Source: Bradyrhizobium sp. 1 | GTDB lineage: Bacteria > Pseudomonadota > Alphaproteobacteria > Rhizobiales > Xanthobacteraceae | Length of the DNA stretch: 64,000 nt | Reading direction: 5' to 3' | Assembly: GCF_023073315.1 (NCBI RefSeq) | Contig: NZ_JADPJH010000034.1 | Coordinates: 410,263 to 474,262, forward strand | Shown: piece by piece, positions 1 through 64,000 of the stretch | Position numbering within the stretch: position 1 is the stretch's first letter | Layout: each line of letters opens with the position of its first letter | Notes under the pieces: model-generated | Told to the model about the DNA's origin: nothing | The model's database searches: none | The model's input: the letters and a program-made list of their open reading frames with translations, nothing else | Translations under genes and position numbers: made by a program

Positions 1-47
1 CCCCTCACCCCAACCCTCTCCCCGCAAGAGCGGGGAGAGGGGGAAGA
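1..47. repeat. Intergenic palindromic repeat (CTCTCCCCGC type)
   Basis: GC-rich inverted repeat with arms CCCTCTCCCCGC and GCGGGGAGAGGG around a short AAGA loop. The same core recurs at 24719-24866. It lies just after the stop of the leftward acyl-CoA dehydrogenase gene, so it may stabilise or end that transcript, but there is no T-run. Dispersed REP-like elements of this kind are common in Bradyrhizobium genomes. Confidence 0.7.
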
Positions 48-52
48 AAGAG

Positions 53-1243
53 TCACAACCCCAGCACCGCCTTGGCGATGATGTTGCGCTGGATCTCGTT
101 GGAGCCGCCGTAGATCGAGACCTTGCGGTTGTTGAAATAGCTCGGCGCGATCTGGGCGGTCCAGTCCATCGCTTCGTTCGAGCCGTCATCGCCGTGCACG
201 TCGTAGGGCGCGGCGAACGGGCCGATCACTTCCATCAAGAGCTCGGTGGTGGTCTGCTGAATCTCGGAGCCCTTGATCTTCAGCACCGAGGACGCCGGAT
301 TGGGCTTGCCCTTGCCGTGCTTGCCCTCGTCGGCGACGACGCGCAGCTGCGTCAGCTCGAGCGCCTTCAGCTCGATCTCGCAGGCCGCGAGCTTCTCGCG
401 AAAGGTCGCGTCCTGGATGATCGGCTTGCCGCCGGACTCGACCTTGGAGGCCAAATCGCGGATGCGGCGCAGCCGCTCCTTGGAGACGCCGACGCGCGCG
501 ATGCCGGTGCGCTCATTGCCGAGCAGGAATTTGGCGTAATCCCAGCCCTTGTTCTCCTCGCCGATCAGATTCTCGATGGGCACTTCGACGTCGTCGAAGA
601 ACACTTCGTTGACCTCGACGCCGCCGTCGATGGTCTGGATCGGGCGCACGGTGACGCCCTTCGATTTCATCGAGAACACGATGAAGGAGATGCCCATCTG
701 CTTCTTGGCGTTGTTGTCGGTGCGGCAGAGACAGAAGATCATGTCGGCGTGCTGGGCGAGCGTGGTCCAGGTCTTCTGGCCGTTGATGATCCACTTGTGG
801 CCCTTGCGCTCGGCTTTTGTCTTCAGCGAGGCTAGGTCGGAGCCGGAGCCGGGCTCGGAGAAGCCCTGGCACCACCAATCGTCGACGTTGGCGATGCGCG
901 GCAGGTACTTCTTCTTCTGCTCCTCGTTGCCGAAGGTGTAGATGACGGGGCCGACCATGCTGACGCCGAAGGCGAGCGGCTGCGGCGCCGGATAGGACTG
1001 CAGCTCCTCGTTGAAGATGTAATGCTGCACGCTGCTCCAGCCGGTGCCGCCATATTGCGTCGGCCAGTGGCTGGTGCCCCAGCCCTTCTTGTTGAGGATG
1101 CGCCACCACGTCACCATCTCGTCCTTCGAGAGGTGGCGGCCCTCGACCAGCTTGCGCCGCGTATCCGGCGGCACGTTGCCGCGGAAGAATGTCCGCACTT
1201 CCTCGCGAAACGCCTGCTCTTCCTTCGTGAATGCGAGATCCAT
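53..1243 (-). CDS. pimC: Acyl-CoA dehydrogenase, PimC-like large subunit
   Basis: 396-residue flavin-dependent acyl-CoA dehydrogenase, predicted to introduce the 2,3-double bond into acyl-CoA or dicarboxyl-CoA. Visible signatures are the flavin/substrate motif GFSEPGSGSD near residue 127 and the C-terminal IYGGSNEIQ at 377-385. Many family members have Glu where the first Gly of that motif stands, so the catalytic base probably lies elsewhere. The ATG follows AGGAGGATCCG, a strong ribosome-binding site. It starts 18 bp after the PimA-like ligase, in the order PimF-PimA-dehydrogenase. That resembles the pimFABCDE operon of Rhodopseudomonas palustris, but no PimB thiolase intervenes. A PimD small subunit would lie beyond the left edge. 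The family is certain; the PimC name rests on context. Confidence 0.8.
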   Translation of the reverse strand: MDLAFTKEEQAFREEVRTFFRGNVPPDTRRKLVEGRHLSKDEMVTWWRILNKKGWGTSHWPTQYGGTGWSSVQHYIFNEELQSYPAPQPLAFGVSMVGPVIYTFGNEEQKKKYLPRIANVDDWWCQGFSEPGSGSDLASLKTKAERKGHKWIINGQKTWTTLAQHADMIFCLCRTDNNAKKQMGISFIVFSMKSKGVTVRPIQTIDGGVEVNEVFFDDVEVPIENLIGEENKGWDYAKFLLGNERTGIARVGVSKERLRRIRDLASKVESGGKPIIQDATFREKLAACEIELKALELTQLRVVADEGKHGKGKPNPASSVLKIKGSEIQQTTTELLMEVIGPFAAPYDVHGDDGSNEAMDWTAQIAPSYFNNRKVSIYGGSNEIQRNIIAKAVLGL

Positions 1244-1261
1244 CGGATCCTCCTGTGAGCG

Positions 1262-2947
1262 TTATTCCTGGACTATAGCGTGCTGCTGGACTGACGATGA
1301 CGATTGTTTCTGCTGCTGGCGCAGCTCGTGGCGCGACAGCTTGCCGACCGGCGTGCGCGGCAGATCGTCGACGAATTCGACCTCGACAGGCAGTTCGTGC
1401 TTGCCGAGCTTGCGGGCGAGCTGCGCGCGCAGTTCGTCGAGCGAGAACGGCTTGGCATCCGGCTTCAGCTTGATGAAGGCTTTTGCCGCCTCGCCGCGGT
1501 ACCGGTCGGGAATGCCGAGCACGATCACCTCGTGCACGCCTGACACGGTGTAGATCGCCTGCTCGATCATCTGCGGATAGACGTTGAAGCCGCCGGAGAT
1601 GATCATGTCCTTCTTGCGGTCGACCAGGAAGAAATAGCCGTCGGTGTCGACATAGCCGATGTCGCCGGTGAGAAAGCGGCCGTCGGAGAAGGATTCCGCC
1701 GATTCCTTCGGCTTGTTCCAGTAGCCCCTGGTGACGTTCGGGCCCTTGATGCGGATCTCGCCGACTTCGCCGGACGGCAGCACTTTTGTCGGATTGTCGA
1801 GCGAGACCACATCGAGCTCGATACCGGGCAGCATCAGGCCGATCGACCCGGGCTTGTCGGGGCCAACAGGCGGATGGCCGGTGCCGGGCGAGCAGGTCTC
1901 GGTCATGCCCCAGCCGCTTTTCAGTTTCTTGCCGATCTTGCGCTCGAAGAATTTTGCCACTTCCACCGGCAGCGGGGCGCCGCCGGAACCGATCGTGGCG
2001 AGCGAGGAGAAGTCGCGCTTGTCGAGATCAGGAAGTGCCGCGATCGCGATCCACATCGTCGGCACGCCCGGAAAGTACGTCGCGCGCTTGACCTCGATGT
2101 CGCGCATCACGGCCTCGACGTCGAAGCGCTGATGCAGCGAGATCAGATGGCCGCGGCTGAGCGTGGACAGCAGCACGACAGTGAGCGCGTAGATGTGGAA
2201 CAGCGGCAGCACGCAGATGACGCGCTCGACAACATCGCCGCGCGTCGCGCGTGACGGTTTACCCCAGACGTCGTAGATCGACACGGCCGAGGAGAGATTG
2301 CCATGCGTCAGCATCGCGCCCTTGGGCAGGCCGGTGGTGCCGCCGGTATATTGCAGCAGCGCGACGTCGTCGGCGGTCACGGACGGCCATTGCGCGGGGG
2401 CAGTGGCGCCCTCGACGAAGGTCTTGAAGGTGACGATGCGGGGATCATCGGGGATCGCCGCCTGCGGCGTGCCGACCTTGCCCCAATTGTCGTCCTCGCA
2501 GACCACGAGGCGATCAATCAGCCCCTTTTCAAGAAACTTCAACGCGGTCGGAAGAAGTGCCGCGAGGTTCGAGGTGACGAGCAAGCGCGAGCCTGAATCG
2601 GAGACCTTGTGCGTCAGTGCGATCTCGCCGTCCAGCGGCGAGAGATGCGCGACGCGGGCGCCGGCCTTCAGCGCGCCGAAGAAATTGACGGGATGATCCG
2701 GCGTATTGCCGAGGAACAGCGCGACCGAACTGTTCTTGCCGATGCCTTCGCGCAGGAACGCAGCCGCCGCGCGCTCGGCCATCGCGGCGAGCTCGGTATA
2801 GGTGATCGGACGTTCCCGGAACTCCAGCGCGGTGCGCGGGCCGTATTCGGTGGCGGCGCTCGACAAGAGGTCGGGCAGCGAGCCCTGGACGATGGTGTCG
2901 TCCCAACGCACGCCCTCGGGATAAAACTGTTCGCCGGGATGGGTCAT
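1262..2947 (-). CDS. pimA: Acyl-CoA / dicarboxylate-CoA ligase (PimA-like)
   Basis: 561-residue AMP-forming acyl-CoA synthetase that activates carboxylic acids with ATP and CoA. The P-loop-like AMP-binding motif TGGTTGLPKG is at residues 201-210. The SGWGMTETC region and the C-terminal DRKKDMIISGGFNVYP hinge and lid motif are intact, as is the PVGKLSRHELR end with the catalytic Lys. It lies between the PimF-type bifunctional enzyme (220 bp upstream, with a palindromic repeat between) and the PimC-like dehydrogenase. That is the arrangement expected for beta-oxidation of C7-C14 dicarboxylates and fatty acids by the Pim system. The exact chain-length preference cannot be read from sequence; a generic long-chain FadD is the alternative. 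Confidence 0.85.
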   Translation of the reverse strand: MTHPGEQFYPEGVRWDDTIVQGSLPDLLSSAATEYGPRTALEFRERPITYTELAAMAERAAAAFLREGIGKNSSVALFLGNTPDHPVNFFGALKAGARVAHLSPLDGEIALTHKVSDSGSRLLVTSNLAALLPTALKFLEKGLIDRLVVCEDDNWGKVGTPQAAIPDDPRIVTFKTFVEGATAPAQWPSVTADDVALLQYTGGTTGLPKGAMLTHGNLSSAVSIYDVWGKPSRATRGDVVERVICVLPLFHIYALTVVLLSTLSRGHLISLHQRFDVEAVMRDIEVKRATYFPGVPTMWIAIAALPDLDKRDFSSLATIGSGGAPLPVEVAKFFERKIGKKLKSGWGMTETCSPGTGHPPVGPDKPGSIGLMLPGIELDVVSLDNPTKVLPSGEVGEIRIKGPNVTRGYWNKPKESAESFSDGRFLTGDIGYVDTDGYFFLVDRKKDMIISGGFNVYPQMIEQAIYTVSGVHEVIVLGIPDRYRGEAAKAFIKLKPDAKPFSLDELRAQLARKLGKHELPVEVEFVDDLPRTPVGKLSRHELRQQQKQSSSSVQQHAIVQE

Positions 2948-3009
2948 TAAAGTTCGTTACTCTTCGCTGACTGGATAGCAATTCTATGTAAGGCAGGCAC
3001 CAGCGGTTG

Positions 3010-3118
3010 GGCTCCCTCCCCCCTTGTGGGGGAGGGTTGGGGAGAGGGGTAGCCACAAACGCTGACCTCGCCCGGGGCTGCCCCCCTCCCTACCCCTCCC
3101 CCACAAGGGGGGAGGGAA
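3010..3118. repeat. Palindromic repeat pair inside the pim operon
   Basis: Two GC-rich units face each other: CTCCCTCCCCCCTTGTGGG at the left and its near-reverse complement ending in CCCCCACAAGGGG at the right, about 40 bp apart. The unit can fold into a long hairpin between pimF and pimA, where it could stabilise or attenuate the message. Confidence 0.75.
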
Positions 3119-3167
3119 CGGAGAGAGCGTTGCCGGGAGCGAACCATCGCGGCCACTGCCAATCCTA

Positions 3168-5264
<2,097 letters not shown>

Positions 5265-5308
5265 GGTGTCCCTCCTTGGTGGGGATGTACTTTTGTTCGA
5301 TTTCGCGG

Positions 5309-5327
5309 TGCGGAATTTAATTCCGCA
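5309..5327. promoter_or_regulatory. Perfect palindrome, candidate IclR operator
   Basis: TGCGGAAT-TTA-ATTCCGCA, perfect 8-bp arms with a 3-bp spacer, centred in the 130-bp gap between pimF (leftward) and the IclR gene (rightward). IclR-family operators are commonly short palindromes of this GGAA/TTCC type, so autoregulation plus control of the pim operon is a reasonable inference. Confidence 0.7.
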
Positions 5328-5394
5328 TCTTGACGGCAGGGTTATTTTGAAGCACGGACGTTGTCAACGACTCCGCGCAAGAAGCAGATCAGGG

Positions 5395-6261
5395 ATGAAG
5401 CGTACAGGAAAGAAGACAGCGACCGACCGGAATTTCGTCGTCGCGCTTTCCCGCGGACTTGACGTATTGCGCGCATTCGAACCCAATGACGGCCTTCTCG
5501 GCAATCAGGAAATCGCGGCACGGACCAACCTGCCCAAGCCCACCGTGTCCCGGCTGACCTACACGTTGACCAAGCTCGGCTATCTGACACCGGTTCCCCG
5601 TTTCGAGAAATACCAGCTTGCGCCGGCCGCAATGGCGCTCGGTTACGCCGCGTTATCCAATCTCGGCGTTCGGCATTTGTCCGAACCGTTTCGCGAGGAC
5701 ATGATGCGCGCGACCGGCGGCGCGGTCGCGATCGGGGGCCGCGACCGTCACAGCATGATCTATTTCGGGCAAAGCCGTGGCAGCGAGACGGTCGGCGTTC
5801 AACTGGACGTCGGCTCCCGCGTGCCGATTGCAACCAGCGCGATGGGCCGTGCCTATTTCTGGGCGCTCGGCGAAGAGGATCGCGCCGAGCTGTCGCGTCT
5901 CTTGCGCGAACATTACGGCAGCCGCTGGCCGAAGATGCGCGACGGACTGGAGCGCTCCGGCGAGACGGTCGCGAAACACGGCTTTGCGATTTCGGTCGGC
6001 GACTGGCATGACGACATCGGCGCAGCCGGCGTCGCGCTCAGGCTCAACGACGGAACCGGGCCTTACGCATTCAATTGCGGCGCGCCGGCATTCCGCTTCA
6101 CGGAAGAGCGATTGATCAACGACATTGGACCGCGTCTGCTTGCGATGGTAAGGAACATCGAAGCGGCACTCGGGGGACTGATGCCGCATTCCAAAAAAGA
6201 CATCAGCAAAAAGCTGAAATCAGGAGGAAAAGTTGCGCGTGTGGCCGAGGGGATCAGATAG
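5395..6261 (+). CDS. IclR-family transcriptional regulator
   Basis: 288-residue regulator with an N-terminal winged helix-turn-helix (GNQEIAARTNLPKPTVSRL) and a C-terminal IclR effector domain (residues about 110-265). The start is the ATG at 5395 (MKRTGKK). An in-frame extension back to 5248 would cross the promoter and operator region, so it is rejected. It is divergent from the pim operon and upstream of the ABC importer. It probably senses a dicarboxylate, fatty acid or CoA intermediate and controls the operon, the importer or both. Family assignment is firm; the ligand is unknown. Confidence 0.88.
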   Translation: MKRTGKKTATDRNFVVALSRGLDVLRAFEPNDGLLGNQEIAARTNLPKPTVSRLTYTLTKLGYLTPVPRFEKYQLAPAAMALGYAALSNLGVRHLSEPFREDMMRATGGAVAIGGRDRHSMIYFGQSRGSETVGVQLDVGSRVPIATSAMGRAYFWALGEEDRAELSRLLREHYGSRWPKMRDGLERSGETVAKHGFAISVGDWHDDIGAAGVALRLNDGTGPYAFNCGAPAFRFTEERLINDIGPRLLAMVRNIEAALGGLMPHSKKDISKKLKSGGKVARVAEGIR

Positions 6262-6327
6262 CCTTTGTCATGACGGGGAGCGGTTCGCATCGCCCCGTCG
6301 CCCGCAAAAAATTGTGGGCGAGACGAC

Positions 6328-7121
<794 letters not shown>

Positions 7122-7125
<4 letters not shown>

Positions 7126-7835
7126 CGACGCTGCTCAACGTCAAGGACCTGCGCGCCTATTACGGCCAAGTCCAGGCGCTCCACGGGCTGTCTTTCTCGC
7201 TCGACGAGGGTTCGCTGACGACGCTGCTCGGGGCCAACGGCGCCGGCAAGACCACCACCTTGCGCGCGATCTGCAACATGGTGCGCTCCACCGGCGCGGT
7301 CGAGTTCGACGGCAAGCCGCTGAACAACCGTTCGACCGAGAACATCGTGCGGTTCGGCATCGCCCATGTCCCGCAGGGCCGCGGCACCTTCACCACCATG
7401 ACGGTGGAGGAAAACCTTCAGCTCGGCGCCATCACCCGCAAGGACAGCGCCGGCATCGTCTCCGACATCGAGCGCATGTATGCGCATTTTCCGGTACTGA
7501 AGCAGCGCCACACCCAGCAGGCGGGCACGCTCTCCGGCGGCGAGCAGCAGATGCTCGCGGTCGCCCGCGCGCTGATGCTGCGGCCGCGGCTGATGCTGCT
7601 GGACGAGCCCTCTTTCGGCCTCGCGCCGCTGGTCGTGCGCGACCTGTTCGGCATCCTCGGCAAGATCAACCGCGAGGACAAGGTGTCGATCCTGGTGGTC
7701 GAGCAGAACGCGCAGCTCGCGCTCGAGCTTGCCGACCAGGCCTATGTGATCGAGACCGGCCGCATCGTGATGTCGGGCAACGCCAAGGACATCGCGAACA
7801 ACGAAGAAATCCGCAAATCCTATCTGGGTTACTGA
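7122..7835 (+). CDS. livF: HAAT ABC transporter ATPase, LivF-type
   Basis: 237-residue second ATPase of the importer. Walker A GANGAGKT is at residues 37-44, the LSGGEQQM signature near 135 and LMLLDEPSFGL Walker B near 155; it ends in the LivF-type KSYLGY. It overlaps LivG by 4 bp and is followed 12 bp later by the LivH permease. It pairs with LivG to energise the LivH/LivM channel at the inner face of the membrane. Confidence 0.93.
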
Positions 7836-7847
7836 GGAGCCGGCACG

Positions 7848-8726
7848 ATGGAGCTTTTTACCAACCAAGTGCTGGCCGGCATCGCCACGGGCGCGATCTA
7901 TGCCTGCATGGCGCTGGCCGTGGTCATGATCTACCAGGCGATCGACCATCTCAATTTCGCACAAGGCGAGATGGCGATGTTCTCGACCTTCATTTCCTGG
8001 CAGCTGATGCAGTGGGGTATCCCCTATTGGGGCGCCTTCATCCTCACGCTGGCGCTGTCCTTCATCGCAGGCATCGCGATCGAACGGATCCTGTTCAAGC
8101 CGCTGGCGAAAGCGCCGATCCTGACCAACGTCGCCGGCTTCATCGCGCTGTTCGCGATCATCAACTCCTCGGCCGGCCTGATCTGGGACTTCACCATCAA
8201 GCAATATCCGACTCCGTTCGGCTCCGCACCGTTCCTGGGCAGCCAGCTGATCTCGACCCATCAGGCCGGCATGATCGGCGTGACCGTGCTGCTGCTGCTC
8301 GGCCTCTATTTCTTCTTCCAGTACACGCGGGTCGGCCTTGCCATGCGCGCTGCCGCATCAGTGCCTGAATCGGCCAGGCTCGTCGGCATCAACACGAGCT
8401 GGATGATCGCGCTCGGCTGGGGCATGGCGACGGCGATCGGCGCGATCGCGGGCATGTTGATCGCTCCCGTCGTGTTCCTCGAGCCCAACATGATGGGCGG
8501 CGTGCTGATCTACGGCTTTGCCGCGGCGGTGCTCGGTGGTCTCACCAGCCCGTTCGGCGCCGTGGTCGGCGGCTTCCTGGTCGGCGTCTTCGAGAACCTC
8601 GCCGGTACCTACATCCCCGGCGTCGGCAACGAGCTGAAGCTCCCGATCGCGCTCGCGCTGATCATCTCCGTCCTGGTCGTCAAACCCGCTGGCCTGTTCG
8701 GCCGGCAAATCGTCAAGCGAGTTTGA
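7848..8726 (+). CDS. livH: HAAT ABC transporter permease, LivH-type
   Basis: 292-residue inner-membrane permease with about eight hydrophobic segments. The LivH family feature MRAAASVPESARLVGIN (about residues 166-182) is the cytoplasmic loop that contacts the ATPases. The ATG follows GAGGAG with a short spacer. Its TGA overlaps the start region of LivM, so the two permeases are translationally coupled. The substrate is expected to match the three binding proteins downstream. Confidence 0.92.
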   Translation: MELFTNQVLAGIATGAIYACMALAVVMIYQAIDHLNFAQGEMAMFSTFISWQLMQWGIPYWGAFILTLALSFIAGIAIERILFKPLAKAPILTNVAGFIALFAIINSSAGLIWDFTIKQYPTPFGSAPFLGSQLISTHQAGMIGVTVLLLLGLYFFFQYTRVGLAMRAAASVPESARLVGINTSWMIALGWGMATAIGAIAGMLIAPVVFLEPNMMGGVLIYGFAAAVLGGLTSPFGAVVGGFLVGVFENLAGTYIPGVGNELKLPIALALIISVLVVKPAGLFGRQIVKRV

Positions 8727-8728
8727 TC

Positions 8729-9745
8729 ATGAGCGCCGTAGAAGAAGTCGTCACGGAAGCCGCCGCCGTCGAGGCCGTTCCGAAGCGGGCCATGACGCTC
8801 GGCACCGGCACCTCGCTGCTGGTGCTCGCCGCGCTGATCATCATGCCAATCTTCGTCAAGAACTTCATCATCTTCCAGATGACGATGCTCCTGATCTACG
8901 GGCTGGCGGTGCTGGCGCTGAACATCCTGACCGGCGGCTCGGGCCAGTTTTCGCTCGGCCAGAGCGCGTTCTACGCGGTCGGCGCCTACACGACGGCGGT
9001 GCTGATGGAGCATTTCGACGTCAATTACGCGCTGACCTTGCCGATCGCCGGCGTGGTCTGTTTCGGCTTCGGCTTCCTGTTCGGGCAGCCGGCGCTGCGG
9101 CTCTCCGGCGTCTACCTCGCGCTCGCGACCTTCGCGCTCGCCACCGCGATGCCGCAGCTTCTGAAGCTGAACTTCCTCGAGCACTGGACCGGCGGCGTGC
9201 AGGGCCTCGTCGTCACCAAGCCGGATGCGCCGTTCGGCCTGAAGATGTCGCAGGACATGTGGCTCTATTATTTCTCGCTCGTGGTCGTGATCGGGATCTA
9301 CATCCTTGCCGTGAACCTGCTGCGCTCCCGCTCGGGCCGCGCCTTCATGGCGATCCGCGACAACGAGATCGCGGCCTCGGCCATGGGTGTCGACGTCGCG
9401 CTGTACAAGACGCTGGCCTTCGGCGTCTCGGCCGCCATCACCGGCATCGCCGGCTCGCTCGGCGCCATCGCGGTGCAGTTCGTCGCGCCCGACAGCTACA
9501 CCATCACGCTCGCGGTCTCGCTGTTCCTCGGCATGGTCGTCGGCGGCGTCGGATGGCTGCCCGGCTCGATCGTCGGCGCCGCCTTCATCATCTTCGTGCC
9601 GAACATCGCGGAGGGCATCTCCAAGGGCCTCTCCGGCGCCGTGTTCGGCGTGCTGCTGTTCCTCGTCATCTACCTCGTGCCGCATGGCGCAAGGCAAGTC
9701 GCGATCCTGGGCCAACAACTCGCCGGTAAGCTCAGAAAGAACTGA
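8729..9745 (+). CDS. livM: HAAT ABC transporter permease, LivM-type
   Basis: 338-residue second permease. It has an unusually Ala/Val/Glu-rich cytoplasmic N-terminus (about 25 residues) before the first membrane helix, then the LivM signature loop AIRDNEIAASAMGVDV. The start is the ATG just after the LivH stop; an in-frame TTG 6 bp upstream overlaps that stop and is less likely. It is followed by the first of three substrate-binding-protein genes, with no terminator between. Confidence 0.9.
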   Translation: MSAVEEVVTEAAAVEAVPKRAMTLGTGTSLLVLAALIIMPIFVKNFIIFQMTMLLIYGLAVLALNILTGGSGQFSLGQSAFYAVGAYTTAVLMEHFDVNYALTLPIAGVVCFGFGFLFGQPALRLSGVYLALATFALATAMPQLLKLNFLEHWTGGVQGLVVTKPDAPFGLKMSQDMWLYYFSLVVVIGIYILAVNLLRSRSGRAFMAIRDNEIAASAMGVDVALYKTLAFGVSAAITGIAGSLGAIAVQFVAPDSYTITLAVSLFLGMVVGGVGWLPGSIVGAAFIIFVPNIAEGISKGLSGAVFGVLLFLVIYLVPHGARQVAILGQQLAGKLRKN

Positions 9746-9776
9746 AAACACCAACATCAAGGAAGGAGACTTCGTT

Positions 9777-11006
9777 TTGTTTCTCGCAAGAATACTGCGA
9801 ACCACCGCGCTCGTAACGGCGGTCGCGACCCTCACCTCCGGCGCAGCACTTGCCCAGAAGACGTACGACACCGGCGCGACCGATACCGAGATCAAGATCG
9901 GCAACATCATGCCGTACAGCGGCCCGGCGTCGGCCTATGGCATCATCGGCAAGACCGAAGAAGCCTATTTCAAGATGATCAACGACAAGGGCGGCATCAA
10001 CGGCCGCAAGGTCAACTTCGTCAGCTATGACGACGGCTATTCGCCGCCGAAGGCCGTCGAGCAGGTTCGCAAGCTGGTCGAGAGCGACGAAGTGCTCGCC
10101 GTGTTCAACCCGCTCGGCACACCCTCGAACAGCGCGATCCAGAAATATCTGAACGCCAAGAAGATCCCGCAGCTGTTCGTCGCCACCGGCGCCACCAAGT
10201 GGAACGACGCGAAGAACTTTCCCTGGACCATGGGCTGGCAGCCCTCCTACCAGAGCGAAGCCCAGATCTACGCGAAATGGCTGTTGAAGGAGAAGCCCGA
10301 CGCCAAGGTCGCGATCCTCTATCAGAACGACGATTTCGGCAAAGACTACCTCAAAGGCACCAAGGACGGTTTCGGCGCCAAGGCCTCGTCCATGATCGTC
10401 ATGGAGGAGAGCTATGAGGTCTCCGAGCCGTCGATCGACGGACACATCGTCAAGATCAAGGCCGCCAATCCCGACGTGCTCCTGATCTACACGACGCCGA
10501 AGTTCGGCGCCCAGACCATCAAGAAGACCGCCGAGTTGAGCTGGAAGCCGCTCCAGATCATCACCAACGTGTCGGCCTCGGTCGGCAGCGTGATGAAGCC
10601 GGCGGGCCTCGAGGCCTCGCAAGGCGTGCTGTCCGCGGCCTATGCCAAGGACGGTGCCGACCCGCGCTGGAACGATGATCCCGGCATGAAGAAGTGGGCC
10701 GAGTTCCTCGATAAGTACATGCCCGGCGCCGACAAGACCGACTCCAGCGTCGTCTACGGCTATGGTGCCGCGCAGACGCTGGCCAAGGCACTGGAACAGT
10801 GCGGCGACAATCTCACCCGCGCCAATCTGATGAAGCAGGCCGCGAGCCTGAAGGACTTCACGCCGGACACGCTGCTGCCCGGCATCAAGATCAATACCGG
10901 TCCGAGCGACTTCGCCCCGATCAGCCAGCTTCAGATGCAGCGCTTCAAGGGCGAGAAGTGGGAACAGTTCGGCGAGATCCTGAGCGGCGACGTCGCTCCG
11001 GAATAA
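9777..11006 (+). CDS. ABC transporter substrate-binding protein, HAAT family (paralogue 1 of 3)
   Basis: 409-residue periplasmic binding protein with a signal peptide cleaved near ALA-Q (residues about 20-25). The start is TTG at 9777, placed 7 bp after GGAAGGAGA; an upstream frame extension runs through livM and is ignored. The mature protein has the two-lobe Peripla_BP_6 fold, starting TGATDTEIKIG, with IMPYSGPASAYG and VATGATKWND in the ligand cleft. It closely resembles the next two genes. It is 31 bp from LivM and ends before a strong terminator at 11038-11068, so it is the binding protein cotranscribed with the importer. Confidence 0.9.
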   Translation: MFLARILRTTALVTAVATLTSGAALAQKTYDTGATDTEIKIGNIMPYSGPASAYGIIGKTEEAYFKMINDKGGINGRKVNFVSYDDGYSPPKAVEQVRKLVESDEVLAVFNPLGTPSNSAIQKYLNAKKIPQLFVATGATKWNDAKNFPWTMGWQPSYQSEAQIYAKWLLKEKPDAKVAILYQNDDFGKDYLKGTKDGFGAKASSMIVMEESYEVSEPSIDGHIVKIKAANPDVLLIYTTPKFGAQTIKKTAELSWKPLQIITNVSASVGSVMKPAGLEASQGVLSAAYAKDGADPRWNDDPGMKKWAEFLDKYMPGADKTDSSVVYGYGAAQTLAKALEQCGDNLTRANLMKQAASLKDFTPDTLLPGIKINTGPSDFAPISQLQMQRFKGEKWEQFGEILSGDVAPE

Positions 11007-11037
11007 TGTGCTGACGTAATAGTCCAAGTATCGAGAA

Positions 11038-11068
11038 GCCCCCGCGGGCACAACCGCGGGGGCTTTTT
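11038..11068 (+). terminator. Rho-independent terminator after binding protein 1
   Basis: Perfect 10-bp stem GCCCCCGCGG / CCGCGGGGGC with a 6-bp loop followed by TTTTT. It separates the importer operon from the second binding-protein gene. Confidence 0.9.
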
Positions 11069-11126
11069 GTTGACGTCAGACGTCAATCTTGTTCAATGCG
11101 CTCGATCCAGCCGAGGTAGGAGAGCA

Positions 11127-12353
11127 ATGGTCGCTGTTCGTTTTCAGGTTGTGGCCTTCTCGGCCACATTTGCGTTGTGCACTGCGGTGGTTGGCCCGGC
11201 GCTGGCGCAAAAGAAATACGACAGCGGCGCGTCCGATACCGAGATCAGAATCGGCAACATCATGCCCTATAGCGGGCCGGCCTCCGCCTATGCCGCGATC
11301 GGCAAGACCGAGGAAGCCTATTTCAACAAGGTCAATGCCGAGGGCGGCGTCAACGGCCGCAAGATCAAGTTCATCTCCTATGACGACGGCTATTCGCCGC
11401 CGAAGACGGTGGAGCAGGCGCGCAAGCTGGTCGAGAGCGACAACGTGCTGCTGATCTTCGGCTCGCTCGGCACCTCCACCAACGGCGCCATCCGCAAATA
11501 CATGAACGAGAAAAAGGTGCCGCAGCTGTTCGTGGCGAGCGGCGCCTCGAAGTGGAACGACCCCAAGCAATATCCGTGGACGATGGGCTGGCAGCCGAGC
11601 TACGCCAGCGAGGCGCGCATCTACGCCAAATATCTCATGAAGGAGAAGCCGGACGGAAAGATCGGCGTGCTCTACCAGAACGACGATTTCGGCAAGGACT
11701 ATCTGAAGGGGCTGAAGGACGGCCTCGGGGCCAAGGCCTCGATGATGGTCATGGAAGACGGCTACGACACCTCCGAGCCCGCGATCGACGAACACGTCGT
11801 GAAGCTGAAGGCTTCGGGCGCCGACATCTTCATCAGCATCACCACGCCAAAATTCGCGGCACAAGCGATCAAGAAGGCGGCCGAGATCAACTGGCATCCG
11901 GTGCACATCATCTCCAACGTCTCGGCCTCGGTCGGCGGCGTGCTGGAGCCCGCGGGCCTCGAGATATCGCAAGGCATTTTGTCGGCGAGCTACACCAAGG
12001 ACGGCTCGGATCCGCAATGGAACGCCGATGACGGCATGAAGAAGTTTTACAATTTCCTCGCGCAATACGACCCCAAGGCCAACAAGCTCGATGCCGGCGT
12101 GGTGTTCGGCTACGCAGCAGCCCAGACCATGGTGAAGGTGCTGCAAAAGTGCGGCGACGACCTCACCCGCGACAACGTCATGAAGCAGGCCGCCTCCTTA
12201 AAGGATTTCGAACCGGACACGCTGCTGCCCGGCATCAAGATCAACACCGCAGCGGACAATTTCGCCCCGATCGAGCAGCTCCAGATGATGCGCTTCAAGG
12301 GCCGGAAATGGGAGCTGTTCGGCGACATCATCTCGAGCGAGATGGGCCATTGA
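11127..12353 (+). CDS. ABC transporter substrate-binding protein, HAAT family (paralogue 2 of 3)
   Basis: 408-residue paralogue of its neighbours with a signal peptide ending PALAQK. The ATG at 11127 has TAGGAGAG upstream; the longer frame back to 11067 begins within the preceding terminator and is discarded. Differences from paralogues 1 and 3 fall in the cleft region: YAAIGKT instead of YGIIG, and VASGASKWND instead of VATGATKWND. This suggests a shifted ligand range. It is flanked on both sides by terminators, so it may be expressed on its own. Confidence 0.9.
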   Translation: MVAVRFQVVAFSATFALCTAVVGPALAQKKYDSGASDTEIRIGNIMPYSGPASAYAAIGKTEEAYFNKVNAEGGVNGRKIKFISYDDGYSPPKTVEQARKLVESDNVLLIFGSLGTSTNGAIRKYMNEKKVPQLFVASGASKWNDPKQYPWTMGWQPSYASEARIYAKYLMKEKPDGKIGVLYQNDDFGKDYLKGLKDGLGAKASMMVMEDGYDTSEPAIDEHVVKLKASGADIFISITTPKFAAQAIKKAAEINWHPVHIISNVSASVGGVLEPAGLEISQGILSASYTKDGSDPQWNADDGMKKFYNFLAQYDPKANKLDAGVVFGYAAAQTMVKVLQKCGDDLTRDNVMKQAASLKDFEPDTLLPGIKINTAADNFAPIEQLQMMRFKGRKWELFGDIISSEMGH

Positions 12354-12458
12354 GATCGATCAACTCAAAATCGCGTCAATGAAATTAAACAACTAGCGGC
12401 AGTCGCGGCCTCTCGCAGCGCACTCGATCCCGCACCCGCCTTTGACTACTAAAGAAGC

Positions 12459-12489
12459 AGCCCCAGCGACCTCGTCGCAGGGGCTTTCT
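12459..12489 (+). terminator. Terminator after binding protein 2
   Basis: 12-bp stem AGCCCCAGCGAC / GTCGCAGGGGCT (one mismatch), 3-bp loop, followed by TTCTGTTGT. About 105 bp after the stop of paralogue 2. The T-run is imperfect. Confidence 0.7.
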
Positions 12490-12592
12490 GTTGTAGGCAT
12501 GAGGCAAATCGTATTGAATTGCGGCCGCGTCGCCAAAAACAAGCAACACAAGAAAAGGGACGTACACACACCAAGAAAATAGGGAGATAGGA

Positions 12593-13822
12593 ATGCCCGC
12601 TGTCACCGGCAAGCTTGCGGCCGCGTCGCTCGCGCTCGCGCTCATTGCGGCCTCGACCTCCGTCGCATCGGCCCAGAAGAAATACGATACCGGCGCGACC
12701 GACACCGAGATCAAGATCGGCAACATCATGCCCTACAGCGGACCGGCCTCCGCCTACGGCATCATCGGGCGGACCGAAGCCGCCTATTTCAAGAAGATCA
12801 ACGACGAAGGCGGCATCAACGGCCGCAAGATCAACTACATCTCCTATGACGACGCCTATTCGCCGCCGAAGACGGTGGAGCAGGCGCGCAAGCTGGTCGA
12901 GAGCGACGAGGTGCTGTTCATCTTCAACTCGCTCGGCACGCCGCCGAACTCGGCGATCCACAAATACATGAACTCGAAGAAAGTGCCGCAGCTGTTCGTC
13001 GCGACCGGCGCCACCAAGTGGAACGATCCGCAGAACTTCCCCTGGACCATGGGCTGGCAGCCCAACTACCAGAGCGAAACGCAGATCTATGCGAAGTGGC
13101 TCTTGAAGAACAAGCCGGACGCCAAGATCGCCGTGCTCTTCCAGAACGATGATTACGGCAAGGACTATCTGAAGGGCCTGAAGGACGGACTGGGCGCGAA
13201 GGCCGCCTCGATGATCGTCATGGAGGAGAGCTACGAGACCTCCGAGCCGACCATCGACAACCATATCGTCAAGCTGAAGTCGACCGGCGCCGACGTGTTC
13301 ATGAACATCACGACGCCGAAGTTCGCGGCGCAGGCGATCAAGAAGAATGCCGAGATCGGCTGGAAGCCGCTGCATTTCCTCAACAACGTCTCGGCCTCCG
13401 TCGGCAGCGTGATGAAGCCTGCCGGCTTCGAAAACGGTCAGGACATTATCTCGGCCGACTATCTGAAGGACGTCTCGGACCCGCAGTGGGCCAATGATGC
13501 CGGCATGAAGGACTTTCTCGCCTTCATGACCAAATACTTCCCCGAGGGCGACAAGCTCGATAAGGGCACGATCGTCGGCTATGCCGTGGCGCAGACGCTG
13601 GTTCAGGTCTTGAAGCAGTGCGGTGACGATCTCACGCGCGAGAACGTCATCAAGCAGGCGGCGAGCCTGAAGGACTTTCGCACCGAGGCGCTGCTGCCGG
13701 GCGTGAAGATCAACACCTCGCCGACCGATTTCGCGCCGATCAGCCAGCTTCAACTCGAGAAGTTCAAAGGCGAGAAGTTCGAGCTGTTCGGCGACGTGAT
13801 CAGCGCCGACGTCGGCGGCTAG
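12593..13822 (+). CDS. ABC transporter substrate-binding protein, HAAT family (paralogue 3 of 3)
   Basis: 409-residue paralogue with a signal peptide ending near VASAQK. The ATG at 12593 follows ATAGGGAGATAGG. It shares NIMPYSGPASAYGIIG and VATGATKWND with paralogue 1, but has NNVSASVGSVMKPAGFEN in lobe 2, where the others have TNVSASVG or SNVSASVG. A 103-bp AT-richer leader between the terminator and the start could carry its own promoter. It ends before a third terminator. It probably feeds the same LivHMGF importer. Confidence 0.9.
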   Translation: MPAVTGKLAAASLALALIAASTSVASAQKKYDTGATDTEIKIGNIMPYSGPASAYGIIGRTEAAYFKKINDEGGINGRKINYISYDDAYSPPKTVEQARKLVESDEVLFIFNSLGTPPNSAIHKYMNSKKVPQLFVATGATKWNDPQNFPWTMGWQPNYQSETQIYAKWLLKNKPDAKIAVLFQNDDYGKDYLKGLKDGLGAKAASMIVMEESYETSEPTIDNHIVKLKSTGADVFMNITTPKFAAQAIKKNAEIGWKPLHFLNNVSASVGSVMKPAGFENGQDIISADYLKDVSDPQWANDAGMKDFLAFMTKYFPEGDKLDKGTIVGYAVAQTLVQVLKQCGDDLTRENVIKQAASLKDFRTEALLPGVKINTSPTDFAPISQLQLEKFKGEKFELFGDVISADVGG

Positions 13823-13845
13823 CCCCATTGAGGACGCGACGACGG

Positions 13846-13878
13846 AAGCCCCCTGCGAGACGATCGCGGGGGGCTTTT
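13846..13878 (+). terminator. Terminator after binding protein 3
   Basis: 13-bp stem AAGCCCCCTGCGA / TCGCGGGGGGCTT with a 5-bp loop and TTTT; one pair is mismatched. It closes the three-paralogue array. Confidence 0.85.
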
Positions 13879-14023
13879 GCTTGCGCGTGGATTATGATCA
13901 CGCGATTGCACAATCGAATGATGGTAAAGCCCGCTTACGCTTTGGCGCCTGATGCGGTAGGCAGGGGCCAGGCGATCTCGTCGCCATCATTTTAGTTCCA
14001 AGAGTCCATCCAAGGCTATCGTC

Positions 14024-15307
14024 ATGACCGACCGCCGTCCCCTGCTCCGCGCGCTCTACGATGCCGCCGTTGCCGCCGCCCATCCGAGCACGATTCTGGC
14101 GCCGCATTTGCGGCCCGCGCCGAAGGGGCGCGTGATTTGCCTCGCCGCCGGCAAGGGCGCAGGCGCGATGGCGGCGGCCGCGGAGCGGCATTATCTCGAC
14201 ACGCTCAAACTCGCGCCGGAGCGTCTCGTCGGCATCGCCACCACGCGCCACGGCTATGGCGTGCCGACGCGCCGCATCCGCGTGGTCGAGGCCGGCCATC
14301 CCGTTCCTGATGAAGCTGGATTGAAGGGCGCAGCCGACACGCTCGCGCTCGCCGGCGAGGCCGGCCCTGACGATCTGCTGCTGGTGCTGCTCACTGGCGG
14401 CGGCTCGGCGAACTGGATCGCGCCGGTGGACGGTATCAGCTTTGCGCAGAAGCAGGCGGTCAACAAGGCGCTGTTACGCTCCGGCGCGCCGATCGGCGAG
14501 ATGAATATCGTGCGCAAGCATCTCTCGCGCATCAAGGGCGGACATCTTGCGCATGCGGGCAAAAATGCCGCCGAGATCGTGACGCTGGCGATCTCCGACG
14601 TGCCGCATGACGATCCTTCCGCGATCGCCTCCGGTCCGACAGTGCCCGATCCGACCACGCTCGCTGACGCGCGCGCGATCGTCGCAAAATACAAGCTCGA
14701 CATCGACGACGCCGTGCGCCGCGCGCTCGACGATCCAATCAACGAAAGCTGCAAGCCGGGCGATGCCGCCTTTGCGCGCGCTTCGTTCGAGCTGATCGCG
14801 CGGCCCAAGCAATCGCTCGATGCCGCGGTGAAGCTTGCGAAGGATGCCGGCTACGAGACCATCGATCTCGGCGCCGATCTCGAAGGCGAGGCCCGCGAGG
14901 TCGCGGCCGCTCACGCGAAGCTGGCGCTGAATGCGCGCGCGCAGGGCAAGCGCCTCGCGATCCTTTCCGGCGGCGAGCTCACGGTCACCGTGCGCGGCAA
15001 TGGCCGCGGCGGCCCGAACCAGGAATACGCGCTGGCGCTGGCGGAGTTGCTGAAGGACACGCCTGATATTTCCGCGCTTGCCGGCGACACCGACGGCGCC
15101 GATGGCGGCGCCGGCCACCCCACCGATCCCGCCGGCGCCCTGATCGACGCTGTGACGTTTGCGAAGATGAAGGCGCAGGGCCTTCAGCCGCAGGCGTATC
15201 TCGACAACAACGACGCGACCAGTTTCTTCGAGGCGACGGGTGATTTGCTGCAGCCGGGCCCGACGCTGACGAACGTGAACGATATCAGGGTGATTTTGGT
15301 GGATTGA
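14024..15307 (+). CDS. Glycerate 2-kinase (MOFRL family; TtuD/GckA-like)
   Basis: 427-residue cytosolic enzyme of the DUF4147-MOFRL family, which phosphorylates D-glycerate to 2-phosphoglycerate; older annotations call it hydroxypyruvate reductase. Visible features are CLAAGKGAGAMA near residue 45, LLTGGGSANW near 125, the KHLSRIKGG motif (the conserved Lys), and the C-terminal MOFRL segment (GGELTVTVRGNGRGGPNQEYAL, then DTDGADG). It starts 201 bp after the binding-protein array and is probably a separate unit. It links glyoxylate/tartronate metabolism to glycolysis; no partner genes are adjacent. Confidence 0.88.
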   Translation: MTDRRPLLRALYDAAVAAAHPSTILAPHLRPAPKGRVICLAAGKGAGAMAAAAERHYLDTLKLAPERLVGIATTRHGYGVPTRRIRVVEAGHPVPDEAGLKGAADTLALAGEAGPDDLLLVLLTGGGSANWIAPVDGISFAQKQAVNKALLRSGAPIGEMNIVRKHLSRIKGGHLAHAGKNAAEIVTLAISDVPHDDPSAIASGPTVPDPTTLADARAIVAKYKLDIDDAVRRALDDPINESCKPGDAAFARASFELIARPKQSLDAAVKLAKDAGYETIDLGADLEGEAREVAAAHAKLALNARAQGKRLAILSGGELTVTVRGNGRGGPNQEYALALAELLKDTPDISALAGDTDGADGGAGHPTDPAGALIDAVTFAKMKAQGLQPQAYLDNNDATSFFEATGDLLQPGPTLTNVNDIRVILVD

Positions 15308-15327
15308 GGCGGCGGCCCCAACGACGC

Positions 15328-15430
15328 TGTCATTCCCCGCGAAGGCGGGCAATCCAGTAGGCCGCAGCCTCTCCGTATCCGAACTCCGGTCTCTGGAATA
15401 CCGGATCGTCCGCCTTCGCGGACGATGACA
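15328..15430. repeat. Intergenic inverted repeat (GTCATTCCCCGCGAAGGCGG type)
   Basis: The left arm GTCATTCCCCGCGAAGGCGG and the right arm CCGCCTTCGCGGACGATGAC are imperfect complements flanking a CCGG-rich centre. This lies in the gap between two converging genes (glycerate kinase and MarR). The layout is that of a dispersed Bradyrhizobium-type intergenic element. Confidence 0.7.
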
Positions 15431-15473
15431 GCGGAGAATGTGGATAGCCCGCTCGGCCGCCTGCCGCCGAAGC

Positions 15474-15995
15474 TCAAAACTCGTTCGCTATTTTCGACAA
15501 CATCCCGAGCAGGGCTTCGCGGTTGGCCTGCCCCAACAGCTCGTTCAGCCGGGCCTCGTGCTTGGTGGCGACGAGCTTTTTCGCCCGCGCCAGTACGGCC
15601 TTGCCCTTGTCGGTCAGCACCAGGATGTGCGAGCGGCGGTCGTTGGTGGAGCGGATGCGCGCGCAGAGGTCGCGGCTCTCGAGATTGTCGAGAAGGGCCA
15701 CGAAATTCGGGCGCAGGATGCCGAGGGTGGAGGCGATTTCGGTCTGGTTACGGCCCGGATTCTTCTCGACCAGCAGCAGCACCGAGAACTGCGCCGGCGT
15801 GAGCTGGAGCGAGGCCATGCAACGCAAGAAATTCTCGAACACCTTGAGCTGCGCCCGCTTCAGCACATAGCCGAGCTGTTCGGACAATTCGCCGAGCTGG
15901 AGGGCCTCCGGCTGCCCATCGGTCGCATCCTTGCGGCCCTTGGCCGCGTCGCCGGGTTTTTCAGAAGACTTTTCAGCGGTTTTGGAAACGGTCAT
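15474..15995 (-). CDS. couR: MarR-family repressor (CouR-like)
   Basis: 173-residue MarR winged-helix regulator with a charged N-terminal extension of about 30 residues. The wHTH lies at about 65-135 (NQTEIASTLGILRPNFVALLDNL) and is followed by the DRRSHILVLTDKG wing. It is divergent from an ABC importer and in the same locus as hydroxycinnamate genes. In R. palustris the MarR protein CouR represses couAB and is released by p-coumaroyl-CoA; position and family match, so the name is offered by context. The shared motif (A/G)TTAT-N5-ATAA(C/T) at three promoters in this island is its likely target. Confidence 0.75.
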   Translation of the reverse strand: MTVSKTAEKSSEKPGDAAKGRKDATDGQPEALQLGELSEQLGYVLKRAQLKVFENFLRCMASLQLTPAQFSVLLLVEKNPGRNQTEIASTLGILRPNFVALLDNLESRDLCARIRSTNDRRSHILVLTDKGKAVLARAKKLVATKHEARLNELLGQANREALLGMLSKIANEF

Positions 15996-16050
15996 CGCCT
16001 CGTGCTCGTGATCCCGCTAAATTCGGGGCGGATCGTTCCCCGCCCTTGAT

Positions 16051-16071
16051 GTTATGATTTATAATTGTTAT
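16051..16071. promoter_or_regulatory. Candidate CouR operator overlapping a -10 box
   Basis: GTTAT-GATTT-ATAAT at 16051-16065, with a further GTTAT half-site ending at 16071. The motif contains a consensus TATAAT (16060-16065) reading toward the ABC permease. It lies between the divergent MarR and permease genes; related motifs are at 23432-23446 and 28002-28016. Confidence 0.6.
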
Positions 16072-16172
16072 GGACCATATCAAATATCGTCAGCGGATTT
16101 CAATGGCTGTGAGCGGACCATCCACCGCAATTGCGGAGACCGGTTCGCAATCTTGAGGGGGAGCGTCCGGTC

Positions 16173-17213
16173 TTGAATACCACCATCATGCTGTTCCTGG
16201 TGCAGGACGGCATCACCAATGGCGCGATTTACGCGCTGCTCGGCCTGGCGCTGGTGCTGGTGTTCGCCGTCACCCGCGTGATCCTGATCCCCCAGGGCGA
16301 ATTCGTCACCTACGGCGCGCTGACCTATGCTTCGCTGGCCTCGGGCCAGCTGCCGGGCACGGCGAAACTCGCGCTGGCGCTCGGCATCGGCGCCTTCGCC
16401 TTCGACCTGTTCGTGGCCCGCAAGGCGCTGCATGGCCGGCTGATCCTGCGCAGCTTCCTCACCAATGTCGTGCTGCCGGCGATCGTGCTGGCGCTGACCT
16501 TTTACTTTGCCGCACAGAAGCCGCCGGTCGCGGTCTGCATCGCGCTGTCGCTGGTGATCGTGGCGATGATCGGCCTGTATCTCTACCGCGTCGCGTTCCA
16601 GCCGCTGGCGCACACCTCAGTGCTGGTGCTGCTCATCGCATCGGTGGGCGTCCACCTCGCGCTGCAGGGGCTGGGACTGCTGTTCTTCGGGGCCGAAGGC
16701 CAGCGCGGACCTGCCGTGCTGTCCGGCTCCTTCACCGCCGGCGCACTGCGCTTTACCGGCCAGAGCCTCACAGTCTACGGCATCACCATCGCCTTCATCG
16801 TCGGGCTCTGGCTCTTCTTCGGCCTGACGCTCTACGGCAAGGCACTGCGCGCGACCGCCGTGAACCGGCTCGGCGCGCGGCTTGCCGGCATCCGCACTAC
16901 ACTCTCCGGCCAGATCGCCTTCCTGCTGGCGTCCGTGATCGGCGCGCTGTCGGGCATCATGATCGTGCCGATCACGACGCTCTACTACGATTCAGGCTTC
17001 CTGATCGGCCTGAAGGGCTTTGTCGCCGCGATCATCGGCGGCCTCGTCAGCTACCCCCTCACCGCCGTCGCGGCGCTGTTCGTCGGCATCGTCGAGGCGT
17101 TCTCGTCCTTCTACGCCTCCAACTACAAGGAAGTGATCGTCTTCATGCTGCTGATCCCCGTGCTGCTGCTGCGCTCGCTCGCCGCGCCCGCGGTCGAGGA
17201 AGAGAAGGACTGA
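16173..17213 (+). CDS. HAAT ABC transporter permease, LivH-type (CouPSTU-like system)
   Basis: 346-residue inner-membrane permease. The start is taken as TTG at 16173, about 9 bp after GAGGGGGA; ATG at 16188 is the alternative. The LivH hallmark ALRATAVNRLGARLAGI occurs near residue 225, and hydrophobic helices fill the rest. It is the first gene of a three-gene transporter operon with no adjacent binding protein; the best candidate partner is the orphan-like binding protein at 32036. In R. palustris a comparable CouPSTU importer takes up p-coumarate and related phenylpropenoids, and this operon lies in the same kind of locus. Confidence 0.85.
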   Translation: MNTTIMLFLVQDGITNGAIYALLGLALVLVFAVTRVILIPQGEFVTYGALTYASLASGQLPGTAKLALALGIGAFAFDLFVARKALHGRLILRSFLTNVVLPAIVLALTFYFAAQKPPVAVCIALSLVIVAMIGLYLYRVAFQPLAHTSVLVLLIASVGVHLALQGLGLLFFGAEGQRGPAVLSGSFTAGALRFTGQSLTVYGITIAFIVGLWLFFGLTLYGKALRATAVNRLGARLAGIRTTLSGQIAFLLASVIGALSGIMIVPITTLYYDSGFLIGLKGFVAAIIGGLVSYPLTAVAALFVGIVEAFSSFYASNYKEVIVFMLLIPVLLLRSLAAPAVEEEKD

Positions 17214-17220
17214 CGCCAAG

Positions 17221-18990
17221 ATGCAGAGCCGGCTTCCCATCCTCATCTTCGCTCTCGTCATGGCGGCGATCCCGTTCGTCCCGGGCATGCCGCCGTTCTG
17301 GATCGTGCTGCTCGACAATATCGGCCTGACCGCGCTGGTCGCGATGGGCCTCGTGCTGCTGACCGGCGTCGGCGGTCTGACCTCGTTCGGCCAGGCAGCC
17401 TTCGTCGGCTTCGGCGCCTACACCACTGCGGTGCTGTCGACGGCCTATGGCCTGTCGCCGTGGCTGACCTTGCCGCTGTCGCTCCTGGTCAGCGGATTGC
17501 TGGCGGTGCTGCTCGGCCTCGTCACCGTCCGCCTCTCCGGCCATTATCTGCCGCTCGGCACGCTCGCCTGGGGGCTCGGCCTGTTTTATCTCTTCAGCAA
17601 GCTGGAATTCTTAGGGAGAAACGACGGCATCTCGGCGATCCCGCCGCTCTCGATCGGGTCATTCAAGATGCTCTCGCCCGGCTCGATCTATTACGCGATC
17701 TGGGTCGCGGTGATCGTCTCGGCGCTGCTGACGATGAATCTTTTGGACTCCCGCACCGGCCGCGCCATCCGTGCGCTGCGCCGCGGGCATGTCGCGGCCG
17801 AAGCGTTCGGCGTACACACGCCGCGCGCCAAAATGCTAGTGTTCATTCATGCCGCGGTGCTCGCCGGCCTGTCCGGCTGGCTCTATGCGCATCTTCAGCG
17901 CGCGGTGAACCCGACGCCGTTCGGCGCGCAGGCGGGCATCGAGTATCTCTTCATCGCGGTGGTCGGCGGCGCCGGCTATGTCTGGGGCGGCGTGCTTGGC
18001 GCGGCGATCGTCGTGGTGCTGAAGGAAGTGCTGCAGAGTTATCTGCCGCTGATCCTGCCCGGCTCCGGCCAGGTCGAGACCATCGTGTTCGGCATCATGC
18101 TGGTGGCGCTGCTGCAACTCGCGCCCGGCGGCGTCTGGCCCTGGCTGATGTCGTTCCTGCCCGAGGCTACCCGTGGCAAGAAGCCGGACACCTCGCTGAA
18201 ACTGGAGCAGCGCCCCCGCGCGCCCGGCCAGGACAGCGTACTGCTCCACGTCGAAAAAGCGCGCAAGCAATTTGGCGGCGTGATCGCGGTCAACAACGTT
18301 TCCTTCGACGTCCAGGCCCGCGAGATCGTCGCATTGATCGGGCCGAACGGCGCCGGCAAGAGCACCACGTTCAACCTGATCACCGGCGTGCTGTCGGCGA
18401 CGTCAGGCTCGATCTCCGTGCTCGGCAAGAAGGTCGACAACGCACCGCCGCAGGAGATCGTCAAGCTCGGCATCAGCAGGACCTTCCAGCATGTGAAGCT
18501 GGTGCCTGATATGACCGTACTGGAGAATGTCGCGATCGGCGCCCATCTGCGCGGCCATTCCGGCCCGATCTCCTCGATGCTGCGGCTCGACCGCGCTGAC
18601 GAGGCAAAGCTGCTCGCGGAAGCCGCCCGCCAGATCGAGCGCGTCGGCCTTGCCGAGCAGATGCATCAGCTCGCAGGCTCGCTCTCGCTCGGTCAGCAGC
18701 GCATCGTCGAGATTGCCCGGGCGCTCTGCGTCGATCCGATGCTGCTGCTGCTCGACGAACCGGCCGCGGGCCTGCGCCACATGGAGAAGCAGCGGCTCGC
18801 GACGCTGCTGCGCGAGCTGCGCGACGGCGGCATGAGCGTGCTGCTGGTCGAGCACGACATGGGCTTTGTCATGAACCTCGCCGACCGCATCGTGGTGCTG
18901 GATTTCGGCACCAAGATCGCGGAGGGCACGCCCGCCACGATCAAGACCAATCCCGAAGTGATCAAGGCCTATCTCGGAGTGGCGGCATGA
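17221..18990 (+). CDS. Fused HAAT permease-ATPase (LivM-LivG fusion)
   Basis: 589-residue fusion. Residues 1-315 are a LivM-type permease (AIRALRRGHVAAEAFGVHT at about 182-200). A 25-residue Pro/Arg-rich linker follows, then a LivG-type ATPase from about 340 with Walker A GPNGAGKS at 374-381 and Walker B LLLLDEPAAGL near 510, ending VIKAYLGVA. The linker and reading frame are continuous, so this is a natural fusion and not an assembly join. It starts 7 bp after the LivH stop and overlaps the LivF start by 4 bp. Such fusions occur in aromatic-acid ABC importers of this group. Confidence 0.88.
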   Translation: MQSRLPILIFALVMAAIPFVPGMPPFWIVLLDNIGLTALVAMGLVLLTGVGGLTSFGQAAFVGFGAYTTAVLSTAYGLSPWLTLPLSLLVSGLLAVLLGLVTVRLSGHYLPLGTLAWGLGLFYLFSKLEFLGRNDGISAIPPLSIGSFKMLSPGSIYYAIWVAVIVSALLTMNLLDSRTGRAIRALRRGHVAAEAFGVHTPRAKMLVFIHAAVLAGLSGWLYAHLQRAVNPTPFGAQAGIEYLFIAVVGGAGYVWGGVLGAAIVVVLKEVLQSYLPLILPGSGQVETIVFGIMLVALLQLAPGGVWPWLMSFLPEATRGKKPDTSLKLEQRPRAPGQDSVLLHVEKARKQFGGVIAVNNVSFDVQAREIVALIGPNGAGKSTTFNLITGVLSATSGSISVLGKKVDNAPPQEIVKLGISRTFQHVKLVPDMTVLENVAIGAHLRGHSGPISSMLRLDRADEAKLLAEAARQIERVGLAEQMHQLAGSLSLGQQRIVEIARALCVDPMLLLLDEPAAGLRHMEKQRLATLLRELRDGGMSVLLVEHDMGFVMNLADRIVVLDFGTKIAEGTPATIKTNPEVIKAYLGVAA

Positions 18991-19718
18991 GTGCGCTGTT
19001 GTCCGTCACCGATGCGCACGTCGCCTATGGCAAGGTCGAGGCGGTACGTTCGGTCTCGCTCGAGGTCGGCCAAAACCAGATCGTCACCATCGTCGGCGCC
19101 AACGGCGCCGGCAAGACCACGCTGCTCTCCGCGATCATGGGAATTTTTCCGCTGAAGGGCCGCGTCGCTTTTGCCGGGCAGGATCTCGCCCGGCTCGACA
19201 TCGAGGACCGCGTCGCGATGGGGCTCGGCCTCGTCCCCGAACACCGCGAATTGTTCGTGACCATGAATGTCGAGGACAATCTCGAGCTGGGCGCGTTCCG
19301 CATCGAGAGAGCCAAAGCAAAGGCGTCGATGGAGCGGATCTATACGCTGTTCCCGCGGCTGAAGGAGCGCCGCAAGCAGCTCGCCGGGACGCTGTCCGGT
19401 GGCGAGCAACAGATGCTCGCGATGGGCCGCGCGCTGATGGGCGAGCCGAAACTCCTGATGCTGGACGAGCCGAGCCTCGGTCTGGCTCCAATCATCGTCG
19501 CCGACATTTTCCGGATCGTCACTGAGCTGCGCGCCGGCGGCGTCTCGGTGCTGCTGGTCGAGCAGAACGCGCAGGCCGCACTGAAGATCGCCGACCAGGC
19601 CTATGTGATGGAGCTCGGTGAGTTCGTGCTCAGCGGCAAGGCCAGCGATATCGCGGCGAATGAGCGGGTTGCGGCGAGCTATCTCGGCTTCCAGCACGAA
19701 GGCGCGAGTGTGTTGTAG
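18987..19718 (+). CDS. HAAT ABC transporter ATPase, LivF-type
   Basis: 243-residue ATPase. GANGAGKTTLLSAIMG Walker A is near residue 37, LSGGEQQMLAMGRAL signature near 138, LLMLDEPSLGLAP Walker B, and a C-terminus ASYLGF. Coupled to the permease-ATPase fusion by an ATGA overlap. With the fusion it supplies the two nucleotide-binding domains. It is followed by a short perfect hairpin at 19722-19748. Confidence 0.9.
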   Translation: MSALLSVTDAHVAYGKVEAVRSVSLEVGQNQIVTIVGANGAGKTTLLSAIMGIFPLKGRVAFAGQDLARLDIEDRVAMGLGLVPEHRELFVTMNVEDNLELGAFRIERAKAKASMERIYTLFPRLKERRKQLAGTLSGGEQQMLAMGRALMGEPKLLMLDEPSLGLAPIIVADIFRIVTELRAGGVSVLLVEQNAQAALKIADQAYVMELGEFVLSGKASDIAANERVAASYLGFQHEGASVL

Positions 19719-19721
19719 CTT

Positions 19722-19748
19722 TTACCCTCCCCTGGAGGGGGAGGGTAA
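19722..19748. repeat. Hairpin between convergent genes
   Basis: Perfect 10-bp arms TTACCCTCCC / GGGAGGGTAA with a 7-bp spacer, between the LivF gene and the converging PPOX-fold gene. No T-run; it is either a REP-like element or a weak bidirectional terminator. Confidence 0.65.
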
Positions 19749-19760
19749 GCGAGCGCCGCG

Positions 19761-20393
19761 TTACGACGCTCCCTCCGCCTTCTCACCCTTCAGCGCCGCA
19801 ACCTCCGCCTCCAGCTCCGCGATTCTTGCGTCCCTTGCCGCCAGCGCTTGCGCCACATCCGCCGCATCGAACTTCTGCGGAATGTGCTGCGGGCAGTTGG
19901 TGTCCCAGGCCGCGATCTTGAACAGGATCACCTGCTCCGGCCGGGCGCGGTAGCCTTTCGGCATCAGCGACGTCGTCAGCGCCTCGTCGTCCTCGACCAC
20001 ACGCGCCTCGCCCCAGAGCTTCACCCGCCGGCGATGGGCGTAGTCCATGATGAAGATGTACGCGTTGGGATTCTCCGTCAGATTGCCCTGCGTGATAAAC
20101 TGCTGGTTGCCCGCGTAATCGGCAAAAGCGAGCGTCTGCTTGTCCAGCACCTTGAGAAACCCCTTGGGCCCGCCGCGGTGCTGGATGTAGGGCTGACCAT
20201 CCGCCGAGGCGGAGGCGAAATAGAAGCTGTTGGCTTCAGCGAGGAAGCCGGCCAGCTTCTCGTCAACCTCGGTGCGCCAGCCGTGCTGCTCAGCGCGGGC
20301 ATAGGCTTCGCGTGAACCCTTGCGGGTCTGAATCTCTTTCACCGCCGGCGTGAAGGCTACGTCGCTGGCATAGGTGTGGACTGATGTCGTCAT
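19761..20393 (-). CDS. Pyridoxamine 5'-phosphate oxidase-like FMN-binding protein
   Basis: 210-residue PPOX/split-barrel protein. The middle of the sequence (FYFASASADGQPYIQHRGGP, then FADYAGNQQFITQGNLTENP) is the flavin-binding core seen in this family. The C-terminus is an Ala/Glu-rich coiled coil (about residues 175-205). The ATG at 20393 follows AGGAGATATTCCG; the longer frame is rejected. It is divergent from a LysR regulator, which probably controls it. Substrate unknown; related proteins reduce xenobiotics or bind flavin or heme. Confidence 0.75.
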   Translation of the reverse strand: MTTSVHTYASDVAFTPAVKEIQTRKGSREAYARAEQHGWRTEVDEKLAGFLAEANSFYFASASADGQPYIQHRGGPKGFLKVLDKQTLAFADYAGNQQFITQGNLTENPNAYIFIMDYAHRRRVKLWGEARVVEDDEALTTSLMPKGYRARPEQVILFKIAAWDTNCPQHIPQKFDAADVAQALAARDARIAELEAEVAALKGEKAEGAS

Positions 20394-20490
20394 CGGAATA
20401 TCTCCTGAATCCCGGCGCATCTCTGCGTCTTTCGGTAGCTAAGATGGACCTTCCGGCGGCTAAAACAATCTGCCCGCTTGACACTTCATC

Positions 20491-20507
20491 ATTGCAATAT
20501 ATGCAAT
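20491..20507. promoter_or_regulatory. Palindrome between LysR gene and PPOX gene
   Basis: ATTGCA-ATATA-TGCAAT, a perfect inverted repeat fitting the T-N11-A rule for LysR-type operators. It ends 6 bp before the LysR ATG. A TTGACA sits just upstream at 20478-20483 without a convincing -10 at standard spacing. The location suggests autorepression and control of the divergent flavoprotein. Confidence 0.65.
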
Positions 20508-20513
20508 AATGCC

Positions 20514-21398
20514 ATGGACCGTCTTGAAGCCATGCGTGTCTTCATCACCGTCGCCGATCTGCGCGGCTTTGCGCCGGCAGCGCGCAAGCTGCGGCTGTCG
20601 CCCTCGGCGGTGACGCGGCTGATCGCGGCACTGGAAGAGCATCTCGGTGCCCGGCTGCTGCAACGAACCACCCGGCAGGTGAGGCTGACGGATGTCGGCA
20701 CGCGCTATCTCGAGCGCGCCCGGCGCATCCTCGCTGACGTCGAGGAAGCCGATGGCTCCGCGCGGGAGGAGCGCAACCGGCCGAGCGGGCGTCTGGTGGT
20801 ATCGGCGCCGGTCGGCTTCGGCCGGCTGCATGTCGGGCCGGTCATGACCGCCTATCTCAAACGCTATCCCGAGGTGGCCTGCGAGCTCAGGCTCTCGGAC
20901 AATCTGGTGAATTTGGTGGAAGACGCCGTCGACGCCGCAGTCCGCATCGGCCATCTCGCCGATTCCTCGCTCGTCGCCCGCCAGGTCGGCGAGATGCGGC
21001 GGATCACGGTGGCGACATCAGGCTATTTGAAGCGTCACGGCGAACCGAAGACGCCCGAGGAATTGCTTGCGCATCAGACGATCCTGTTCGGCCCCGCAAT
21101 CAATTGGCGTTTCCTGCGCGACGGCCGCGAGATCGAGGTGACGCCGAGCCCGCGCTTCACCAGCAACAGCGCTGATGCCGCCTTGCAATATGCCGAGGCC
21201 GGCGGCGGCGTGACGCGCGTGCTGGCCTATCAGGCCGCCGAGGGCTTGAGGCGCGGGCGGCTGAAAATCGTGCTGGCGAAATACGAGCATCCGGCGCTGC
21301 CGATCCACATCGTCTACCCGACCTCGCGCCTGCTCTCGGCCAAGGTGCGCGCCTTCATCGATCTCGTGGTGGAGACGGCGGAGTGGAAGTTTGGGTGA
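20514..21398 (+). CDS. LysR-family transcriptional regulator
   Basis: 294-residue regulator with an N-terminal HTH (FAPAARKLRLSPSAVTRLIAALEEHLGARLLQRTTRQVRLT) and a periplasmic-binding-like effector domain from about 90. The ATG at 20514 (MDRLEAMRVF) is the canonical LysR start; the longer frame reads through the operator. It is divergent from the PPOX-fold gene. LTTRs of this type often respond to small metabolites or oxidants; the inducer is not deducible. Confidence 0.88.
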   Translation: MDRLEAMRVFITVADLRGFAPAARKLRLSPSAVTRLIAALEEHLGARLLQRTTRQVRLTDVGTRYLERARRILADVEEADGSAREERNRPSGRLVVSAPVGFGRLHVGPVMTAYLKRYPEVACELRLSDNLVNLVEDAVDAAVRIGHLADSSLVARQVGEMRRITVATSGYLKRHGEPKTPEELLAHQTILFGPAINWRFLRDGREIEVTPSPRFTSNSADAALQYAEAGGGVTRVLAYQAAEGLRRGRLKIVLAKYEHPALPIHIVYPTSRLLSAKVRAFIDLVVETAEWKFG

Positions 21399-21404
21399 GG
21401 TCTC

Positions 21405-21534
21405 GTGTCCCGGACGCGCTGCAACGTGAAACGTTGCTGCGCAGAGCCGGGACCCAGAAGGTTAGAGCGCGGCTACGGATGGATGGGCCCCGGCTCTGCA
21501 GCGCATCACTATGTGCTGCGCTGCGTCCGGGGCA
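21405..21534. repeat. Long imperfect palindrome (GTGTCCCGGACGC type)
   Basis: About 130 bp with terminal GTGTCCCGGACGC and GCGTCCGGGGC arms and inner complementary words (GCGCTGCAACG / CTGCAGCGC, AGAGCCGGG / CCCCGGCTCT). It fills the gap between the LysR gene and the convergent thioesterase. Typical of a dispersed extragenic repeat in this bacterial group. Confidence 0.65.
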
Positions 21535-21542
21535 AGAAAGCA

Positions 21543-21962
21543 TCACCCCTTCTTCGGCACCACGCGAAACGTGCCGCTGGCGCGCGCGATTACGACATCG
21601 GCGGCCTTAGCGAGGCACTGCGCGAAGCAGATCGTCTTGCCGGTCTTGATCACGTCACTCTCGATCGCCAGCCACTGGCCGATTTCGGCTGAGCCGACGA
21701 AATCGATCGACAGCGAGATCGTCACGAACGATGTCGTCCAGTTCGTCACCTGCGCACAGCTATAGCCCATGGCATTGTCGGCGAGCGCCGTGATGAGACC
21801 GCCGTGGATCAGGCCCCGCCCGTTGGTATGCGGTTTCGCCAGACGCAGGCCGAAGATCACGGCCTTGTCAGTCTTCCTGGAGTAGAGCGGCTCCCAGGGA
21901 TCGGTGAGAGGGCTCTTGCGAAAATGCGGCTCAAAGCCGGCGGGAATGTCGGTAGAGGTCAT
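21543..21962 (-). CDS. PaaI-type hotdog-fold thioesterase
   Basis: 139-residue hotdog protein. The NGRGLIHGGLITALADNAMGY segment (residues about 47-67) is the PaaI-type active-site helix and HGG motif; a beta-sheet half follows with TTSFVTISLSIDFVGSA. It probably hydrolyses aryl- or acyl-CoA. It lies in an aromatic-acid island between LysR and pobA, so a housekeeping role in recycling CoA from stalled aromatic thioesters is plausible. It is transcribed alone, with repeats on both sides. Confidence 0.8.
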   Translation of the reverse strand: MTSTDIPAGFEPHFRKSPLTDPWEPLYSRKTDKAVIFGLRLAKPHTNGRGLIHGGLITALADNAMGYSCAQVTNWTTSFVTISLSIDFVGSAEIGQWLAIESDVIKTGKTICFAQCLAKAADVVIARASGTFRVVPKKG

Positions 21963-22093
21963 GGCTGTCTCGCGTTGCTGGTTGCCGGCATTGAACGCGA
22001 TGTGGATGACAGTTTCACCGCCTACAAAGTTTTAAACGGAATTTGCGCGGGTGTTTGAAACGGGCGGTGCCGTCATTGCGAGGAGCGCATGAG

Positions 22094-22188
22094 GCCGTAG
22101 GGTGGGTTAGCGTAGCGTAACCCACCTCTTCGATTTCCGCGGAGACAGAAGTGGTGGGTTACGCCTTACGGCTAACCCACCCTACGGC
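22094..22188. repeat. Nested perfect inverted repeat (GGTGGGTTA type)
   Basis: Outer arms GCCGTAGGGTGGGTTAGC (22094-22111) and its perfect reverse complement (22171-22188). Inner arms GTAACCCACC (22117-22126) and GGTGGGTTAC (22153-22162), also perfect. The four words are versions of one GGTGGGTTA core in alternating orientation, so two alternative folds exist. It lies just past the pobA stop. Confidence 0.8.
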
Positions 22189-22194
22189 ACCGTC

Positions 22195-24631
<2,437 letters not shown>

Positions 24632-24718
24632 AACGTCGAAAGCAGCACGGCGGCGAGGGGCATCTCGCCGCCGTTGCTCCGCAAGCGGGTTGAACGGTGA
24701 GGAGCGCACGACGCCTCC

Positions 24719-24866
24719 TCCCCCTCTCCCCGCCTGCGGGGAGAGGGTTGGGGTGAGGGGGAGTCTCCGCGGGGGCGGTGACAGTTGGACTCGCGGAGAG
24801 TCCCCCTCACCCGGAATCCGCGCTTGCGCGCGAATTCCGGCCTCTCCCCGCAAGCGGGGAGAGGCG
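24719..24866. repeat. Repeat pair inside the TRAP operon
   Basis: Two copies of a CCTCTCCCCGC...GCGGGGAGAGG hairpin (24723-24746 and 24841-24864) enclose a further inverted pair, TCTCCGCG / CGCGGAGA, with GTGAGGGGGA / TCCCCCTCAC. It fills the 287-bp gap between the binding-protein and small-permease genes, a usual place for a stabilising hairpin that raises binding-protein mRNA over permease mRNA. Confidence 0.75.
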
Positions 24867-24918
24867 AAGTGCGCAGCGGGGATCAGGATCGATCAATGAC
24901 ATCAGGCAGGAAACTCCC

Positions 24919-25428
24919 ATGAAGCGCTCCTGGATGGACCGCGTCATCGATTCGATCGAATGGATCGCGGCCGGCTTTGTCGGCATCGTCGCGCTCGACA
25001 TTTTCCTGTCGGTGCTGCTGCGCAACACGCTGAACTATGCGATCCCCGACTCGTTCGACATCGGCCGCATGCTGCTCGGCATCCTGATTTTCTGGGGCAT
25101 CGCGGCGACCTCCTATCGCGGCACCCACATCACGGTCGACCTGGTCTGGGGCAATGTCGGACCGCGCTATCAGCGCTGGATCGACGTGTTCGCAACCCTG
25201 GTGCTGCTGTTCGTCGTCACCGTGCAGACCTGGACGCTGTTCGACAAGGTACGCGGCACCTACAACGACAACGTCCAGACCTTCGACATGCACATGCCGA
25301 CCTGGCCGTTCTTCGCGATCGCCTGGATCGGCGACGCCGCGGCCGTGCTGCTGATCGCGATCCGCACCTACCGGCTGATCTTCCATCCCGAAGAGATGCA
25401 CGACCCCAAGCTGAAAGCGACGGAATAA
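24919..25428 (+). CDS. tarQ: TRAP transporter small permease (TarQ-like)
   Basis: 169-residue DctQ-type subunit with four predicted membrane helices (about 12-34, 49-67, 90-108, 130-150) and a short charged C-terminal tail. The ATG at 24919 (MKRSWMDRV) follows CAGGAAACTCCC. It is 2 bp from the large permease. It bridges the binding protein and the DctM channel. Its separation from the binding protein by a hairpin-rich repeat is noted above. Confidence 0.87.
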   Translation: MKRSWMDRVIDSIEWIAAGFVGIVALDIFLSVLLRNTLNYAIPDSFDIGRMLLGILIFWGIAATSYRGTHITVDLVWGNVGPRYQRWIDVFATLVLLFVVTVQTWTLFDKVRGTYNDNVQTFDMHMPTWPFFAIAWIGDAAAVLLIAIRTYRLIFHPEEMHDPKLKATE

Positions 25429-25430
25429 TC

Positions 25431-26750
25431 ATGAGCACCGATGCCGTCGCCGTACTCGGCTTCGTTTCCCTGTTCGCGCTGATGCTGCTGCGCGTGCCCG
25501 TTGGCATGGCCATGGGCCTCGTCGGAGTATCAGGCTTCTCCTATCTGGTCGGCGCCACACCGGCTCTGAAATTGGTTGGCCAGACCTCGATGCGCACGGT
25601 CACCGACTACACGTTTGGCGTCATCCCGATGTTTTTGCTGATGGGCTCCTTCGTCAGCAATTCCGGCATGAGCCGCGAGTTGTTCCGCGCGGCCAACGGC
25701 TTTGTCGGACACTTACGCGGCGGGCTCGGCATCGCCACCGTCGGCGCCTGCGGCGGCTTTGCCGCGATCTGCGGCTCGTCGGTCGCGACCGCTGCGACCT
25801 TCTCCGCCGTCGCCTACCCCGAGATGCGCCGCTTCGGCTATCCGCAATCCTTTGCCACCGGCGTGATCGCGGCGGGCGGCACGCTGGGCGCGATGCTGCC
25901 GCCCTCCACCGTGCTCGCGGTCTACGGCATCATCACCGAGCAGGACATCGGAAAACTCTTCATCGCCGGCATCATCCCGGGCTTGCTGGCGATGACGATG
26001 TACATGATCACGATTTTCCTGATCGGCTACTTCCGGCCCGACTTCCTGCCCAAGGGCAAAGTGCTGCCGTGGCGCGAGCGCTTTGCCGGACTGAAGGAGA
26101 TCTGGGCGCCGGTGCTGCTGTTCGTGTTCGTCATCGGCGGCCTCTACGGCCTGCCCTATTTGCCGCGCTTCACGCCGACGGAAGCCGGCGGCGTCGGCGC
26201 TGCCGGCGCCTTCATCATCGGCGTGGTCACGGGCCGGCTCGACCGCGAGAAGATTTTGGCCTCGCTGCTCCAGGCGACGCGCACCGCGGCCGCCGTGTTC
26301 ACCGTGCTGATCGGCGCCTTGATCTTCGGCTATTTCCTCACGGTGACGCAGACGCCGCAGAAGGTGACGGAATTCCTCACCGGCCTCGGCCTCGGCCCGT
26401 ACGGCGTGCTGGCACTGATCATGGTGATGTATCTCGTGCTCGGCTGCCTGATGGACGCCATGGCGATGATCATCCTCACCGTGCCGATCATCTTCCCCGT
26501 CATCACGCATCTTGGTTTTGACCCGATCTGGTTCGGCGTCATCATCGTGATGACCGTCGAGCTCGGCCTGATCCATCCGCCTGTCGGCATGAACGTCTTT
26601 GTCATCAAAAGCGTGGTGAAGGATGTGTCCTTCTCCACGATCTTCAAAGGCGTGATCCCGTTCGTCGCGACCGATCTCGTGCGGCTAGTGATTTTGATCG
26701 CCTTCCCGCTGCTTGCGACATGGTTGCCAACGCGGATGATGGCGCATTGA
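25431..26750 (+). CDS. tarM: TRAP transporter large permease (TarM-like)
   Basis: 439-residue DctM-type permease with about 12 hydrophobic segments. The family motifs CGGFAAICGSSVATAATFS (about residues 104-122) and GGTLGAMLPPSTVLAVYG (about 147-164) are present, as is the IHPPVGMNVFV motif near 380. It is the transport subunit coupled to an ion gradient. It ends 11 bp before a DUF3237 gene, which is therefore probably cotranscribed. The protein frame continues far upstream with no function; ATG 25431 is the correct start. Confidence 0.9.
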   Translation: MSTDAVAVLGFVSLFALMLLRVPVGMAMGLVGVSGFSYLVGATPALKLVGQTSMRTVTDYTFGVIPMFLLMGSFVSNSGMSRELFRAANGFVGHLRGGLGIATVGACGGFAAICGSSVATAATFSAVAYPEMRRFGYPQSFATGVIAAGGTLGAMLPPSTVLAVYGIITEQDIGKLFIAGIIPGLLAMTMYMITIFLIGYFRPDFLPKGKVLPWRERFAGLKEIWAPVLLFVFVIGGLYGLPYLPRFTPTEAGGVGAAGAFIIGVVTGRLDREKILASLLQATRTAAAVFTVLIGALIFGYFLTVTQTPQKVTEFLTGLGLGPYGVLALIMVMYLVLGCLMDAMAMIILTVPIIFPVITHLGFDPIWFGVIIVMTVELGLIHPPVGMNVFVIKSVVKDVSFSTIFKGVIPFVATDLVRLVILIAFPLLATWLPTRMMAH

Positions 26751-26761
26751 GAGGCGACGCG

Positions 26762-27223
26762 ATGACCACACCGACGCTCGAAACCAAATACGTCTTCACC
26801 ATCATCGCTGAGATCGGCGACGTCGTCACCGCGGGCGAGACCGGCATCGGCGTTCGCCGCATCATTCCGATCCTCGGAGGTGAGGTGACGGGCGCGATAT
26901 CAGGAAAAGTGCTGCCGTTCGGCGCCGACTTCCAGACCATCCGGCCCAACGAGCTGATCGATCTCGAAGCCAAATACGCCTTCGAGACCGACGACGGCGC
27001 CATCGTCTATGTCGAGAACAAGGGCATGCGCTTCGGCCCGGTCGAGCTGCTGCAAAAGCTCAAGCGCGGCGAGCCGGTCGATCCGAAGCTGATCTATTTC
27101 CGCACCGTGCCGAAATTCGAGACCGGGCACGAGAGGTACCGCTGGCTGATGGAGCACATCTTTGTCGGCTCCGCCGCGCGGCATGCGGATCGCGTGGTGA
27201 TCGACGTGCATCAGGTGGTGTGA
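26762..27223 (+). CDS. DUF3237 family protein
   Basis: 153-residue cytosolic beta-barrel-type protein of the DUF3237 (UPF0311) family; the RRIIPILGGEVTGAISGKVLPFGADFQ segment is diagnostic. The family has no settled biochemical role. It begins 11 bp after the TRAP large permease, with GAGAGGCGACG ahead of the ATG, so it is in the TRAP operon. Association with aromatic catabolism genes suggests a role on an aromatic intermediate, but no catalytic residues can be named. Confidence 0.8.
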   Translation: MTTPTLETKYVFTIIAEIGDVVTAGETGIGVRRIIPILGGEVTGAISGKVLPFGADFQTIRPNELIDLEAKYAFETDDGAIVYVENKGMRFGPVELLQKLKRGEPVDPKLIYFRTVPKFETGHERYRWLMEHIFVGSAARHADRVVIDVHQVV

Positions 27224-27257
27224 ACGCCACGCCCCCCGCCATGGATCCGCTAGTCCG

Positions 27258-27290
27258 TTGACATTGCGGTCAATGTAGCGTATACGCTAC
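27258..27290 (+). promoter_or_regulatory. Promoter and operator of the toxin-antitoxin operon
   Basis: Consensus -35 TTGACA (27258-27263), a 17-bp spacer and -10 TATACG (27281-27286). The -10 lies in the centre of a perfect 16-bp palindrome GTAGCGTATACGCTAC (27275-27290). The toxin ATG is at 27293, 7 bp after the -10, so transcription should start at or next to the A of ATG, giving a leaderless message. The antitoxin HTH protein is the probable repressor. Confidence 0.8.
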
Positions 27291-27292
27291 AG

Positions 27293-27589
27293 ATGCCGAC
27301 AATCAAGAGAACGGACGAATTCTCTAACTGGCTCAGAAATCTGCGAGACCGGAGAGCAAAGGCGAAAATCCTTGCCCGGATCGATCGTCTGGCGCTCGGC
27401 AATCCCGGAGACGTTGCTCCGGTCGGAGGCGGCATCAGCGAAATGAGAGTTCATGAGGGCGCCGGATACCGGATCTACTACGTTCCGCGGGGCGAAGAGA
27501 TCGTCGTTCTTCTTTGTGGTGGTGACAAGGGCTCTCAGCAAAGGGACATCGCGTTGGCGAAGCAGATCGCGAGTGAGTTGGAGGACTGA
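27293..27589 (+). CDS. RelE/ParE-superfamily toxin (HigB-like, PF05973 type)
   Basis: 98-residue basic protein of the addiction-module killer family, expected to act as a ribosome-dependent mRNA interferase. Typical segments are WLRNLRDRRAKAKILARIDRL and the YRIYYVPRGEEIVVLLCGGDKGSQ core. The toxin comes first and the antitoxin second, the HigBA order, with only 3 bp between. Base composition is visibly lower in GC than the flanks, which fits acquisition by transfer. There is no ribosome-binding site; the ATG follows the -10 by a few bases. Confidence 0.85.
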   Translation: MPTIKRTDEFSNWLRNLRDRRAKAKILARIDRLALGNPGDVAPVGGGISEMRVHEGAGYRIYYVPRGEEIVVLLCGGDKGSQQRDIALAKQIASELED

Positions 27590-27592
27590 ACG

Positions 27593-27892
27593 ATGACAAA
27601 AGCAAAATCATTTGACGCTGCGGAATACCTCGACAGCCCCGAAATGATTGCGGCCTATCTCACCGAAGCCTTCGAATCCGACGATCCGTCCGCAATAACG
27701 ATGGCCATCGGCGCGGTGGCCCGGGCTCAGGGCATGGGCGCCATTGCCGAAAAGGCCGGCCTATCCCGTGAGAACTTGTACCGGTCGCTTGGCGGCGAGG
27801 CCAAACCCGAATTCGGCACCGTGATAAAAGTTCTCCATGCCATGGGCATCAATCTCGTGGCGCAACCCCAAGGCGGAACGAAGGCTGCGTAG
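27593..27892 (+). CDS. Addiction-module antidote protein (XRE-type HTH)
   Basis: 99-residue antitoxin of the HigA-like 'putative addiction module antidote' family. The N-terminal AAEYLDSPEMIAAYLTEAFE segment is the toxin-binding part, and the helix-turn-helix GMGAIAEKAGLSRENLYRSLGGEAKPEF is in the second half. Predicted to neutralise the toxin and repress the operon through the palindrome at 27275-27290. The pair sits between the TRAP/DUF3237 operon and the crotonase operon. Confidence 0.87.
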   Translation: MTKAKSFDAAEYLDSPEMIAAYLTEAFESDDPSAITMAIGAVARAQGMGAIAEKAGLSRENLYRSLGGEAKPEFGTVIKVLHAMGINLVAQPQGGTKAA

Positions 27893-28001
27893 CGGCCCGA
27901 AGGCATCGGCGTCCGACGTTCGAGCGTCCGCTTGCATCCGGTCTGTCGTCTTTTCTGCATCGGCTTTCCCGTGGTCAGCCTTCTTGACTCCCCCGGAATT
28001 C

Positions 28002-28016
28002 GTTATACAACATAAC
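28002..28016. promoter_or_regulatory. Candidate CouR operator upstream of couA
   Basis: Perfect inverted repeat GTTAT-ACAAC-ATAAC, 19 bp before the crotonase start. It is the best version of the motif shared with 16051-16065 and 23432-23446. A TTGACT lies upstream at 27984-27989, so the motif covers the -10 region. R. palustris CouR is known to repress couAB; this is the natural equivalent site. Confidence 0.65.
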
Positions 28017-28035
28017 TATTCTGACAAGGACGCAA

Positions 28036-28845
28036 ATGACACAGGGAAACGCCGAGACCGCTGACGCGGGTGCCTCCGGGCTGCTCCGGATCGAGCGGGC
28101 GGACCGGGTTCTGACCGTGGGTCTGAACCGGCCGGCCAAGCGCAATGCGCTCAATGACGGCATCATCCTGGAAATCGGCGAATGTTTTGCGTCCCTGCCG
28201 GAGGATATCGGCGCGGTCGTCATCCACGGCATCGGCGATCATTTCTCCAGCGGTCTCGATCTGTCCGAGCTCCAGGACCACGACGCCACCGGCGGGCTGC
28301 TGCATTCGCAGATGTGGCACCGGGTGTTCGACCGCATCCAGTACAGCCGCGTGCCTGTCATCGCTGCGCTCAGGGGCGCCGTGATCGGCGGCGGGCTCGA
28401 GCTTGCCTGCGCGGCGCATATCCGCGTCGCCGAGCCCTCGACCTACTTTGCGTTGCCGGAGGGGCAGCGCGGCATCTTCGTCGGCGGTGGCGGCTCGGTG
28501 CGGCTGCCGCGGCTGATCGGCGTTGCCAGGATGATGGACATGATGCTGACCGGCCGCGTCTATACCGCGACCGAAGGCGCCTCCTACGGCTTTGCGCAAT
28601 ATCTGACCGAAGCCAACAACGGGCTCGGCAAGGCGCTGGAGCTCGCCACCAAGGTCGCCTCCAACGCACCGCTGACGAATTTCGCCGTGATCCAGGCGCT
28701 GCCGATGATCGCGGAGGCCAATCCGCAGACCGGCCTGCTCATGGAATCGCTGATGGCGACGGTGGCGCAAAGCGACAAAGAGGCAAAACGCCGGATCCGC
28801 GAATTCCTCGAGCACAAGACCGCCAAGGTAAAGCCGAAATCATGA
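28036..28845 (+). CDS. couA: Crotonase: hydroxycinnamoyl-CoA hydratase (CouA/Ech-like)
   Basis: 269-residue crotonase-fold enzyme. GGGLE at 118-122 and LPEGQRG at 140-146 supply the two glutamates (E122, E142) and the oxyanion loop; IGDHFSSGLDLSEL is present. It is predicted to hydrate p-coumaroyl/feruloyl-CoA and, if it behaves like CouA/Ech, to cleave the product into hydroxybenzaldehyde and acetyl-CoA. The stop overlaps the feruloyl-CoA synthase start (ATGA), so the two are coupled. The C-terminal region is Lys/Arg-rich. Whether it performs the retro-aldol step or only hydration is open, because a dehydrogenase and a thioesterase follow in the operon. Confidence 0.82.
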   Translation: MTQGNAETADAGASGLLRIERADRVLTVGLNRPAKRNALNDGIILEIGECFASLPEDIGAVVIHGIGDHFSSGLDLSELQDHDATGGLLHSQMWHRVFDRIQYSRVPVIAALRGAVIGGGLELACAAHIRVAEPSTYFALPEGQRGIFVGGGGSVRLPRLIGVARMMDMMLTGRVYTATEGASYGFAQYLTEANNGLGKALELATKVASNAPLTNFAVIQALPMIAEANPQTGLLMESLMATVAQSDKEAKRRIREFLEHKTAKVKPKS

Positions 28846-30725
28846 GCGTGCAGCCGTCCTCTTCCAGCATGGAGCGCGGCGCGAGCACTTCCCCGCTGCG
28901 GCCCATTTCGTTCGGCGATCCCGTCGTCGACATCGATCGTCGCGACGACGGCACGATTTACCTCAGGCCCAAACAGCCGCTCGGCGACTATCCCGTCCGC
29001 ATCACCGACCGCCTGCATCATTGGGCGGCGACGACGCCGGACCGAATCTTCATGGCCGAGCGCGAAGGCGGGCGCGGCTGGCGCAAGATAACCTATGCCG
29101 AATTGCTCACCGCGAGCCGGCACATTGCATCTAGCCTGATCCAGCGCGGCCTCTCGGCGGAGCGGCCGGTCGTGATCCTCTCCGGCAACTCGATCGACCA
29201 TGCGCTGCTGGCCTTCGGCGCGTTCTATGCCGGCGTTCCGTTCTGCCCGGTGTCGCCGGCCTATTCGCTGGTGTCGAAGGATTACGGCAAGCTCTCGTAC
29301 CTGATGAAGCTGCTGACGCCCGGCCTCGTCTTCGCCGAGGACGCCGACAAGTTTTCCGATGCGCTCGCTACCAATGTCTCGCTCGGCACCGAGATCGCCG
29401 CGTCCTATGGCAGCGTGCCGGGCCGCGACGTCACGCTGCTCGCCGACCTCATGGCGACGCCGGTCCGCGGCGATCTCGACGCAATGCACGGCAAGATCGG
29501 CCCCGACACAATCGCGAAATTCCTGCTGACGTCGGGTTCGACCGGCAATCCCAAGGCCGTCATCAACACCCAGCGCATGATCTGCGCCAATCAGGTCATG
29601 CTGCGCGAGACGCTCACCTTCCTCAAGGACGAGCCGCCTGTCATCATCGACTGGCTGCCGTGGAACCACACTTTTGGCGGCAACCACAATATCGGGCTGA
29701 CGCTCTACAATGGCGGCTCGATGTATCTGGACGCCGGCAAGCCGGTACCCGGCGGCATCGAGGAGACCGTGCGCAATCTCCAGGAGATTTCGCCGACGGT
29801 CTATTTCAACGTGCCCAAGGGCTATGAATCGCTGCTGCCCTATCTGCGCGACGACCAGGGCCTGCGTGCAAAGTTCTTCGACAAGCTGCACGCGATGTTC
29901 TTCTCGGGCGCGGCGCTGTCGCCGTTCGTCTGGAACAGCCTCGACGAGCTCGCGGTGAAGGAAAAAGGCTACCGCGTGCCGATGCTGACCGGGCTTGGCG
30001 CCACCGAGACCTCGCCGTTCTTCATGTCGGTCAATCCACGCACCAGCCGCTCCGGCCATGTCGGGCTTCCCGTGTCCGGCAACGACGCCAAGCTCGTGCC
30101 GAACAACGGCAAGATGGAGGTGCGCGCCAAGGGCCCGAACGTGATGCCCGGCTACTGGCGCCAGGGCGACATCACCGCAAAATCCTTCGACGAGGAAGGG
30201 TTTTACAAGATGGGCGATGCGCTCAAGCCTGCGGATCCCGACGATCTCAACGCCGGCTTCGATTTCGACGGCCGCATCGGTGAGGATTTCAAGCTCGGCA
30301 GCGGCACCTGGGTCAGCGTCGGTCCGCTGCGCGCACGCTTCGTTGCCGCCTGCGCGCCGCTGGTGCGCGACGTCGTCATCGCGGGCATCAACCGCGACGA
30401 GGTCTCTGCGCTCGTGCTGCTCGATCTCGACGGCTGCCGGCTGATCAACCCGACGCTGCCCGCCGACAACCTCACCGTCACCGCCCGCGACCGGCTGGTC
30501 CGCGAAGCTTTTCGCGAGCGCCTGACGCGTTTCCTTGACTCCGCCACCGGCTCCTCGACGCGGATCACGCGTGCGATCCTGCTGGATACACCGCTGTCGA
30601 TCGACAAGGGCGAGGTCACCGACAAGGGCTCGATCAACCAGCGCGCGGTGCTCGAGCATCGCGGTGAGCTGATCGAGGAGCTCTACGCTGCCAATCCATC
30701 GGACCGTGTGATATCGGTCGCTTAA
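28842..30725 (+). CDS. couB: Feruloyl-/p-coumaroyl-CoA synthase (CouB/Fcs-like)
   Basis: 627-residue AMP-forming ligase, at the long end typical of feruloyl-CoA synthases, which carry an N-terminal extension (here about 45 residues). The AMP motif TSGSTGNPKA is at residues 230-239, with DWLPWNHTFGGNHN about 35 residues later and the LTGLGATETSP motif near 385. The C-terminal domain has the DKGEVTDKGSINQRAVLEHR end. The ATG at 28842 overlaps the crotonase stop; the longer frame from 28182 lies over couA and is a shadow. It activates hydroxycinnamates with ATP and CoA, starting side-chain degradation. Confidence 0.88.
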   Translation: MSVQPSSSSMERGASTSPLRPISFGDPVVDIDRRDDGTIYLRPKQPLGDYPVRITDRLHHWAATTPDRIFMAEREGGRGWRKITYAELLTASRHIASSLIQRGLSAERPVVILSGNSIDHALLAFGAFYAGVPFCPVSPAYSLVSKDYGKLSYLMKLLTPGLVFAEDADKFSDALATNVSLGTEIAASYGSVPGRDVTLLADLMATPVRGDLDAMHGKIGPDTIAKFLLTSGSTGNPKAVINTQRMICANQVMLRETLTFLKDEPPVIIDWLPWNHTFGGNHNIGLTLYNGGSMYLDAGKPVPGGIEETVRNLQEISPTVYFNVPKGYESLLPYLRDDQGLRAKFFDKLHAMFFSGAALSPFVWNSLDELAVKEKGYRVPMLTGLGATETSPFFMSVNPRTSRSGHVGLPVSGNDAKLVPNNGKMEVRAKGPNVMPGYWRQGDITAKSFDEEGFYKMGDALKPADPDDLNAGFDFDGRIGEDFKLGSGTWVSVGPLRARFVAACAPLVRDVVIAGINRDEVSALVLLDLDGCRLINPTLPADNLTVTARDRLVREAFRERLTRFLDSATGSSTRITRAILLDTPLSIDKGEVTDKGSINQRAVLEHRGELIEELYAANPSDRVISVA

Positions 30726-30750
30726 GAAACCATCGCACCAGGAGAACGCC

Positions 30751-31512
30751 ATGTTGTTGAAGGACCAGGCAGCCATCGTCACCGGCGGTGCATCGGGACT
30801 GGGCGCGGCGACCGCGCGAAAACTGGCGGCACAGGGCGCCAAGGTCGCGGTGTTCGATCTCAATACCAAGCTTGCAGAAACCGTCGCCGCCGAGATCAAG
30901 GGCGTGGCCGTGACCTGCGACGTCTCCGACGCCGCCTCGGCCGAAGCTGCGATCGCGCAGGCCACCAAGGCCCATGGCCCGGCCCGCGTGCTGGTCAGCT
31001 GCGCCGGCATCGGTGTCGCCAAGCGCGTCGTCGGCCGCGACGGCCCGATGGCGCTTGCCGATTTCGACAAGGTGATCAAGGTCAATTTGATCGGCACCTT
31101 CAACATGCTGCGCCTGGCCGCAACCGAGATGTCCAAGCTCGAACCGCAGGCGACCGGCGAGCGCGGCGTCATCATCAACACGGCCTCCGTTGCCGCCTAT
31201 GACGGCCAGATCGGCCAGTCCGCTTATTCGGCCTCCAAAGGCGGCATCGTCGGCATGACGCTGCCGATCGCGCGCGAGCTCGCACAATTCGGCGTCCGCG
31301 TGCTGACCATTGCGCCCGGCCTGTTCCTGACGCCGCTGCTCGCGAACCTGCCGCAGGAAGCCCAGGATTCGCTCGCTGCCGCGATCCCGTTCCCGCGCCG
31401 GCTCGGCCACGCGGATGAGTTCGCCGCGCTCGCGTTGCACATGGTTGAGAATTCCTACCTGAACGGCGAAGTGGTGCGCCTCGACGGCTCGCTGCGCATG
31501 GCGCCGAAATAA
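30751..31512 (+). CDS. Short-chain dehydrogenase (3-hydroxyacyl-CoA dehydrogenase type 2-like)
   Basis: 253-residue SDR with cofactor site TGGASGLG (11-18), the NAD-preferring acidic end of beta-strand 2 (VFDLN), an N-A-G equivalent SCAGIGVA, and the catalytic YSASK preceded by Ser in NTASVAAYDG. The sequence resembles HSD10-type 3-hydroxyacyl-CoA dehydrogenases. Start behind CCAGGAGAACGCC. It is 25 bp after couB and 9 bp before the thioesterase. It would oxidise the 3-hydroxy-arylpropionyl-CoA made by the crotonase, giving a beta-oxidative branch that avoids the aldehyde. Confidence 0.8.
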   Translation: MLLKDQAAIVTGGASGLGAATARKLAAQGAKVAVFDLNTKLAETVAAEIKGVAVTCDVSDAASAEAAIAQATKAHGPARVLVSCAGIGVAKRVVGRDGPMALADFDKVIKVNLIGTFNMLRLAATEMSKLEPQATGERGVIINTASVAAYDGQIGQSAYSASKGGIVGMTLPIARELAQFGVRVLTIAPGLFLTPLLANLPQEAQDSLAAAIPFPRRLGHADEFAALALHMVENSYLNGEVVRLDGSLRMAPK

Positions 31513-31521
31513 GAGAATCGC

Positions 31522-31941
31522 ATGTTCGTGAACCGGCGCGACGTCCAGATCCAGTGGGGCGACTGCGACCCCGCCAACATCGTCTACTATCCGCGTTATT
31601 TCGCGATGTTCGACGATTCGACGTCGACCCTGTTCGAGGTCGCCGGGTTCTCGAAGCAGGACCTGGTCAAAAAATTCGGCCTGGTGGGCATTCCCATGGT
31701 CGATACGCGGTCCAAGTTCTACATCCCCTCGACTTATGGCGACTGGATCACCATCGAAACCAGGATCGAGAGCATCAAGCGCTCGAGCTTCGAGGTGAAG
31801 CACAACGTCTACAAGGGCGAGGCGCTGGCGATCGAAGGGTTCGAGACGCGCGTCCTGGTCGGCCGCGATCCCGTTAACCCCGACAAGCTGAAATCGGCAC
31901 CGTTTCCGGCGGAAATGGTAGCCAAATTCACGGGGAGTTAA
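31522..31941 (+). CDS. 4-hydroxybenzoyl-CoA thioesterase-like hotdog enzyme
   Basis: 139-residue hotdog thioesterase of the 4HBT/YbgC class. The motif QWGDCDPANIVYYPRYF carries the catalytic Asp (D16) in the same context as the Pseudomonas 4-hydroxybenzoyl-CoA thioesterase. It is the fourth gene of the hydroxycinnamate operon, directly after the SDR. Hydrolysis of 4-hydroxybenzoyl-CoA would deliver 4-hydroxybenzoate to PobA encoded 8 kb upstream. The substrate is inferred from family and context; a general aryl-CoA thioesterase remains possible. Confidence 0.8.
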   Translation: MFVNRRDVQIQWGDCDPANIVYYPRYFAMFDDSTSTLFEVAGFSKQDLVKKFGLVGIPMVDTRSKFYIPSTYGDWITIETRIESIKRSSFEVKHNVYKGEALAIEGFETRVLVGRDPVNPDKLKSAPFPAEMVAKFTGS

Positions 31942-32035
31942 GTCCGGAGCTAAATCGCCGCATCGCCAAAAGAGGGGGCTGAATTACCCCCCGATTTCTG
32001 CTTTCAAAGAAAACACGTCAAGGGAGGAAGAATAG

Positions 32036-33187
32036 ATGAAACGCTTTTACCTGACCGCCGCCATCACCGCGGCGACGCTTGCCCTGCCGGCGCTGCCTGC
32101 GCTGGCCCAGACCGCCGAAATCACCATCGGCATCACCACCACCACGACCGGCCCGGGCGCAGCGCTGGGCATTCCCGAGCGCAACGCGCTGGAATTCGTG
32201 CCGAAGGAAATCGGCGGCGTGCCGCTGAAGGTGATCGTACTCGACGACGGCGGCGATCCCACCACGGCGACCACCAACGCCCGTCGCTTCGTGACGGAAT
32301 CCAAGGCGGACGTCATCATGGGTTCGGCGGTGACGCCGCCGACAATTGCCGTGTCGAATGTCGCGAATGAAGCCGGCGTTCCGCATTTCGGTCTGGCACC
32401 GTTTCCGATCACGCCGGAGCGCATGAAGTGGTCGGTGGCGATGCCGCAGCCGATTCCGATCATGGGCAAGGTGCTCTACGAGCACATGAAGTCCAAGGGC
32501 GTGAAGACGGTCGGCTATATCGGCTATTCCGACTCCTATGGCGACCTCTGGTTCAACGACTTCAAGGCCCAGGGCGTGCCGATGGGCATGACGCTCGCGG
32601 ACGAAGAACGCTTCGCGCGGCCCGACACGTCGGTCACCGGACAGGTCCTGAAGCTCGTCGCCGCCAATCCCGACGCGATCCTGATCGGTGCATCCGGCAC
32701 TGCGGCGGCATTGCCGCAGACCGAGCTGCGCGAGCGCGGCTATCAGGGCCTGATCTACCAGACTCACGGCGCGGCCAGCATGGACTTCATCCGCATCGCC
32801 GGCAAAGCGGCCGAGGGCGTGCTGATGGCCTCCGGTCCCGTCATGGACCCCGAGGATCAGCCGGACGAAGCCGCCACCAAGAAGCCCGGCCTCGCGCTCA
32901 ACACCGCCTATGAGGCCAAGTACGGCCCGAACAGCCGCAGCCAGTTCGCCGGCCATTCCTACGACGCGTTCGAGATCCTGAAGCGCGTCATTCCCGTGGC
33001 GTTGAAGACTGCGAAGCCCGGTACGCAGGAGTTCCGCGAGGCGATTCGCCAGGCGCTGCTGACGGAGCGGGAAATCGCCGCAAGCCAGGGTGTCTATAAC
33101 TTCACCGAAAAGGACCGCTACGGCCTCGACGACCGTTCGCGCATCCTGCTCACGGTGAAGAACGGCAAGTACACGCTGGTGAAGTAG
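32036..33187 (+). CDS. couP: HAAT ABC substrate-binding protein (CouP-like)
   Basis: 383-residue periplasmic binding protein. The signal peptide (MKRFYLTAAITAATLALPALPALAQ) is cleaved near residue 25, and the mature Peripla_BP_6 fold starts ITIGITTTTTGPGAALG. RBS is GGGAGGAAGAATAG. It differs clearly from the three paralogues near 10-14 kb. It ends the catabolic operon and is 13 kb away from the permease/ATPase operon at 16-19.7 kb, which lacks a binding protein. In R. palustris CouP binds p-coumarate-like acids and serves CouSTU. The pairing is inferred from position and complementarity. Confidence 0.83.
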   Translation: MKRFYLTAAITAATLALPALPALAQTAEITIGITTTTTGPGAALGIPERNALEFVPKEIGGVPLKVIVLDDGGDPTTATTNARRFVTESKADVIMGSAVTPPTIAVSNVANEAGVPHFGLAPFPITPERMKWSVAMPQPIPIMGKVLYEHMKSKGVKTVGYIGYSDSYGDLWFNDFKAQGVPMGMTLADEERFARPDTSVTGQVLKLVAANPDAILIGASGTAAALPQTELRERGYQGLIYQTHGAASMDFIRIAGKAAEGVLMASGPVMDPEDQPDEAATKKPGLALNTAYEAKYGPNSRSQFAGHSYDAFEILKRVIPVALKTAKPGTQEFREAIRQALLTEREIAASQGVYNFTEKDRYGLDDRSRILLTVKNGKYTLVK

Positions 33188-33212
33188 GCGCGGCGAAAGT
33201 TTCGAGACGACG

Positions 33213-33241
33213 AGAGCCGGCCCCTGGGCCGGCTCTTTTTA
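33213..33241 (+). terminator. Terminator closing the hydroxycinnamate operon
   Basis: Perfect 10-bp stem AGAGCCGGCC / GGCCGGCTCT, 4-bp loop CCTG, then TTTTTA. It lies 26 bp after the binding-protein stop and 22 bp before the end of the convergent GST gene. Confidence 0.9.
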
Positions 33242-33262
33242 TCTACGGTTCGCCCGAGTGCC

Positions 33263-33991
33263 TCAAGCCGCCTGCCGGAGCGGGGTCCAGGCGAACTCCG
33301 GATAATAATTGTCCATCATCCGGTCGACATACGCCGTGAGGTTTCCAAATCCCTCGGCACGCTGGCGCAGACCAGATTCGAAGAACGGCGTCAGAATTCC
33401 GGCGAGTGCGCCGAAGGCGGTGGCATCGACGCCGCAGGGCTTGTTGCCCATCAGATACGCTTTGTCGCCGAGCTGCACCGACAGCGCGAACAGCGAGCGC
33501 ACCGCGAGCTCGACGTCGTCATCGGGCGCGTGGCGGCCGAGGCCGGAGAGCAGGTAGTTCTCGGCGACGCGGAACTGCGCGTCCTCGCGCAGCTTCTCGC
33601 GGTTGTGCTCCGGCGCGCCGTCAAAGAAATGCGCAGGTCCCTTGGCGAAATTGACCGGATCGACCCAGCGCGCCCCGACCAGCGCAAAATAAACGTGATG
33701 CTCGACCATGCGCTCGAACGCCCAGGCCTGCGCGCGTTCCTGCAACGACAGCCCGGCGTCGAAATCGAAGCCATAGCGGCGCTCGATATGGGCGCGGATG
33801 AAGGTGGAATCGGCCACCGCCTCACCGCCATCGTCGATGAACGGCAATTGCCCCTTGGGCGAAGCGGGCGGCATCGCGCGTTCTTTCCGGTAGGGCAGTC
33901 CTGCCATCTTGAGCTGCACCTCGGTCTTGGTGACGAAGGGGCTGATTTCCGGCAGGCCGAAGCCGGTGCCAAAGCCGTAAAGCGTGATCAT
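33263..33991 (-). CDS. Glutathione S-transferase family protein
   Basis: 242-residue thioredoxin-fold N-terminal domain (LYGFGTGFGLPEISPFVTKTEVQLKMAGL) with KGQLPFIDDGG for the cis-Pro and glutathione gamma-glutamyl contact and ADSTFIRAHIERRYG; an all-helical C-terminal domain follows. The ATG at 33991 (MITLYGFG) is the family-typical start; an 86-residue frame extension upstream is a shadow of the neighbouring small gene. It is preceded by a small ORF in the same direction and by a divergent WYL regulator, an arrangement mirrored at 41.2-42.9 kb. Substrate unknown. Confidence 0.85.
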   Translation of the reverse strand: MITLYGFGTGFGLPEISPFVTKTEVQLKMAGLPYRKERAMPPASPKGQLPFIDDGGEAVADSTFIRAHIERRYGFDFDAGLSLQERAQAWAFERMVEHHVYFALVGARWVDPVNFAKGPAHFFDGAPEHNREKLREDAQFRVAENYLLSGLGRHAPDDDVELAVRSLFALSVQLGDKAYLMGNKPCGVDATAFGALAGILTPFFESGLRQRAEGFGNLTAYVDRMMDNYYPEFAWTPLRQAA

Positions 33992-34026
33992 GCGAACTCT
34001 CCTGAACCTGCGGAAGTTGACGGAAC

Positions 34027-34287
34027 CTATCTGCCGGCTGCTGCCACCATGGTGGCAGCAGCCGTGATATCTTCTGCGAAACGGGCCCCCCGCCAGGCGC
34101 GGCCCATGACATGGCGGACCAGCGCGTCCGCGGCCTGGGTCAGCGAGCGTGCCACCACGCTTGCGAGCGCAAACCGGAGGTCGACGGCCATGAGATCGAA
34201 CGAAACGAGGCGGCCGAACGCCCAGGCGGGCCACATTTGTGTCCGCCACAGCGGAGCGGCCGGGCCGAAATGGGTTGGAATGATCAT
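34027..34287 (-). CDS. Small hypothetical protein upstream of GST
   Basis: 86-residue protein of unknown function. The evidence that it is real is a well-placed ribosome-binding site (AAGGGGA, 7 bp before the ATG at 34287) and a position between the operator-like repeat and the GST gene on the same strand, with 35 bp to that gene. It has no signal peptide; the centre (SFDLMAVDLRFALASVVARSLTQAADALVRHVMG) looks amphipathic-helical. No family recognised. An overlapping plus-strand frame is less credible because it has no ribosome-binding site. Confidence 0.5.
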   Translation of the reverse strand: MIIPTHFGPAAPLWRTQMWPAWAFGRLVSFDLMAVDLRFALASVVARSLTQAADALVRHVMGRAWRGARFAEDITAAATMVAAAGR

Positions 34288-34334
34288 GGACAAATCCCCT
34301 TCAGTCGATGTGTTGTCCCGGTATAGAACTCCCC

Positions 34335-34356
34335 TGCTGCCAACATCCTGTCAGCA
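34335..34356. promoter_or_regulatory. Inverted repeat between small ORF/GST and WYL regulator
   Basis: TGCTGCCA-ACATCC-TGTCAGCA, 8-bp arms with one mismatch. It shares the word ACATCCTG and the CAG end with the perfect operator at 41875-41903, which sits in the same position in the second GST/WYL module. Confidence 0.5.
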
Positions 34357-34399
34357 TCAACACGCCGTTTCCTGACCCGCCCCCGATAAGAGAATTGTC

Positions 34400-35098
34400 A
34401 TGAGACGCGCCGACCGGCTGTTTCAGATCATCCAGGTGCTGAGACGCACGCGTAAGCCGCTGACGGCGGACGCCATCGCGGCTGAGCTCGAAACATCGAA
34501 ACGCACCATCTATCGCGACATCGCAACGCTGATGGGTCAGCGCGTGCCGATCCGCGGCGAAGCCGGCATGGGCTACATCCTTGAGAAAGGTTTCGACCTG
34601 CCGCCCTTGATGCTGACGCCCGACGAGATCGAGGCGGCGGTGCTGGGCGCGCAATGGGTCGCGGGCCATGCCGATTCCGCGCTGGCGCGCGCGGCCGAAG
34701 ATCTGATGGCCAAGATCGCCGACACCGTGCCTGAGCGCTTGCGTCCCTTCGTGCTCGAGCCCGCGAGCCGCGCGCGGCCGAGCTGGAACAGGGAGCCTGA
34801 CCGGCTCGACATGGCACGCACGCGCACCCATATCCACGAAGGCAAGAAGATCATGCTGCGCTATCGCGACGAGCAGGGCCGGCCCAGCGAGCGCATGATC
34901 TGGCCAATCTCGGTCGGCTATCTCGAAGCGGTTCGCCTGCTCGCGGCCTGGTGCGAGCTGCGCGGCGACTTCCGCAGCTTCCGCACCGACCGCGTGGTGG
35001 ACGCGACCTATCTGGACGAGAGATATCCTGAAAGGCGCGACGTGCTGCGCGCAAGATGGCGGCAGAGCCTGGTCTGGGGCCCGCCCAAAGATACTTGA
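34400..35098 (+). CDS. YafY-type WYL-domain transcriptional regulator
   Basis: 232-residue regulator with an N-terminal DeoR-like HTH (PLTADAIAAELETSKRTIYRDIATLMGQRVPIRGEAGMGYIL) and a WYL ligand-sensing domain starting near residue 140 (IMLRYRDEQGRPSERMIWPISVGYLEAVRLLAAWCELRGDFRSFR); the WYL triplet itself is replaced by VGYLEA-type residues. Divergent from the small ORF and GST genes, which it probably regulates. A paralogue with the same arrangement is at 41915-42895. Confidence 0.87.
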   Translation: MRRADRLFQIIQVLRRTRKPLTADAIAAELETSKRTIYRDIATLMGQRVPIRGEAGMGYILEKGFDLPPLMLTPDEIEAAVLGAQWVAGHADSALARAAEDLMAKIADTVPERLRPFVLEPASRARPSWNREPDRLDMARTRTHIHEGKKIMLRYRDEQGRPSERMIWPISVGYLEAVRLLAAWCELRGDFRSFRTDRVVDATYLDERYPERRDVLRARWRQSLVWGPPKDT

Positions 35099-35114
35099 AG
35101 GACACTTGAGCACG

Positions 35115-35429
35115 ATGGAAGAGATCGATCTCTCGACCTGTTGCCAGAGCTGCGGCGCCTGCTGCGGCTATTCGGAGAACTGGCCGCGCTTCTCGATCGA
35201 GAGCGACGAGGAGCTTGCCGCGATTCCCGAGACGCTCGTCAATGCGCGCCAATCCGGCATGCGCTGCGAGGGCGATCGCTGTTCGGCGTTGCAGGGAGAG
35301 ATTGGAAAGCAGACGGCCTGCGGCATCTATGAAGTGCGGCCGGAGGTGTGCCGCACCTGCATGCCGGGCGACGCCGAATGCGCGATGGCGCGGCGAAAAT
35401 TTGGACTGCCGATTCTTGCGAGCGCATGA
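35115..35429 (+). CDS. YkgJ-family cysteine-cluster protein
   Basis: 104-residue protein with the YkgJ pattern: CCQSCGACCGYS near the N-terminus, a single Cys in RCEGDRCSAL, then CGIYEVRPEVCRTCMPGDAECA. It probably binds zinc or an iron-sulfur cluster; the function is unknown. ATG 35115 is chosen (an in-frame TTG at 35106 is too close to GAAGGA). It starts 16 bp after the WYL regulator and could be cotranscribed. Its last codons and stop lie inside a dispersed palindromic repeat. Confidence 0.82.
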   Translation: MEEIDLSTCCQSCGACCGYSENWPRFSIESDEELAAIPETLVNARQSGMRCEGDRCSALQGEIGKQTACGIYEVRPEVCRTCMPGDAECAMARRKFGLPILASA

Positions 35430-35470
35430 TCCGGAAAAGTGTACGGCGGTTTTCCGCCAAGATCATGCGC
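35422..35470. repeat. Dispersed palindromic repeat overlapping a gene end
   Basis: Perfect 10-bp arms GCGCATGATC (35422-35431) and GATCATGCGC (35461-35470) around GGAAAAGTG...GGTTTTCC. The repeat begins inside the YkgJ-family gene and supplies its TGA stop (35427-35429). GGAAAAGTG-containing GCATGATC palindromes are a known repeated type in Bradyrhizobium. Confidence 0.75.
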
Positions 35471-35484
35471 CGACAAATAGAGCC

Positions 35485-35883
35485 TTAGGCCGGAACGGCT
35501 TCGCTGATTTCGTCGTCGATCTCGTCGTCCAGCGGTGCGAGCACCGAGAGCGGTTTGGTCGACAGCGTGATCGGCTTGCGGCTCCCCGACAGCGATGGCG
35601 ACGATTTGGCCGAGCCCTCGCGCGACAGCGCGTAGAGCGTCGAACCGACACGGCCGCCGTTCTCGATCAGGTCGCGCTCGTTACAGCTGCCTGCGATCGC
35701 AACCGCCAGCGAATGCAGATGGCTGCGGCGATAGCAGAACAGCGCCAGCATGGCGCGCACGTCCGGGGTAACAGTCTCAACCAGCCTCGGCAGACCGCTT
35801 TCATTGGCGCGATACATTTCGCCAAGGAGTTCGTCGCGGACCGGGCAGAAATCGCTTTCAAAGGCGTCGCGGCTTGAAAACAT
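35485..35883 (-). CDS. Conserved hypothetical protein
   Basis: 132-residue protein, no recognised domain. The ATG at 35883 (MFSSRDAFESDF) follows GAGGGAGAACTGCA; upstream in-frame residues are dismissed. The first two-thirds look helical (RDELLGEMYRANESGLPRLV, VRAMLALFCYRRSHLHSLAVAIA), the last third is Ser/Pro-rich, and the end is acidic (DDEIDDEISEAVPA). It is monocistronic, with a repeat downstream. Possibly a small regulatory or structural protein restricted to Bradyrhizobium relatives; function unknown. Confidence 0.65.
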   Translation of the reverse strand: MFSSRDAFESDFCPVRDELLGEMYRANESGLPRLVETVTPDVRAMLALFCYRRSHLHSLAVAIAGSCNERDLIENGGRVGSTLYALSREGSAKSSPSLSGSRKPITLSTKPLSVLAPLDDEIDDEISEAVPA

Positions 35884-36181
35884 TGCAGTTCTCCCTCGTG
35901 TGGGGAAGATGCAGCGCAATTCTCTAATGAAAGGTTAACCACCCTGCCCGGTAGTCACCCGGGGTCCTTGCGCGTGAGCCGCGAATCAGAGGGACCGGAG
36001 GGGGCGATTGCGGCCATCCTTCGAGACGCCCGCCTACGGCGGGCCCTCAGGATGAGGTCTGTTTCTGCTGAACGATTCTCACCCCTCATGGTGAGGAGGC
36101 GCGAAGCGCCATCTAGCGGACGATGCTTCGCTTCGCCGCGAGAACCATGCAGGCCAGGCCGCCACCCAGAAGGAGCCAGCC
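35884..36181. other. Intergenic gap with a repeat remnant
   Basis: The first 100 bases hold the promoter region of the leftward hypothetical gene. About 36016-36160 resembles a dispersed repeat: CATCCTTCGAGACGCCC...GGGCCCTCAGGATGAGG, then CCCTCATGGTGAGGAGGCGC and GAACCATGCAGGCC. The two parts are complementary only in pieces, so it looks like a rearranged copy. No open frame with a ribosome-binding site is seen. Confidence 0.5.
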
Positions 36182-36568
36182 TCAGTTCGCCGCCATGAAG
36201 ATCGACAGACCGAAGCCGGTCAAATGATGCAGGGCCTGGTCGACACCGATCAGGGTCCAGAACCAGGGATGGGCGAGGTCGACACCGAAATTGGCCGAGA
36301 CCAGTCCCTTGGCCCGGTCGATGGTGATGTGGATGACGAAGTCGATGAACGCCACAAACCAGAATTTGGGAGCCACGATCAGGATCAGCGGCAGCGCAAC
36401 CGCAAGGTGGACCAGGCAGTGCACCAGAAGCGGCAGGGCCCAGCCGTGCTTCTGATCCTTACCCTGCGCCATCCAGGCGGTCTGAAGAACGAAATCGGCG
36501 ATGATGTGCTTGAAGGTGAGCAGCAACATCCAGCCAATGAGCGCTTCGACCGGAATCGCCGATGACAT
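36182..36568 (-). CDS. DUF3307 membrane protein
   Basis: 128-residue integral membrane protein with about four hydrophobic segments. LLLTFKHIIADFVLQTAWMAQGK at the N-terminus and FIDFVIHITIDRAKG in the middle, with their His/Asp pairs, are typical of DUF3307 (PF11750). Start taken at ATG 36568; an in-frame TTG at 36583 has the better-placed GAGGG and could be the true start. Function unknown; it stands alone beside a repeat remnant. Confidence 0.75.
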   Translation of the reverse strand: MSSAIPVEALIGWMLLLTFKHIIADFVLQTAWMAQGKDQKHGWALPLLVHCLVHLAVALPLILIVAPKFWFVAFIDFVIHITIDRAKGLVSANFGVDLAHPWFWTLIGVDQALHHLTGFGLSIFMAAN

Positions 36569-36932
36569 GGGTGGAAACGACAAGCTGACGCCCTCATTGA
36601 CGTGACAAGAAAAATTGGAGCGTTCAGCGCAACTTCTTCTTGGACCGGTCAAATCGCCGGGACTTGCGATTTATGACATCTCCCGCGGCGGAATGCAGCC
36701 GGGGGGAACCGGAAAATCGCCAACTGTGGCTAACTGGTGATAGGATGACCAAACGACGCGGTGGAGTTGAGTAAGGTTATTTTCGGCTCGAAATTTGCAT
36801 TCCATCGCCTTCGCGGTATCATTGACGACAGAGAATATCGTTCTTTTTTCAGGCGCTTACGAATTACAGGGCGCGCGCAGCAATCACATCCGCGAGCCGT
36901 CCGCCACCCGGGAATAAGGCCAGAGTGCTGCC
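36569..36932. other. 364-bp intergenic region
   Basis: Divergent region between the DUF3307 gene and the TAXI-like gene. It has no convincing open frame. An AT-rich stretch (about 36771-36860, including GGTTATTTTC and TCGTTCTTTTTTC) probably holds the promoter of the TAXI-like gene. A GGAAC word at 36705-36709 has no CGTT partner at 16-17 bp, so an EcfG promoter is not supported. Confidence 0.4.
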
Positions 36933-38381
36933 ATGAGTACTGAAGGCCCCAATTCATCGCCGATCGAGCCGCCGCACCGGCGCCCCAAGGTGATCAAGAC
37001 CAATCAGCAGCAGGTCTTTCTGTACGTCGTGCTGACCCTTCTGTTGTCGCTTGCCACCGTCTGGGGCGGCCGCACCTGGCTGCACAATTCGGAGACGCTG
37101 ACCTTTGCCGTCGGCGCACCCAACAGCGATGAGGCGCTGTTCGCCGCCAAGCTCGCCGCGCTGCTCAAGAACAACGCCTCGCGCTTCCGGATCAAGATCG
37201 TCAACAATCCCGACAGCGCCAAGGCGCTCGCGCAGTTCGACCGCAAGCAGGCCGACCTCGCCGTGCTGCGCACCGACGCCAAGGTGCCGCTGCGGGCGCG
37301 CACGCTCGCGATCCTCGAGCACGATCTCCTGCTCCTGCTCGGTCCCGGCAACAAGAAGATCAAGTCGCTCGCCGAGCTCAAGAAGAAGAAAGTCGCCGTC
37401 CTCGCCGAGAACGAATCCTCGCTCGCCTTCGTGCGCAGCATCCTCGACATTCCCGACGGGCCCGATGCCGCGAAGACCATCCAGATGGCGCCGCAGGGCG
37501 CAACGCTCGACAAGCTGTTCGCCCCGGCCAGCGGCTTTGGCGCGGTGATCACCATCGTCCACGCCTCGAAGGCGGTGCGCGACAAGGCCTATGAGCAGGT
37601 CGCCAAACGCGGCGGCTTCACACTGAATGCAATCGACGAGACCAAGGCGCTGGCGCGCAAATTCCCCGGTATTTCCGACGAGACACTGACGGCAGGCACG
37701 CTGTCGGCCTCGCCTGAAATTCCCGATGACGACCTCGAAACGATCGGGCTCGAATGGCTGCTGGTCGCGCAATCCAGGATGTCGGCGACCACCGCGGGGG
37801 ATCTCGCGCGCATCGTCTACGAGAACAAGCCTGCCCTCGGGCTCGACAACGGTTTTGCCAGCAGGATCGAGCCGGCCTCCGTCGAGAAGGACGCCTACGT
37901 GATGGCGCATCAGGGCGCCGCCGACTACATCAACGACGACACCAAATCGTTCATGGATAAATACAGCGACCTGATGTATCTGGGCGCCGCCGCGCTCAGC
38001 GTCATCGGTTCGATCTTCGCGGCGATCTACGCCAAGATCACAAGGATCGCGCCGGAGAAAGCTGGCGAGCTTTCTACCGCCGTCCTCGACGTCGGCGAAC
38101 GCATCGAGCACGCCCATTCGCTGGATCAGCTTGAATGTCTCCAGGACGAGCTGGAGGGCATTTTGCGCGGCGCCGTTATAGGTCTCAGAGACGGCACGAT
38201 CAGTACCGACGGGCTCGACACCTTCAAGCTCGGCTACGAATTCGTCCGCGACGAGATCGGCATGCGCCGCGACTATCTCAAACGCCATTGCGCCGATGCC
38301 GACAAGGTCGCCCAGGATACGGCCCCTTCCCAGCACGACGAGAGCAATGTCGTGGTGGTGAAGACAGCTCAGAGTGCCTGA
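36933..38381 (+). CDS. Membrane-anchored TAXI-family TRAP binding-protein homologue
   Basis: 482-residue protein. A cytoplasmic Pro-rich N-terminus is followed by a membrane helix (about 29-46), then a TAXI-type binding domain (about 55-335: TFAVGAPNSDEALFAAKLAALLK, KSLAELKKKKVAVL). A second membrane helix (about 347-366) and a cytoplasmic, helix-rich C-terminal tail of about 110 residues complete it. Ordinary TAXI proteins are soluble or lipid-anchored and sit next to a fused DctQM permease; none is present here. The double anchor and cytoplasmic tail suggest a sensor or a scaffold in place of an uptake component. Ligand unknown. Confidence 0.75.
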   Translation: MSTEGPNSSPIEPPHRRPKVIKTNQQQVFLYVVLTLLLSLATVWGGRTWLHNSETLTFAVGAPNSDEALFAAKLAALLKNNASRFRIKIVNNPDSAKALAQFDRKQADLAVLRTDAKVPLRARTLAILEHDLLLLLGPGNKKIKSLAELKKKKVAVLAENESSLAFVRSILDIPDGPDAAKTIQMAPQGATLDKLFAPASGFGAVITIVHASKAVRDKAYEQVAKRGGFTLNAIDETKALARKFPGISDETLTAGTLSASPEIPDDDLETIGLEWLLVAQSRMSATTAGDLARIVYENKPALGLDNGFASRIEPASVEKDAYVMAHQGAADYINDDTKSFMDKYSDLMYLGAAALSVIGSIFAAIYAKITRIAPEKAGELSTAVLDVGERIEHAHSLDQLECLQDELEGILRGAVIGLRDGTISTDGLDTFKLGYEFVRDEIGMRRDYLKRHCADADKVAQDTAPSQHDESNVVVVKTAQSA

Positions 38382-38503
38382 CCTATCGCTTCCACGGTCT
38401 TTCGGCGAAGCTTTGCCGACATTTCCCGCGAATCACCGGGTCGATTTCGGGAACCGTCCCCAGCCACAACTGTTTGTTCCCGGATGCAACCGGAGAGCGC
38501 GCC

Positions 38504-38722
38504 ATGCGTACACTCCTCGTCATACTCCTTCTGGGAATGCTGGCGGCGGTCGGCTACTTCGCCTATTCGGCAATGTCCGTCGAGGGCGAGCCGCTCCCCA
38601 CGGAAGGCTATGTGGCACTGGCGCTGGGAGCGGGTTTCTCCATCGTCGTCGGCATCGGCTTGATGATGTTGCTGTTTTTCAGCAGCCGCCGCGGCTACGA
38701 CGAGCCGCCGCATTTCAGGTAG
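38504..38722 (+). CDS. Small two-helix membrane protein
   Basis: 72-residue hypothetical protein with two membrane helices (about 2-21 and 38-61) and a short basic/acidic tail (SSRRGYDEPPHFR). The ATG at 38504 has CCGGAGAGC upstream. The gene lies between the TAXI-like protein and the K+ channel, all rightward. Family unknown; a phage-holin-like topology is superficial and there are no phage genes nearby. Confidence 0.6.
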   Translation: MRTLLVILLLGMLAAVGYFAYSAMSVEGEPLPTEGYVALALGAGFSIVVGIGLMMLLFFSSRRGYDEPPHFR

Positions 38723-38822
38723 CGCCCCGGCGCCCGTCGTTGACGGCCCCCGCCCGGGCAGGCAATTTGGCATTGAGGTCCCAGCCGGGACCGCCAAAGC
38801 CCAAACCGAGCCGCCTTCCCGC

Positions 38823-39932
38823 ATGTCCATGCCGCTGATCTCCGCTCTGGCCCAGTTCGCGGCCGCCACGGCCGGCCGCAACATGACCAAGGCAGCCTAT
38901 GTGGCCGTGGCCGTCGGCGTGCTCGGCATGGTGCTGCTGACGATTGGCCCGGCCTATGAGACCGCGCACCATTGGGTCGATGCCCTGCTCTGGGCCTGCC
39001 TCGCCTATTTCGTGTTCGAATGGGTCGTCCGGCTGCGCCACATGGCGCGGACGGGACGTCTCTCGCTCTACATGTCCTCGGCCGCCGGCATCGTGGACGC
39101 GATCGGAGCCCTGGCCGTGCCGGTTGCGCTTCTTCTCGGCGTCGAGCCCCGGACGGCCTGGCTGCTCAGCGTGCTCTGGGTGCTGAAGGTGGTGCCGGGC
39201 ATTCCCGGCCTGCGCCAGCTCCGCCGCGTGCTGGTGCTGGAGTCCGGGCCGCTGCTCAGCGTGCTCGTGATCTTCCTGATGGTGGTCTTCCTTGCTTCGG
39301 TCGCTGAATACTTTCTGGAGCGGGACGTGCAGCCGCAGACCTTCGGCAGCGTGCCGGCTGCGCTGTGGTGGGCGGTGGTGACCATGACAACGACGGGTTA
39401 TGGTGACGTCGTGCCGGTGACGCCGCTCGGACGCATGGTGGCCGCGCTGGTGATGATCTCCGGCCTCGGCGTGTTTGGTCTCTGGACCGGTATCCTCGCA
39501 ACCGGCTTTGCCGCCGAAACCCGGCGCGACAATTTCCTGAAAACCTGGGAATCCGTCAGCAAGGTGCCGTTCTTTGCGGCGCTCGGGCCTGCGGCCATCG
39601 CCGATGTCACCCACATGCTGCGCACCATGGAGCTGCCGGCGCGCACCATGATCATCCGCAAGGGCGCGCAGGGCGACTGCATGTATTTCATCGCCGCCGG
39701 CGAGGTCGAGGTCGACCTGCCCGGCAAGAAGGTGCAGCTTGGCGACGGCGCCTTCTTCGGCGAGATGGCGCTGCTCGGCAACAACAAGCGCGGCGCCAAT
39801 GTCTCGACCACGAAAGTGTCGCGGCTGCTGGTGCTCGACCTCGTCGATTTCCGCGTGCTGATGGCGCGGCACCCGGATTTGGCGGAGACCATCGACGCCG
39901 AGGCCAAACGGCGCACGCTCGAAAACAAGTAA
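38823..39932 (+). CDS. Cyclic-nucleotide-gated potassium channel (MlotiK1-like)
   Basis: 369-residue tetrameric-channel subunit: six membrane segments, selectivity filter TTTGYGD at 189-195, an S6 with GVFGLWTGILATGF, then a C-linker and cyclic-nucleotide-binding domain. The cNMP pocket FFGEMALLGNNKRGANV (311-327) keeps the phosphate-binding Arg (R323) and Glu (E314) positions of MlotiK1 from Mesorhizobium. The S4 region is weakly charged, so gating should be by ligand and not voltage. It is followed 12 bp later by a crotonase gene. cAMP is the expected ligand; it could link to the cyclase-like gene at 52720, though that is speculation. Confidence 0.9.
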   Translation: MSMPLISALAQFAAATAGRNMTKAAYVAVAVGVLGMVLLTIGPAYETAHHWVDALLWACLAYFVFEWVVRLRHMARTGRLSLYMSSAAGIVDAIGALAVPVALLLGVEPRTAWLLSVLWVLKVVPGIPGLRQLRRVLVLESGPLLSVLVIFLMVVFLASVAEYFLERDVQPQTFGSVPAALWWAVVTMTTTGYGDVVPVTPLGRMVAALVMISGLGVFGLWTGILATGFAAETRRDNFLKTWESVSKVPFFAALGPAAIADVTHMLRTMELPARTMIIRKGAQGDCMYFIAAGEVEVDLPGKKVQLGDGAFFGEMALLGNNKRGANVSTTKVSRLLVLDLVDFRVLMARHPDLAETIDAEAKRRTLENK

Positions 39933-39944
39933 ATGGAGACAAGA

Positions 39945-40730
39945 ATGTCGGATATCACCGACGCGGCATCCAGCCCCGTGCTCGAAATCACCGGCGCACG
40001 CGCCACCATTCGCCTCAACAGGCCAAAACATCTCAACCGGCTCCAGGCCGAGGATCTCGGCGAACTGATCAAACTGTTCGACCGGGTCGAGGCTGATCCC
40101 GCCATCCGCGTGCTGGTGCTGACCGGCACCGGACGCGCGTTCTCCGCAGGCTATGACCTCAATTCGGTCGCCGAGCGCGCAGTGAGCGCGAACGAGCAGC
40201 AGAGCGCGGGCTCCGCCTTCGAGGTGGTCGTCAACCGGCTGGAGGATCTGGGCGTGCCGACGATCTGCCGTCTCAACGGCGGCGTTTATGGCGGCTCGAC
40301 CGACCTCGCGCTCGCCTGCGATTTCCGCATCGGCATCGACACCGCCGAGATGTTCATGCCGGCGGCGCGGCTCGGGCTGCATTATTACCGGAGCGGCATC
40401 AAACGCTACGTGACGCGGCTCGGCCTCGACAATGCGAAAAAGCTTTTCCTCACCGCGCAGAAGATCAGCGCGCCGGAGATGCTGCGGATCGGCTATCTCA
40501 CCGCCATGGTGCCGGTGGATTTCCTTGATGAAGAGATCGACAAGCTCGCCAACGTCCTCGCCGGCAACGCGCCGCAGGCGATGCGGGGCATGAAGCGCGC
40601 CATCAACGAATTCGCCCGCGGCGAGCTCGACGAGCAAGCCGCCAACCAGCGCCACCGCGACAGCATGCGCGGCGACGAGATCAAGGAAGGTATCAAGGCG
40701 TTTGCGGAGAAGCGAGCGCCGAAATTCTGA
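39945..40730 (+). CDS. Enoyl-CoA hydratase/isomerase family protein
   Basis: 261-residue crotonase. The oxyanion-hole segments GRAFSAGYDLNS (about 64-75) and LNGGVYGGSTDLALACDFRIG are present, but the usual first catalytic Glu (GGxxE) is replaced by Thr-Asp (GGSTD), and the second site reads MPAARLGLHYYRSG. It may thus catalyse something other than standard hydration. ATG 39945 is chosen, 5-6 bp after GGAGA; the ATG at 39933 lacks a site. Directly downstream of the K+ channel, possibly by chance. Confidence 0.8.
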   Translation: MSDITDAASSPVLEITGARATIRLNRPKHLNRLQAEDLGELIKLFDRVEADPAIRVLVLTGTGRAFSAGYDLNSVAERAVSANEQQSAGSAFEVVVNRLEDLGVPTICRLNGGVYGGSTDLALACDFRIGIDTAEMFMPAARLGLHYYRSGIKRYVTRLGLDNAKKLFLTAQKISAPEMLRIGYLTAMVPVDFLDEEIDKLANVLAGNAPQAMRGMKRAINEFARGELDEQAANQRHRDSMRGDEIKEGIKAFAEKRAPKF

Positions 40731-41165
40731 TCACGCCCGCTTCGACCGCATCGCGCGGACCTGCGTGAGATTGAGATCGCGGACGAACGCCTGATACCGT
40801 TTGCTGTCAACGGCGTAGATCGCGATCCGGCCTTCACTGTCGGCATGAACGCCCCAGCCGAAGCGCTTGCCCAGGCTCGACGCCCTCATGCATGCCTGGC
40901 CCCGGGAGAAGAACGCTTCACGGGCCGCGCGCTTCTCCGTTTTCGTCGTCTCCACATCGAGCTCGCGCCCCCGCGCAGACGTCGCGAAGATCACATCGTC
41001 GGACGTGTATTTGTAAGGCGCCTTGGCAATCATCCCGTATTGCAGGCACGCCACCGTCGGCTTTCCTGCGCGCAGCGGCGGCGCCTCGCCAGTGCGTGCG
41101 GGACAGTCTTCGGCAACACGGATGAAGGTGTTGAAGCAGTTGGTCGTGTGTGTCGGCTTCGTCAT
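40731..41165 (-). CDS. DUF6157 family protein
   Basis: 144-residue cytosolic protein. TTNCFNTFIRVAEDCPARTGE at the N-terminus, KPTVACLQYGMI, KYTSDDVIFATSARG, RASSLGKRFGWGVHADSEGRIAIYAVDS and the KRA end are the conserved blocks of DUF6157. Function unknown. The ATG at 41165 lies 17 bp from the GST stop, so both leftward genes form an operon under the operator at 41875. A much longer frame over the GST gene is a shadow. Confidence 0.75.
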   Translation of the reverse strand: MTKPTHTTNCFNTFIRVAEDCPARTGEAPPLRAGKPTVACLQYGMIAKAPYKYTSDDVIFATSARGRELDVETTKTEKRAAREAFFSRGQACMRASSLGKRFGWGVHADSEGRIAIYAVDSKRYQAFVRDLNLTQVRAMRSKRA

Positions 41166-41182
41166 CTCCAACCCTGGTTCAT

Positions 41183-41827
41183 TCAACCACCAGCAGCCGC
41201 GGCATGCTGCGCCGCCATCTCGGCGTCGGCGGCATTGATCCGCTGGAACACGGGACGCGAGGTCATCCGCTCGGCATAGCGAACAAATACATCTTTCTTC
41301 GGCACGATACCGAACATCATCGTCCAGCTGAACGCAACACCCCAGAGAATATCGGCAGCGGTCATCCGCTCGCCGAGCAGATATGGCCCCTTCGCCAATT
41401 GCGCCTCCAGCGCACCCAGCATGGTGTCGTAATCCGCATAGGGCGATTGCGTGATCGGTGCCGGCTCGCGCTGCATGAACTTGTCGATCAGCGCCGGCTC
41501 GAACGACGAGCCGTAATAGGCGATCCAGCGTAGATACGGACCGCGCAGCGGATCGTTCAGCGCGGGCGTCAGCCCCGCCTGCGGGAAGAGATCGGCGAGA
41601 TAGATGGTGATCGCGACCTGCTCGGTCACGAGCGCCTCGCCGTGGCGGATCGCCGGCACCTTGCCGAGCGGATTGATGGCGAGATAGTCGGGCTTGCGCT
41701 GCTCGCCGGCCTTCATGTTGAGGATTTGGAGATCGTAGGGAACGCCGAGTTCCTCGAGCAGCACCCGCGTGCCGGTGGCGCGGCTTTGCGGCGAATAATA
41801 CAGGGTGACGCGGTGGGAATCGGTCAT
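41183..41827 (-). CDS. Glutathione S-transferase family protein
   Basis: 214-residue GST. The N-terminal thioredoxin fold has YYSPQSRATGTRVLLEELGVPYDL (the catalytic Ser/Tyr region), NPLGKVPAIRHG (cis-Pro) and VTEQVAITIYLADL (GSH contact). The C-terminal domain is helical with MTAADILWGVAFSW, the N-capping box. The ATG at 41827 follows GATGGAGACCTGCC. Divergent from a WYL regulator with a perfect operator in between; the DUF6157 gene follows. Confidence 0.88.
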   Translation of the reverse strand: MTDSHRVTLYYSPQSRATGTRVLLEELGVPYDLQILNMKAGEQRKPDYLAINPLGKVPAIRHGEALVTEQVAITIYLADLFPQAGLTPALNDPLRGPYLRWIAYYGSSFEPALIDKFMQREPAPITQSPYADYDTMLGALEAQLAKGPYLLGERMTAADILWGVAFSWTMMFGIVPKKDVFVRYAERMTSRPVFQRINAADAEMAAQHAAAAGG

Positions 41828-41874
41828 GGCAGGTCTCCATCTCGCCGGCTGGCGATGGCGTCCCTTGTAAGGAA

Positions 41875-41903
41875 CCATACCTGACATCCTGTGTCAGGTA
41901 TGG
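41875..41903. promoter_or_regulatory. Perfect 29-bp operator between GST and WYL regulator
   Basis: Arms CCATACCTGACA and TGTCAGGTATGG are perfect reverse complements separated by TCCTG. It begins 48 bp upstream of the GST ATG and ends 12 bp before the regulator ATG, so it likely controls both. A weaker related repeat is at 34335-34356 in the first GST/WYL module. Confidence 0.85.
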
Positions 41904-41914
41904 TTTAATTGATC

Positions 41915-42895
41915 ATGCGCGCGAGCCGGATGATGTCGATCCTCACCACCCTCCAGGCCAGGGGGCAGGTCACCGCGCCCGAGCTCGCCGAGGCCTGCGA
42001 GGTGTCGGTGCGGACGATCTACCGTGACATCGACGCGCTCGCGGCATCCGGCGTCCCCGTTTATGCCGACCGCGGCGCCGAGGGCGGCTATCGGCTGCTC
42101 GACGGCTATCGCGTCCGGCTGAACGGACTGTCGCAGAACGAGGCGGAAGCGCTGTTCCTCGCCGGGCTGCCCGGTCCTGCGGCGGCGCTCGGGCTCGACG
42201 CGGCGATGATCGCCGCGCAGAACAAGCTGATGGCCGCATTGCCGGCGAATCTGCGCGAAGACGCCGGGCGGATGCAGGAGCGCTTTCACCTGGACGCCCC
42301 CGGATGGTTCGGCGAGACGGAAGAGCCCAAGCATCTGCGTGCCATTGCCGGGGCGGCCCTGCGCGGGGCACTGATCAAGATTCGCTACCAGAGCTGGCGC
42401 GCCGAGAAGCAGCGGTGCGTTGCGCCGCTCGGTCTCGTGCTGAAGGGCGGCAGCTGGTATCTCGCCGGGCAAGTCGACGGCAGCGTGCGCACCTATCGCA
42501 TCGCGCGCGTGCTCGACTGCACCGCGCTTGACGATCGCTTCGATCGTCCCGCCGATTTCGATCTCGCCGACTATTGGCGAGATGCAACGCTCCGCCTCGA
42601 AGCCGAGATGCACCCCAATGTCGCGGTCGTGCGGCTGTCGCCGCTCGGCGTGAAGCTGCTCGACGCGCTGAGCCAGCCTTACGTCAAAGCACGCACACAG
42701 CTCGAAGAGGCCACTGACGCGGATGGCTGGCGCATCGCGAGAGTGCCGACCGGCAAGACCTCTTGGCACGCCGCCGCGGAATTGTTGCGGCTTGGCCCCG
42801 AGGCCGAAGTGCTGGAGCCGGCTGATCTTCGCGAGAAGATGACGGAACTGACGCAAGCGATGGCCGCGCGCTATCGCGCGGCGCGGAAAGCCTGA
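41915..42895 (+). CDS. YafY-type WYL-domain transcriptional regulator
   Basis: 326-residue regulator, larger than the 34400 paralogue. The HTH is MMSILTTLQARGQVTAPELAEACEVSVRTIYRDIDALAASGVPVYADRGAEGGYRLL, and the WYL domain begins near 145 and contains GGSWYLAGQVDGSVRTYRIARV, with an intact WYL. The WCX C-terminal domain completes it. The start is ATG 41915; a TTG six bases earlier is in frame. Autoregulated, and probably repressing the GST/DUF6157 operon via the palindrome at 41875-41903. Ligand unknown. Confidence 0.9.
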   Translation: MRASRMMSILTTLQARGQVTAPELAEACEVSVRTIYRDIDALAASGVPVYADRGAEGGYRLLDGYRVRLNGLSQNEAEALFLAGLPGPAAALGLDAAMIAAQNKLMAALPANLREDAGRMQERFHLDAPGWFGETEEPKHLRAIAGAALRGALIKIRYQSWRAEKQRCVAPLGLVLKGGSWYLAGQVDGSVRTYRIARVLDCTALDDRFDRPADFDLADYWRDATLRLEAEMHPNVAVVRLSPLGVKLLDALSQPYVKARTQLEEATDADGWRIARVPTGKTSWHAAAELLRLGPEAEVLEPADLREKMTELTQAMAARYRAARKA

Positions 42896-43032
42896 TATCG
42901 GCGCCCCGGCCGCGGCCCACGAAACATTCCTGAAACACGATTCTCCTCATCCTGTGTGAACGCATTCGCATTTCGACCCGACCGAGATGCAGGGACACAA
43001 CAACGGCCGTTGCGCCACACTGGAGAATGAAG

Positions 43033-43266
43033 ATGTTTCGTAAGCTTGCCCTTGGTCTGATCGCCGCCACCTCGCTCGGCGCCGCCGCTCTCGCACCCAC
43101 CGCCGCTTCGGCCCACGGCTTCCATCATCACTGGGGCCCCGGCTGGGGTTTTGGCGGCATCTACGTCAACACCGGCGTCAGCAACTGCTACCAGGAGCGC
43201 GTCATCCAGACCCGCCACGGCATGCGCGTCCGCGTCGTGAATGTCTGCGCCTACGGGATCTACTGA
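43033..43266 (+). CDS. Small secreted His/Gly-rich protein
   Basis: 77-residue secreted protein. The signal peptide (MFRKLALGLIAATSLGAAALAPTAASA) is cleaved near residue 27, and the mature part of about 50 residues begins HGFHHHWGPGWGFGG. Two Cys (NCYQERVI and NVCAYGIY) could form a disulfide. The His cluster suggests periplasmic metal binding; the family is unnamed but common in Bradyrhizobium. ATG 43033 is chosen, 7 bp after GGAG; the ATG at 43027 is too close. A terminator at 43288 follows. Confidence 0.75.
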   Translation: MFRKLALGLIAATSLGAAALAPTAASAHGFHHHWGPGWGFGGIYVNTGVSNCYQERVIQTRHGMRVRVVNVCAYGIY

Positions 43267-43287
43267 TTTCCCGCCTTCACGACAAAG

Positions 43288-43314
43288 CTCCGGTCGCACT
43301 GCGGCCGGAGTTTT
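43288..43314 (+). terminator. Terminator after small secreted protein
   Basis: 10-bp stem CTCCGGTCGC / GCGGCCGGAG (one mismatch), 3-bp loop, then TTTT. Lies 21 bp after the stop and just before the end of the convergent desaturase gene. Confidence 0.85.
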
Positions 43315-43339
43315 GCGTCGGGCCTAGGCGATTTTTGAG

Positions 43340-44287
43340 TTAGCCGATCTGCCGATGCCGGCGAAACCAGGCCCAGGTCTCGCGCGTCGTCCTGATGTAG
43401 CCGCGGCCGCGATAGACGATCTCACCGTCGACGATCTCGTTCAGCTTCGGCAGCGCGTGAAACGGGATCGAGGGATAGGCGTGATGCTCGACATGATAGG
43501 GCATGTTCCACGTGAACCATTTGACGACCGCGCCGGTGGTGGTGGTGCGCGTGTTCTCGAAAGCGCTGCGGGTGCGATCGCAACCGGTGTGCTCGGCATA
43601 GAGATAGGGCCGCAGGAAGGATTGCCCGATCAACAGCGGAACGATCCAGACCCAGAGCAGCAGCGCCGAGGAGAACCACAGCGAGAGTGCGAAGAGCAGC
43701 GCATAGAGCGCGACATAGGCGCGCGCCTCGGCCACGATGATGGCGCGCTTGTTTTCGGGAATCCACGGCATGACGACCTTGCCGGTGACGGCATGGCCGA
43801 GCATCAACCTGAGGCGGCCGGCGACCTGGAGCAGGCCGCTATAGGCGAGCACGAGCTGCGTGTCCGATTTGGGCTTGACGCCGACGACCAGCTCCGGGTC
43901 CTTCTCCGGATCCTGGGTATAGCGATGATGATCCCAATGGAACAGGCAGTAATATTCGTAAGGCGATCCGATGATGAAGCCTGAGACATAGCCGACCGTG
44001 AGGTTGAGACCGCGGCTCTTGAACGCGGTCTTGTGCGCCGTCTCATGCACCGCCATGAACAGGAAGGCGACGAAATAGCCCTGCACGGCCACCAGTGGCA
44101 GCGCCCAGAGGACGCCGTAGGTCGCGGTCACCTTCCAGATCAGTGCGCCGACCAGCACGACCACGCCGTAATGGCAGAGGCTGCGCGCGGCGCCCTGGAC
44201 ATTGGAACGGGCCGACAATTCGCGCAGCATGGCCGGTGTCAGCGGCTTCAGGCGATGACCGGGCTCTGAAACGGTTGCGTCAGTCAT
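43340..44287 (-). CDS. Membrane fatty-acid desaturase family protein
   Basis: 315-residue integral membrane di-iron enzyme. The three histidine boxes are present: HETAH (81-85), HWDHH (117-121) and HVEHH (near 262). Four hydrophobic helices lie between them. It introduces a double bond or hydroxyl into a lipid-bound chain or a carotenoid-like substrate; which one cannot be told. It is 15 bp downstream of the alpha/beta-hydrolase gene, so both share one promoter. Confidence 0.85.
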   Translation of the reverse strand: MTDATVSEPGHRLKPLTPAMLRELSARSNVQGAARSLCHYGVVVLVGALIWKVTATYGVLWALPLVAVQGYFVAFLFMAVHETAHKTAFKSRGLNLTVGYVSGFIIGSPYEYYCLFHWDHHRYTQDPEKDPELVVGVKPKSDTQLVLAYSGLLQVAGRLRLMLGHAVTGKVVMPWIPENKRAIIVAEARAYVALYALLFALSLWFSSALLLWVWIVPLLIGQSFLRPYLYAEHTGCDRTRSAFENTRTTTTGAVVKWFTWNMPYHVEHHAYPSIPFHALPKLNEIVDGEIVYRGRGYIRTTRETWAWFRRHRQIG

Positions 44288-44302
44288 GATCGGATGCCTG
44301 CC

Positions 44303-45319
44303 CTATTTGTTGAGGAGTTCTGCGATCTCGGCCTTGAGGAAGGCCTGATCGCGCGGATTGTTGACGGGGTTGCCGGCGCGATGGCCGTGCAGCGACGGGA
44401 TCGGATGCAGCACCGCAGATTTCGCGTTGACCAGCTGGCCGAGCTCGTCCTCGTTGTCGCGGACATCGAAATAGCGATCGGTTGCGCCGGGCATCAGTAG
44501 CATATGCGCCGTGATCGCGGCGAGCGCGCGATCGAGATCGCCGCCGAATGTCGCGCAACGGCTGATATCGCCGTACTGCCAGATATCGACCTGCGCCAGC
44601 AGATCGTTGGCGTCGCGGCGGGCAAACGCCGCGTCCCAGGCGCGGACGAGATAGTCTTCCAGCGAGGTAAAGCCCGTCTCGCGCCAGAGCTCGTCGCGAT
44701 AAAAGCCATGCGACATCGCCCAGCCGGCATAGACGCGCCCCATGGCGCGATAGCCCGCAACCGGTCTCTCGACGAAACGGCCGTCGCGGAAGGCGGGATC
44801 GCCTGTGAGCGCGGCCTTCACGCTTTCGAGGAAAACATGATTATACGGCGCGCAGCGCGCACTGCCGCAAACGACCGCGGCCCGTTCGACCATATCAGGA
44901 TGCAACGCCGCCCAGTGATAGGCCTGCACGCCACCCATCGACCAGCCATAGACCAGCGCGAGTTTTGTGATGCCGAAACGCTCGGTGAGCAGCCGGTGCT
45001 GGACCGCGATGGCGTCGTGATAGGTGAGTTGCGGGAACGGCACGGCCGTGTTCGACGGCGAGGACGACAGGCCGTTGCCGAACAGGTTCGGGATGATGAT
45101 GAAGTAGCGCGCCGGGTCGAGCACGCCGTCGGGCCCGATCAGCCACTCCGTGTCGAAATGCTGCGCGCTGAACGAGGTCGGGTAGAGGATGACGTTGTCC
45201 TTGGCGGAGCTCAACGTGCCATAGGTCTGGTAAGCGAGCTTCAGCGCGGGGAAGACGGCACCGGATTGAAGCGTGACGTCGCCAGCCTCAAAGATCTCGT
45301 AGTCGCGCTGCGCTGTCAT
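44303..45319 (-). CDS. Alpha/beta hydrolase, homoserine O-acetyltransferase (MetX)-like
   Basis: 338-residue cytosolic alpha/beta-hydrolase. The nucleophile elbow is GWSMGG (125-130, S127), the acid lies in GATDRYFD, and the His in SLHGHRAG near the end. The order and overall length fit the MetX-like hydrolase subgroup that lacks the full MetX pattern. Together with the desaturase gene it forms an operon behind a strong palindrome at 45415-45445. Acyltransferase versus hydrolase activity is undetermined. Confidence 0.8.
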   Translation of the reverse strand: MTAQRDYEIFEAGDVTLQSGAVFPALKLAYQTYGTLSSAKDNVILYPTSFSAQHFDTEWLIGPDGVLDPARYFIIIPNLFGNGLSSSPSNTAVPFPQLTYHDAIAVQHRLLTERFGITKLALVYGWSMGGVQAYHWAALHPDMVERAAVVCGSARCAPYNHVFLESVKAALTGDPAFRDGRFVERPVAGYRAMGRVYAGWAMSHGFYRDELWRETGFTSLEDYLVRAWDAAFARRDANDLLAQVDIWQYGDISRCATFGGDLDRALAAITAHMLLMPGATDRYFDVRDNEDELGQLVNAKSAVLHPIPSLHGHRAGNPVNNPRDQAFLKAEIAELLNK

Positions 45320-45414
45320 GGACCCAATTTCCGCTCACGCGGCCGCAGAGCGCGCCCGCCGAAACGACGATGCATTGATCGTGCCGGACCAGCAAACGCA
45401 TCGTTGCGTCGCGC

Positions 45415-45445
45415 CTAATAACTGTACTTATAGTACATTTATTAG
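45415..45445. promoter_or_regulatory. 31-bp near-perfect palindrome, candidate operator
   Basis: Arms CTAATAACTGTACT and AGTACATTTATTAG match at 13 of 14 positions around a central TAT. It lies about 95 bp upstream of the hydrolase-desaturase operon and 33 bp past the stop of the leftward metallo-hydrolase gene. The palindrome is very AT-rich for this genome and could contain the -10 region. Confidence 0.8.
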
Positions 45446-45477
45446 ATTAAGGCAACGGGAATTCCGGCCACCGCGCG

Positions 45478-46281
45478 TCAGGCGATCGCCGCGATGTATC
45501 GCCTCACCGACGCCGCGAACGCGGCCTTGGCGCCTGAGGCGATGTTGCGGCCCCACCAGGCGCCGTAGATGCGATCGAACGCGAGCGGCTCGACCGCAGC
45601 TGCGATCCGCCGCACCGTAGCGGCATTGAGCGGCATGTAGTTCGGATAGGAGTACATGAAGCTGACGAAGCGGCGATCCATCGTCACCTGCGCGATGTCG
45701 CTGGTGAGCAGCGCACCCTTGCCGTCCGCGCCGCCCGCATGATGCAGCATGGTGGCGCCCGCGAAATGACCGCCAGTGCGCAACAAGGTGACATCGTCCG
45801 AGATGCGGTGGTGATCGCCCGCCCAATGCACGATCGAGGTGTGCTGCCGCGTCACCCATTGGCGATCATCTTCATGCAGATAGACCGGCACGCCGCCGAA
45901 CGCCTCGCTCCAATCGGCGAGCGCGCCATAGTAATGCGGATGCGAGATCGCGATCGCCTTCAGCCCGCCGAGCGAGCGCACATACGCGATCGCCTCCGGC
46001 GTCGCCAGCGGAATGCAGTCCCACATGATGCAACCATCGCCGAGCGGCACCAGCAGCGCGCGCTGGCCGATGGCAAAGCTCGGCTCGAGCGCGAGGCCGG
46101 TCAGGCCGAGATCATCGCGCCAGACAAGACGGTGATGTTCAGCCAGCGTCTCGCGGCTGAGAAACGCCTGCCCTTTCCAGTTTACATATTGCCGTTCGTC
46201 CTCGCAGACCGGACAGGAGGCAGGCGGATGCCCCCGGTCCGGGAATTGCGCGCCGCAGGTTTCACAGGTCCACAAAGACAC
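45478..46281 (-). CDS. Zinc-ribbon MBL-fold metallo-hydrolase
   Basis: 267 residues from GTG 46281. The N-terminus is a rubredoxin-like zinc ribbon (C6-x2-C9 and C23-x2-C26), followed by a metallo-beta-lactamase fold. The usual HxHxDH metal motif is degenerate (SHPHYYGALADW); other candidate ligands are the Asp/His of WAGDHHRI, GGHFAGATMLHH and LLTSDIAQ. The ribosome-binding site is weak (GGATAAC), and the start could be further upstream. Gene 46425 (MFS) is divergent. Enzymatic role unknown; the altered motif suggests a changed metal site or lost activity. Confidence 0.7.
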   Translation of the reverse strand: MSLWTCETCGAQFPDRGHPPASCPVCEDERQYVNWKGQAFLSRETLAEHHRLVWRDDLGLTGLALEPSFAIGQRALLVPLGDGCIMWDCIPLATPEAIAYVRSLGGLKAIAISHPHYYGALADWSEAFGGVPVYLHEDDRQWVTRQHTSIVHWAGDHHRISDDVTLLRTGGHFAGATMLHHAGGADGKGALLTSDIAQVTMDRRFVSFMYSYPNYMPLNAATVRRIAAAVEPLAFDRIYGAWWGRNIASGAKAAFAASVRRYIAAIA

Positions 46282-46424
46282 GGTTGTTATCCAGCTATCG
46301 CAAATGCGGTCGGAACTAACGGGATGAGGACAGGTTAGATCGTGATAAGCGCCGGCACAATGGGTCGGCAAACTGCGCGTGGCGCGAGATTCTCTTCGAT
46401 CGACAGGAACATTTCAGCGTCTCG

Positions 46425-47624
46425 ATGACATCGCGCCCTTCCCCGTCCCGCATCTGGCCTCTGTTCGCAGTCAACTTCTTCATGGCCGACATGCAGTCGG
46501 GCATCGGACCGTTTATCGGCGTCTTCCTTCAGGAGCGCGGCTGGGCAAGCGGATTGATCGGCACCGCCATGACGATCGGCAATGTCGCGGGCATGCTGGT
46601 GACGACGCCGATCGGCGGCTTCATCGATTCCAGCCGCAACAAGCGGCTGTGGGTCGTCATCCCAGGCATCTGCGTGGTGCTGGCCTCCGCGATCATCCTG
46701 ATCTCGCAGAATTTCTGGGCGGTGACGGTCTCGCAGGTCGCGCAATCGCTGGCGAGCGCTGCGATCGTGCCGGCGGTCACCGGCATCACCCTCGGCATCG
46801 CGAAACAGAAAGGCTTCAATGCCCTGAACGGGCGCAATCAGGCCTTCAACCACGCCGGCAACATGGTCGGCGCGGCACTGTCGGGCTATCTCGGCTACAA
46901 ATACGGCTATGTCTCGGTGTTCGTGCTGGCGGCCGTGTTCGGTGCCATTGCGATCGCCTGCGTGCTGATGATCCCGGCCAACGCCATCGACGATCGCCAG
47001 GCCCGCGGCAGCAAGGAGGACGAGAGCAAAAACCCGCCGGATGCGATGTCCGTGCTCCTCAAGCACAAGCCGCTCCTGGTCCTGGCGCTTGCGCTTGCCA
47101 TCTTCCATCTCGGCAATGCGGCGATCGTCCCGCTCTATGGCCTCGCGGCGGTGGCCGAGGGACAGGCCAATGGTCCGAGCTTCGTTGCGACCACCGTCGT
47201 TATTGCACAAGGCGTGATGGTCGTGACGTCCCTGGTCGCCATGCAGGTCGCGGGAAAGCGCAGCTACTGGCCGGTGATCCTGGCATCCTTCATGTTCTTA
47301 CCCGTCCGCGGCGTGCTCGCGTTCTTCGTCACGGGATGGTGGGGCGTCGTGCCGATGCAGGTGCTCGACGGCATCGGCACCGGACTTCAGACCGTCGCCG
47401 TACCCGGCATGGTCGCCCGCTCGCTCGATGGCACCGGCCGCATCAATCTCGGCCAGGGCGCCGTCATCACCGTGCAAGGCATCGGCGCAAGCCTCAGCCC
47501 CGCGCTCGGCGGCTGGATCGCGCAGTGGATCGGCTACGGCCCGACCTTCCTGCTGCTCGGCAGCTTCGGCCTTGCGTCGATGGCGCTGTGGCTGGCGTTC
47601 GGGACGCACGTGAAGAAGTATTGA
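46425..47624 (+). CDS. MFS transporter
   Basis: 399-residue major-facilitator protein with 12 predicted helices. The loop 2-3 region has GGFIDSSRNKRLWVV, equivalent to the MFS signature G-x3-D-R/K-x-G-R/K-R, and a hydrophilic central loop (DDRQARGSKEDESKNPPDAMS, about residues 188-208) separates the halves. Start ATG 46425. Divergent from the metallo-hydrolase, 143 bp apart. Substrate unknown; family context suggests drug or metabolite export. Confidence 0.85.
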   Translation: MTSRPSPSRIWPLFAVNFFMADMQSGIGPFIGVFLQERGWASGLIGTAMTIGNVAGMLVTTPIGGFIDSSRNKRLWVVIPGICVVLASAIILISQNFWAVTVSQVAQSLASAAIVPAVTGITLGIAKQKGFNALNGRNQAFNHAGNMVGAALSGYLGYKYGYVSVFVLAAVFGAIAIACVLMIPANAIDDRQARGSKEDESKNPPDAMSVLLKHKPLLVLALALAIFHLGNAAIVPLYGLAAVAEGQANGPSFVATTVVIAQGVMVVTSLVAMQVAGKRSYWPVILASFMFLPVRGVLAFFVTGWWGVVPMQVLDGIGTGLQTVAVPGMVARSLDGTGRINLGQGAVITVQGIGASLSPALGGWIAQWIGYGPTFLLLGSFGLASMALWLAFGTHVKKY

Positions 47625-47659
47625 AGCGCGATCTCCTCCCTGCAAGTGGGGAGAGAGCA

Positions 47660-49273
47660 TCACATCCCAAAATTCTTCTGGACCGCCTTGTCGAGAGTAT
47701 CAGCCCCGATGAAGCGCTGGCGCAGCTCACGCTTGAGCAGTTTTCCGCTCGGGTTCTTCGGCAGGCTGTCGACGAAGATCACGCGCTTGGGTACCTTGAA
47801 ATGCGCCATCTGGCCGGCGCAATGTTTCACCACGGCGTCCTCGTCGAGCGTCTCGCCGGTCTTGACCACGACGATCGCGGTCACCGCCTCGATCCAGCGA
47901 GGATCGGGCAGGCCGACCACTGCAACTTCCGACACAGCGGGGATGCGGTAGACCATTTCCTCGACCTCGCGGCTCGCGACATTCTCGCCGCCGGTCTTGA
48001 TCATGTCCTTGACGCGGTCGACCACGGTGATGTGGCCCTCGTCATCGACGGTGGCAAGGTCGCCGGAGTGAAACCAGCCGCCGGTGAACGCCGCCGCGGT
48101 CTTGACGGGATCGTTGTAATAGCCGGAGAGCAGATGCGGCGAGCGGTGCACGATCTCGCCGACTTCGCCGACCTCGACGTCCTCCATCGCCGTGTTGACC
48201 ACGCGCGTCTCGACATTGAGCACGGGCTTGCCGGCCGAGCCGGCCTTGCGCAGCTGATCCTCGGGCCGCAGCACGGTCGCGAGCGGCGCGATCTCGGTCT
48301 GACCGTAGAAGTTCCAGAACTTTACATTGGGCATACGACGCTGCAGTTCGAGCAGGACCTCCACCGGCATGATCGAGGCGCCGTAATAGCCCTTCTGCAG
48401 TGTCGACAGGTCGGTCTTGTCGAAAGACGGCGAGCGCAGCATCGCGATCCAGACCGTCGGCGGCGCGAAGAAGGAGGTGATCTTGTGCGCCTGGATCAGC
48501 GCCAGAATGTTGTCGGCGCTCGGCTTGCCCGTGATCACACCGGAGGCGCCGAGATAGATTTGCGGCCCCAGGAACACGTCGAGCTGGGCGCAATGATAGA
48601 GCGGCAGCGCGTGCAAAAACCTGTCATCCACGCTCATGCCGCCGTCGATGATGCAGCTGACATATTGCCACATCACGGCCTCATGGGTCAGCATCGCGCC
48701 CTTGGGCAGCGATTCCGTGCCGCTGGTGTAGACGATCTGCGCGAGATCGCGGTTATCGACGGAGGCCTCAAGGAACGAGCCGTCCGCATCGAGGAGATCG
48801 TCGAAGCTGGTGAGGCCCGTGGACGCGGTGGCGGGATCCTCGCCCGGTAGCCAGATCATCTTCTCGACTGCGCAATCCCTGGCGCTAGCGGCCTTCGCCG
48901 GTTCGACAAAGTCAGGACCGGCCGCGAGCAGCCTTGCGCCGGAGCTCTTCAGGATAAAATTGATCTCGTCCGGATTGAGCATGAAGTTGATCGGCACCAG
49001 CACCGCGCCGATCCGCGCCAACGCGAAGCGAAGCGCAGCGAAGGCGTGCGAATTGCGCGATAGCACGGCCACGCGATCACCCTTCCCGATGCCAAGACCG
49101 AGCAGACCGCGGCCGAGCCGGTTGCAGATCGCATCCATCTCGGCAAACGTCCAGCTGACATTGCCGCAGCTCACCGCCAGCTTGTTCGGCTCGCGGCCCG
49201 CCGATCGGCGCAGGAGATCGCCGATGGAATGCTCGCGCGCTTTCGCGATGGTTGCTGCGGTGTCGCTCGACAT
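47660..49273 (-). CDS. AMP-forming acyl-CoA synthetase
   Basis: 537-residue acyl-CoA ligase (FadD13/long-chain type). AMP-binding motif IVYTSGTESLPKGAML is near 168-183 and the NFYGQTEIAP segment near 317; the DRVKDMIKTGGENVASREVE hinge and PSGKLLKRELRQRF end are intact. The ATG at 49273 follows GGGGAGTGGAA. Divergent from an orphan ABC binding protein with a 14-bp palindrome between, so the two may belong to one uptake-and-activation pathway for an organic acid. Substrate unknown. Confidence 0.87.
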   Translation of the reverse strand: MSSDTAATIAKAREHSIGDLLRRSAGREPNKLAVSCGNVSWTFAEMDAICNRLGRGLLGLGIGKGDRVAVLSRNSHAFAALRFALARIGAVLVPINFMLNPDEINFILKSSGARLLAAGPDFVEPAKAASARDCAVEKMIWLPGEDPATASTGLTSFDDLLDADGSFLEASVDNRDLAQIVYTSGTESLPKGAMLTHEAVMWQYVSCIIDGGMSVDDRFLHALPLYHCAQLDVFLGPQIYLGASGVITGKPSADNILALIQAHKITSFFAPPTVWIAMLRSPSFDKTDLSTLQKGYYGASIMPVEVLLELQRRMPNVKFWNFYGQTEIAPLATVLRPEDQLRKAGSAGKPVLNVETRVVNTAMEDVEVGEVGEIVHRSPHLLSGYYNDPVKTAAAFTGGWFHSGDLATVDDEGHITVVDRVKDMIKTGGENVASREVEEMVYRIPAVSEVAVVGLPDPRWIEAVTAIVVVKTGETLDEDAVVKHCAGQMAHFKVPKRVIFVDSLPKNPSGKLLKRELRQRFIGADTLDKAVQKNFGM

Positions 49274-49391
49274 TTCCACTCCCCAAAATTTGCAATTTGC
49301 GCGAAGCGTAGTCGGCGCTGCCGGCCGCGTCAAATTGCCTGCGCGGCGGCGTCATGACGCAAGAATTGCCCCTTCGCCGGAGCAAGCTTGG

Positions 49392-49405
49392 GTTGGTGCA
49401 CCAAC
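49392..49405. promoter_or_regulatory. 14-bp perfect palindrome in divergent promoter region
   Basis: GTTGGTGCACCAAC, self-complementary, 22 bp before the ATG of the binding-protein gene and 118 bp from the ligase start. Likely operator for an unidentified regulator; no regulator gene is adjacent. Confidence 0.65.
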
Positions 49406-49427
49406 AATAAATATCGGGGGAAATGCC

Positions 49428-50633
49428 ATGCATCGGATCGCGCGCGCCGCTTTTGCGGCGGGGCTGTTATCTGCGTCTTTGATCGGTCCATCGTCCGCCC
49501 AGCAGGCACCACTCAAGATCGGCGTGCTTTCCGATTTCTCCTCGGTCTATTCCGACATCGGCGGCCAAGGGAATGTCGAGGCTACCAAGATGGCGATCGA
49601 GGATTTTGGCGGGCAGATGTTCGGCAAGCCAATCGACATGGTCGCGGCCGACGTGCTCAACAAGCCCGACGTCGCCTCCACCATCGCGCGAAAGTGGTGG
49701 GAGACCGAGGGCGTCGACATGATCATCGACCTGCCGACCTCGGCCACTGCGCTTGCGGTGATGGAGCTGTCGAAGCAGTACGAAAAGATCATGATCGTGA
49801 CGGACGCGGCGAGCTCCGACATCACCGGAAAGTCCTGCTCGCCCTACACCGCGCACTGGACCTACGACACCTATTCCAACGCCCACACCGTCGGCAGCGC
49901 CATCGTCAAGAACGGCGGCGACAGCTGGTTTTTCCTCACCGCGGATTATGTGTTCGGCCATTCGATCGAGCGCGACACCGGCGATGTCGTGAGGGCCGCG
50001 GGCGGCAAGGTGCTCGGCAGCGTCAAGCATCCGCTCAACACGGCCGACTTCTCCTCCTTCCTGCTGCAGGCCCAGGCCTCCAAGGCCAAGATCATCGGCC
50101 TTGCCAATGGCGGCGGCGACACCATCAATGCGATCAAGCAGGCCGGCGAGTTCGGCATCGTCGCCGGCGGCCAGAACCTCGCGGCGATCGTGATGTTCAT
50201 CTCCGACGTGCACAGCCTCGGGCTGAAGCTCGCGCAAGGCCTGATCATCACGGAGGCCTATTATTGGGATCTCAACGACAAGACCCGCGCCTTCGGCAAG
50301 CGTTTCCAGGAGCGCATCAAGCGCATGCCGACAATGAACCAGGCCGCGACCTACAGCGCGACGCTGCACTACCTCAAGGCCGTGCAGGCCGCCGGCACCA
50401 AGGACACCAAGACGGTGATGGCGAAGATGCGCGAGATGCCGGTGAAGGATGCCTTCACCGACAACGGCATCCTGCGCGAGGACGGCCGCATGGTGCACAG
50501 CATGTTCCTGTTCCAGGTGAAGAAGCCCGAGGAGTCGAAGGGCCCGTGGGATTATTACAAGCTGCTCGCCGAAGTGCCGGCCGACCAGGCGTTTCGGCCG
50601 CTGAAGGATGGTGGCTGTCCGCTGGTGAAGTAA
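49428..50633 (+). CDS. Orphan HAAT ABC substrate-binding protein
   Basis: 401-residue periplasmic protein with signal peptide MHRIARAAFAAGLLSASLIGPSSAQ (cleavage near 25) and a Peripla_BP_6 fold starting PLKIGVLSDFSSVYSDIGGQG. The ATG at 49428 has GGGGGA upstream. There is no permease or ATPase next to it, so it would have to share an importer elsewhere, or act as a sensor. The cleft segment VTDAASSDITGKSCSPYTAHWTYD differs from the other five HAAT-type binding proteins in the window. Opposed to the acyl-CoA synthetase gene. Confidence 0.88.
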   Translation: MHRIARAAFAAGLLSASLIGPSSAQQAPLKIGVLSDFSSVYSDIGGQGNVEATKMAIEDFGGQMFGKPIDMVAADVLNKPDVASTIARKWWETEGVDMIIDLPTSATALAVMELSKQYEKIMIVTDAASSDITGKSCSPYTAHWTYDTYSNAHTVGSAIVKNGGDSWFFLTADYVFGHSIERDTGDVVRAAGGKVLGSVKHPLNTADFSSFLLQAQASKAKIIGLANGGGDTINAIKQAGEFGIVAGGQNLAAIVMFISDVHSLGLKLAQGLIITEAYYWDLNDKTRAFGKRFQERIKRMPTMNQAATYSATLHYLKAVQAAGTKDTKTVMAKMREMPVKDAFTDNGILREDGRMVHSMFLFQVKKPEESKGPWDYYKLLAEVPADQAFRPLKDGGCPLVK

Positions 50634-50669
50634 GCCTGCGCGCGGCAATACCTGCGCGCTCGAGCTTGT

Positions 50670-51158
50670 CTACGGCTTTTGCCGCTTCTGCCGCAGCGCC
50701 TCGGTCAAGCGCTGCTTCAGTTCATCCGCGGCCTTCTGGCTGACGTCCTGGCCGATCTGCGCGCTCGCCTGCGCCAGCGTATCCGACTTCTCTTGATACT
50801 TCTTTCCGGCAGGCCCGGCGTAGAATGCCTGGATCTGGCGCAGCTCGTCGACGGTGAAGCTCTGGGCATAGAGGGCTGCGATCTGCTCGGTCATTGACGC
50901 CAAGTATGGCGCGTAGATGTCGGAGCCAGGCGCCGTCATCGCATCGTAATCGTGCTCGATCTCGGGTCGGTCCTGCGCGACCACGGGTCTCAGCTTGAGC
51001 ATCAGTTGCGGAAGAGCCGCGCGATATTGATCGGCAATCTTCAGCGTGGCGACGAGTTTTCGCGCAGCATCCATCGCCTCGGGCGACGGCGCTTGCGCCG
51101 ACGCGTCATAGACGAAGAGCAGGAGGGCGCAGGCAATCGTCAACAGAAGTCTCGACAT
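50670..51158 (-). CDS. DUF2059 secreted protein
   Basis: 162-residue exported protein. The signal peptide MSRLLLTIACALLLFVYDASAQ is cleaved near 22, and the helical DUF2059 domain covers about 75-135 (FTVDELRQIQAFYAGPAGKKY). The C-terminus is Gln/Lys-rich. ATG preceded by GGGAGAGATCC. It is 40 bp downstream of the OpgC-like gene in the same direction. Envelope location is clear, function unknown. Confidence 0.8.
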   Translation of the reverse strand: MSRLLLTIACALLLFVYDASAQAPSPEAMDAARKLVATLKIADQYRAALPQLMLKLRPVVAQDRPEIEHDYDAMTAPGSDIYAPYLASMTEQIAALYAQSFTVDELRQIQAFYAGPAGKKYQEKSDTLAQASAQIGQDVSQKAADELKQRLTEALRQKRQKP

Positions 51159-51198
51159 GGATCTCTCCCGAAAATCATCCGCGCGACGCGACGTGCCC

Positions 51199-52419
51199 TC
51201 AGCGGCGAGCCGGAGCCACGCCGATAACCGTTACCTGCGCCCCGTCGGCGGCGGGCGCCGGCTCGTCGTCGACGTCCGTCACCTTGACGAAGAGGCTGGG
51301 CACCCGCTCGGCGCGGTCGAGCAGCCACGCCGCCCCGGTCATGATGACGAAACCGGCGAACGAGACAGCGAGTTGCTCCCAGACGCCCCTGGTGTATTGC
51401 ATCAGGATCCAATGCGCCGAGAACGACAGGAATACGCTGAGACAGAAGATCGGCAGCGAGTGCTGGCCGCACAGGATGACCGGACGCAGCCATTTCATAT
51501 GCAGCGCCTTCCAGTGACGCGGAACGCAATAGGTCACCCAGATCGCCAGCGCCAGAAAATGCGTGAAGCGCAGCATGTCGAGATCGGTCTTGTCGATCGG
51601 GTAGATCGCCTTGATCATCCATTTCGGGATCAGGGCCTCCAGCGCGGGGAGGTGCCAGGTCATTATGATCAGGAAGGCGAAAGCGATCCACGCAGCGGCC
51701 AGGCCCATGACCGTCCTCGACCAGACCCATTTGGCGATCTTCTCGATCTGACCGACGCCGCACCACGCGGCGAAGACGAACATGAGCTGCCAGCAGAACG
51801 GATTGAAGTACCAGGTCGTGCCGGGCGGATAGGAGGCGACGTTCCAGTCGAACCAGCGCGACAGCACATAGAGCACCACGGAGGCGGTGAGCGTCAGGTT
51901 CGGCCGGCGCACCAAACCCCATACGATGAAGGGCGCGGCGAGCACCAACGTGATGTAGAGCGGCAGCACGTCGAGATTGACCGGCTTATAGCGCAGCGAG
52001 AGCGCCTGACCTATCAGGATGTCCGGATGGTCGAGAAAACTGTGAACGTTGAACTCGTCCGCATACATCGGGTTGTCGAATCTCCTGATCGTGCGGGCGA
52101 TCTGCGCCGTGAACAGCAGGAACAGCATGATGTGGGCGACATACATCTCCGCCGCCCGCCGCCACAGCCGCTTCAGCGCGGCGACAAACCAGCCGCCGGC
52201 GACGATCGGCCCGTAGATCCAGCCGACCAGATAGCCGGAGATGTAGACGAAGAACTCGGCGGCGTCGCTGAAGCCGTAATTGCGCAAGGTGAGCCAAGCC
52301 ACGACGTCGTGCGGGATGTGGTCGAGGAAGATCATCCACAAGCCGATGCCGCGGAGCAGATCGAGCCGCAGATCGCGCTCGACCGGCGCCAACAAAGCTG
52401 ACTGGTCCCGTGTGATCAT
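51199..52419 (-). CDS. opgC: OpgC-domain membrane protein (glucan modification acyltransferase-like)
   Basis: 406-residue polytopic protein with about ten membrane helices. The N-terminal segment RDLRLDLLRGIGLWMIFLDHIPHDVVAWLT with DLLRG and the DHIP pair is the OpgC/acyltransferase-3-like start. OpgC proteins add succinyl groups to periplasmic glucans; the homologue in Bradyrhizobium acts on cyclic beta-glucans. The C-terminus is a 30-residue acidic/Pro tail. ATG 52419. The DUF2059 gene follows. Function by family only. Confidence 0.8.
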   Translation of the reverse strand: MITRDQSALLAPVERDLRLDLLRGIGLWMIFLDHIPHDVVAWLTLRNYGFSDAAEFFVYISGYLVGWIYGPIVAGGWFVAALKRLWRRAAEMYVAHIMLFLLFTAQIARTIRRFDNPMYADEFNVHSFLDHPDILIGQALSLRYKPVNLDVLPLYITLVLAAPFIVWGLVRRPNLTLTASVVLYVLSRWFDWNVASYPPGTTWYFNPFCWQLMFVFAAWCGVGQIEKIAKWVWSRTVMGLAAAWIAFAFLIIMTWHLPALEALIPKWMIKAIYPIDKTDLDMLRFTHFLALAIWVTYCVPRHWKALHMKWLRPVILCGQHSLPIFCLSVFLSFSAHWILMQYTRGVWEQLAVSFAGFVIMTGAAWLLDRAERVPSLFVKVTDVDDEPAPAADGAQVTVIGVAPARR

Positions 52420-52719
52420 GGCCCCGCCTCGTCCGATGGCCGTCGCGCCATGGCGGCGCCGGCAAAATGGGATGCTAAAAAATATAAATCAAAAGTCACC
52501 TGACCTGCAGGCTAGCGCCAACGGTAGCCGACCTCAGCCTCCGTACAAAGGCTGTTTCGACGACCGGCACGCGGCAGTGCCCCATCAAAAAGGTCCAAAA
52601 CAACCCCATGCACAGTAGAGGCGGCCTCGTAAGTCATTGCTTTGCTTGAGCAAATAAAATCACTTGTCGGGCAAAAAATCGGCCCCACGGCCCGATGGCA
52701 CGCCAGCGAAGGACCGACG
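52420..52719. other. 300-bp intergenic region
   Basis: Upstream of the OpgC-like gene and downstream of the cyclase gene (both leftward). An AT-rich patch at about 52474-52497 (CTAAAAAATATAAATCAAAAG) reads on the minus strand as a likely promoter for opgC. No credible open frame or strong hairpin is seen; a leftward 103-residue frame overlapping the cyclase end has no ribosome-binding site. Confidence 0.4.
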
Positions 52720-55700
52720 TCAGGTGAGCTCGCCGCCGCGCGCGAGCACCTCGTTGAGCATCGCCTCGGCCTTGTGCTGGAGCGGCAGCGCGCCGCTTTC
52801 GGTAGCGATCGCGATGGCGGCACGTAGCGCTGCGAGAATGGCCGCCTTGTTGTCCTCGCTGGAGGCCGGCGTCACCACGGCCTCGCCAAACAGGGCCTCG
52901 GCCTCGAGACCGGCAAACCCCTGCTGGCGGGCGGTGTTGCGTGCCTCGCGCAGCATGTTCTGCGCGGCATTGACGTCGCCGAGACGCCAGGTGGCAAGCG
53001 CGAGATAGATCGAGCTGCGCAGCACCGCCGAGGTATAGCCGACCGCCTTCGCCTCCTCGCGCGCCTCGGTCAGCATGCCGCGCGCCCGGTCGAACAGCCC
53101 CTGGTCGAGATAGGCGATACCGAGGTGACAGGCGAGCACCGGCACGAACAGGCGGATGCCGTGCTTCTGCGCGAGGACGAAACCGTCTTCAAGAATGGCG
53201 GCGGCCGCGGCTGGTTCGTTCCGGCCGAGCATCAGCCAGCCGCCGCTATAGGCCGCTCCGGCCCGATCATAGGGGCGATTGGTCTCTGCCGCGATCGCGG
53301 ACGCCTGTTGCTGGAGCTGCTCGGCCAGATCGTGTTCGCCCATCACGGTATGGGTGAAGCCCTTCATCATGCAGCAGAGCAGCAGCAAATATCTTGGAGT
53401 CGTCCCGATCGGAGCGCTGGCGTCCGGCCCCGCCAGCTGGGCATGAGCCAGCGCCAATGTCTGCACAGCTGCGCGGTAGCGGCCGGCGAGGAAATAGGCC
53501 TGTCCGAGACCGTATCTTGCGAGATTGAGCCACCCCTGATTGCCCCACTCCTCCGCGAGGCGGACCACCTCTTCAGACACCACGACCGCCTCGACCGGTG
53601 CTCCGTAGAAATTCTGTGCCCCGGCTCTGACCGTCATGGCGGCGACCCTGCGCCCGATGTCGTCGATCGCGCCGGCCCTCCGCTCGGCCTCTTTTCCAAG
53701 GTCGAGCCACTCCGCCACCTGACCGGAGGCGATGAATGCCGCGCGTGCTTCCATCCGCAGGTCGATCGCATTGGCCTCCCGCAAAGGCGTCATCGGGGTC
53801 TTGTCGAGCGCGCCCATCGCGATTTCGAAATAATTGGCTGCGTCTGAAAAGGCCGACCGGCTCAGGCATTTTCGTCCTGCGCTCTTGCCGTGACCGAAGG
53901 CCTTGTACCAGTCCCTGGCGCGTACCGCGTGATAGCACAAAGTGTCGGGCTCATCCGCACACGATCCGTCGCTCTCGAACGTCGCAAGCACGCGCGCGTG
54001 AATATCTTCGCGGACCTTGTCGACCATCGAGTCGTAGGTCACCTGGCGGACCATCTCGTGCCGAAATTCGAGCGCGTCGTCCAGCTCGCTGTCGATCCTC
54101 ACCAACAGCTCGGCGCGATCGAGCGCCGCGACGCAATCCTGAAGGGCATCCTCGGGCAGCTCGGCCAGCTTGCGCAGCATGGCGACGCTCGATCTCGGCC
54201 CAAGCGCTGCCGCGATCTGCAACACGGAACGTTCCTGACGCGACACCCGGTCGAGGCGCGCCGCAATCACGCCCTGGATGCTGGAGGGAATGCCGAGTTC
54301 GTCGATCGGGCGCACGAGCGCGAGATCGCCCCACTGGCCGCGGAGCGTTCCGCTGTCCCTCAAGCCCCGGCAGACCTCCTCGATGAAGAGAGGGACATTG
54401 GCCGTGTGCGAAATGATCCGGTTCTTCAGATCGTCGTTCGCCGCGGAAGGACCGAGCATGTCGGCCAGCATGGCCAACCCCGAATCGTCGTCGAGGGGCC
54501 GCATCGCGACGACCTCGGCACGGCAACGCGCGATCCAGACCGGCATGCCGTTGGGCCTGGAGGTGAGGAGCACGAGAAGATCGGGCGCCTGCAGCGAAGC
54601 AATCGCGGCCATGACCGTATCGCTGGCCCGGTCGATCCAGTGCAGATCCTCCAGCAGAAGCACCGTCCGTTGACGGCGGGCGATGCCATCGACGATGGCG
54701 CAGCTTGCATCGGCGATCGCCCGTCCCCGGGCATGGGGCTCGAGCTGGTGCCATTGCGCATTCGATATCGGCAGATCGAGCACCGCGTCGAGGGCGCAGC
54801 GCTGGATCTCCCCGAGGTCCTTCCTGATATCTCCAGGGCCATCGGGGTCCCTTGCAGCCATCTCCAGAACCGAGAGCAAAACCCGCTTGAGCGTGCTGAA
54901 CGGGGCGCCCTGGAGATTCGGGCTGCACTCGGCATCGATCAGACGCCAGCCATGCCCCCTGAGCTCCTGGACAAACTCGTGCGCGAGCCGCGATTTTCCG
55001 ATGCCGGCGTCGCCGAGCAGCAGGACCGTCTGCCGGTTCGATCTGGCGCTCTCGACGGCACGCGCCAGCAGCGCCCGCTCGGTCGTGCGATCGACGAACC
55101 TGGAGACACTGCGCGCCCGTCGCACCCGCCAGCTCGACAGGTCACTCGCACCCACGATCCGGTAGACCGGCACAGACTGGTTGAAGCCCCGTAGCAGCTT
55201 GCCGCCGAGAAACTCGAACCGGACGTGACCCTCGGCAAGCTCCTGGCAGGCCTGCGACACGTAGATCTGATTCGCCTCGGCCGCCGACTCCAGTCGGGCG
55301 GCCAAGTGCTGGGCCGCACCGCCGATCTCGTAAACCTTGGAAAACTCGCTGGCGACCATGTAGGCAACGACATGGCCGGAGTGGAGACCGACCCGAACCT
55401 GAAGTCCGGGGTCACCCAGGCCAGCGACGCGCCGGACCAGCTCGATCGCCGCGTGGCACGCCAGGGGCGCGTGATTGTCGTCCGCGATCGGGGCGCCGAA
55501 CACCGCTGCGAGCCCGTCGCCCAATTCCTTGCTGACGATGCCCCCGAACTGACGCACCGCCCCCCTCATCGCGGCCAGGGCCGGCTCCAGCCGCGAGACC
55601 GCCTCCTCCGGATCGAGCTCGGCAACCAGCCCGGTCGAATCAATGACGTCGGCGCGGAGGATCGTCACGAACCGGCGTTCGCTGTCCGGCTCGGAACGCC

Positions 55701-55773
55701 GCACGGCCACCCCGCATTTGGAGCACCAGCTATCGCTTGGGTCGATCGTAGACTGGCACGCGACACAATGCAT
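52720..55773 (-). CDS. Class III cyclase domain - AAA ATPase - TPR protein
   Basis: 1017-residue protein. A zinc ribbon (C3, C6, C17, C20) is followed by a class III nucleotide cyclase domain (about 33-195), an AAA/NTPase domain with Walker A GDAGIGKS (254-261) and Walker B LLLEDLHWID near 370, and TPR-like helical repeats from about 600. Metal-binding Asp residues D42 and D86 and the purine-specifying Lys K82 are in place, as is the transition-state Arg R160; but the Asn expected at 156 is His (GGAAQHLAAR). Activity is therefore doubtful; it may be a signalling scaffold. It stands alone. Members of this architecture are usually annotated as adenylate cyclase. Confidence 0.85.
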   Translation of the reverse strand: MHCVACQSTIDPSDSWCSKCGVAVRRSEPDSERRFVTILRADVIDSTGLVAELDPEEAVSRLEPALAAMRGAVRQFGGIVSKELGDGLAAVFGAPIADDNHAPLACHAAIELVRRVAGLGDPGLQVRVGLHSGHVVAYMVASEFSKVYEIGGAAQHLAARLESAAEANQIYVSQACQELAEGHVRFEFLGGKLLRGFNQSVPVYRIVGASDLSSWRVRRARSVSRFVDRTTERALLARAVESARSNRQTVLLLGDAGIGKSRLAHEFVQELRGHGWRLIDAECSPNLQGAPFSTLKRVLLSVLEMAARDPDGPGDIRKDLGEIQRCALDAVLDLPISNAQWHQLEPHARGRAIADASCAIVDGIARRQRTVLLLEDLHWIDRASDTVMAAIASLQAPDLLVLLTSRPNGMPVWIARCRAEVVAMRPLDDDSGLAMLADMLGPSAANDDLKNRIISHTANVPLFIEEVCRGLRDSGTLRGQWGDLALVRPIDELGIPSSIQGVIAARLDRVSRQERSVLQIAAALGPRSSVAMLRKLAELPEDALQDCVAALDRAELLVRIDSELDDALEFRHEMVRQVTYDSMVDKVREDIHARVLATFESDGSCADEPDTLCYHAVRARDWYKAFGHGKSAGRKCLSRSAFSDAANYFEIAMGALDKTPMTPLREANAIDLRMEARAAFIASGQVAEWLDLGKEAERRAGAIDDIGRRVAAMTVRAGAQNFYGAPVEAVVVSEEVVRLAEEWGNQGWLNLARYGLGQAYFLAGRYRAAVQTLALAHAQLAGPDASAPIGTTPRYLLLLCCMMKGFTHTVMGEHDLAEQLQQQASAIAAETNRPYDRAGAAYSGGWLMLGRNEPAAAAAILEDGFVLAQKHGIRLFVPVLACHLGIAYLDQGLFDRARGMLTEAREEAKAVGYTSAVLRSSIYLALATWRLGDVNAAQNMLREARNTARQQGFAGLEAEALFGEAVVTPASSEDNKAAILAALRAAIAIATESGALPLQHKAEAMLNEVLARGGELT

Positions 55774-56060
55774 TTCAGTGCCTTACAGAAAGTCACGGCG
55801 CCGTCTGTTGCCAACCGGCGCTCACGAAGAGCCTGACACAAGATTACCCATCGCAGGATTCGTGGCAATCAAACTTGCAAACCCGCATGGCTGCATCTCC
55901 AGCGGGCGGCTCTCTGGACGAAGCACATTTTTGAGTGATAGCGTTTGCGCGCGCGAGAATGGGGCCGCGCGTTCTGGGGGGCGCCGAGGCTTTCGGCCAA
56001 CGAGCTTTGCCGGGCTGCAAATTACCCCGATTGATTAGATCATATCGAAGGACAAGGGCG
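55774..56060. other. Intergenic gap between cyclase and hypothetical gene
   Basis: Divergent 287-bp region. The last 60 bases are AT-rich (AATTACCCCGATTGATTAGATCATATCG) and precede a AAGGACAAGGG ribosome-binding site for the rightward gene. No repeats or palindromes of note. Confidence 0.4.
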
Positions 56061-56552
56061 ATGGGCGGAAGGACATATAGCGGCAAGGCGTTCAAAGACC
56101 TGATGAACAGCAATTACTACCCTCTGGCGAACATGAAAAAGAGCGTGGCCAAGCTCAAGGCGTCGGAGGATATCGATCTGCCGACCCTGGAGTACGGCCA
56201 GTACCACCTGATCCTGAATCCGGCATCGAGCTGGCCGCAGGGCAGCGCCAAGTACTGGCACAAGGAAAAGGGCCGAGCCCGCCTCGATCTCAGCACCCAG
56301 CCGAACACGGTCGCCCTGTCCAAGGACGAGCCGGGCGTGATCCCGCTGACGCGATGCGACCTGCTCGATGCCAGCGTCCGGAAATGCTTCAATTCCGAGC
56401 CGCCGATCCCGATGAAGACCAACATCATCGTCCACGCGCCGAGCGATGCCTACGCCCACCGGCACGAGATCCGGCTGGAGTGGGAGTACAAGAAGGGCGC
56501 GGACAAGCCGACGCTACTCTATCTGACGATGGTCTGTCCGCACCGGGACTGA
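56061..56552 (+). CDS. Hypothetical protein, no recognised family
   Basis: 163 residues from ATG 56061, with AAGGACAAGGG upstream. No signal peptide or membrane segment. The sequence is rich in Lys, Trp and aromatic residues (YGQYHLILNPASSWPQGSAKYWHKEKG) and contains two Cys. The second half has a beta-rich pattern (TNIIVHAPSDAYAHRHEIRLEWEYKKG) like an Ig-like or jelly-roll fold. The longer frame upstream is not used. Function unknown; the frameshifted nuclease gene follows 234 bp later. Confidence 0.6.
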   Translation: MGGRTYSGKAFKDLMNSNYYPLANMKKSVAKLKASEDIDLPTLEYGQYHLILNPASSWPQGSAKYWHKEKGRARLDLSTQPNTVALSKDEPGVIPLTRCDLLDASVRKCFNSEPPIPMKTNIIVHAPSDAYAHRHEIRLEWEYKKGADKPTLLYLTMVCPHRD

Positions 56553-56786
56553 TCTTCGGCCGCCATTGGGTCGGTCGGGAAAAGACTGCCTTCGCCTCTC
56601 GCACGCCCCGGGCATGCGGGAGGCGTTTGCTTTCAGGGCCGTCCGAGCTGTCGCCACAGCCGCAACGTGTCGCGGCTGTCCCATCTGTCGTCATGGGCGT
56701 GTCGCACGAAGATGGTCCGTTGCTGTCGATTGCGTGCGCGAGTCACCTGACGAGGCGATCGTCACGCGCTTTGACAGGAGCGGCCG

Positions 56787-57823
56787 ATGCCCGTTGGACT
56801 GCTGGAGGTCGAAGGCAGCATTGACGTCAAGCAGTTCTGGCCGGAGGGACGGTCGGACGCTGACACCACCAAGGTGGTGGTGAATGTCGCGCCCGACGCG
56901 ATCCGCTTCCGCAAGAACGACTCGTCTCCGTTCCAGCCGACCCATGTTTTCGACAACGCCAAGGTCAAGGGCCGGACCGCGACGGCGCCGATCAAGAACG
57001 GCAAGCTCACCATTCGCCTCCAGGGCATCGACGCGCCCGAGCTGCACTACATGCCCTCGCCGCTCTCGCCCGCCGAGAAGAAGGGGCTGACGGACGCCAA
57101 GAAACAGGCCTATCACGAGGTCACCCATCCCTACCGGCAATTCCTCGGCGCGACGTCGAGCAAGGCGCTGCATGATTTTCTCTCTGGCGCGGGCGCAGCC
57201 ACGCTCGCCTGCCGGGTGTTCACGCATGTCGATGCCCGAACGAGGTGTTCGACACCTATGGGCGGCTGGTCGGCGACATCGAGGTGACGGTCGGCGGCCA
57301 AAAGGTCGACGTCAACCACTGGCTGGTCGAGCAGGGCTTCGCCTATCCGACGTTCTACTCCTCGATGAACGACGACGAGATCAAGGCCTTCCTCGCGCTC
57401 GCCAAGACCGCGCGCACCAAGAAGCTGCCGGTCTGGAAGCATCTCGCCAGGACCATTGGTGCCTTCGACTTCGATCTGCGCGAACCCAAGACAAACGAGA
57501 TCGCGGTGCTCGCGGCCGACAAGGGCCCGGTGATCCTTCCGAAGCTGTATCGCCGCAACACCAACTGGTCGGCGCGCAAGAAGGCGAAGATCACGAGCCA
57601 GAATTTCCAGAAATTCCTGAGCGAAGGCTCCGGCGGCAAGCCCGACACCTGCTACGAGATCGACGACTTCCTGAAGAACGGCGTGCACTCTGCCACGCCA
57701 CGGAATTTTGCCGAGTTTGTCGAGGGCGGGAAGACGATCAAGTTTCAGCCGGAGGGGCTGGTGTTCGGTGAGGCGCCGTCGAGCCTTGTCGGGGCGGACG
57801 GGAAGCCGATCAAAGAGTTCTGA
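56787..57823 (+). pseudogene. SNase-like nuclease, frameshifted
   Basis: The reading frame from ATG 56787 (AGGAG upstream) carries the SNase/thermonuclease core RLQGIDAPE (R77, D82, E85). It is broken at about 57235-57242, where GATGCCCGAACGAG should read GATGCCCCGAACGAG to continue as NEVFDTYGRLVGD in the next frame. The second frame continues to 57823, with HWLVEQGFAYPTFYSSMND and a C-terminal extension of about 120 residues. The intact protein would be about 345 residues, long for the family. One missing base in a C-run explains it; sequencing error or recent mutation cannot be told apart. Confidence 0.75.
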
Positions 57824-57876
57824 GGACGGAGGGCGGCGGCGGGTTACGTTATGAACCGCGCGTAAGCCTCGGTCCC

Positions 57877-58758
57877 CTAGAGCTGCAAGACATGCGATTG
57901 CGCGAGCGCCACCGAGCCTCCAAGCAGGCAGCCGACAGACCTGCCATCGGCGAAGCCAAGGCGCACCCGGATCTCGGACAAGGCACCCATGGCCCGCCCC
58001 TGCATGATGGTGATCCGCTCGCTGTTGCGCGCGACAAGGCCGTTCCTGAGCAATCCGAACGCGAGCGCCGCAGCGGCGATGCCGGTGGCAGCGTCCTCCG
58101 GGTAGCCTGACGATTTCGGAAACTGCCGCGCCTCGAAACGCTGCTCACCCTGATGGTCGACGGCATAGGGGTAGAGGCCGGTGGACCCGATCCGCCCGCA
58201 ACACGCCTCGATCTGCACGGGCTCCGGCACGAGTTGATTGAGCGCGCGGTCGCCCTTCATCGGGATCAACGTCTTCACCCGCGAGGTAACGGCGTTCTGT
58301 ATCGGCAAATCAAGCAGATCGCGGCGCGACAGCTTGAGCACCGACAGGACATCTTCTTCTTCGGCCCGCTTGAGATCGACGACCTTGCCGACCGGCTGGC
58401 TGATCTCGACGGAGGGCTCACCCGAGCTGCCACGATCGACATAGCCCGTCACCGCGCCACTGCGCGTCTCGATGCGAACCTGCTCACCGGACAACAGGCC
58501 CTTCGTCGCGAGCAGCCAGAGCGCGCCGATCGTCGCGTGACCGCACATCTCCATCTCGTGTTGCGGCACCCAGAACCGGAAAGCGTAGTCGGAGTCGCGG
58601 CTGGAAGCCGGCAGGACGAAGCCCGACTCATGCCCGAAATGCTGCGCCACCGACTGCATTCCAGTGGCGGAAAGGCTCGACGCATCCACGACGATCGGAC
58701 ACGGGTTGCCACCGGCGCCCATGTGGGTGAACACGTTGACAAGCTCGATCTCGGTCAT
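57877..58758 (-). CDS. PhzF-family isomerase-like protein
   Basis: 293-residue PhzF-fold protein. The catalytic Glu is in FGHESGFVLP (E44), and the FRFWVPQHEMEMCGHATIGALWLL and GYPEDAATGIAAAALA motifs that form the active-site dome are present. Family members isomerise or epimerise small amino-acid-derived substrates; the true substrate is unknown here. The ATG at 58758 (MTEIELVNVF) is chosen; a longer frame overlaps the SDR gene and is a shadow. It is 178 bp downstream of the SDR in the same direction. Confidence 0.88.
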   Translation of the reverse strand: MTEIELVNVFTHMGAGGNPCPIVVDASSLSATGMQSVAQHFGHESGFVLPASSRDSDYAFRFWVPQHEMEMCGHATIGALWLLATKGLLSGEQVRIETRSGAVTGYVDRGSSGEPSVEISQPVGKVVDLKRAEEEDVLSVLKLSRRDLLDLPIQNAVTSRVKTLIPMKGDRALNQLVPEPVQIEACCGRIGSTGLYPYAVDHQGEQRFEARQFPKSSGYPEDAATGIAAAALAFGLLRNGLVARNSERITIMQGRAMGALSEIRVRLGFADGRSVGCLLGGSVALAQSHVLQL

Positions 58759-58936
58759 CGGATAGCTCACTTCATGGATGGCGCGACGGCGTCGACGATG
58801 GCGCTGGTATAGCCGGGACGGTGACGTGTCCTCAACTGCGGGGTGAGCGGAGATCGCAATCGCCGCAGCCCCCGTCTCACGGGCCGCGTCGGGACGACGA
58901 ACTTCACGACCGTCGTCCCCAGAAGCCCCCGCCCCG

Positions 58937-59689
58937 TCAGCGCAGACCACCCGTGACGTGCAGCGTCTCACCCGTGACGTAGGACGCATCATCCGAAGCG
59001 AAGAAGGCCACCGCGGCGGCGATCTCCTCGACCTTGCCGATGCGGCCAAGCGGGGTGGTGGATTCGATCCAGTTGCGCATGTCACCCTCGTGCAGGCCGG
59101 CGGACAAGACGCCTTCGGTTGCGACCATGCCGGGATTGACGGTATTGACGCGGATCTTGCGCGGCGCCAGCTCCTTCGACAGCACTGAGGAGATCGCATC
59201 CACCGAGGCTTTTGTCGCGGTGTAGACGGCGGTGTTCGCCGGCGCGAGGGTCGAGACGCCGGAGGAGATATTGATGATGCTTCCGCCGTTGGCATTGAAG
59301 TGCTTCGACGCTTCACCCGAGACCAGCAGCAGGCCCAGCACATTGAGGTCGAATTGCCTGTGGAAATGCTCGGGCGTGATGGCCTCGAGCGGCGCGAATT
59401 CGTAAACGCCCGCGTTGTTGACCAGGATGTCGATCGCACCGAACGCCTTCACGGTGTCCGCGACCACGCTCTTCACGTTGTTGGCGTCCGCCAGATTGCC
59501 GTGAACGGCGACGGCTTTGCCACCCTTGGCGACGATGGCGGCGACGACGCGGTCGGCGCCCTCCTTGCTGCTGCTGTAGTTGACAGCGACCGCCGCCCCC
59601 TCCGCCGCGAGCCGGATGGCAATCCCGGCACCGATGCCTTTGGAAGCGCCTGTCACGAGCGCAACTTTTCCTTCGAGTCTTTTGATCAT
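58937..59689 (-). CDS. Short-chain dehydrogenase/reductase
   Basis: 250-residue classical SDR (FabG-like). TGASKGIG cofactor site near 14, NNAG (NNAGVYEFAPLE), catalytic Ser in NISSGVS, YTATKAS active site near 153, and the PG motif NTVNPGMVATEG. Divergent from an ArsR-family regulator, with a perfect palindrome between them. Probably oxidises or reduces a small carbonyl compound; many such pairs in this group are induced by reactive aldehydes or quinones. Confidence 0.87.
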   Translation of the reverse strand: MIKRLEGKVALVTGASKGIGAGIAIRLAAEGAAVAVNYSSSKEGADRVVAAIVAKGGKAVAVHGNLADANNVKSVVADTVKAFGAIDILVNNAGVYEFAPLEAITPEHFHRQFDLNVLGLLLVSGEASKHFNANGGSIINISSGVSTLAPANTAVYTATKASVDAISSVLSKELAPRKIRVNTVNPGMVATEGVLSAGLHEGDMRNWIESTTPLGRIGKVEEIAAAVAFFASDDASYVTGETLHVTGGLR

Positions 59690-59723
59690 CGCATGTCTCC
59701 ATTGTCCGGCGGGTGCCGATATT

Positions 59724-59750
59724 CAATAGTTCAATACTAATGAACTATTG
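59724..59750. promoter_or_regulatory. Perfect palindrome between SDR and ArsR genes
   Basis: CAATAGTTCA-ATACTAA-TGAACTATTG, perfect 10-bp arms with a 7-bp spacer, 35 bp from the SDR ATG and 33 bp before the regulator ATG. Probably the operator for the ArsR-type protein, repressing both genes. Confidence 0.85.
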
Positions 59751-59782
59751 AAAAAGTTCAAGAGACGGACTACATTTTGGGC

Positions 59783-60094
59783 ATGGTGCAGTTCGTTCAC
59801 CCGCAGAGGGACGAGATTACGCTGGCCGGGGTGCTCGCAGCGCTCGCGGATCCCATGCGGCTGCGTATCGTCAAGAGCCTGGCCGCACAGAACGATTGCA
59901 TGTCGTGCACCGAGGCGGCGCCTTGCCCCGACATGGCGAAGTCGACGCTGTCGAACCATTTTCGCATCCTGCGCGAGGCCGGCCTGATCCGGACGTCGAA
60001 GCAAGGCGTGCAGCACCGCAACGTGCTGCGGGAAGAGGACATCAATGCGCGGTTTCCGAGGCTGCTGAAGATGATTTTGAGTTTTCCGGAGTGA
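59783..60094 (+). CDS. ArsR-family helix-turn-helix regulator
   Basis: 103-residue regulator. ADPMRLRIVKSLA is helix 2 and MAKSTLSNHFRILREAGLIRTSKQG the recognition helix and wing. A C-x2-C-x5-C run (CMSCTEAAPC) lies just before the HTH and could bind a metal or react with electrophiles. ATG 59783; a TTG two codons earlier is in frame. Divergent from the SDR/PhzF operon and likely its repressor. Confidence 0.87.
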   Translation: MVQFVHPQRDEITLAGVLAALADPMRLRIVKSLAAQNDCMSCTEAAPCPDMAKSTLSNHFRILREAGLIRTSKQGVQHRNVLREEDINARFPRLLKMILSFPE

Positions 60095-60173
60095 GAGCAG
60101 TCGCTTAGGTCAGCAGATTTACAGGTGCGCAAGGTATCGGATGATGTTTCCACACGGAGCATGTGGTCAAACA

Positions 60174-60202
60174 AAAATGGCCCGCGTGATGCGGGCCATT
60201 TT
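60174..60202. terminator. Bidirectional terminator
   Basis: Perfect 12-bp stem AAAATGGCCCGC / GCGGGCCATTTT with a 5-bp loop, A-rich on one side and T-rich on the other, between the converging ArsR and HepT genes. It serves both. Confidence 0.85.
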
Positions 60203-60228
60203 CAATCCATTGAGCCTGCACGGTGTGT

Positions 60229-60585
60229 TCATTTGTCCGGCGGCCCCAGCTCAGCGAGCAGCGCCGTTGCGGTCGCGCGCAAGGACGGCAGCATGGTTGT
60301 GACGATCTCCCACACCCGTCCGTCGTCAATCATCGCATAGCCGTGGATCAGCAAATTGCGAAAACCGATGATCTTCCGGACGTCGGCACACGGTCGGCAA
60401 GCTCCGGCGCCTCCTTCGACAACCGGTTCAGCGCCTCGCCGATGATCTCGAACTGCCGCTCCACTGCCGAACGGATCAACGGGCTCGCCCCGATAGCCTG
60501 CGGCATCGATGCCAGCCGTGAACTCGCTGATCGCCGCGGCAGCCTGCTGCACGTCCCAGAGACAGGCGCGCGGATCACGCTGCAT
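60229..60585 (-). CDS. hepT: HepT-like ribonuclease toxin, locally frameshifted
   Basis: 118-residue HepT (DUF86) protein, an MNT/HEPN-type RNase toxin. The catalytic Rx4H motif RNLLIH is present (R76-H81), as is the C-terminal helix. Residues about 34-67 read EPVDPFGSGAAVRDH..., which does not look like HepT; the shifted frame of the same DNA gives SPLIRSAVERQFEIIGEAL, the expected conserved helix. An extra base near residue 33 and a missing base near residue 67 cancel each other. Its start overlaps the end of mntA by 11 bp. Real compensating mutations or two assembly errors are both possible; product activity is doubtful. Confidence 0.7.
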   Translation of the reverse strand: MQRDPRACLWDVQQAAAAISEFTAGIDAAGYRGEPVDPFGSGAAVRDHRRGAEPVVEGGAGACRPCADVRKIIGFRNLLIHGYAMIDDGRVWEIVTTMLPSLRATATALLAELGPPDK

Positions 60586-60886
60586 AGATCAGCTCTTTCG
60601 ACCGTTCGATCGTTGCGCGCACGTAGGGGTTCTTGACGGCCGAAGCTTCCACGAGATCGACCGGCCGTCCGAGCAGCCGTTGCAGCGCTTCGGAGAAGCC
60701 GAGAAACTGGTCGAACGCTGACAGGCCGCTGTCCTTGCCGAACGCGACGAGGAAATCGGCATCGCTTCTTGCAGGATCAAAATCGGCGCTGCGCGCGGCC
60801 GAACCGAACACTTCGAGCCGCACCACGCCGTAACGCTGACACAGCGCCGTCAGTGCCTCACGGTGCTTTTCGATCTCCGTATGCAT
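60575..60886 (-). CDS. mntA: MntA-like minimal nucleotidyltransferase antitoxin
   Basis: 103-residue MNT-family nucleotidyltransferase. The active site is GS (28-29) then 12 residues to DAD (42-44), the DxD carrying the metal-binding aspartates. Proteins of this class AMPylate their cognate HEPN toxin and so neutralise it. Upstream of hepT with an 11-bp overlap. The start ATG 60886 follows GGCGGGAGATTGGC. Intact, unlike hepT. Confidence 0.87.
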   Translation of the reverse strand: MHTEIEKHREALTALCQRYGVVRLEVFGSAARSADFDPARSDADFLVAFGKDSGLSAFDQFLGFSEALQRLLGRPVDLVEASAVKNPYVRATIERSKELIYAA

Positions 60887-61009
60887 GCCAATCTCCCGCC
60901 GGCGGGATGAGAATACACGTTACAAATCATCGCACCAAAGCTTCGTTAGGGATGTCCTCCGTCCGTAAATGTCGGGATGGCGCCTGATAGAACGGTCTCG
61001 CGGAGCCCC

Positions 61010-61044
61010 AAAAGCAAGAAAGCCGCCCCGGAGGACGGCTTTCT
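61010..61044 (-). terminator. Terminator of tRNA-fMet
   Basis: On the minus strand, GAAAGCCG / CGGCTTTC arms with a 10-bp loop are followed by TTGCTTTTGG. About 30 bp past the tRNA 3' end. A further short hairpin CCTCT / AGAGG lies between (61049-61065). Confidence 0.75.
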
Positions 61045-61071
61045 AAAACCTCTTTAAATCAGAGGCCTACT

Positions 61072-61148
<77 letters not shown>

Positions 61149-61453
61149 TTAACAATTGCACGCCTTCGTCAAAATGCCGGGGACGGGGGGCCGACGCGGT
61201 ACGCGTGGCTTGCTTCGTCCGTCCCAAAGGCTTCCTTGGAAGGCAACCCCGGGCAAAGCCCGTCGGGTGCGCGGGGCGTATGTACCAACCCGAGGTGCCT
61301 TTGGAAAGGGCCGTGGGGACGTTTTTTTCGACTTTATGACAGCGTGGCGGCGGATTTCCGGCCGGTTTGACGCACTCTTGCCAGAAGTTCCACAAAGGGC
61401 CAGCTTGCGGCAACAAAAATTGGGGGCAAACGCCAGTTTTGGGGAGGAACGGC
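61149..61453. other. 305-bp intergenic region
   Basis: Upstream of the tRNA and of the rightward aldehyde dehydrogenase. It contains the tRNA promoter on the minus strand, which I cannot place, and a GACGTTTTTTTCGACTT stretch near 61320. The ribosome-binding site GGGGAGGAAC of the dehydrogenase gene is at its end. No open frame on either strand has a ribosome-binding site. Confidence 0.4.
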
Positions 61454-62899
61454 ATGGACCAGACCCTGGACCGATTCCCGGCGAGCGCGCCGCGTCACGC
61501 CCTCGAAAACACCTTCCATGCCATGGTGGCGCGATCGCGGACCGAGGCGGCGCCTGATCTCTCAGGGCGGCTCGACCGGCTGGCGCGCCTGCGCGCGGTG
61601 GTGGCCGACAACGAAGAGCGCTTCCGGCAGGCGATCTCGGCCGATTTCGGCCATCGCTCGGCGGTCGAGACCAATATCGCCGAGACCATGATGGTCTATG
61701 GCGAAATCCGGCATGCGACAAAACATTTGAAGAGCTGGATGGTGCCGCAGCGCGTGGCGACCGCGCTGCAATTCCTGCCCGCGCGCAACCGGCTGATGCC
61801 GCAGCCGCTCGGCGTCGTCGGCATCATCGCGCCCTGGAACTATCCGCTCCAGCTCACACTGGCGCCGGCGATCGGCGCAATGGCCGCCGGCAACCTCGTC
61901 ATCATCAAGCCGAGCGAGCTCTCGCCGCATTTCTCCGCGCTGCTGAAGGAGACGGTGGCCGCGCGGTTCGATGCCACCGAGCTGCTGATCACCGGCGTTG
62001 AGGACGACGTCGCAAAAGCGTTTGCGAACCTGCCGTTCGACCATCTCGTCTTCACCGGTTCGACCACGGTCGGCCGGTTGGTCGCGGAGGCTGCGGGGCG
62101 CAATCTGACGCCTGTCACGCTCGAGCTCGGCGGCAAGTCGCCTGCAATCATCGATTCGTCAGCCGATCTCGAAGAAGCGGCCGAGCGCATCGCCTACGGA
62201 AAGCTGCTCAATGCAGGCCAAACCTGCATCGCGCCGGATTACGTGCTGGTGCCGGAAAACTCCGTGCAGGCCTTCGCCGAAAAGGTGCGCGCGCAGATGC
62301 GGCGCATGTTCGGCACCGATCCTTCAAATAAGGACTACACCTCCGTGATCTCCGACCGCCATTACGCGCGGCTCGAAGGTCTCGTCGCCGATGCCGCGAG
62401 CCACGGCGCAAAAATCCTGCAACCCGCGAAGGCGGATGATCCCAACTGGAAGGCGCATCGCAAATTCCCGCCGACGCTGATCCTCGGTGCGACCGAGGCG
62501 ATGGCCGTGATGCAGGAGGAAATCTTTGGGCCAGTGCTGCCCGTGCTCGGCTATCGCGATCCGGCTGATGCGATCGCGTTCGTCAACCGGCGTGACCGGC
62601 CGCTGGCGCTCTACTGGTTCGGCAAGGACCGCAGCGTCCGCGACGAGGTGCTGTCGCGCACCATCTCCGGCGGCGTCACCATCAATGACTGCCTGTTCCA
62701 CTTCGCGCAAGTCAACCAGCCGATGGGCGGCGTCGGCGCATCCGGCACCGGCGCCTATCACGGCGAATGGGGTTTTCGCACGTTCAGCAAGCTGAAGCCG
62801 GTGTTCTACCGCTCAAAATTCAACCGCCTTGCCGATCTCTATCCGCCCTATGGCGGCAAGATCGCGCGGCTGGAGAAGATGATGCGGTTCATGTCTTAG
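61454..62899 (+). CDS. Coniferyl-aldehyde dehydrogenase-like enzyme
   Basis: 481-residue NAD(P)-dependent aldehyde dehydrogenase. ELGGKSP is at 224-230 (E224), the catalytic Cys is C258 (GQTC), and the PWNYPLQ and GSTTVGR cofactor motifs are intact. The sequence resembles coniferyl aldehyde dehydrogenases (CalB) that oxidise cinnamaldehydes to cinnamic acids. The ATG at 61454 has GGGGAGGAAC upstream. It would feed coniferaldehyde-derived ferulate, or oxidise hydroxybenzaldehyde or vanillin from the CouA reaction, into the pathway at 15-33 kb. Followed by a repeat, then the GMC gene. Substrate not certain. Confidence 0.85.
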   Translation: MDQTLDRFPASAPRHALENTFHAMVARSRTEAAPDLSGRLDRLARLRAVVADNEERFRQAISADFGHRSAVETNIAETMMVYGEIRHATKHLKSWMVPQRVATALQFLPARNRLMPQPLGVVGIIAPWNYPLQLTLAPAIGAMAAGNLVIIKPSELSPHFSALLKETVAARFDATELLITGVEDDVAKAFANLPFDHLVFTGSTTVGRLVAEAAGRNLTPVTLELGGKSPAIIDSSADLEEAAERIAYGKLLNAGQTCIAPDYVLVPENSVQAFAEKVRAQMRRMFGTDPSNKDYTSVISDRHYARLEGLVADAASHGAKILQPAKADDPNWKAHRKFPPTLILGATEAMAVMQEEIFGPVLPVLGYRDPADAIAFVNRRDRPLALYWFGKDRSVRDEVLSRTISGGVTINDCLFHFAQVNQPMGGVGASGTGAYHGEWGFRTFSKLKPVFYRSKFNRLADLYPPYGGKIARLEKMMRFMS

Positions 62900-62912
62900 C
62901 GGTTACAAACAC

Positions 62913-63022
62913 CGTCATTGCGAGCCCAGCGACTTGTCCGCCGAAGCCTCGGCGAAGGCGGAAGCAATCCAGAATCTTTCCGCAGCGACAGTCTGGATTG
63001 CTTCGCTTCGCTCGCAATGACG
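62913..63022. repeat. Dispersed palindrome (GTCATTGCGAGC type)
   Basis: Arms CGTCATTGCGAGC (62913-62925) and GCTCGCAATGACG (63010-63022), perfect complements, enclosing GAAGCAATCCAGA / TCTGGATTGCTTC. It is a typical extragenic repeat of Bradyrhizobium and lies between the aldehyde dehydrogenase and the GMC genes. Confidence 0.85.
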
Positions 63023-63046
63023 AGAAGAGAAATGGGGGAAACATTC

Positions 63047-64000
63047 GTGACTGACACATTCGATTTCGTCGTCGTGGGCGCAGGCTCCGGCGGCTGCGCG
63101 GTGGCAGGGCGGCTGTCGGAGGATACGGCGACGTCCGTGGCGCTGCTCGACGCGGGCGGACGCAACGACAATTGGCGGATCACCACGCCGTTCGGGCTCG
63201 CTCTGCCGTACAGCGCGGCGAACTGGGCCTTCGATACCGTGCCGCAGAACGGATTGAACGGCCGAATCGGCTATCAACCGCGCGGCAAGGGCCTCGGCGG
63301 CTCCTCGGCGATCAACGCCATGGTCTACATTCGCGGCCATCGCGCCGACTACGATCACTGGGCCTCGCTCGGCAATGCCGGCTGGTCCTACGCGGACGTG
63401 CTGCCCTATTTCAAGCGCTCGGAGAACAACAGTGATTTCGACGGCGAATATCATGGCAAGAACGGCCCGCTGCATGTCAACGGACTGCGCTCGGACAATC
63501 CGATCCATGACATCTTCCATCAGGCCGCGCGCGAGGCGCAGTTCCGCATCCGCGAGGACTTCAATGAAGAGGACCACGAAGGGCTCGGCAGCTACCAGGT
63601 GACGCAGCACAAGGGCGAGCGCTGGAGCGCGGCGCGCGCCTATCTGCAGCCCCACATGGACAAGCGAACGAACCTGCGCGTCGAGACCGGGGCGCATGCC
63701 ACGAAAATCCTGTTCGAAGGCGGGCGCGCGGTCGGCATCGAATATGTGCAGGGCAAGCAGACAAGGAGGCTGCGCGCCCGCCGCGAGGTGATTTTGGCTG
63801 CCGGCGCGTTCCAGTCGCCGCAGCAATTGATGCTGTCGGGTATCGGCGATGGCGATGCGCTTCGTGCGCACGGCATTGATGTCGTGCATCATCTGCCGGG
63901 CGTCGGGCGCAATCTGCAGGACCATCCGGATTTCGTGTTCGTCTACGCCTCCGACTATCCGCACCTCGTTCACGCGTCGCTTGGCCGATTGCCGTCCCTG
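63047..64000 (+). CDS. GMC-family oxidoreductase (choline dehydrogenase-like), truncated by window end
   Basis: At least 318 residues, running off the right edge. The FAD site GAGSGG is at residues 11-16, followed by ARx-type loops; RGKGLGGSSAINAMVYIRGHRADYDHW is the first GMC signature and AAGAFQSPQQLMLSGIGD the second. Start taken as GTG 63047 behind GGGGGAAAC; ATG 63032 is the alternative. GMC enzymes oxidise alcohols, sugars or cholines with FAD. Its position after the aldehyde dehydrogenase suggests an alcohol-to-aldehyde-to-acid pair. Confidence 0.87.
   Translation, partial: MTDTFDFVVVGAGSGGCAVAGRLSEDTATSVALLDAGGRNDNWRITTPFGLALPYSAANWAFDTVPQNGLNGRIGYQPRGKGLGGSSAINAMVYIRGHRADYDHWASLGNAGWSYADVLPYFKRSENNSDFDGEYHGKNGPLHVNGLRSDNPIHDIFHQAAREAQFRIREDFNEEDHEGLGSYQVTQHKGERWSAARAYLQPHMDKRTNLRVETGAHATKILFEGGRAVGIEYVQGKQTRRLRARREVILAAGAFQSPQQLMLSGIGDGDALRAHGIDVVHHLPGVGRNLQDHPDFVFVYASDYPHLVHASLGRLPSL

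Follow-up and report, generated by a model that had tools for sequence, protein, structure and literature searches.

Genes and predicted operators at the locus

The window analysed here is a 64-kb stretch of Bradyrhizobium DNA in which couR, a MarR-family repressor gene, is encoded together with couAB and with ABC and TRAP genes for p-coumarate uptake and catabolism, a gene set like that of Rhodopseudomonas palustris. The features are as follows.

15474..15995, minus strand: couR, MarR-family repressor, 173 aa (Pfam MarR, 2.7e-12; PDB 6c28/6c2s/6c9t "CouR", 229 bits, full length)
16051..16065, no strand: predicted CouR box 1, couR/liv divergent promoter region; GTTATGATTTATAAT, exact match
16067..16081, no strand: putative weaker CouR box 2, 16 bp from box 1; GTTATGGACCATATC, one mismatch
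16131..19718, plus strand: liv-type ABC run of permease, permease-ATPase fusion and ATPase, CouSTU-like (Pfam BPD_transp_2, NCBIfam LivG-type domain)
22195..23364, minus strand: pobA, 4-hydroxybenzoate 3-monooxygenase (TIGR02360, 709 bits, over the cut-off)
23432..23446, no strand: predicted CouR box, pobA/tarP divergent promoter region; ATTATATCATATAAC, exact match
23615..26750, plus strand: TRAP transporter genes tarP, tarQ and tarM (tarP: Pfam DctP, 1.4e-37)
28002..28016, no strand: predicted CouR box, couA promoter region; GTTATACAACATAAC, exact match
28036..28845, plus strand: couA, enoyl-CoA hydratase family (Pfam ECH_1, 6.4e-40)
28848..30725, plus strand: couB, acyl-CoA synthetase of the p-coumaroyl/feruloyl-CoA ligase type (NCBIfam PRK12582, 742 bits, slightly under the cut-off of 777)
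30751..33187, plus strand: remainder of the couAB run, comprising a short-chain dehydrogenase, a thioesterase and a CouP-like periplasmic binding protein (Pfam adh_short, 4HBT_2, Peripla_BP_6)

The start of the first liv-type ABC gene is uncertain (16131 or 16173). We infer that couAB and the downstream genes to 33187 lie on one transcript.

The letters and coordinates of the three 15-mers (16051, 23432 and 28002) are exactly as first noted, and their placement confirms that they lie at promoters of functionally linked genes. The site at 16051-16065 is 55 bases from the couR start, in the gap separating couR from the divergent liv-type ABC operon. That at 23432-23446 is 67 bases from the pobA start and 168 before tarP, in the gap that pobA shares with the divergent TRAP operon, and 19 bases separate the end of the site at 28002-28016 from the couA ATG.

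By sequence comparison, the MarR gene is the orthologue of R. palustris couR. Its product matches PDB 6c28 with a phmmer score of 229 bits over 173 aa, the next solved relative scoring 43 bits, and is about 70% identical to the R. palustris repressor; the recognition-helix stretches compared are GILRPNFVALLD in the window and GILRPNFVAMLD in CouR. This orthology, together with the conservation of the sites described below, supports the earlier proposal of a shared operator for the local MarR protein, which we retain as a prediction.

The available text of PMC3610893 describes the R. palustris ABC, TRAP and couAB genes as being under common CouR control. Hence, the link between these three sets of genes is not new, and the core of the system, CouR control of couAB and the two transporters, is already known. 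The R. palustris regulon comprises couAB, the ABC genes couPSTU and the TRAP genes tarPQM, and so shares its transporters and enzymes with the window. The R. palustris genes beside couR are 78-81% identical to the liv-type ABC genes, and identity is 60-78% for the syntenic tarPQM genes, 73% for couA and 71% for couB, both also syntenic. Exact boxes are found in R. palustris at pobA/tarP (L274:2693), couA (L274:6684) and couO, with the same layout as in the window. The tandem pair at couR/liv is also shared, but each R. palustris box has one mismatch, whereas box 1 of the window is exact. Gene order differs: couR and the ABC genes here precede pobA/TRAP, whereas in R. palustris they follow the couAB run. 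The short-chain dehydrogenase gene after couB has no match in the R. palustris stretch. A 31-bp stretch with the R. palustris couA box at its centre contains 10 G+C (32%), equal to the RpCouR site length and G+C content given in the accessible part of PMC9594313; the agreement is weak, since the value is unchanged in several shifted frames. The couA sequence to set against the R. palustris CouR operator is GTTATGGTCTATAAC.

Distribution of the motif

The pattern RTTAT-N5-ATAAY has three exact matches in the window and no others there. Dinucleotide shuffles of the window gave a mean of 0.01 matches and a maximum of 1, with three or more in 0 of 100, and the Poisson probability of at least three sites in 64 kb is ~1e-6 at the rate of the genus-wide reversed control (computed with 8.0 Mb assumed per genome). 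The genome-wide scan (8.0 Mb) extends the original prediction from three exact sites to five, against one for the reversed pattern, and all five are upstream of genes of the same pathway: couR/ABC uptake, pobA/TRAP uptake, couAB, a CouO-type amidohydrolase gene (couO) and pcaHG. The couO and pcaHG promoters are unlinked to the island that carries the other three. Across 36 genomes of the genus there are 256 exact matches and 86 to the reversed control, an excess of 4.7 per genome, near the five sites.

The sites are retained almost without exception in 80 related loci. The couA site is present in 65 of the 65 loci in which couA was found, at a constant distance of 19 bases ahead of the couA start, and the pobA/tarP site in 77 of 80. 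At couR/liv the figure is 48 of 49, counting only loci that include livH and the 400 bp before it; this livH rule places L142 outside the count, although the site is present there. The motif is not equally frequent in unrelated promoters, since 191 of 192 matches in the 1.58 Mb of these loci fall at the three promoters (reversed control, 2). The sole off-target exact match (L082:6944) falls within ATTGCA-N5-TGCAAT, a separate element found at a LysR gene. Furthermore, all 23 full-length loci that have no couR within about 10 kb upstream retain the pobA/tarP box, as expected of a site acted on in trans.

Some match to CouR (E<=0.001) was found in 59 of 60 genomes, those outside the genus being only distant. 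In G054, whose CouR homologue is 41-43% identical, couR and couA are divergent and a box lies in the gap between them. In two distant genomes whose couR-like genes reach 31-36% identity, 14 kb of sequence contained no box. Among 30 couR loci of the family, 13 are without an exact box, and all 13 belong to the 15 nearest to R. palustris CouR.

Could the sites be chance look-alikes drawn from AT-rich promoter DNA? Allowing one mismatch across the whole genome gave 72 matches, not above the 80 of the reversed pattern, and a tighter pattern with one mismatch likewise showed no excess (15 against 17); the five exact sites are counted in both. Outside the genus there is hardly any enrichment, and none that is clear across 24 genomes of other families (282 matches against 215 reversed; higher in 14 genomes, lower in 6). 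These results are as a chance origin would have them. For the exact sites, however, the conservation and the controls (5 against 1 in the genome, 256 against 86 in the genus, 192 against 2 in the related loci) refute it, and we give this explanation practically no credence. Since one-mismatch matches show no excess, only exact matches are informative genome-wide, and, box 2 at couR/liv apart, we reject one-mismatch sites as weaker members of the regulon. Two such sites, C25:62421 and C28:404196, adjoin a TetR/P450 pair and a luciferase-like monooxygenase gene, respectively.

Box architecture and the choice of regulator

The arms of the sites tend to a 6-3-6 arrangement, RTTATR-N3-YATAAY, which corrects the N5 layout; arm conservation is high by construction, since only exact sites were compared. 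At couR/liv, the second, weaker box beside box 1 is also conserved, and is identical in 38 of 48 relatives. At couR/liv and couA, conservation of the flanks falls little short of that of the box itself. For this reason, we do not use flank conservation as proof at these two promoters; better footprints are provided by the promoters of pcaH and couO.

The claim that each site lies over a -10-like sequence holds in part: TATAAT-like letters occur within the sites, but a sigma-70 scan found two promoter-like pairs at couR, on the minus strand. The scan found no promoter-like pair at pobA/tarP or couA. At couA, a conserved TTGACT lies 16 bp ahead of TACAAC, the latter inside the site. An alternative explanation is that the 15-mers are -10 regions conserved for RNA polymerase rather than operators. 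TATAAT lies inside the pcaH and couO sites in many relatives, and the strong conservation of the couA and couR/liv flanks is also consistent with this. Nonetheless, for a -10 element one would expect neither the retention of a fixed 15-bp inverted repeat nor confinement, genome-wide, to five promoters of one pathway, and we regard this explanation as highly improbable.

A regulator other than CouR could own the sites, with CouR merely adjacent to one of them. MarR paralogues ~40% identical to CouR are listed in many genomes of the genus, and the nearest in this genome, a 41% paralogue on C17, adjoins an AMP-binding (CoA-ligase-type) gene; a different aromatic-pathway regulator could also be proposed. 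However, the recognition helix of the C17 paralogue differs, and its divergent gap contains a different palindrome, GATTGTTGT/ACAACAATTG, and no exact RTTAT-N5-ATAAY. Moreover, the box is present at couR itself in 30 of 30 couR loci, all of the genus and including that of the window, and the presence of couO tracks CouR. Ownership by another regulator is thus very improbable.

CouR itself has counterparts elsewhere. In the accessible text of PMC4737184, Rhodococcus jostii RHA1 CouR is described as a MarR repressor of p-hydroxycinnamate genes that is released by p-coumaroyl-CoA. As here, its box is an inverted repeat with a 5-bp spacer, and a CouO amidohydrolase belongs to the pathway; the box, cATTGA-N5-TCAATg, is unlike RTTAT-N5-ATAAY. 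The identity of R. jostii CouR to R. palustris CouR is given as about 25% and 36% in the available portions of PMC4737184 and PMC9594313, respectively. FerC of Sphingobium SYK-6 and HcaR of Agrobacterium fabrum, as described in the part of PMC10458429 at hand, are also MarR repressors of hydroxycinnamate genes that respond to CoA thioesters. They are of other lineages than the CouR of the window, and the likeness is in the type of regulator.

Predicted reach of the CouR regulon

We propose that couO and pcaHG are new CouR targets, predicted beyond the published R. palustris regulon. The couO site is present in 30 of 30 genus loci and the pcaH site in 28 of 30 (missing in L175 and L184), each count including the locus of this genome. 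CouO belongs to the amidohydrolase superfamily (Pfam Amidohydro_2, 1.9e-59); among solved structures, the one relative found is PDB 3irs (77 bits), an uncharacterised protein. At an identity of at least 84%, CouO is found in 15 of 15 CouR-bearing and 0 of 15 CouR-lacking genomes, the two sets having been hand-picked by CouR score (E <= 2.8e-61 and none better than 6e-14, respectively). Among CouR-bearing genomes of other genera, 10 of 15 have an exact couO box and five have none within 300 bp. In G054, G047 and G052, couO is within 8 kb of couA, couB and couR-like genes.

The exact box at pcaH, unlike that at couO, distinguishes this Bradyrhizobium genome from R. palustris. No pcaH box was found within 300 bp in any of the eight genomes outside the genus that carry both CouR and a true pcaH (75-82% identity), nor in six CouR-lacking genomes with a pcaH relative (51-78%). 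Hence, pcaH as an ancestral target is not supported; with 28 of 30 sites inside the genus and 0 of 8 outside, the pcaH site looks like a lineage-specific capture.

We consider it very probable that the three 15-mers are CouR operators subject to release by p-coumaroyl-CoA, with couO and pcaHG on the same switch. Binding, repression, the response to ligand and the role of each target would then be as follows. A CouR dimer would sit on the inverted repeat RTTATR-N3-YATAAY, at or next to each core promoter, and would block three sets of genes: couR with the ABC uptake operon, pobA with the TRAP operon, and couAB. Leaky CouB would convert imported p-coumarate into p-coumaroyl-CoA, which would free CouR, so that the operons switch on together. 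Through the two further exact sites, couO, for a putative side-chain-cleaving amidohydrolase, and pcaHG, for protocatechuate ring cleavage, would come under the same control. For CouR of R. palustris and of R. jostii, release by this CoA thioester, and not by p-coumarate, is reported in the accessible portions of PMC9594313, PMC4737184 and PMC3610893.

What is the significance of the two added targets? A motif spotted by eye has become a defined, five-promoter candidate regulon, two of whose predicted targets, couO and pcaHG, are not apparent from gene neighbourhood in this genome. In the open-licence literature, which lacks most subscription journals, we recognised no Bradyrhizobium CouR regulon and no CouR at pcaH or couO. 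Our data suggest that CouR reaches further down the pathway than the published accounts consulted describe. On balance, we favour a picture in which CouR governs the whole pathway in Bradyrhizobium: uptake, removal of the side chain by way of couAB and couO, the pobA step, and opening of the ring through pcaHG. An upper-pathway CoA thioester, and not only a later intermediate, would then time the ring-cleavage genes, pcaHG having been captured in the genus by gain of a box, and the couO box of R. palustris would point to a side-chain cleavage step that depends on CoA, beside the published non-beta-oxidation scheme. CouO is a candidate enzyme for p-coumarate side-chain cleavage in both Bradyrhizobium and R. 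palustris, and pcaHG appears to be a clear example of a target added to a regulon within a single lineage.

Exact sites and their probable repressor

We confirmed in the sequence the three 15-mers that the original prediction had read as an operator common to three promoters. The pattern, RTTAT-N5-ATAAY, has these three matches in the window and no further ones, and shuffles give 0.01. The genome-wide scan that had been proposed as a check was run over 8.0 Mb in 39 contigs and found 5 exact sites, against 1 match to the same pattern reversed, which serves as our control. The exact sites, with a second, inexact box at couR, are as follows.

Window 16051-16065: box at the divergent couR/liv (ABC) promoters
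Window 16067-16081: box 2, GTTATGGACCATATC, one mismatch, 16 bp from the couR/liv box
Window 23432-23446: box at the pobA/tarP (TRAP) promoters
Window 28002-28016: box at the couA promoter
Contig C17 (L001): pcaH box, GTTATATTCTATAAT, 55 bases before the pcaH start
Contig C28 (L005): couO box, ATTATATGATATAAC, 29 bases before the amidohydrolase gene on the minus strand

The identity of pcaH is given by a TIGR02422 match (381 bits), and the amidohydrolase behind the C28 box belongs to Pfam Amidohydro_2.

Judged by protein similarity, the MarR gene adjoining the couR/liv site is couR. The top solved relative of its product is CouR of Rhodopseudomonas palustris (PDB 6c28, 6c2s, 6c9t), matched over its full length at 229 bits, whereas the runner-up reaches just 43 bits. 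The recognition helix generally contacts DNA in MarR-family proteins, and 11 of the 12 residues in this stretch (GILRPNFVALLD) are identical in R. palustris CouR. Within the helix, NFV is present in four proteins with a box in their cluster and absent from three without one, a small contrast that is suggestive only. A different palindrome, GATTGTTGT/ACAACAATTG (L338:2520-2550), accompanies a MarR paralogue on contig C17 (41% to CouR), whose neighbours are an amidase and a gene for an AMP-binding enzyme.

Conservation within Bradyrhizobium

Using the TRAP binding protein, we collected 80 named loci, 78 of them titled Bradyrhizobium, one Bradyrhizobiaceae and one “Frankia”. The couA box is exact in 65/65 loci, always ending exactly 19 bases before couA. 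The couR/ABC box is exact in 48 of the 49 loci with an examinable gap, and in all 48 measured loci 54-57 bases separate it from the couR start. At pobA/tarP the exact box occurs in 77/80 loci; the gap lacks it in three, two of which carry a one-mismatch version. It is retained in all 23 full-length loci with no couR or livH in the stretch. Across these loci (1.58 Mb), 191 of 192 exact matches lie at the three promoters, and the reversed pattern matches twice. The locus titled “Frankia sp. RB7” (L093) has the cluster, with a TarP identity of 96%; the title is probably wrong.

Further genus loci have the box at couR (30/30), couO (30/30) and pcaH (28/30), with no control matches for the last two. 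In 36 genomes of the genus, exact matches total 256 and control matches 86, a surplus of 4.7 per genome; the pattern outnumbers the control in 35 genomes and ties with it in one. In four genomes for which all sites (30 in total) were listed, each has five fitting sites, those at couR, couO and pcaH assigned by gene position and those at pobA/tarP and couA by letters and spacing, plus two or three scattered extras. The sites are rare and conserved and the repressor is orthologous to that of R. palustris; these observations support the predicted common operator, and we retain that interpretation.

With the five promoters weighted equally and arm positions 1-5 fixed by site selection, the sixth arm position holds a purine, A or G, in 90% (0.75 + 0.15), and the flanks outside the 15-mer show a weaker AAT/ATT preference. 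RTTATR-N3-YATAAY fits all five sites of the window's genome. The six-base arm is nonetheless a preference, since the couR site in most relatives has the right arm GATAAT, one position off. Spacer letters are mostly kept across species at the three window promoters (mean 0.93-0.98) and less so at pcaH (0.77).

Box 2 at couR/liv is identical in 38/48 Bradyrhizobium loci, and the pair is in register with that of G257, an R. palustris-type genome. The pair looks like a tandem operator.

Other elements lie nearby. The promoter of a gene for a LysR-type regulator carries ATTGCA-ATATA-TGCAAT (20491-20507), which this regulator itself probably binds. Of the first 40 named loci, 31 contain the right half, TATGCAATAA; the left half differs by one base in many. 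A second palindrome, AACATGTTAA (23552-23561), lies about 60 bp before tarP and occurs in 74/80 loci. Between the DUF3237 gene and couA is a small gene pair (27293-27892), the second a “probable addiction module antidote protein” (PF21716).

Sites in other genera

CouR of G257 matches the R. palustris CouR of the crystal structures at 99% identity, and its cluster has exact boxes at pobA/tarP (GTTATAACCTATAAC) and couA (GTTATGGTCTATAAC). The exact box is absent at R. palustris couR/liv; G257 has there two boxes 16 bp apart, with one mismatch in each. Of 30 couR loci in the family, 17 have one exact upstream box and 13 do not; all 13 fall among the 15 with the CouR most similar to that of R. 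palustris. The pattern is hardly enriched in 24 genomes of other families (282 versus 215 for the control), and two distant couR-like clusters were searched and lack the box.

In a hand-picked sample of 30 genomes of the family, a couO product of at least 84% identity occurs in 15/15 genomes with CouR and 0/15 without, the latter having just relatives of at most 31%. In three further families of the order (G054, G047, G052), a couO homologue has couA, couB and a couR-like gene no more than 8 kb away. Among the 15 genomes with CouR, which belong to other genera of the family, 10 carry the couO box and 5 lack it; in G257, G228 and G183 an exact box starts 66-69 bases upstream of the aligned portion of the gene. 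None of the eight of these 15 genomes with a true pcaH has a box there. Because the box outside the genus is found at couO (10/15) and not at pcaH (0/8), couO looks like an old CouR target and pcaHG like one captured in Bradyrhizobium.

The CouR regulon and its proposed extension

In R. palustris, CouR binds a palindrome from which p-coumaroyl-CoA releases it, represses couAB and controls ABC and TRAP genes (PMC3610893, PMC9594313, PMC4737184, PMC10458429). The system described here is very probably a CouR regulon, already known in kind; what is new is couO and pcaHG as predicted targets, and the candidate tandem box at couR. In R. jostii, the amidohydrolase CouO performs the final deacetylation step for p-hydroxycinnamates (PMC4737184), and the putative CouO here shares its superfamily. 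The dehydrogenase step would fall to the short-chain dehydrogenase of the couAB run (30751-31512), for which the R. palustris cou cluster stretch gave no match at 1e-10 (L274:9428-9672). The pathway would run from ABC/TRAP uptake through CouB, CouA, the dehydrogenase, CouO and PobA to PcaHG, and a predicted CouR box precedes each of its operons. We infer that CouR control of the R. palustris type extends to this Bradyrhizobium, where it would also take in pobA, couO and pcaHG.
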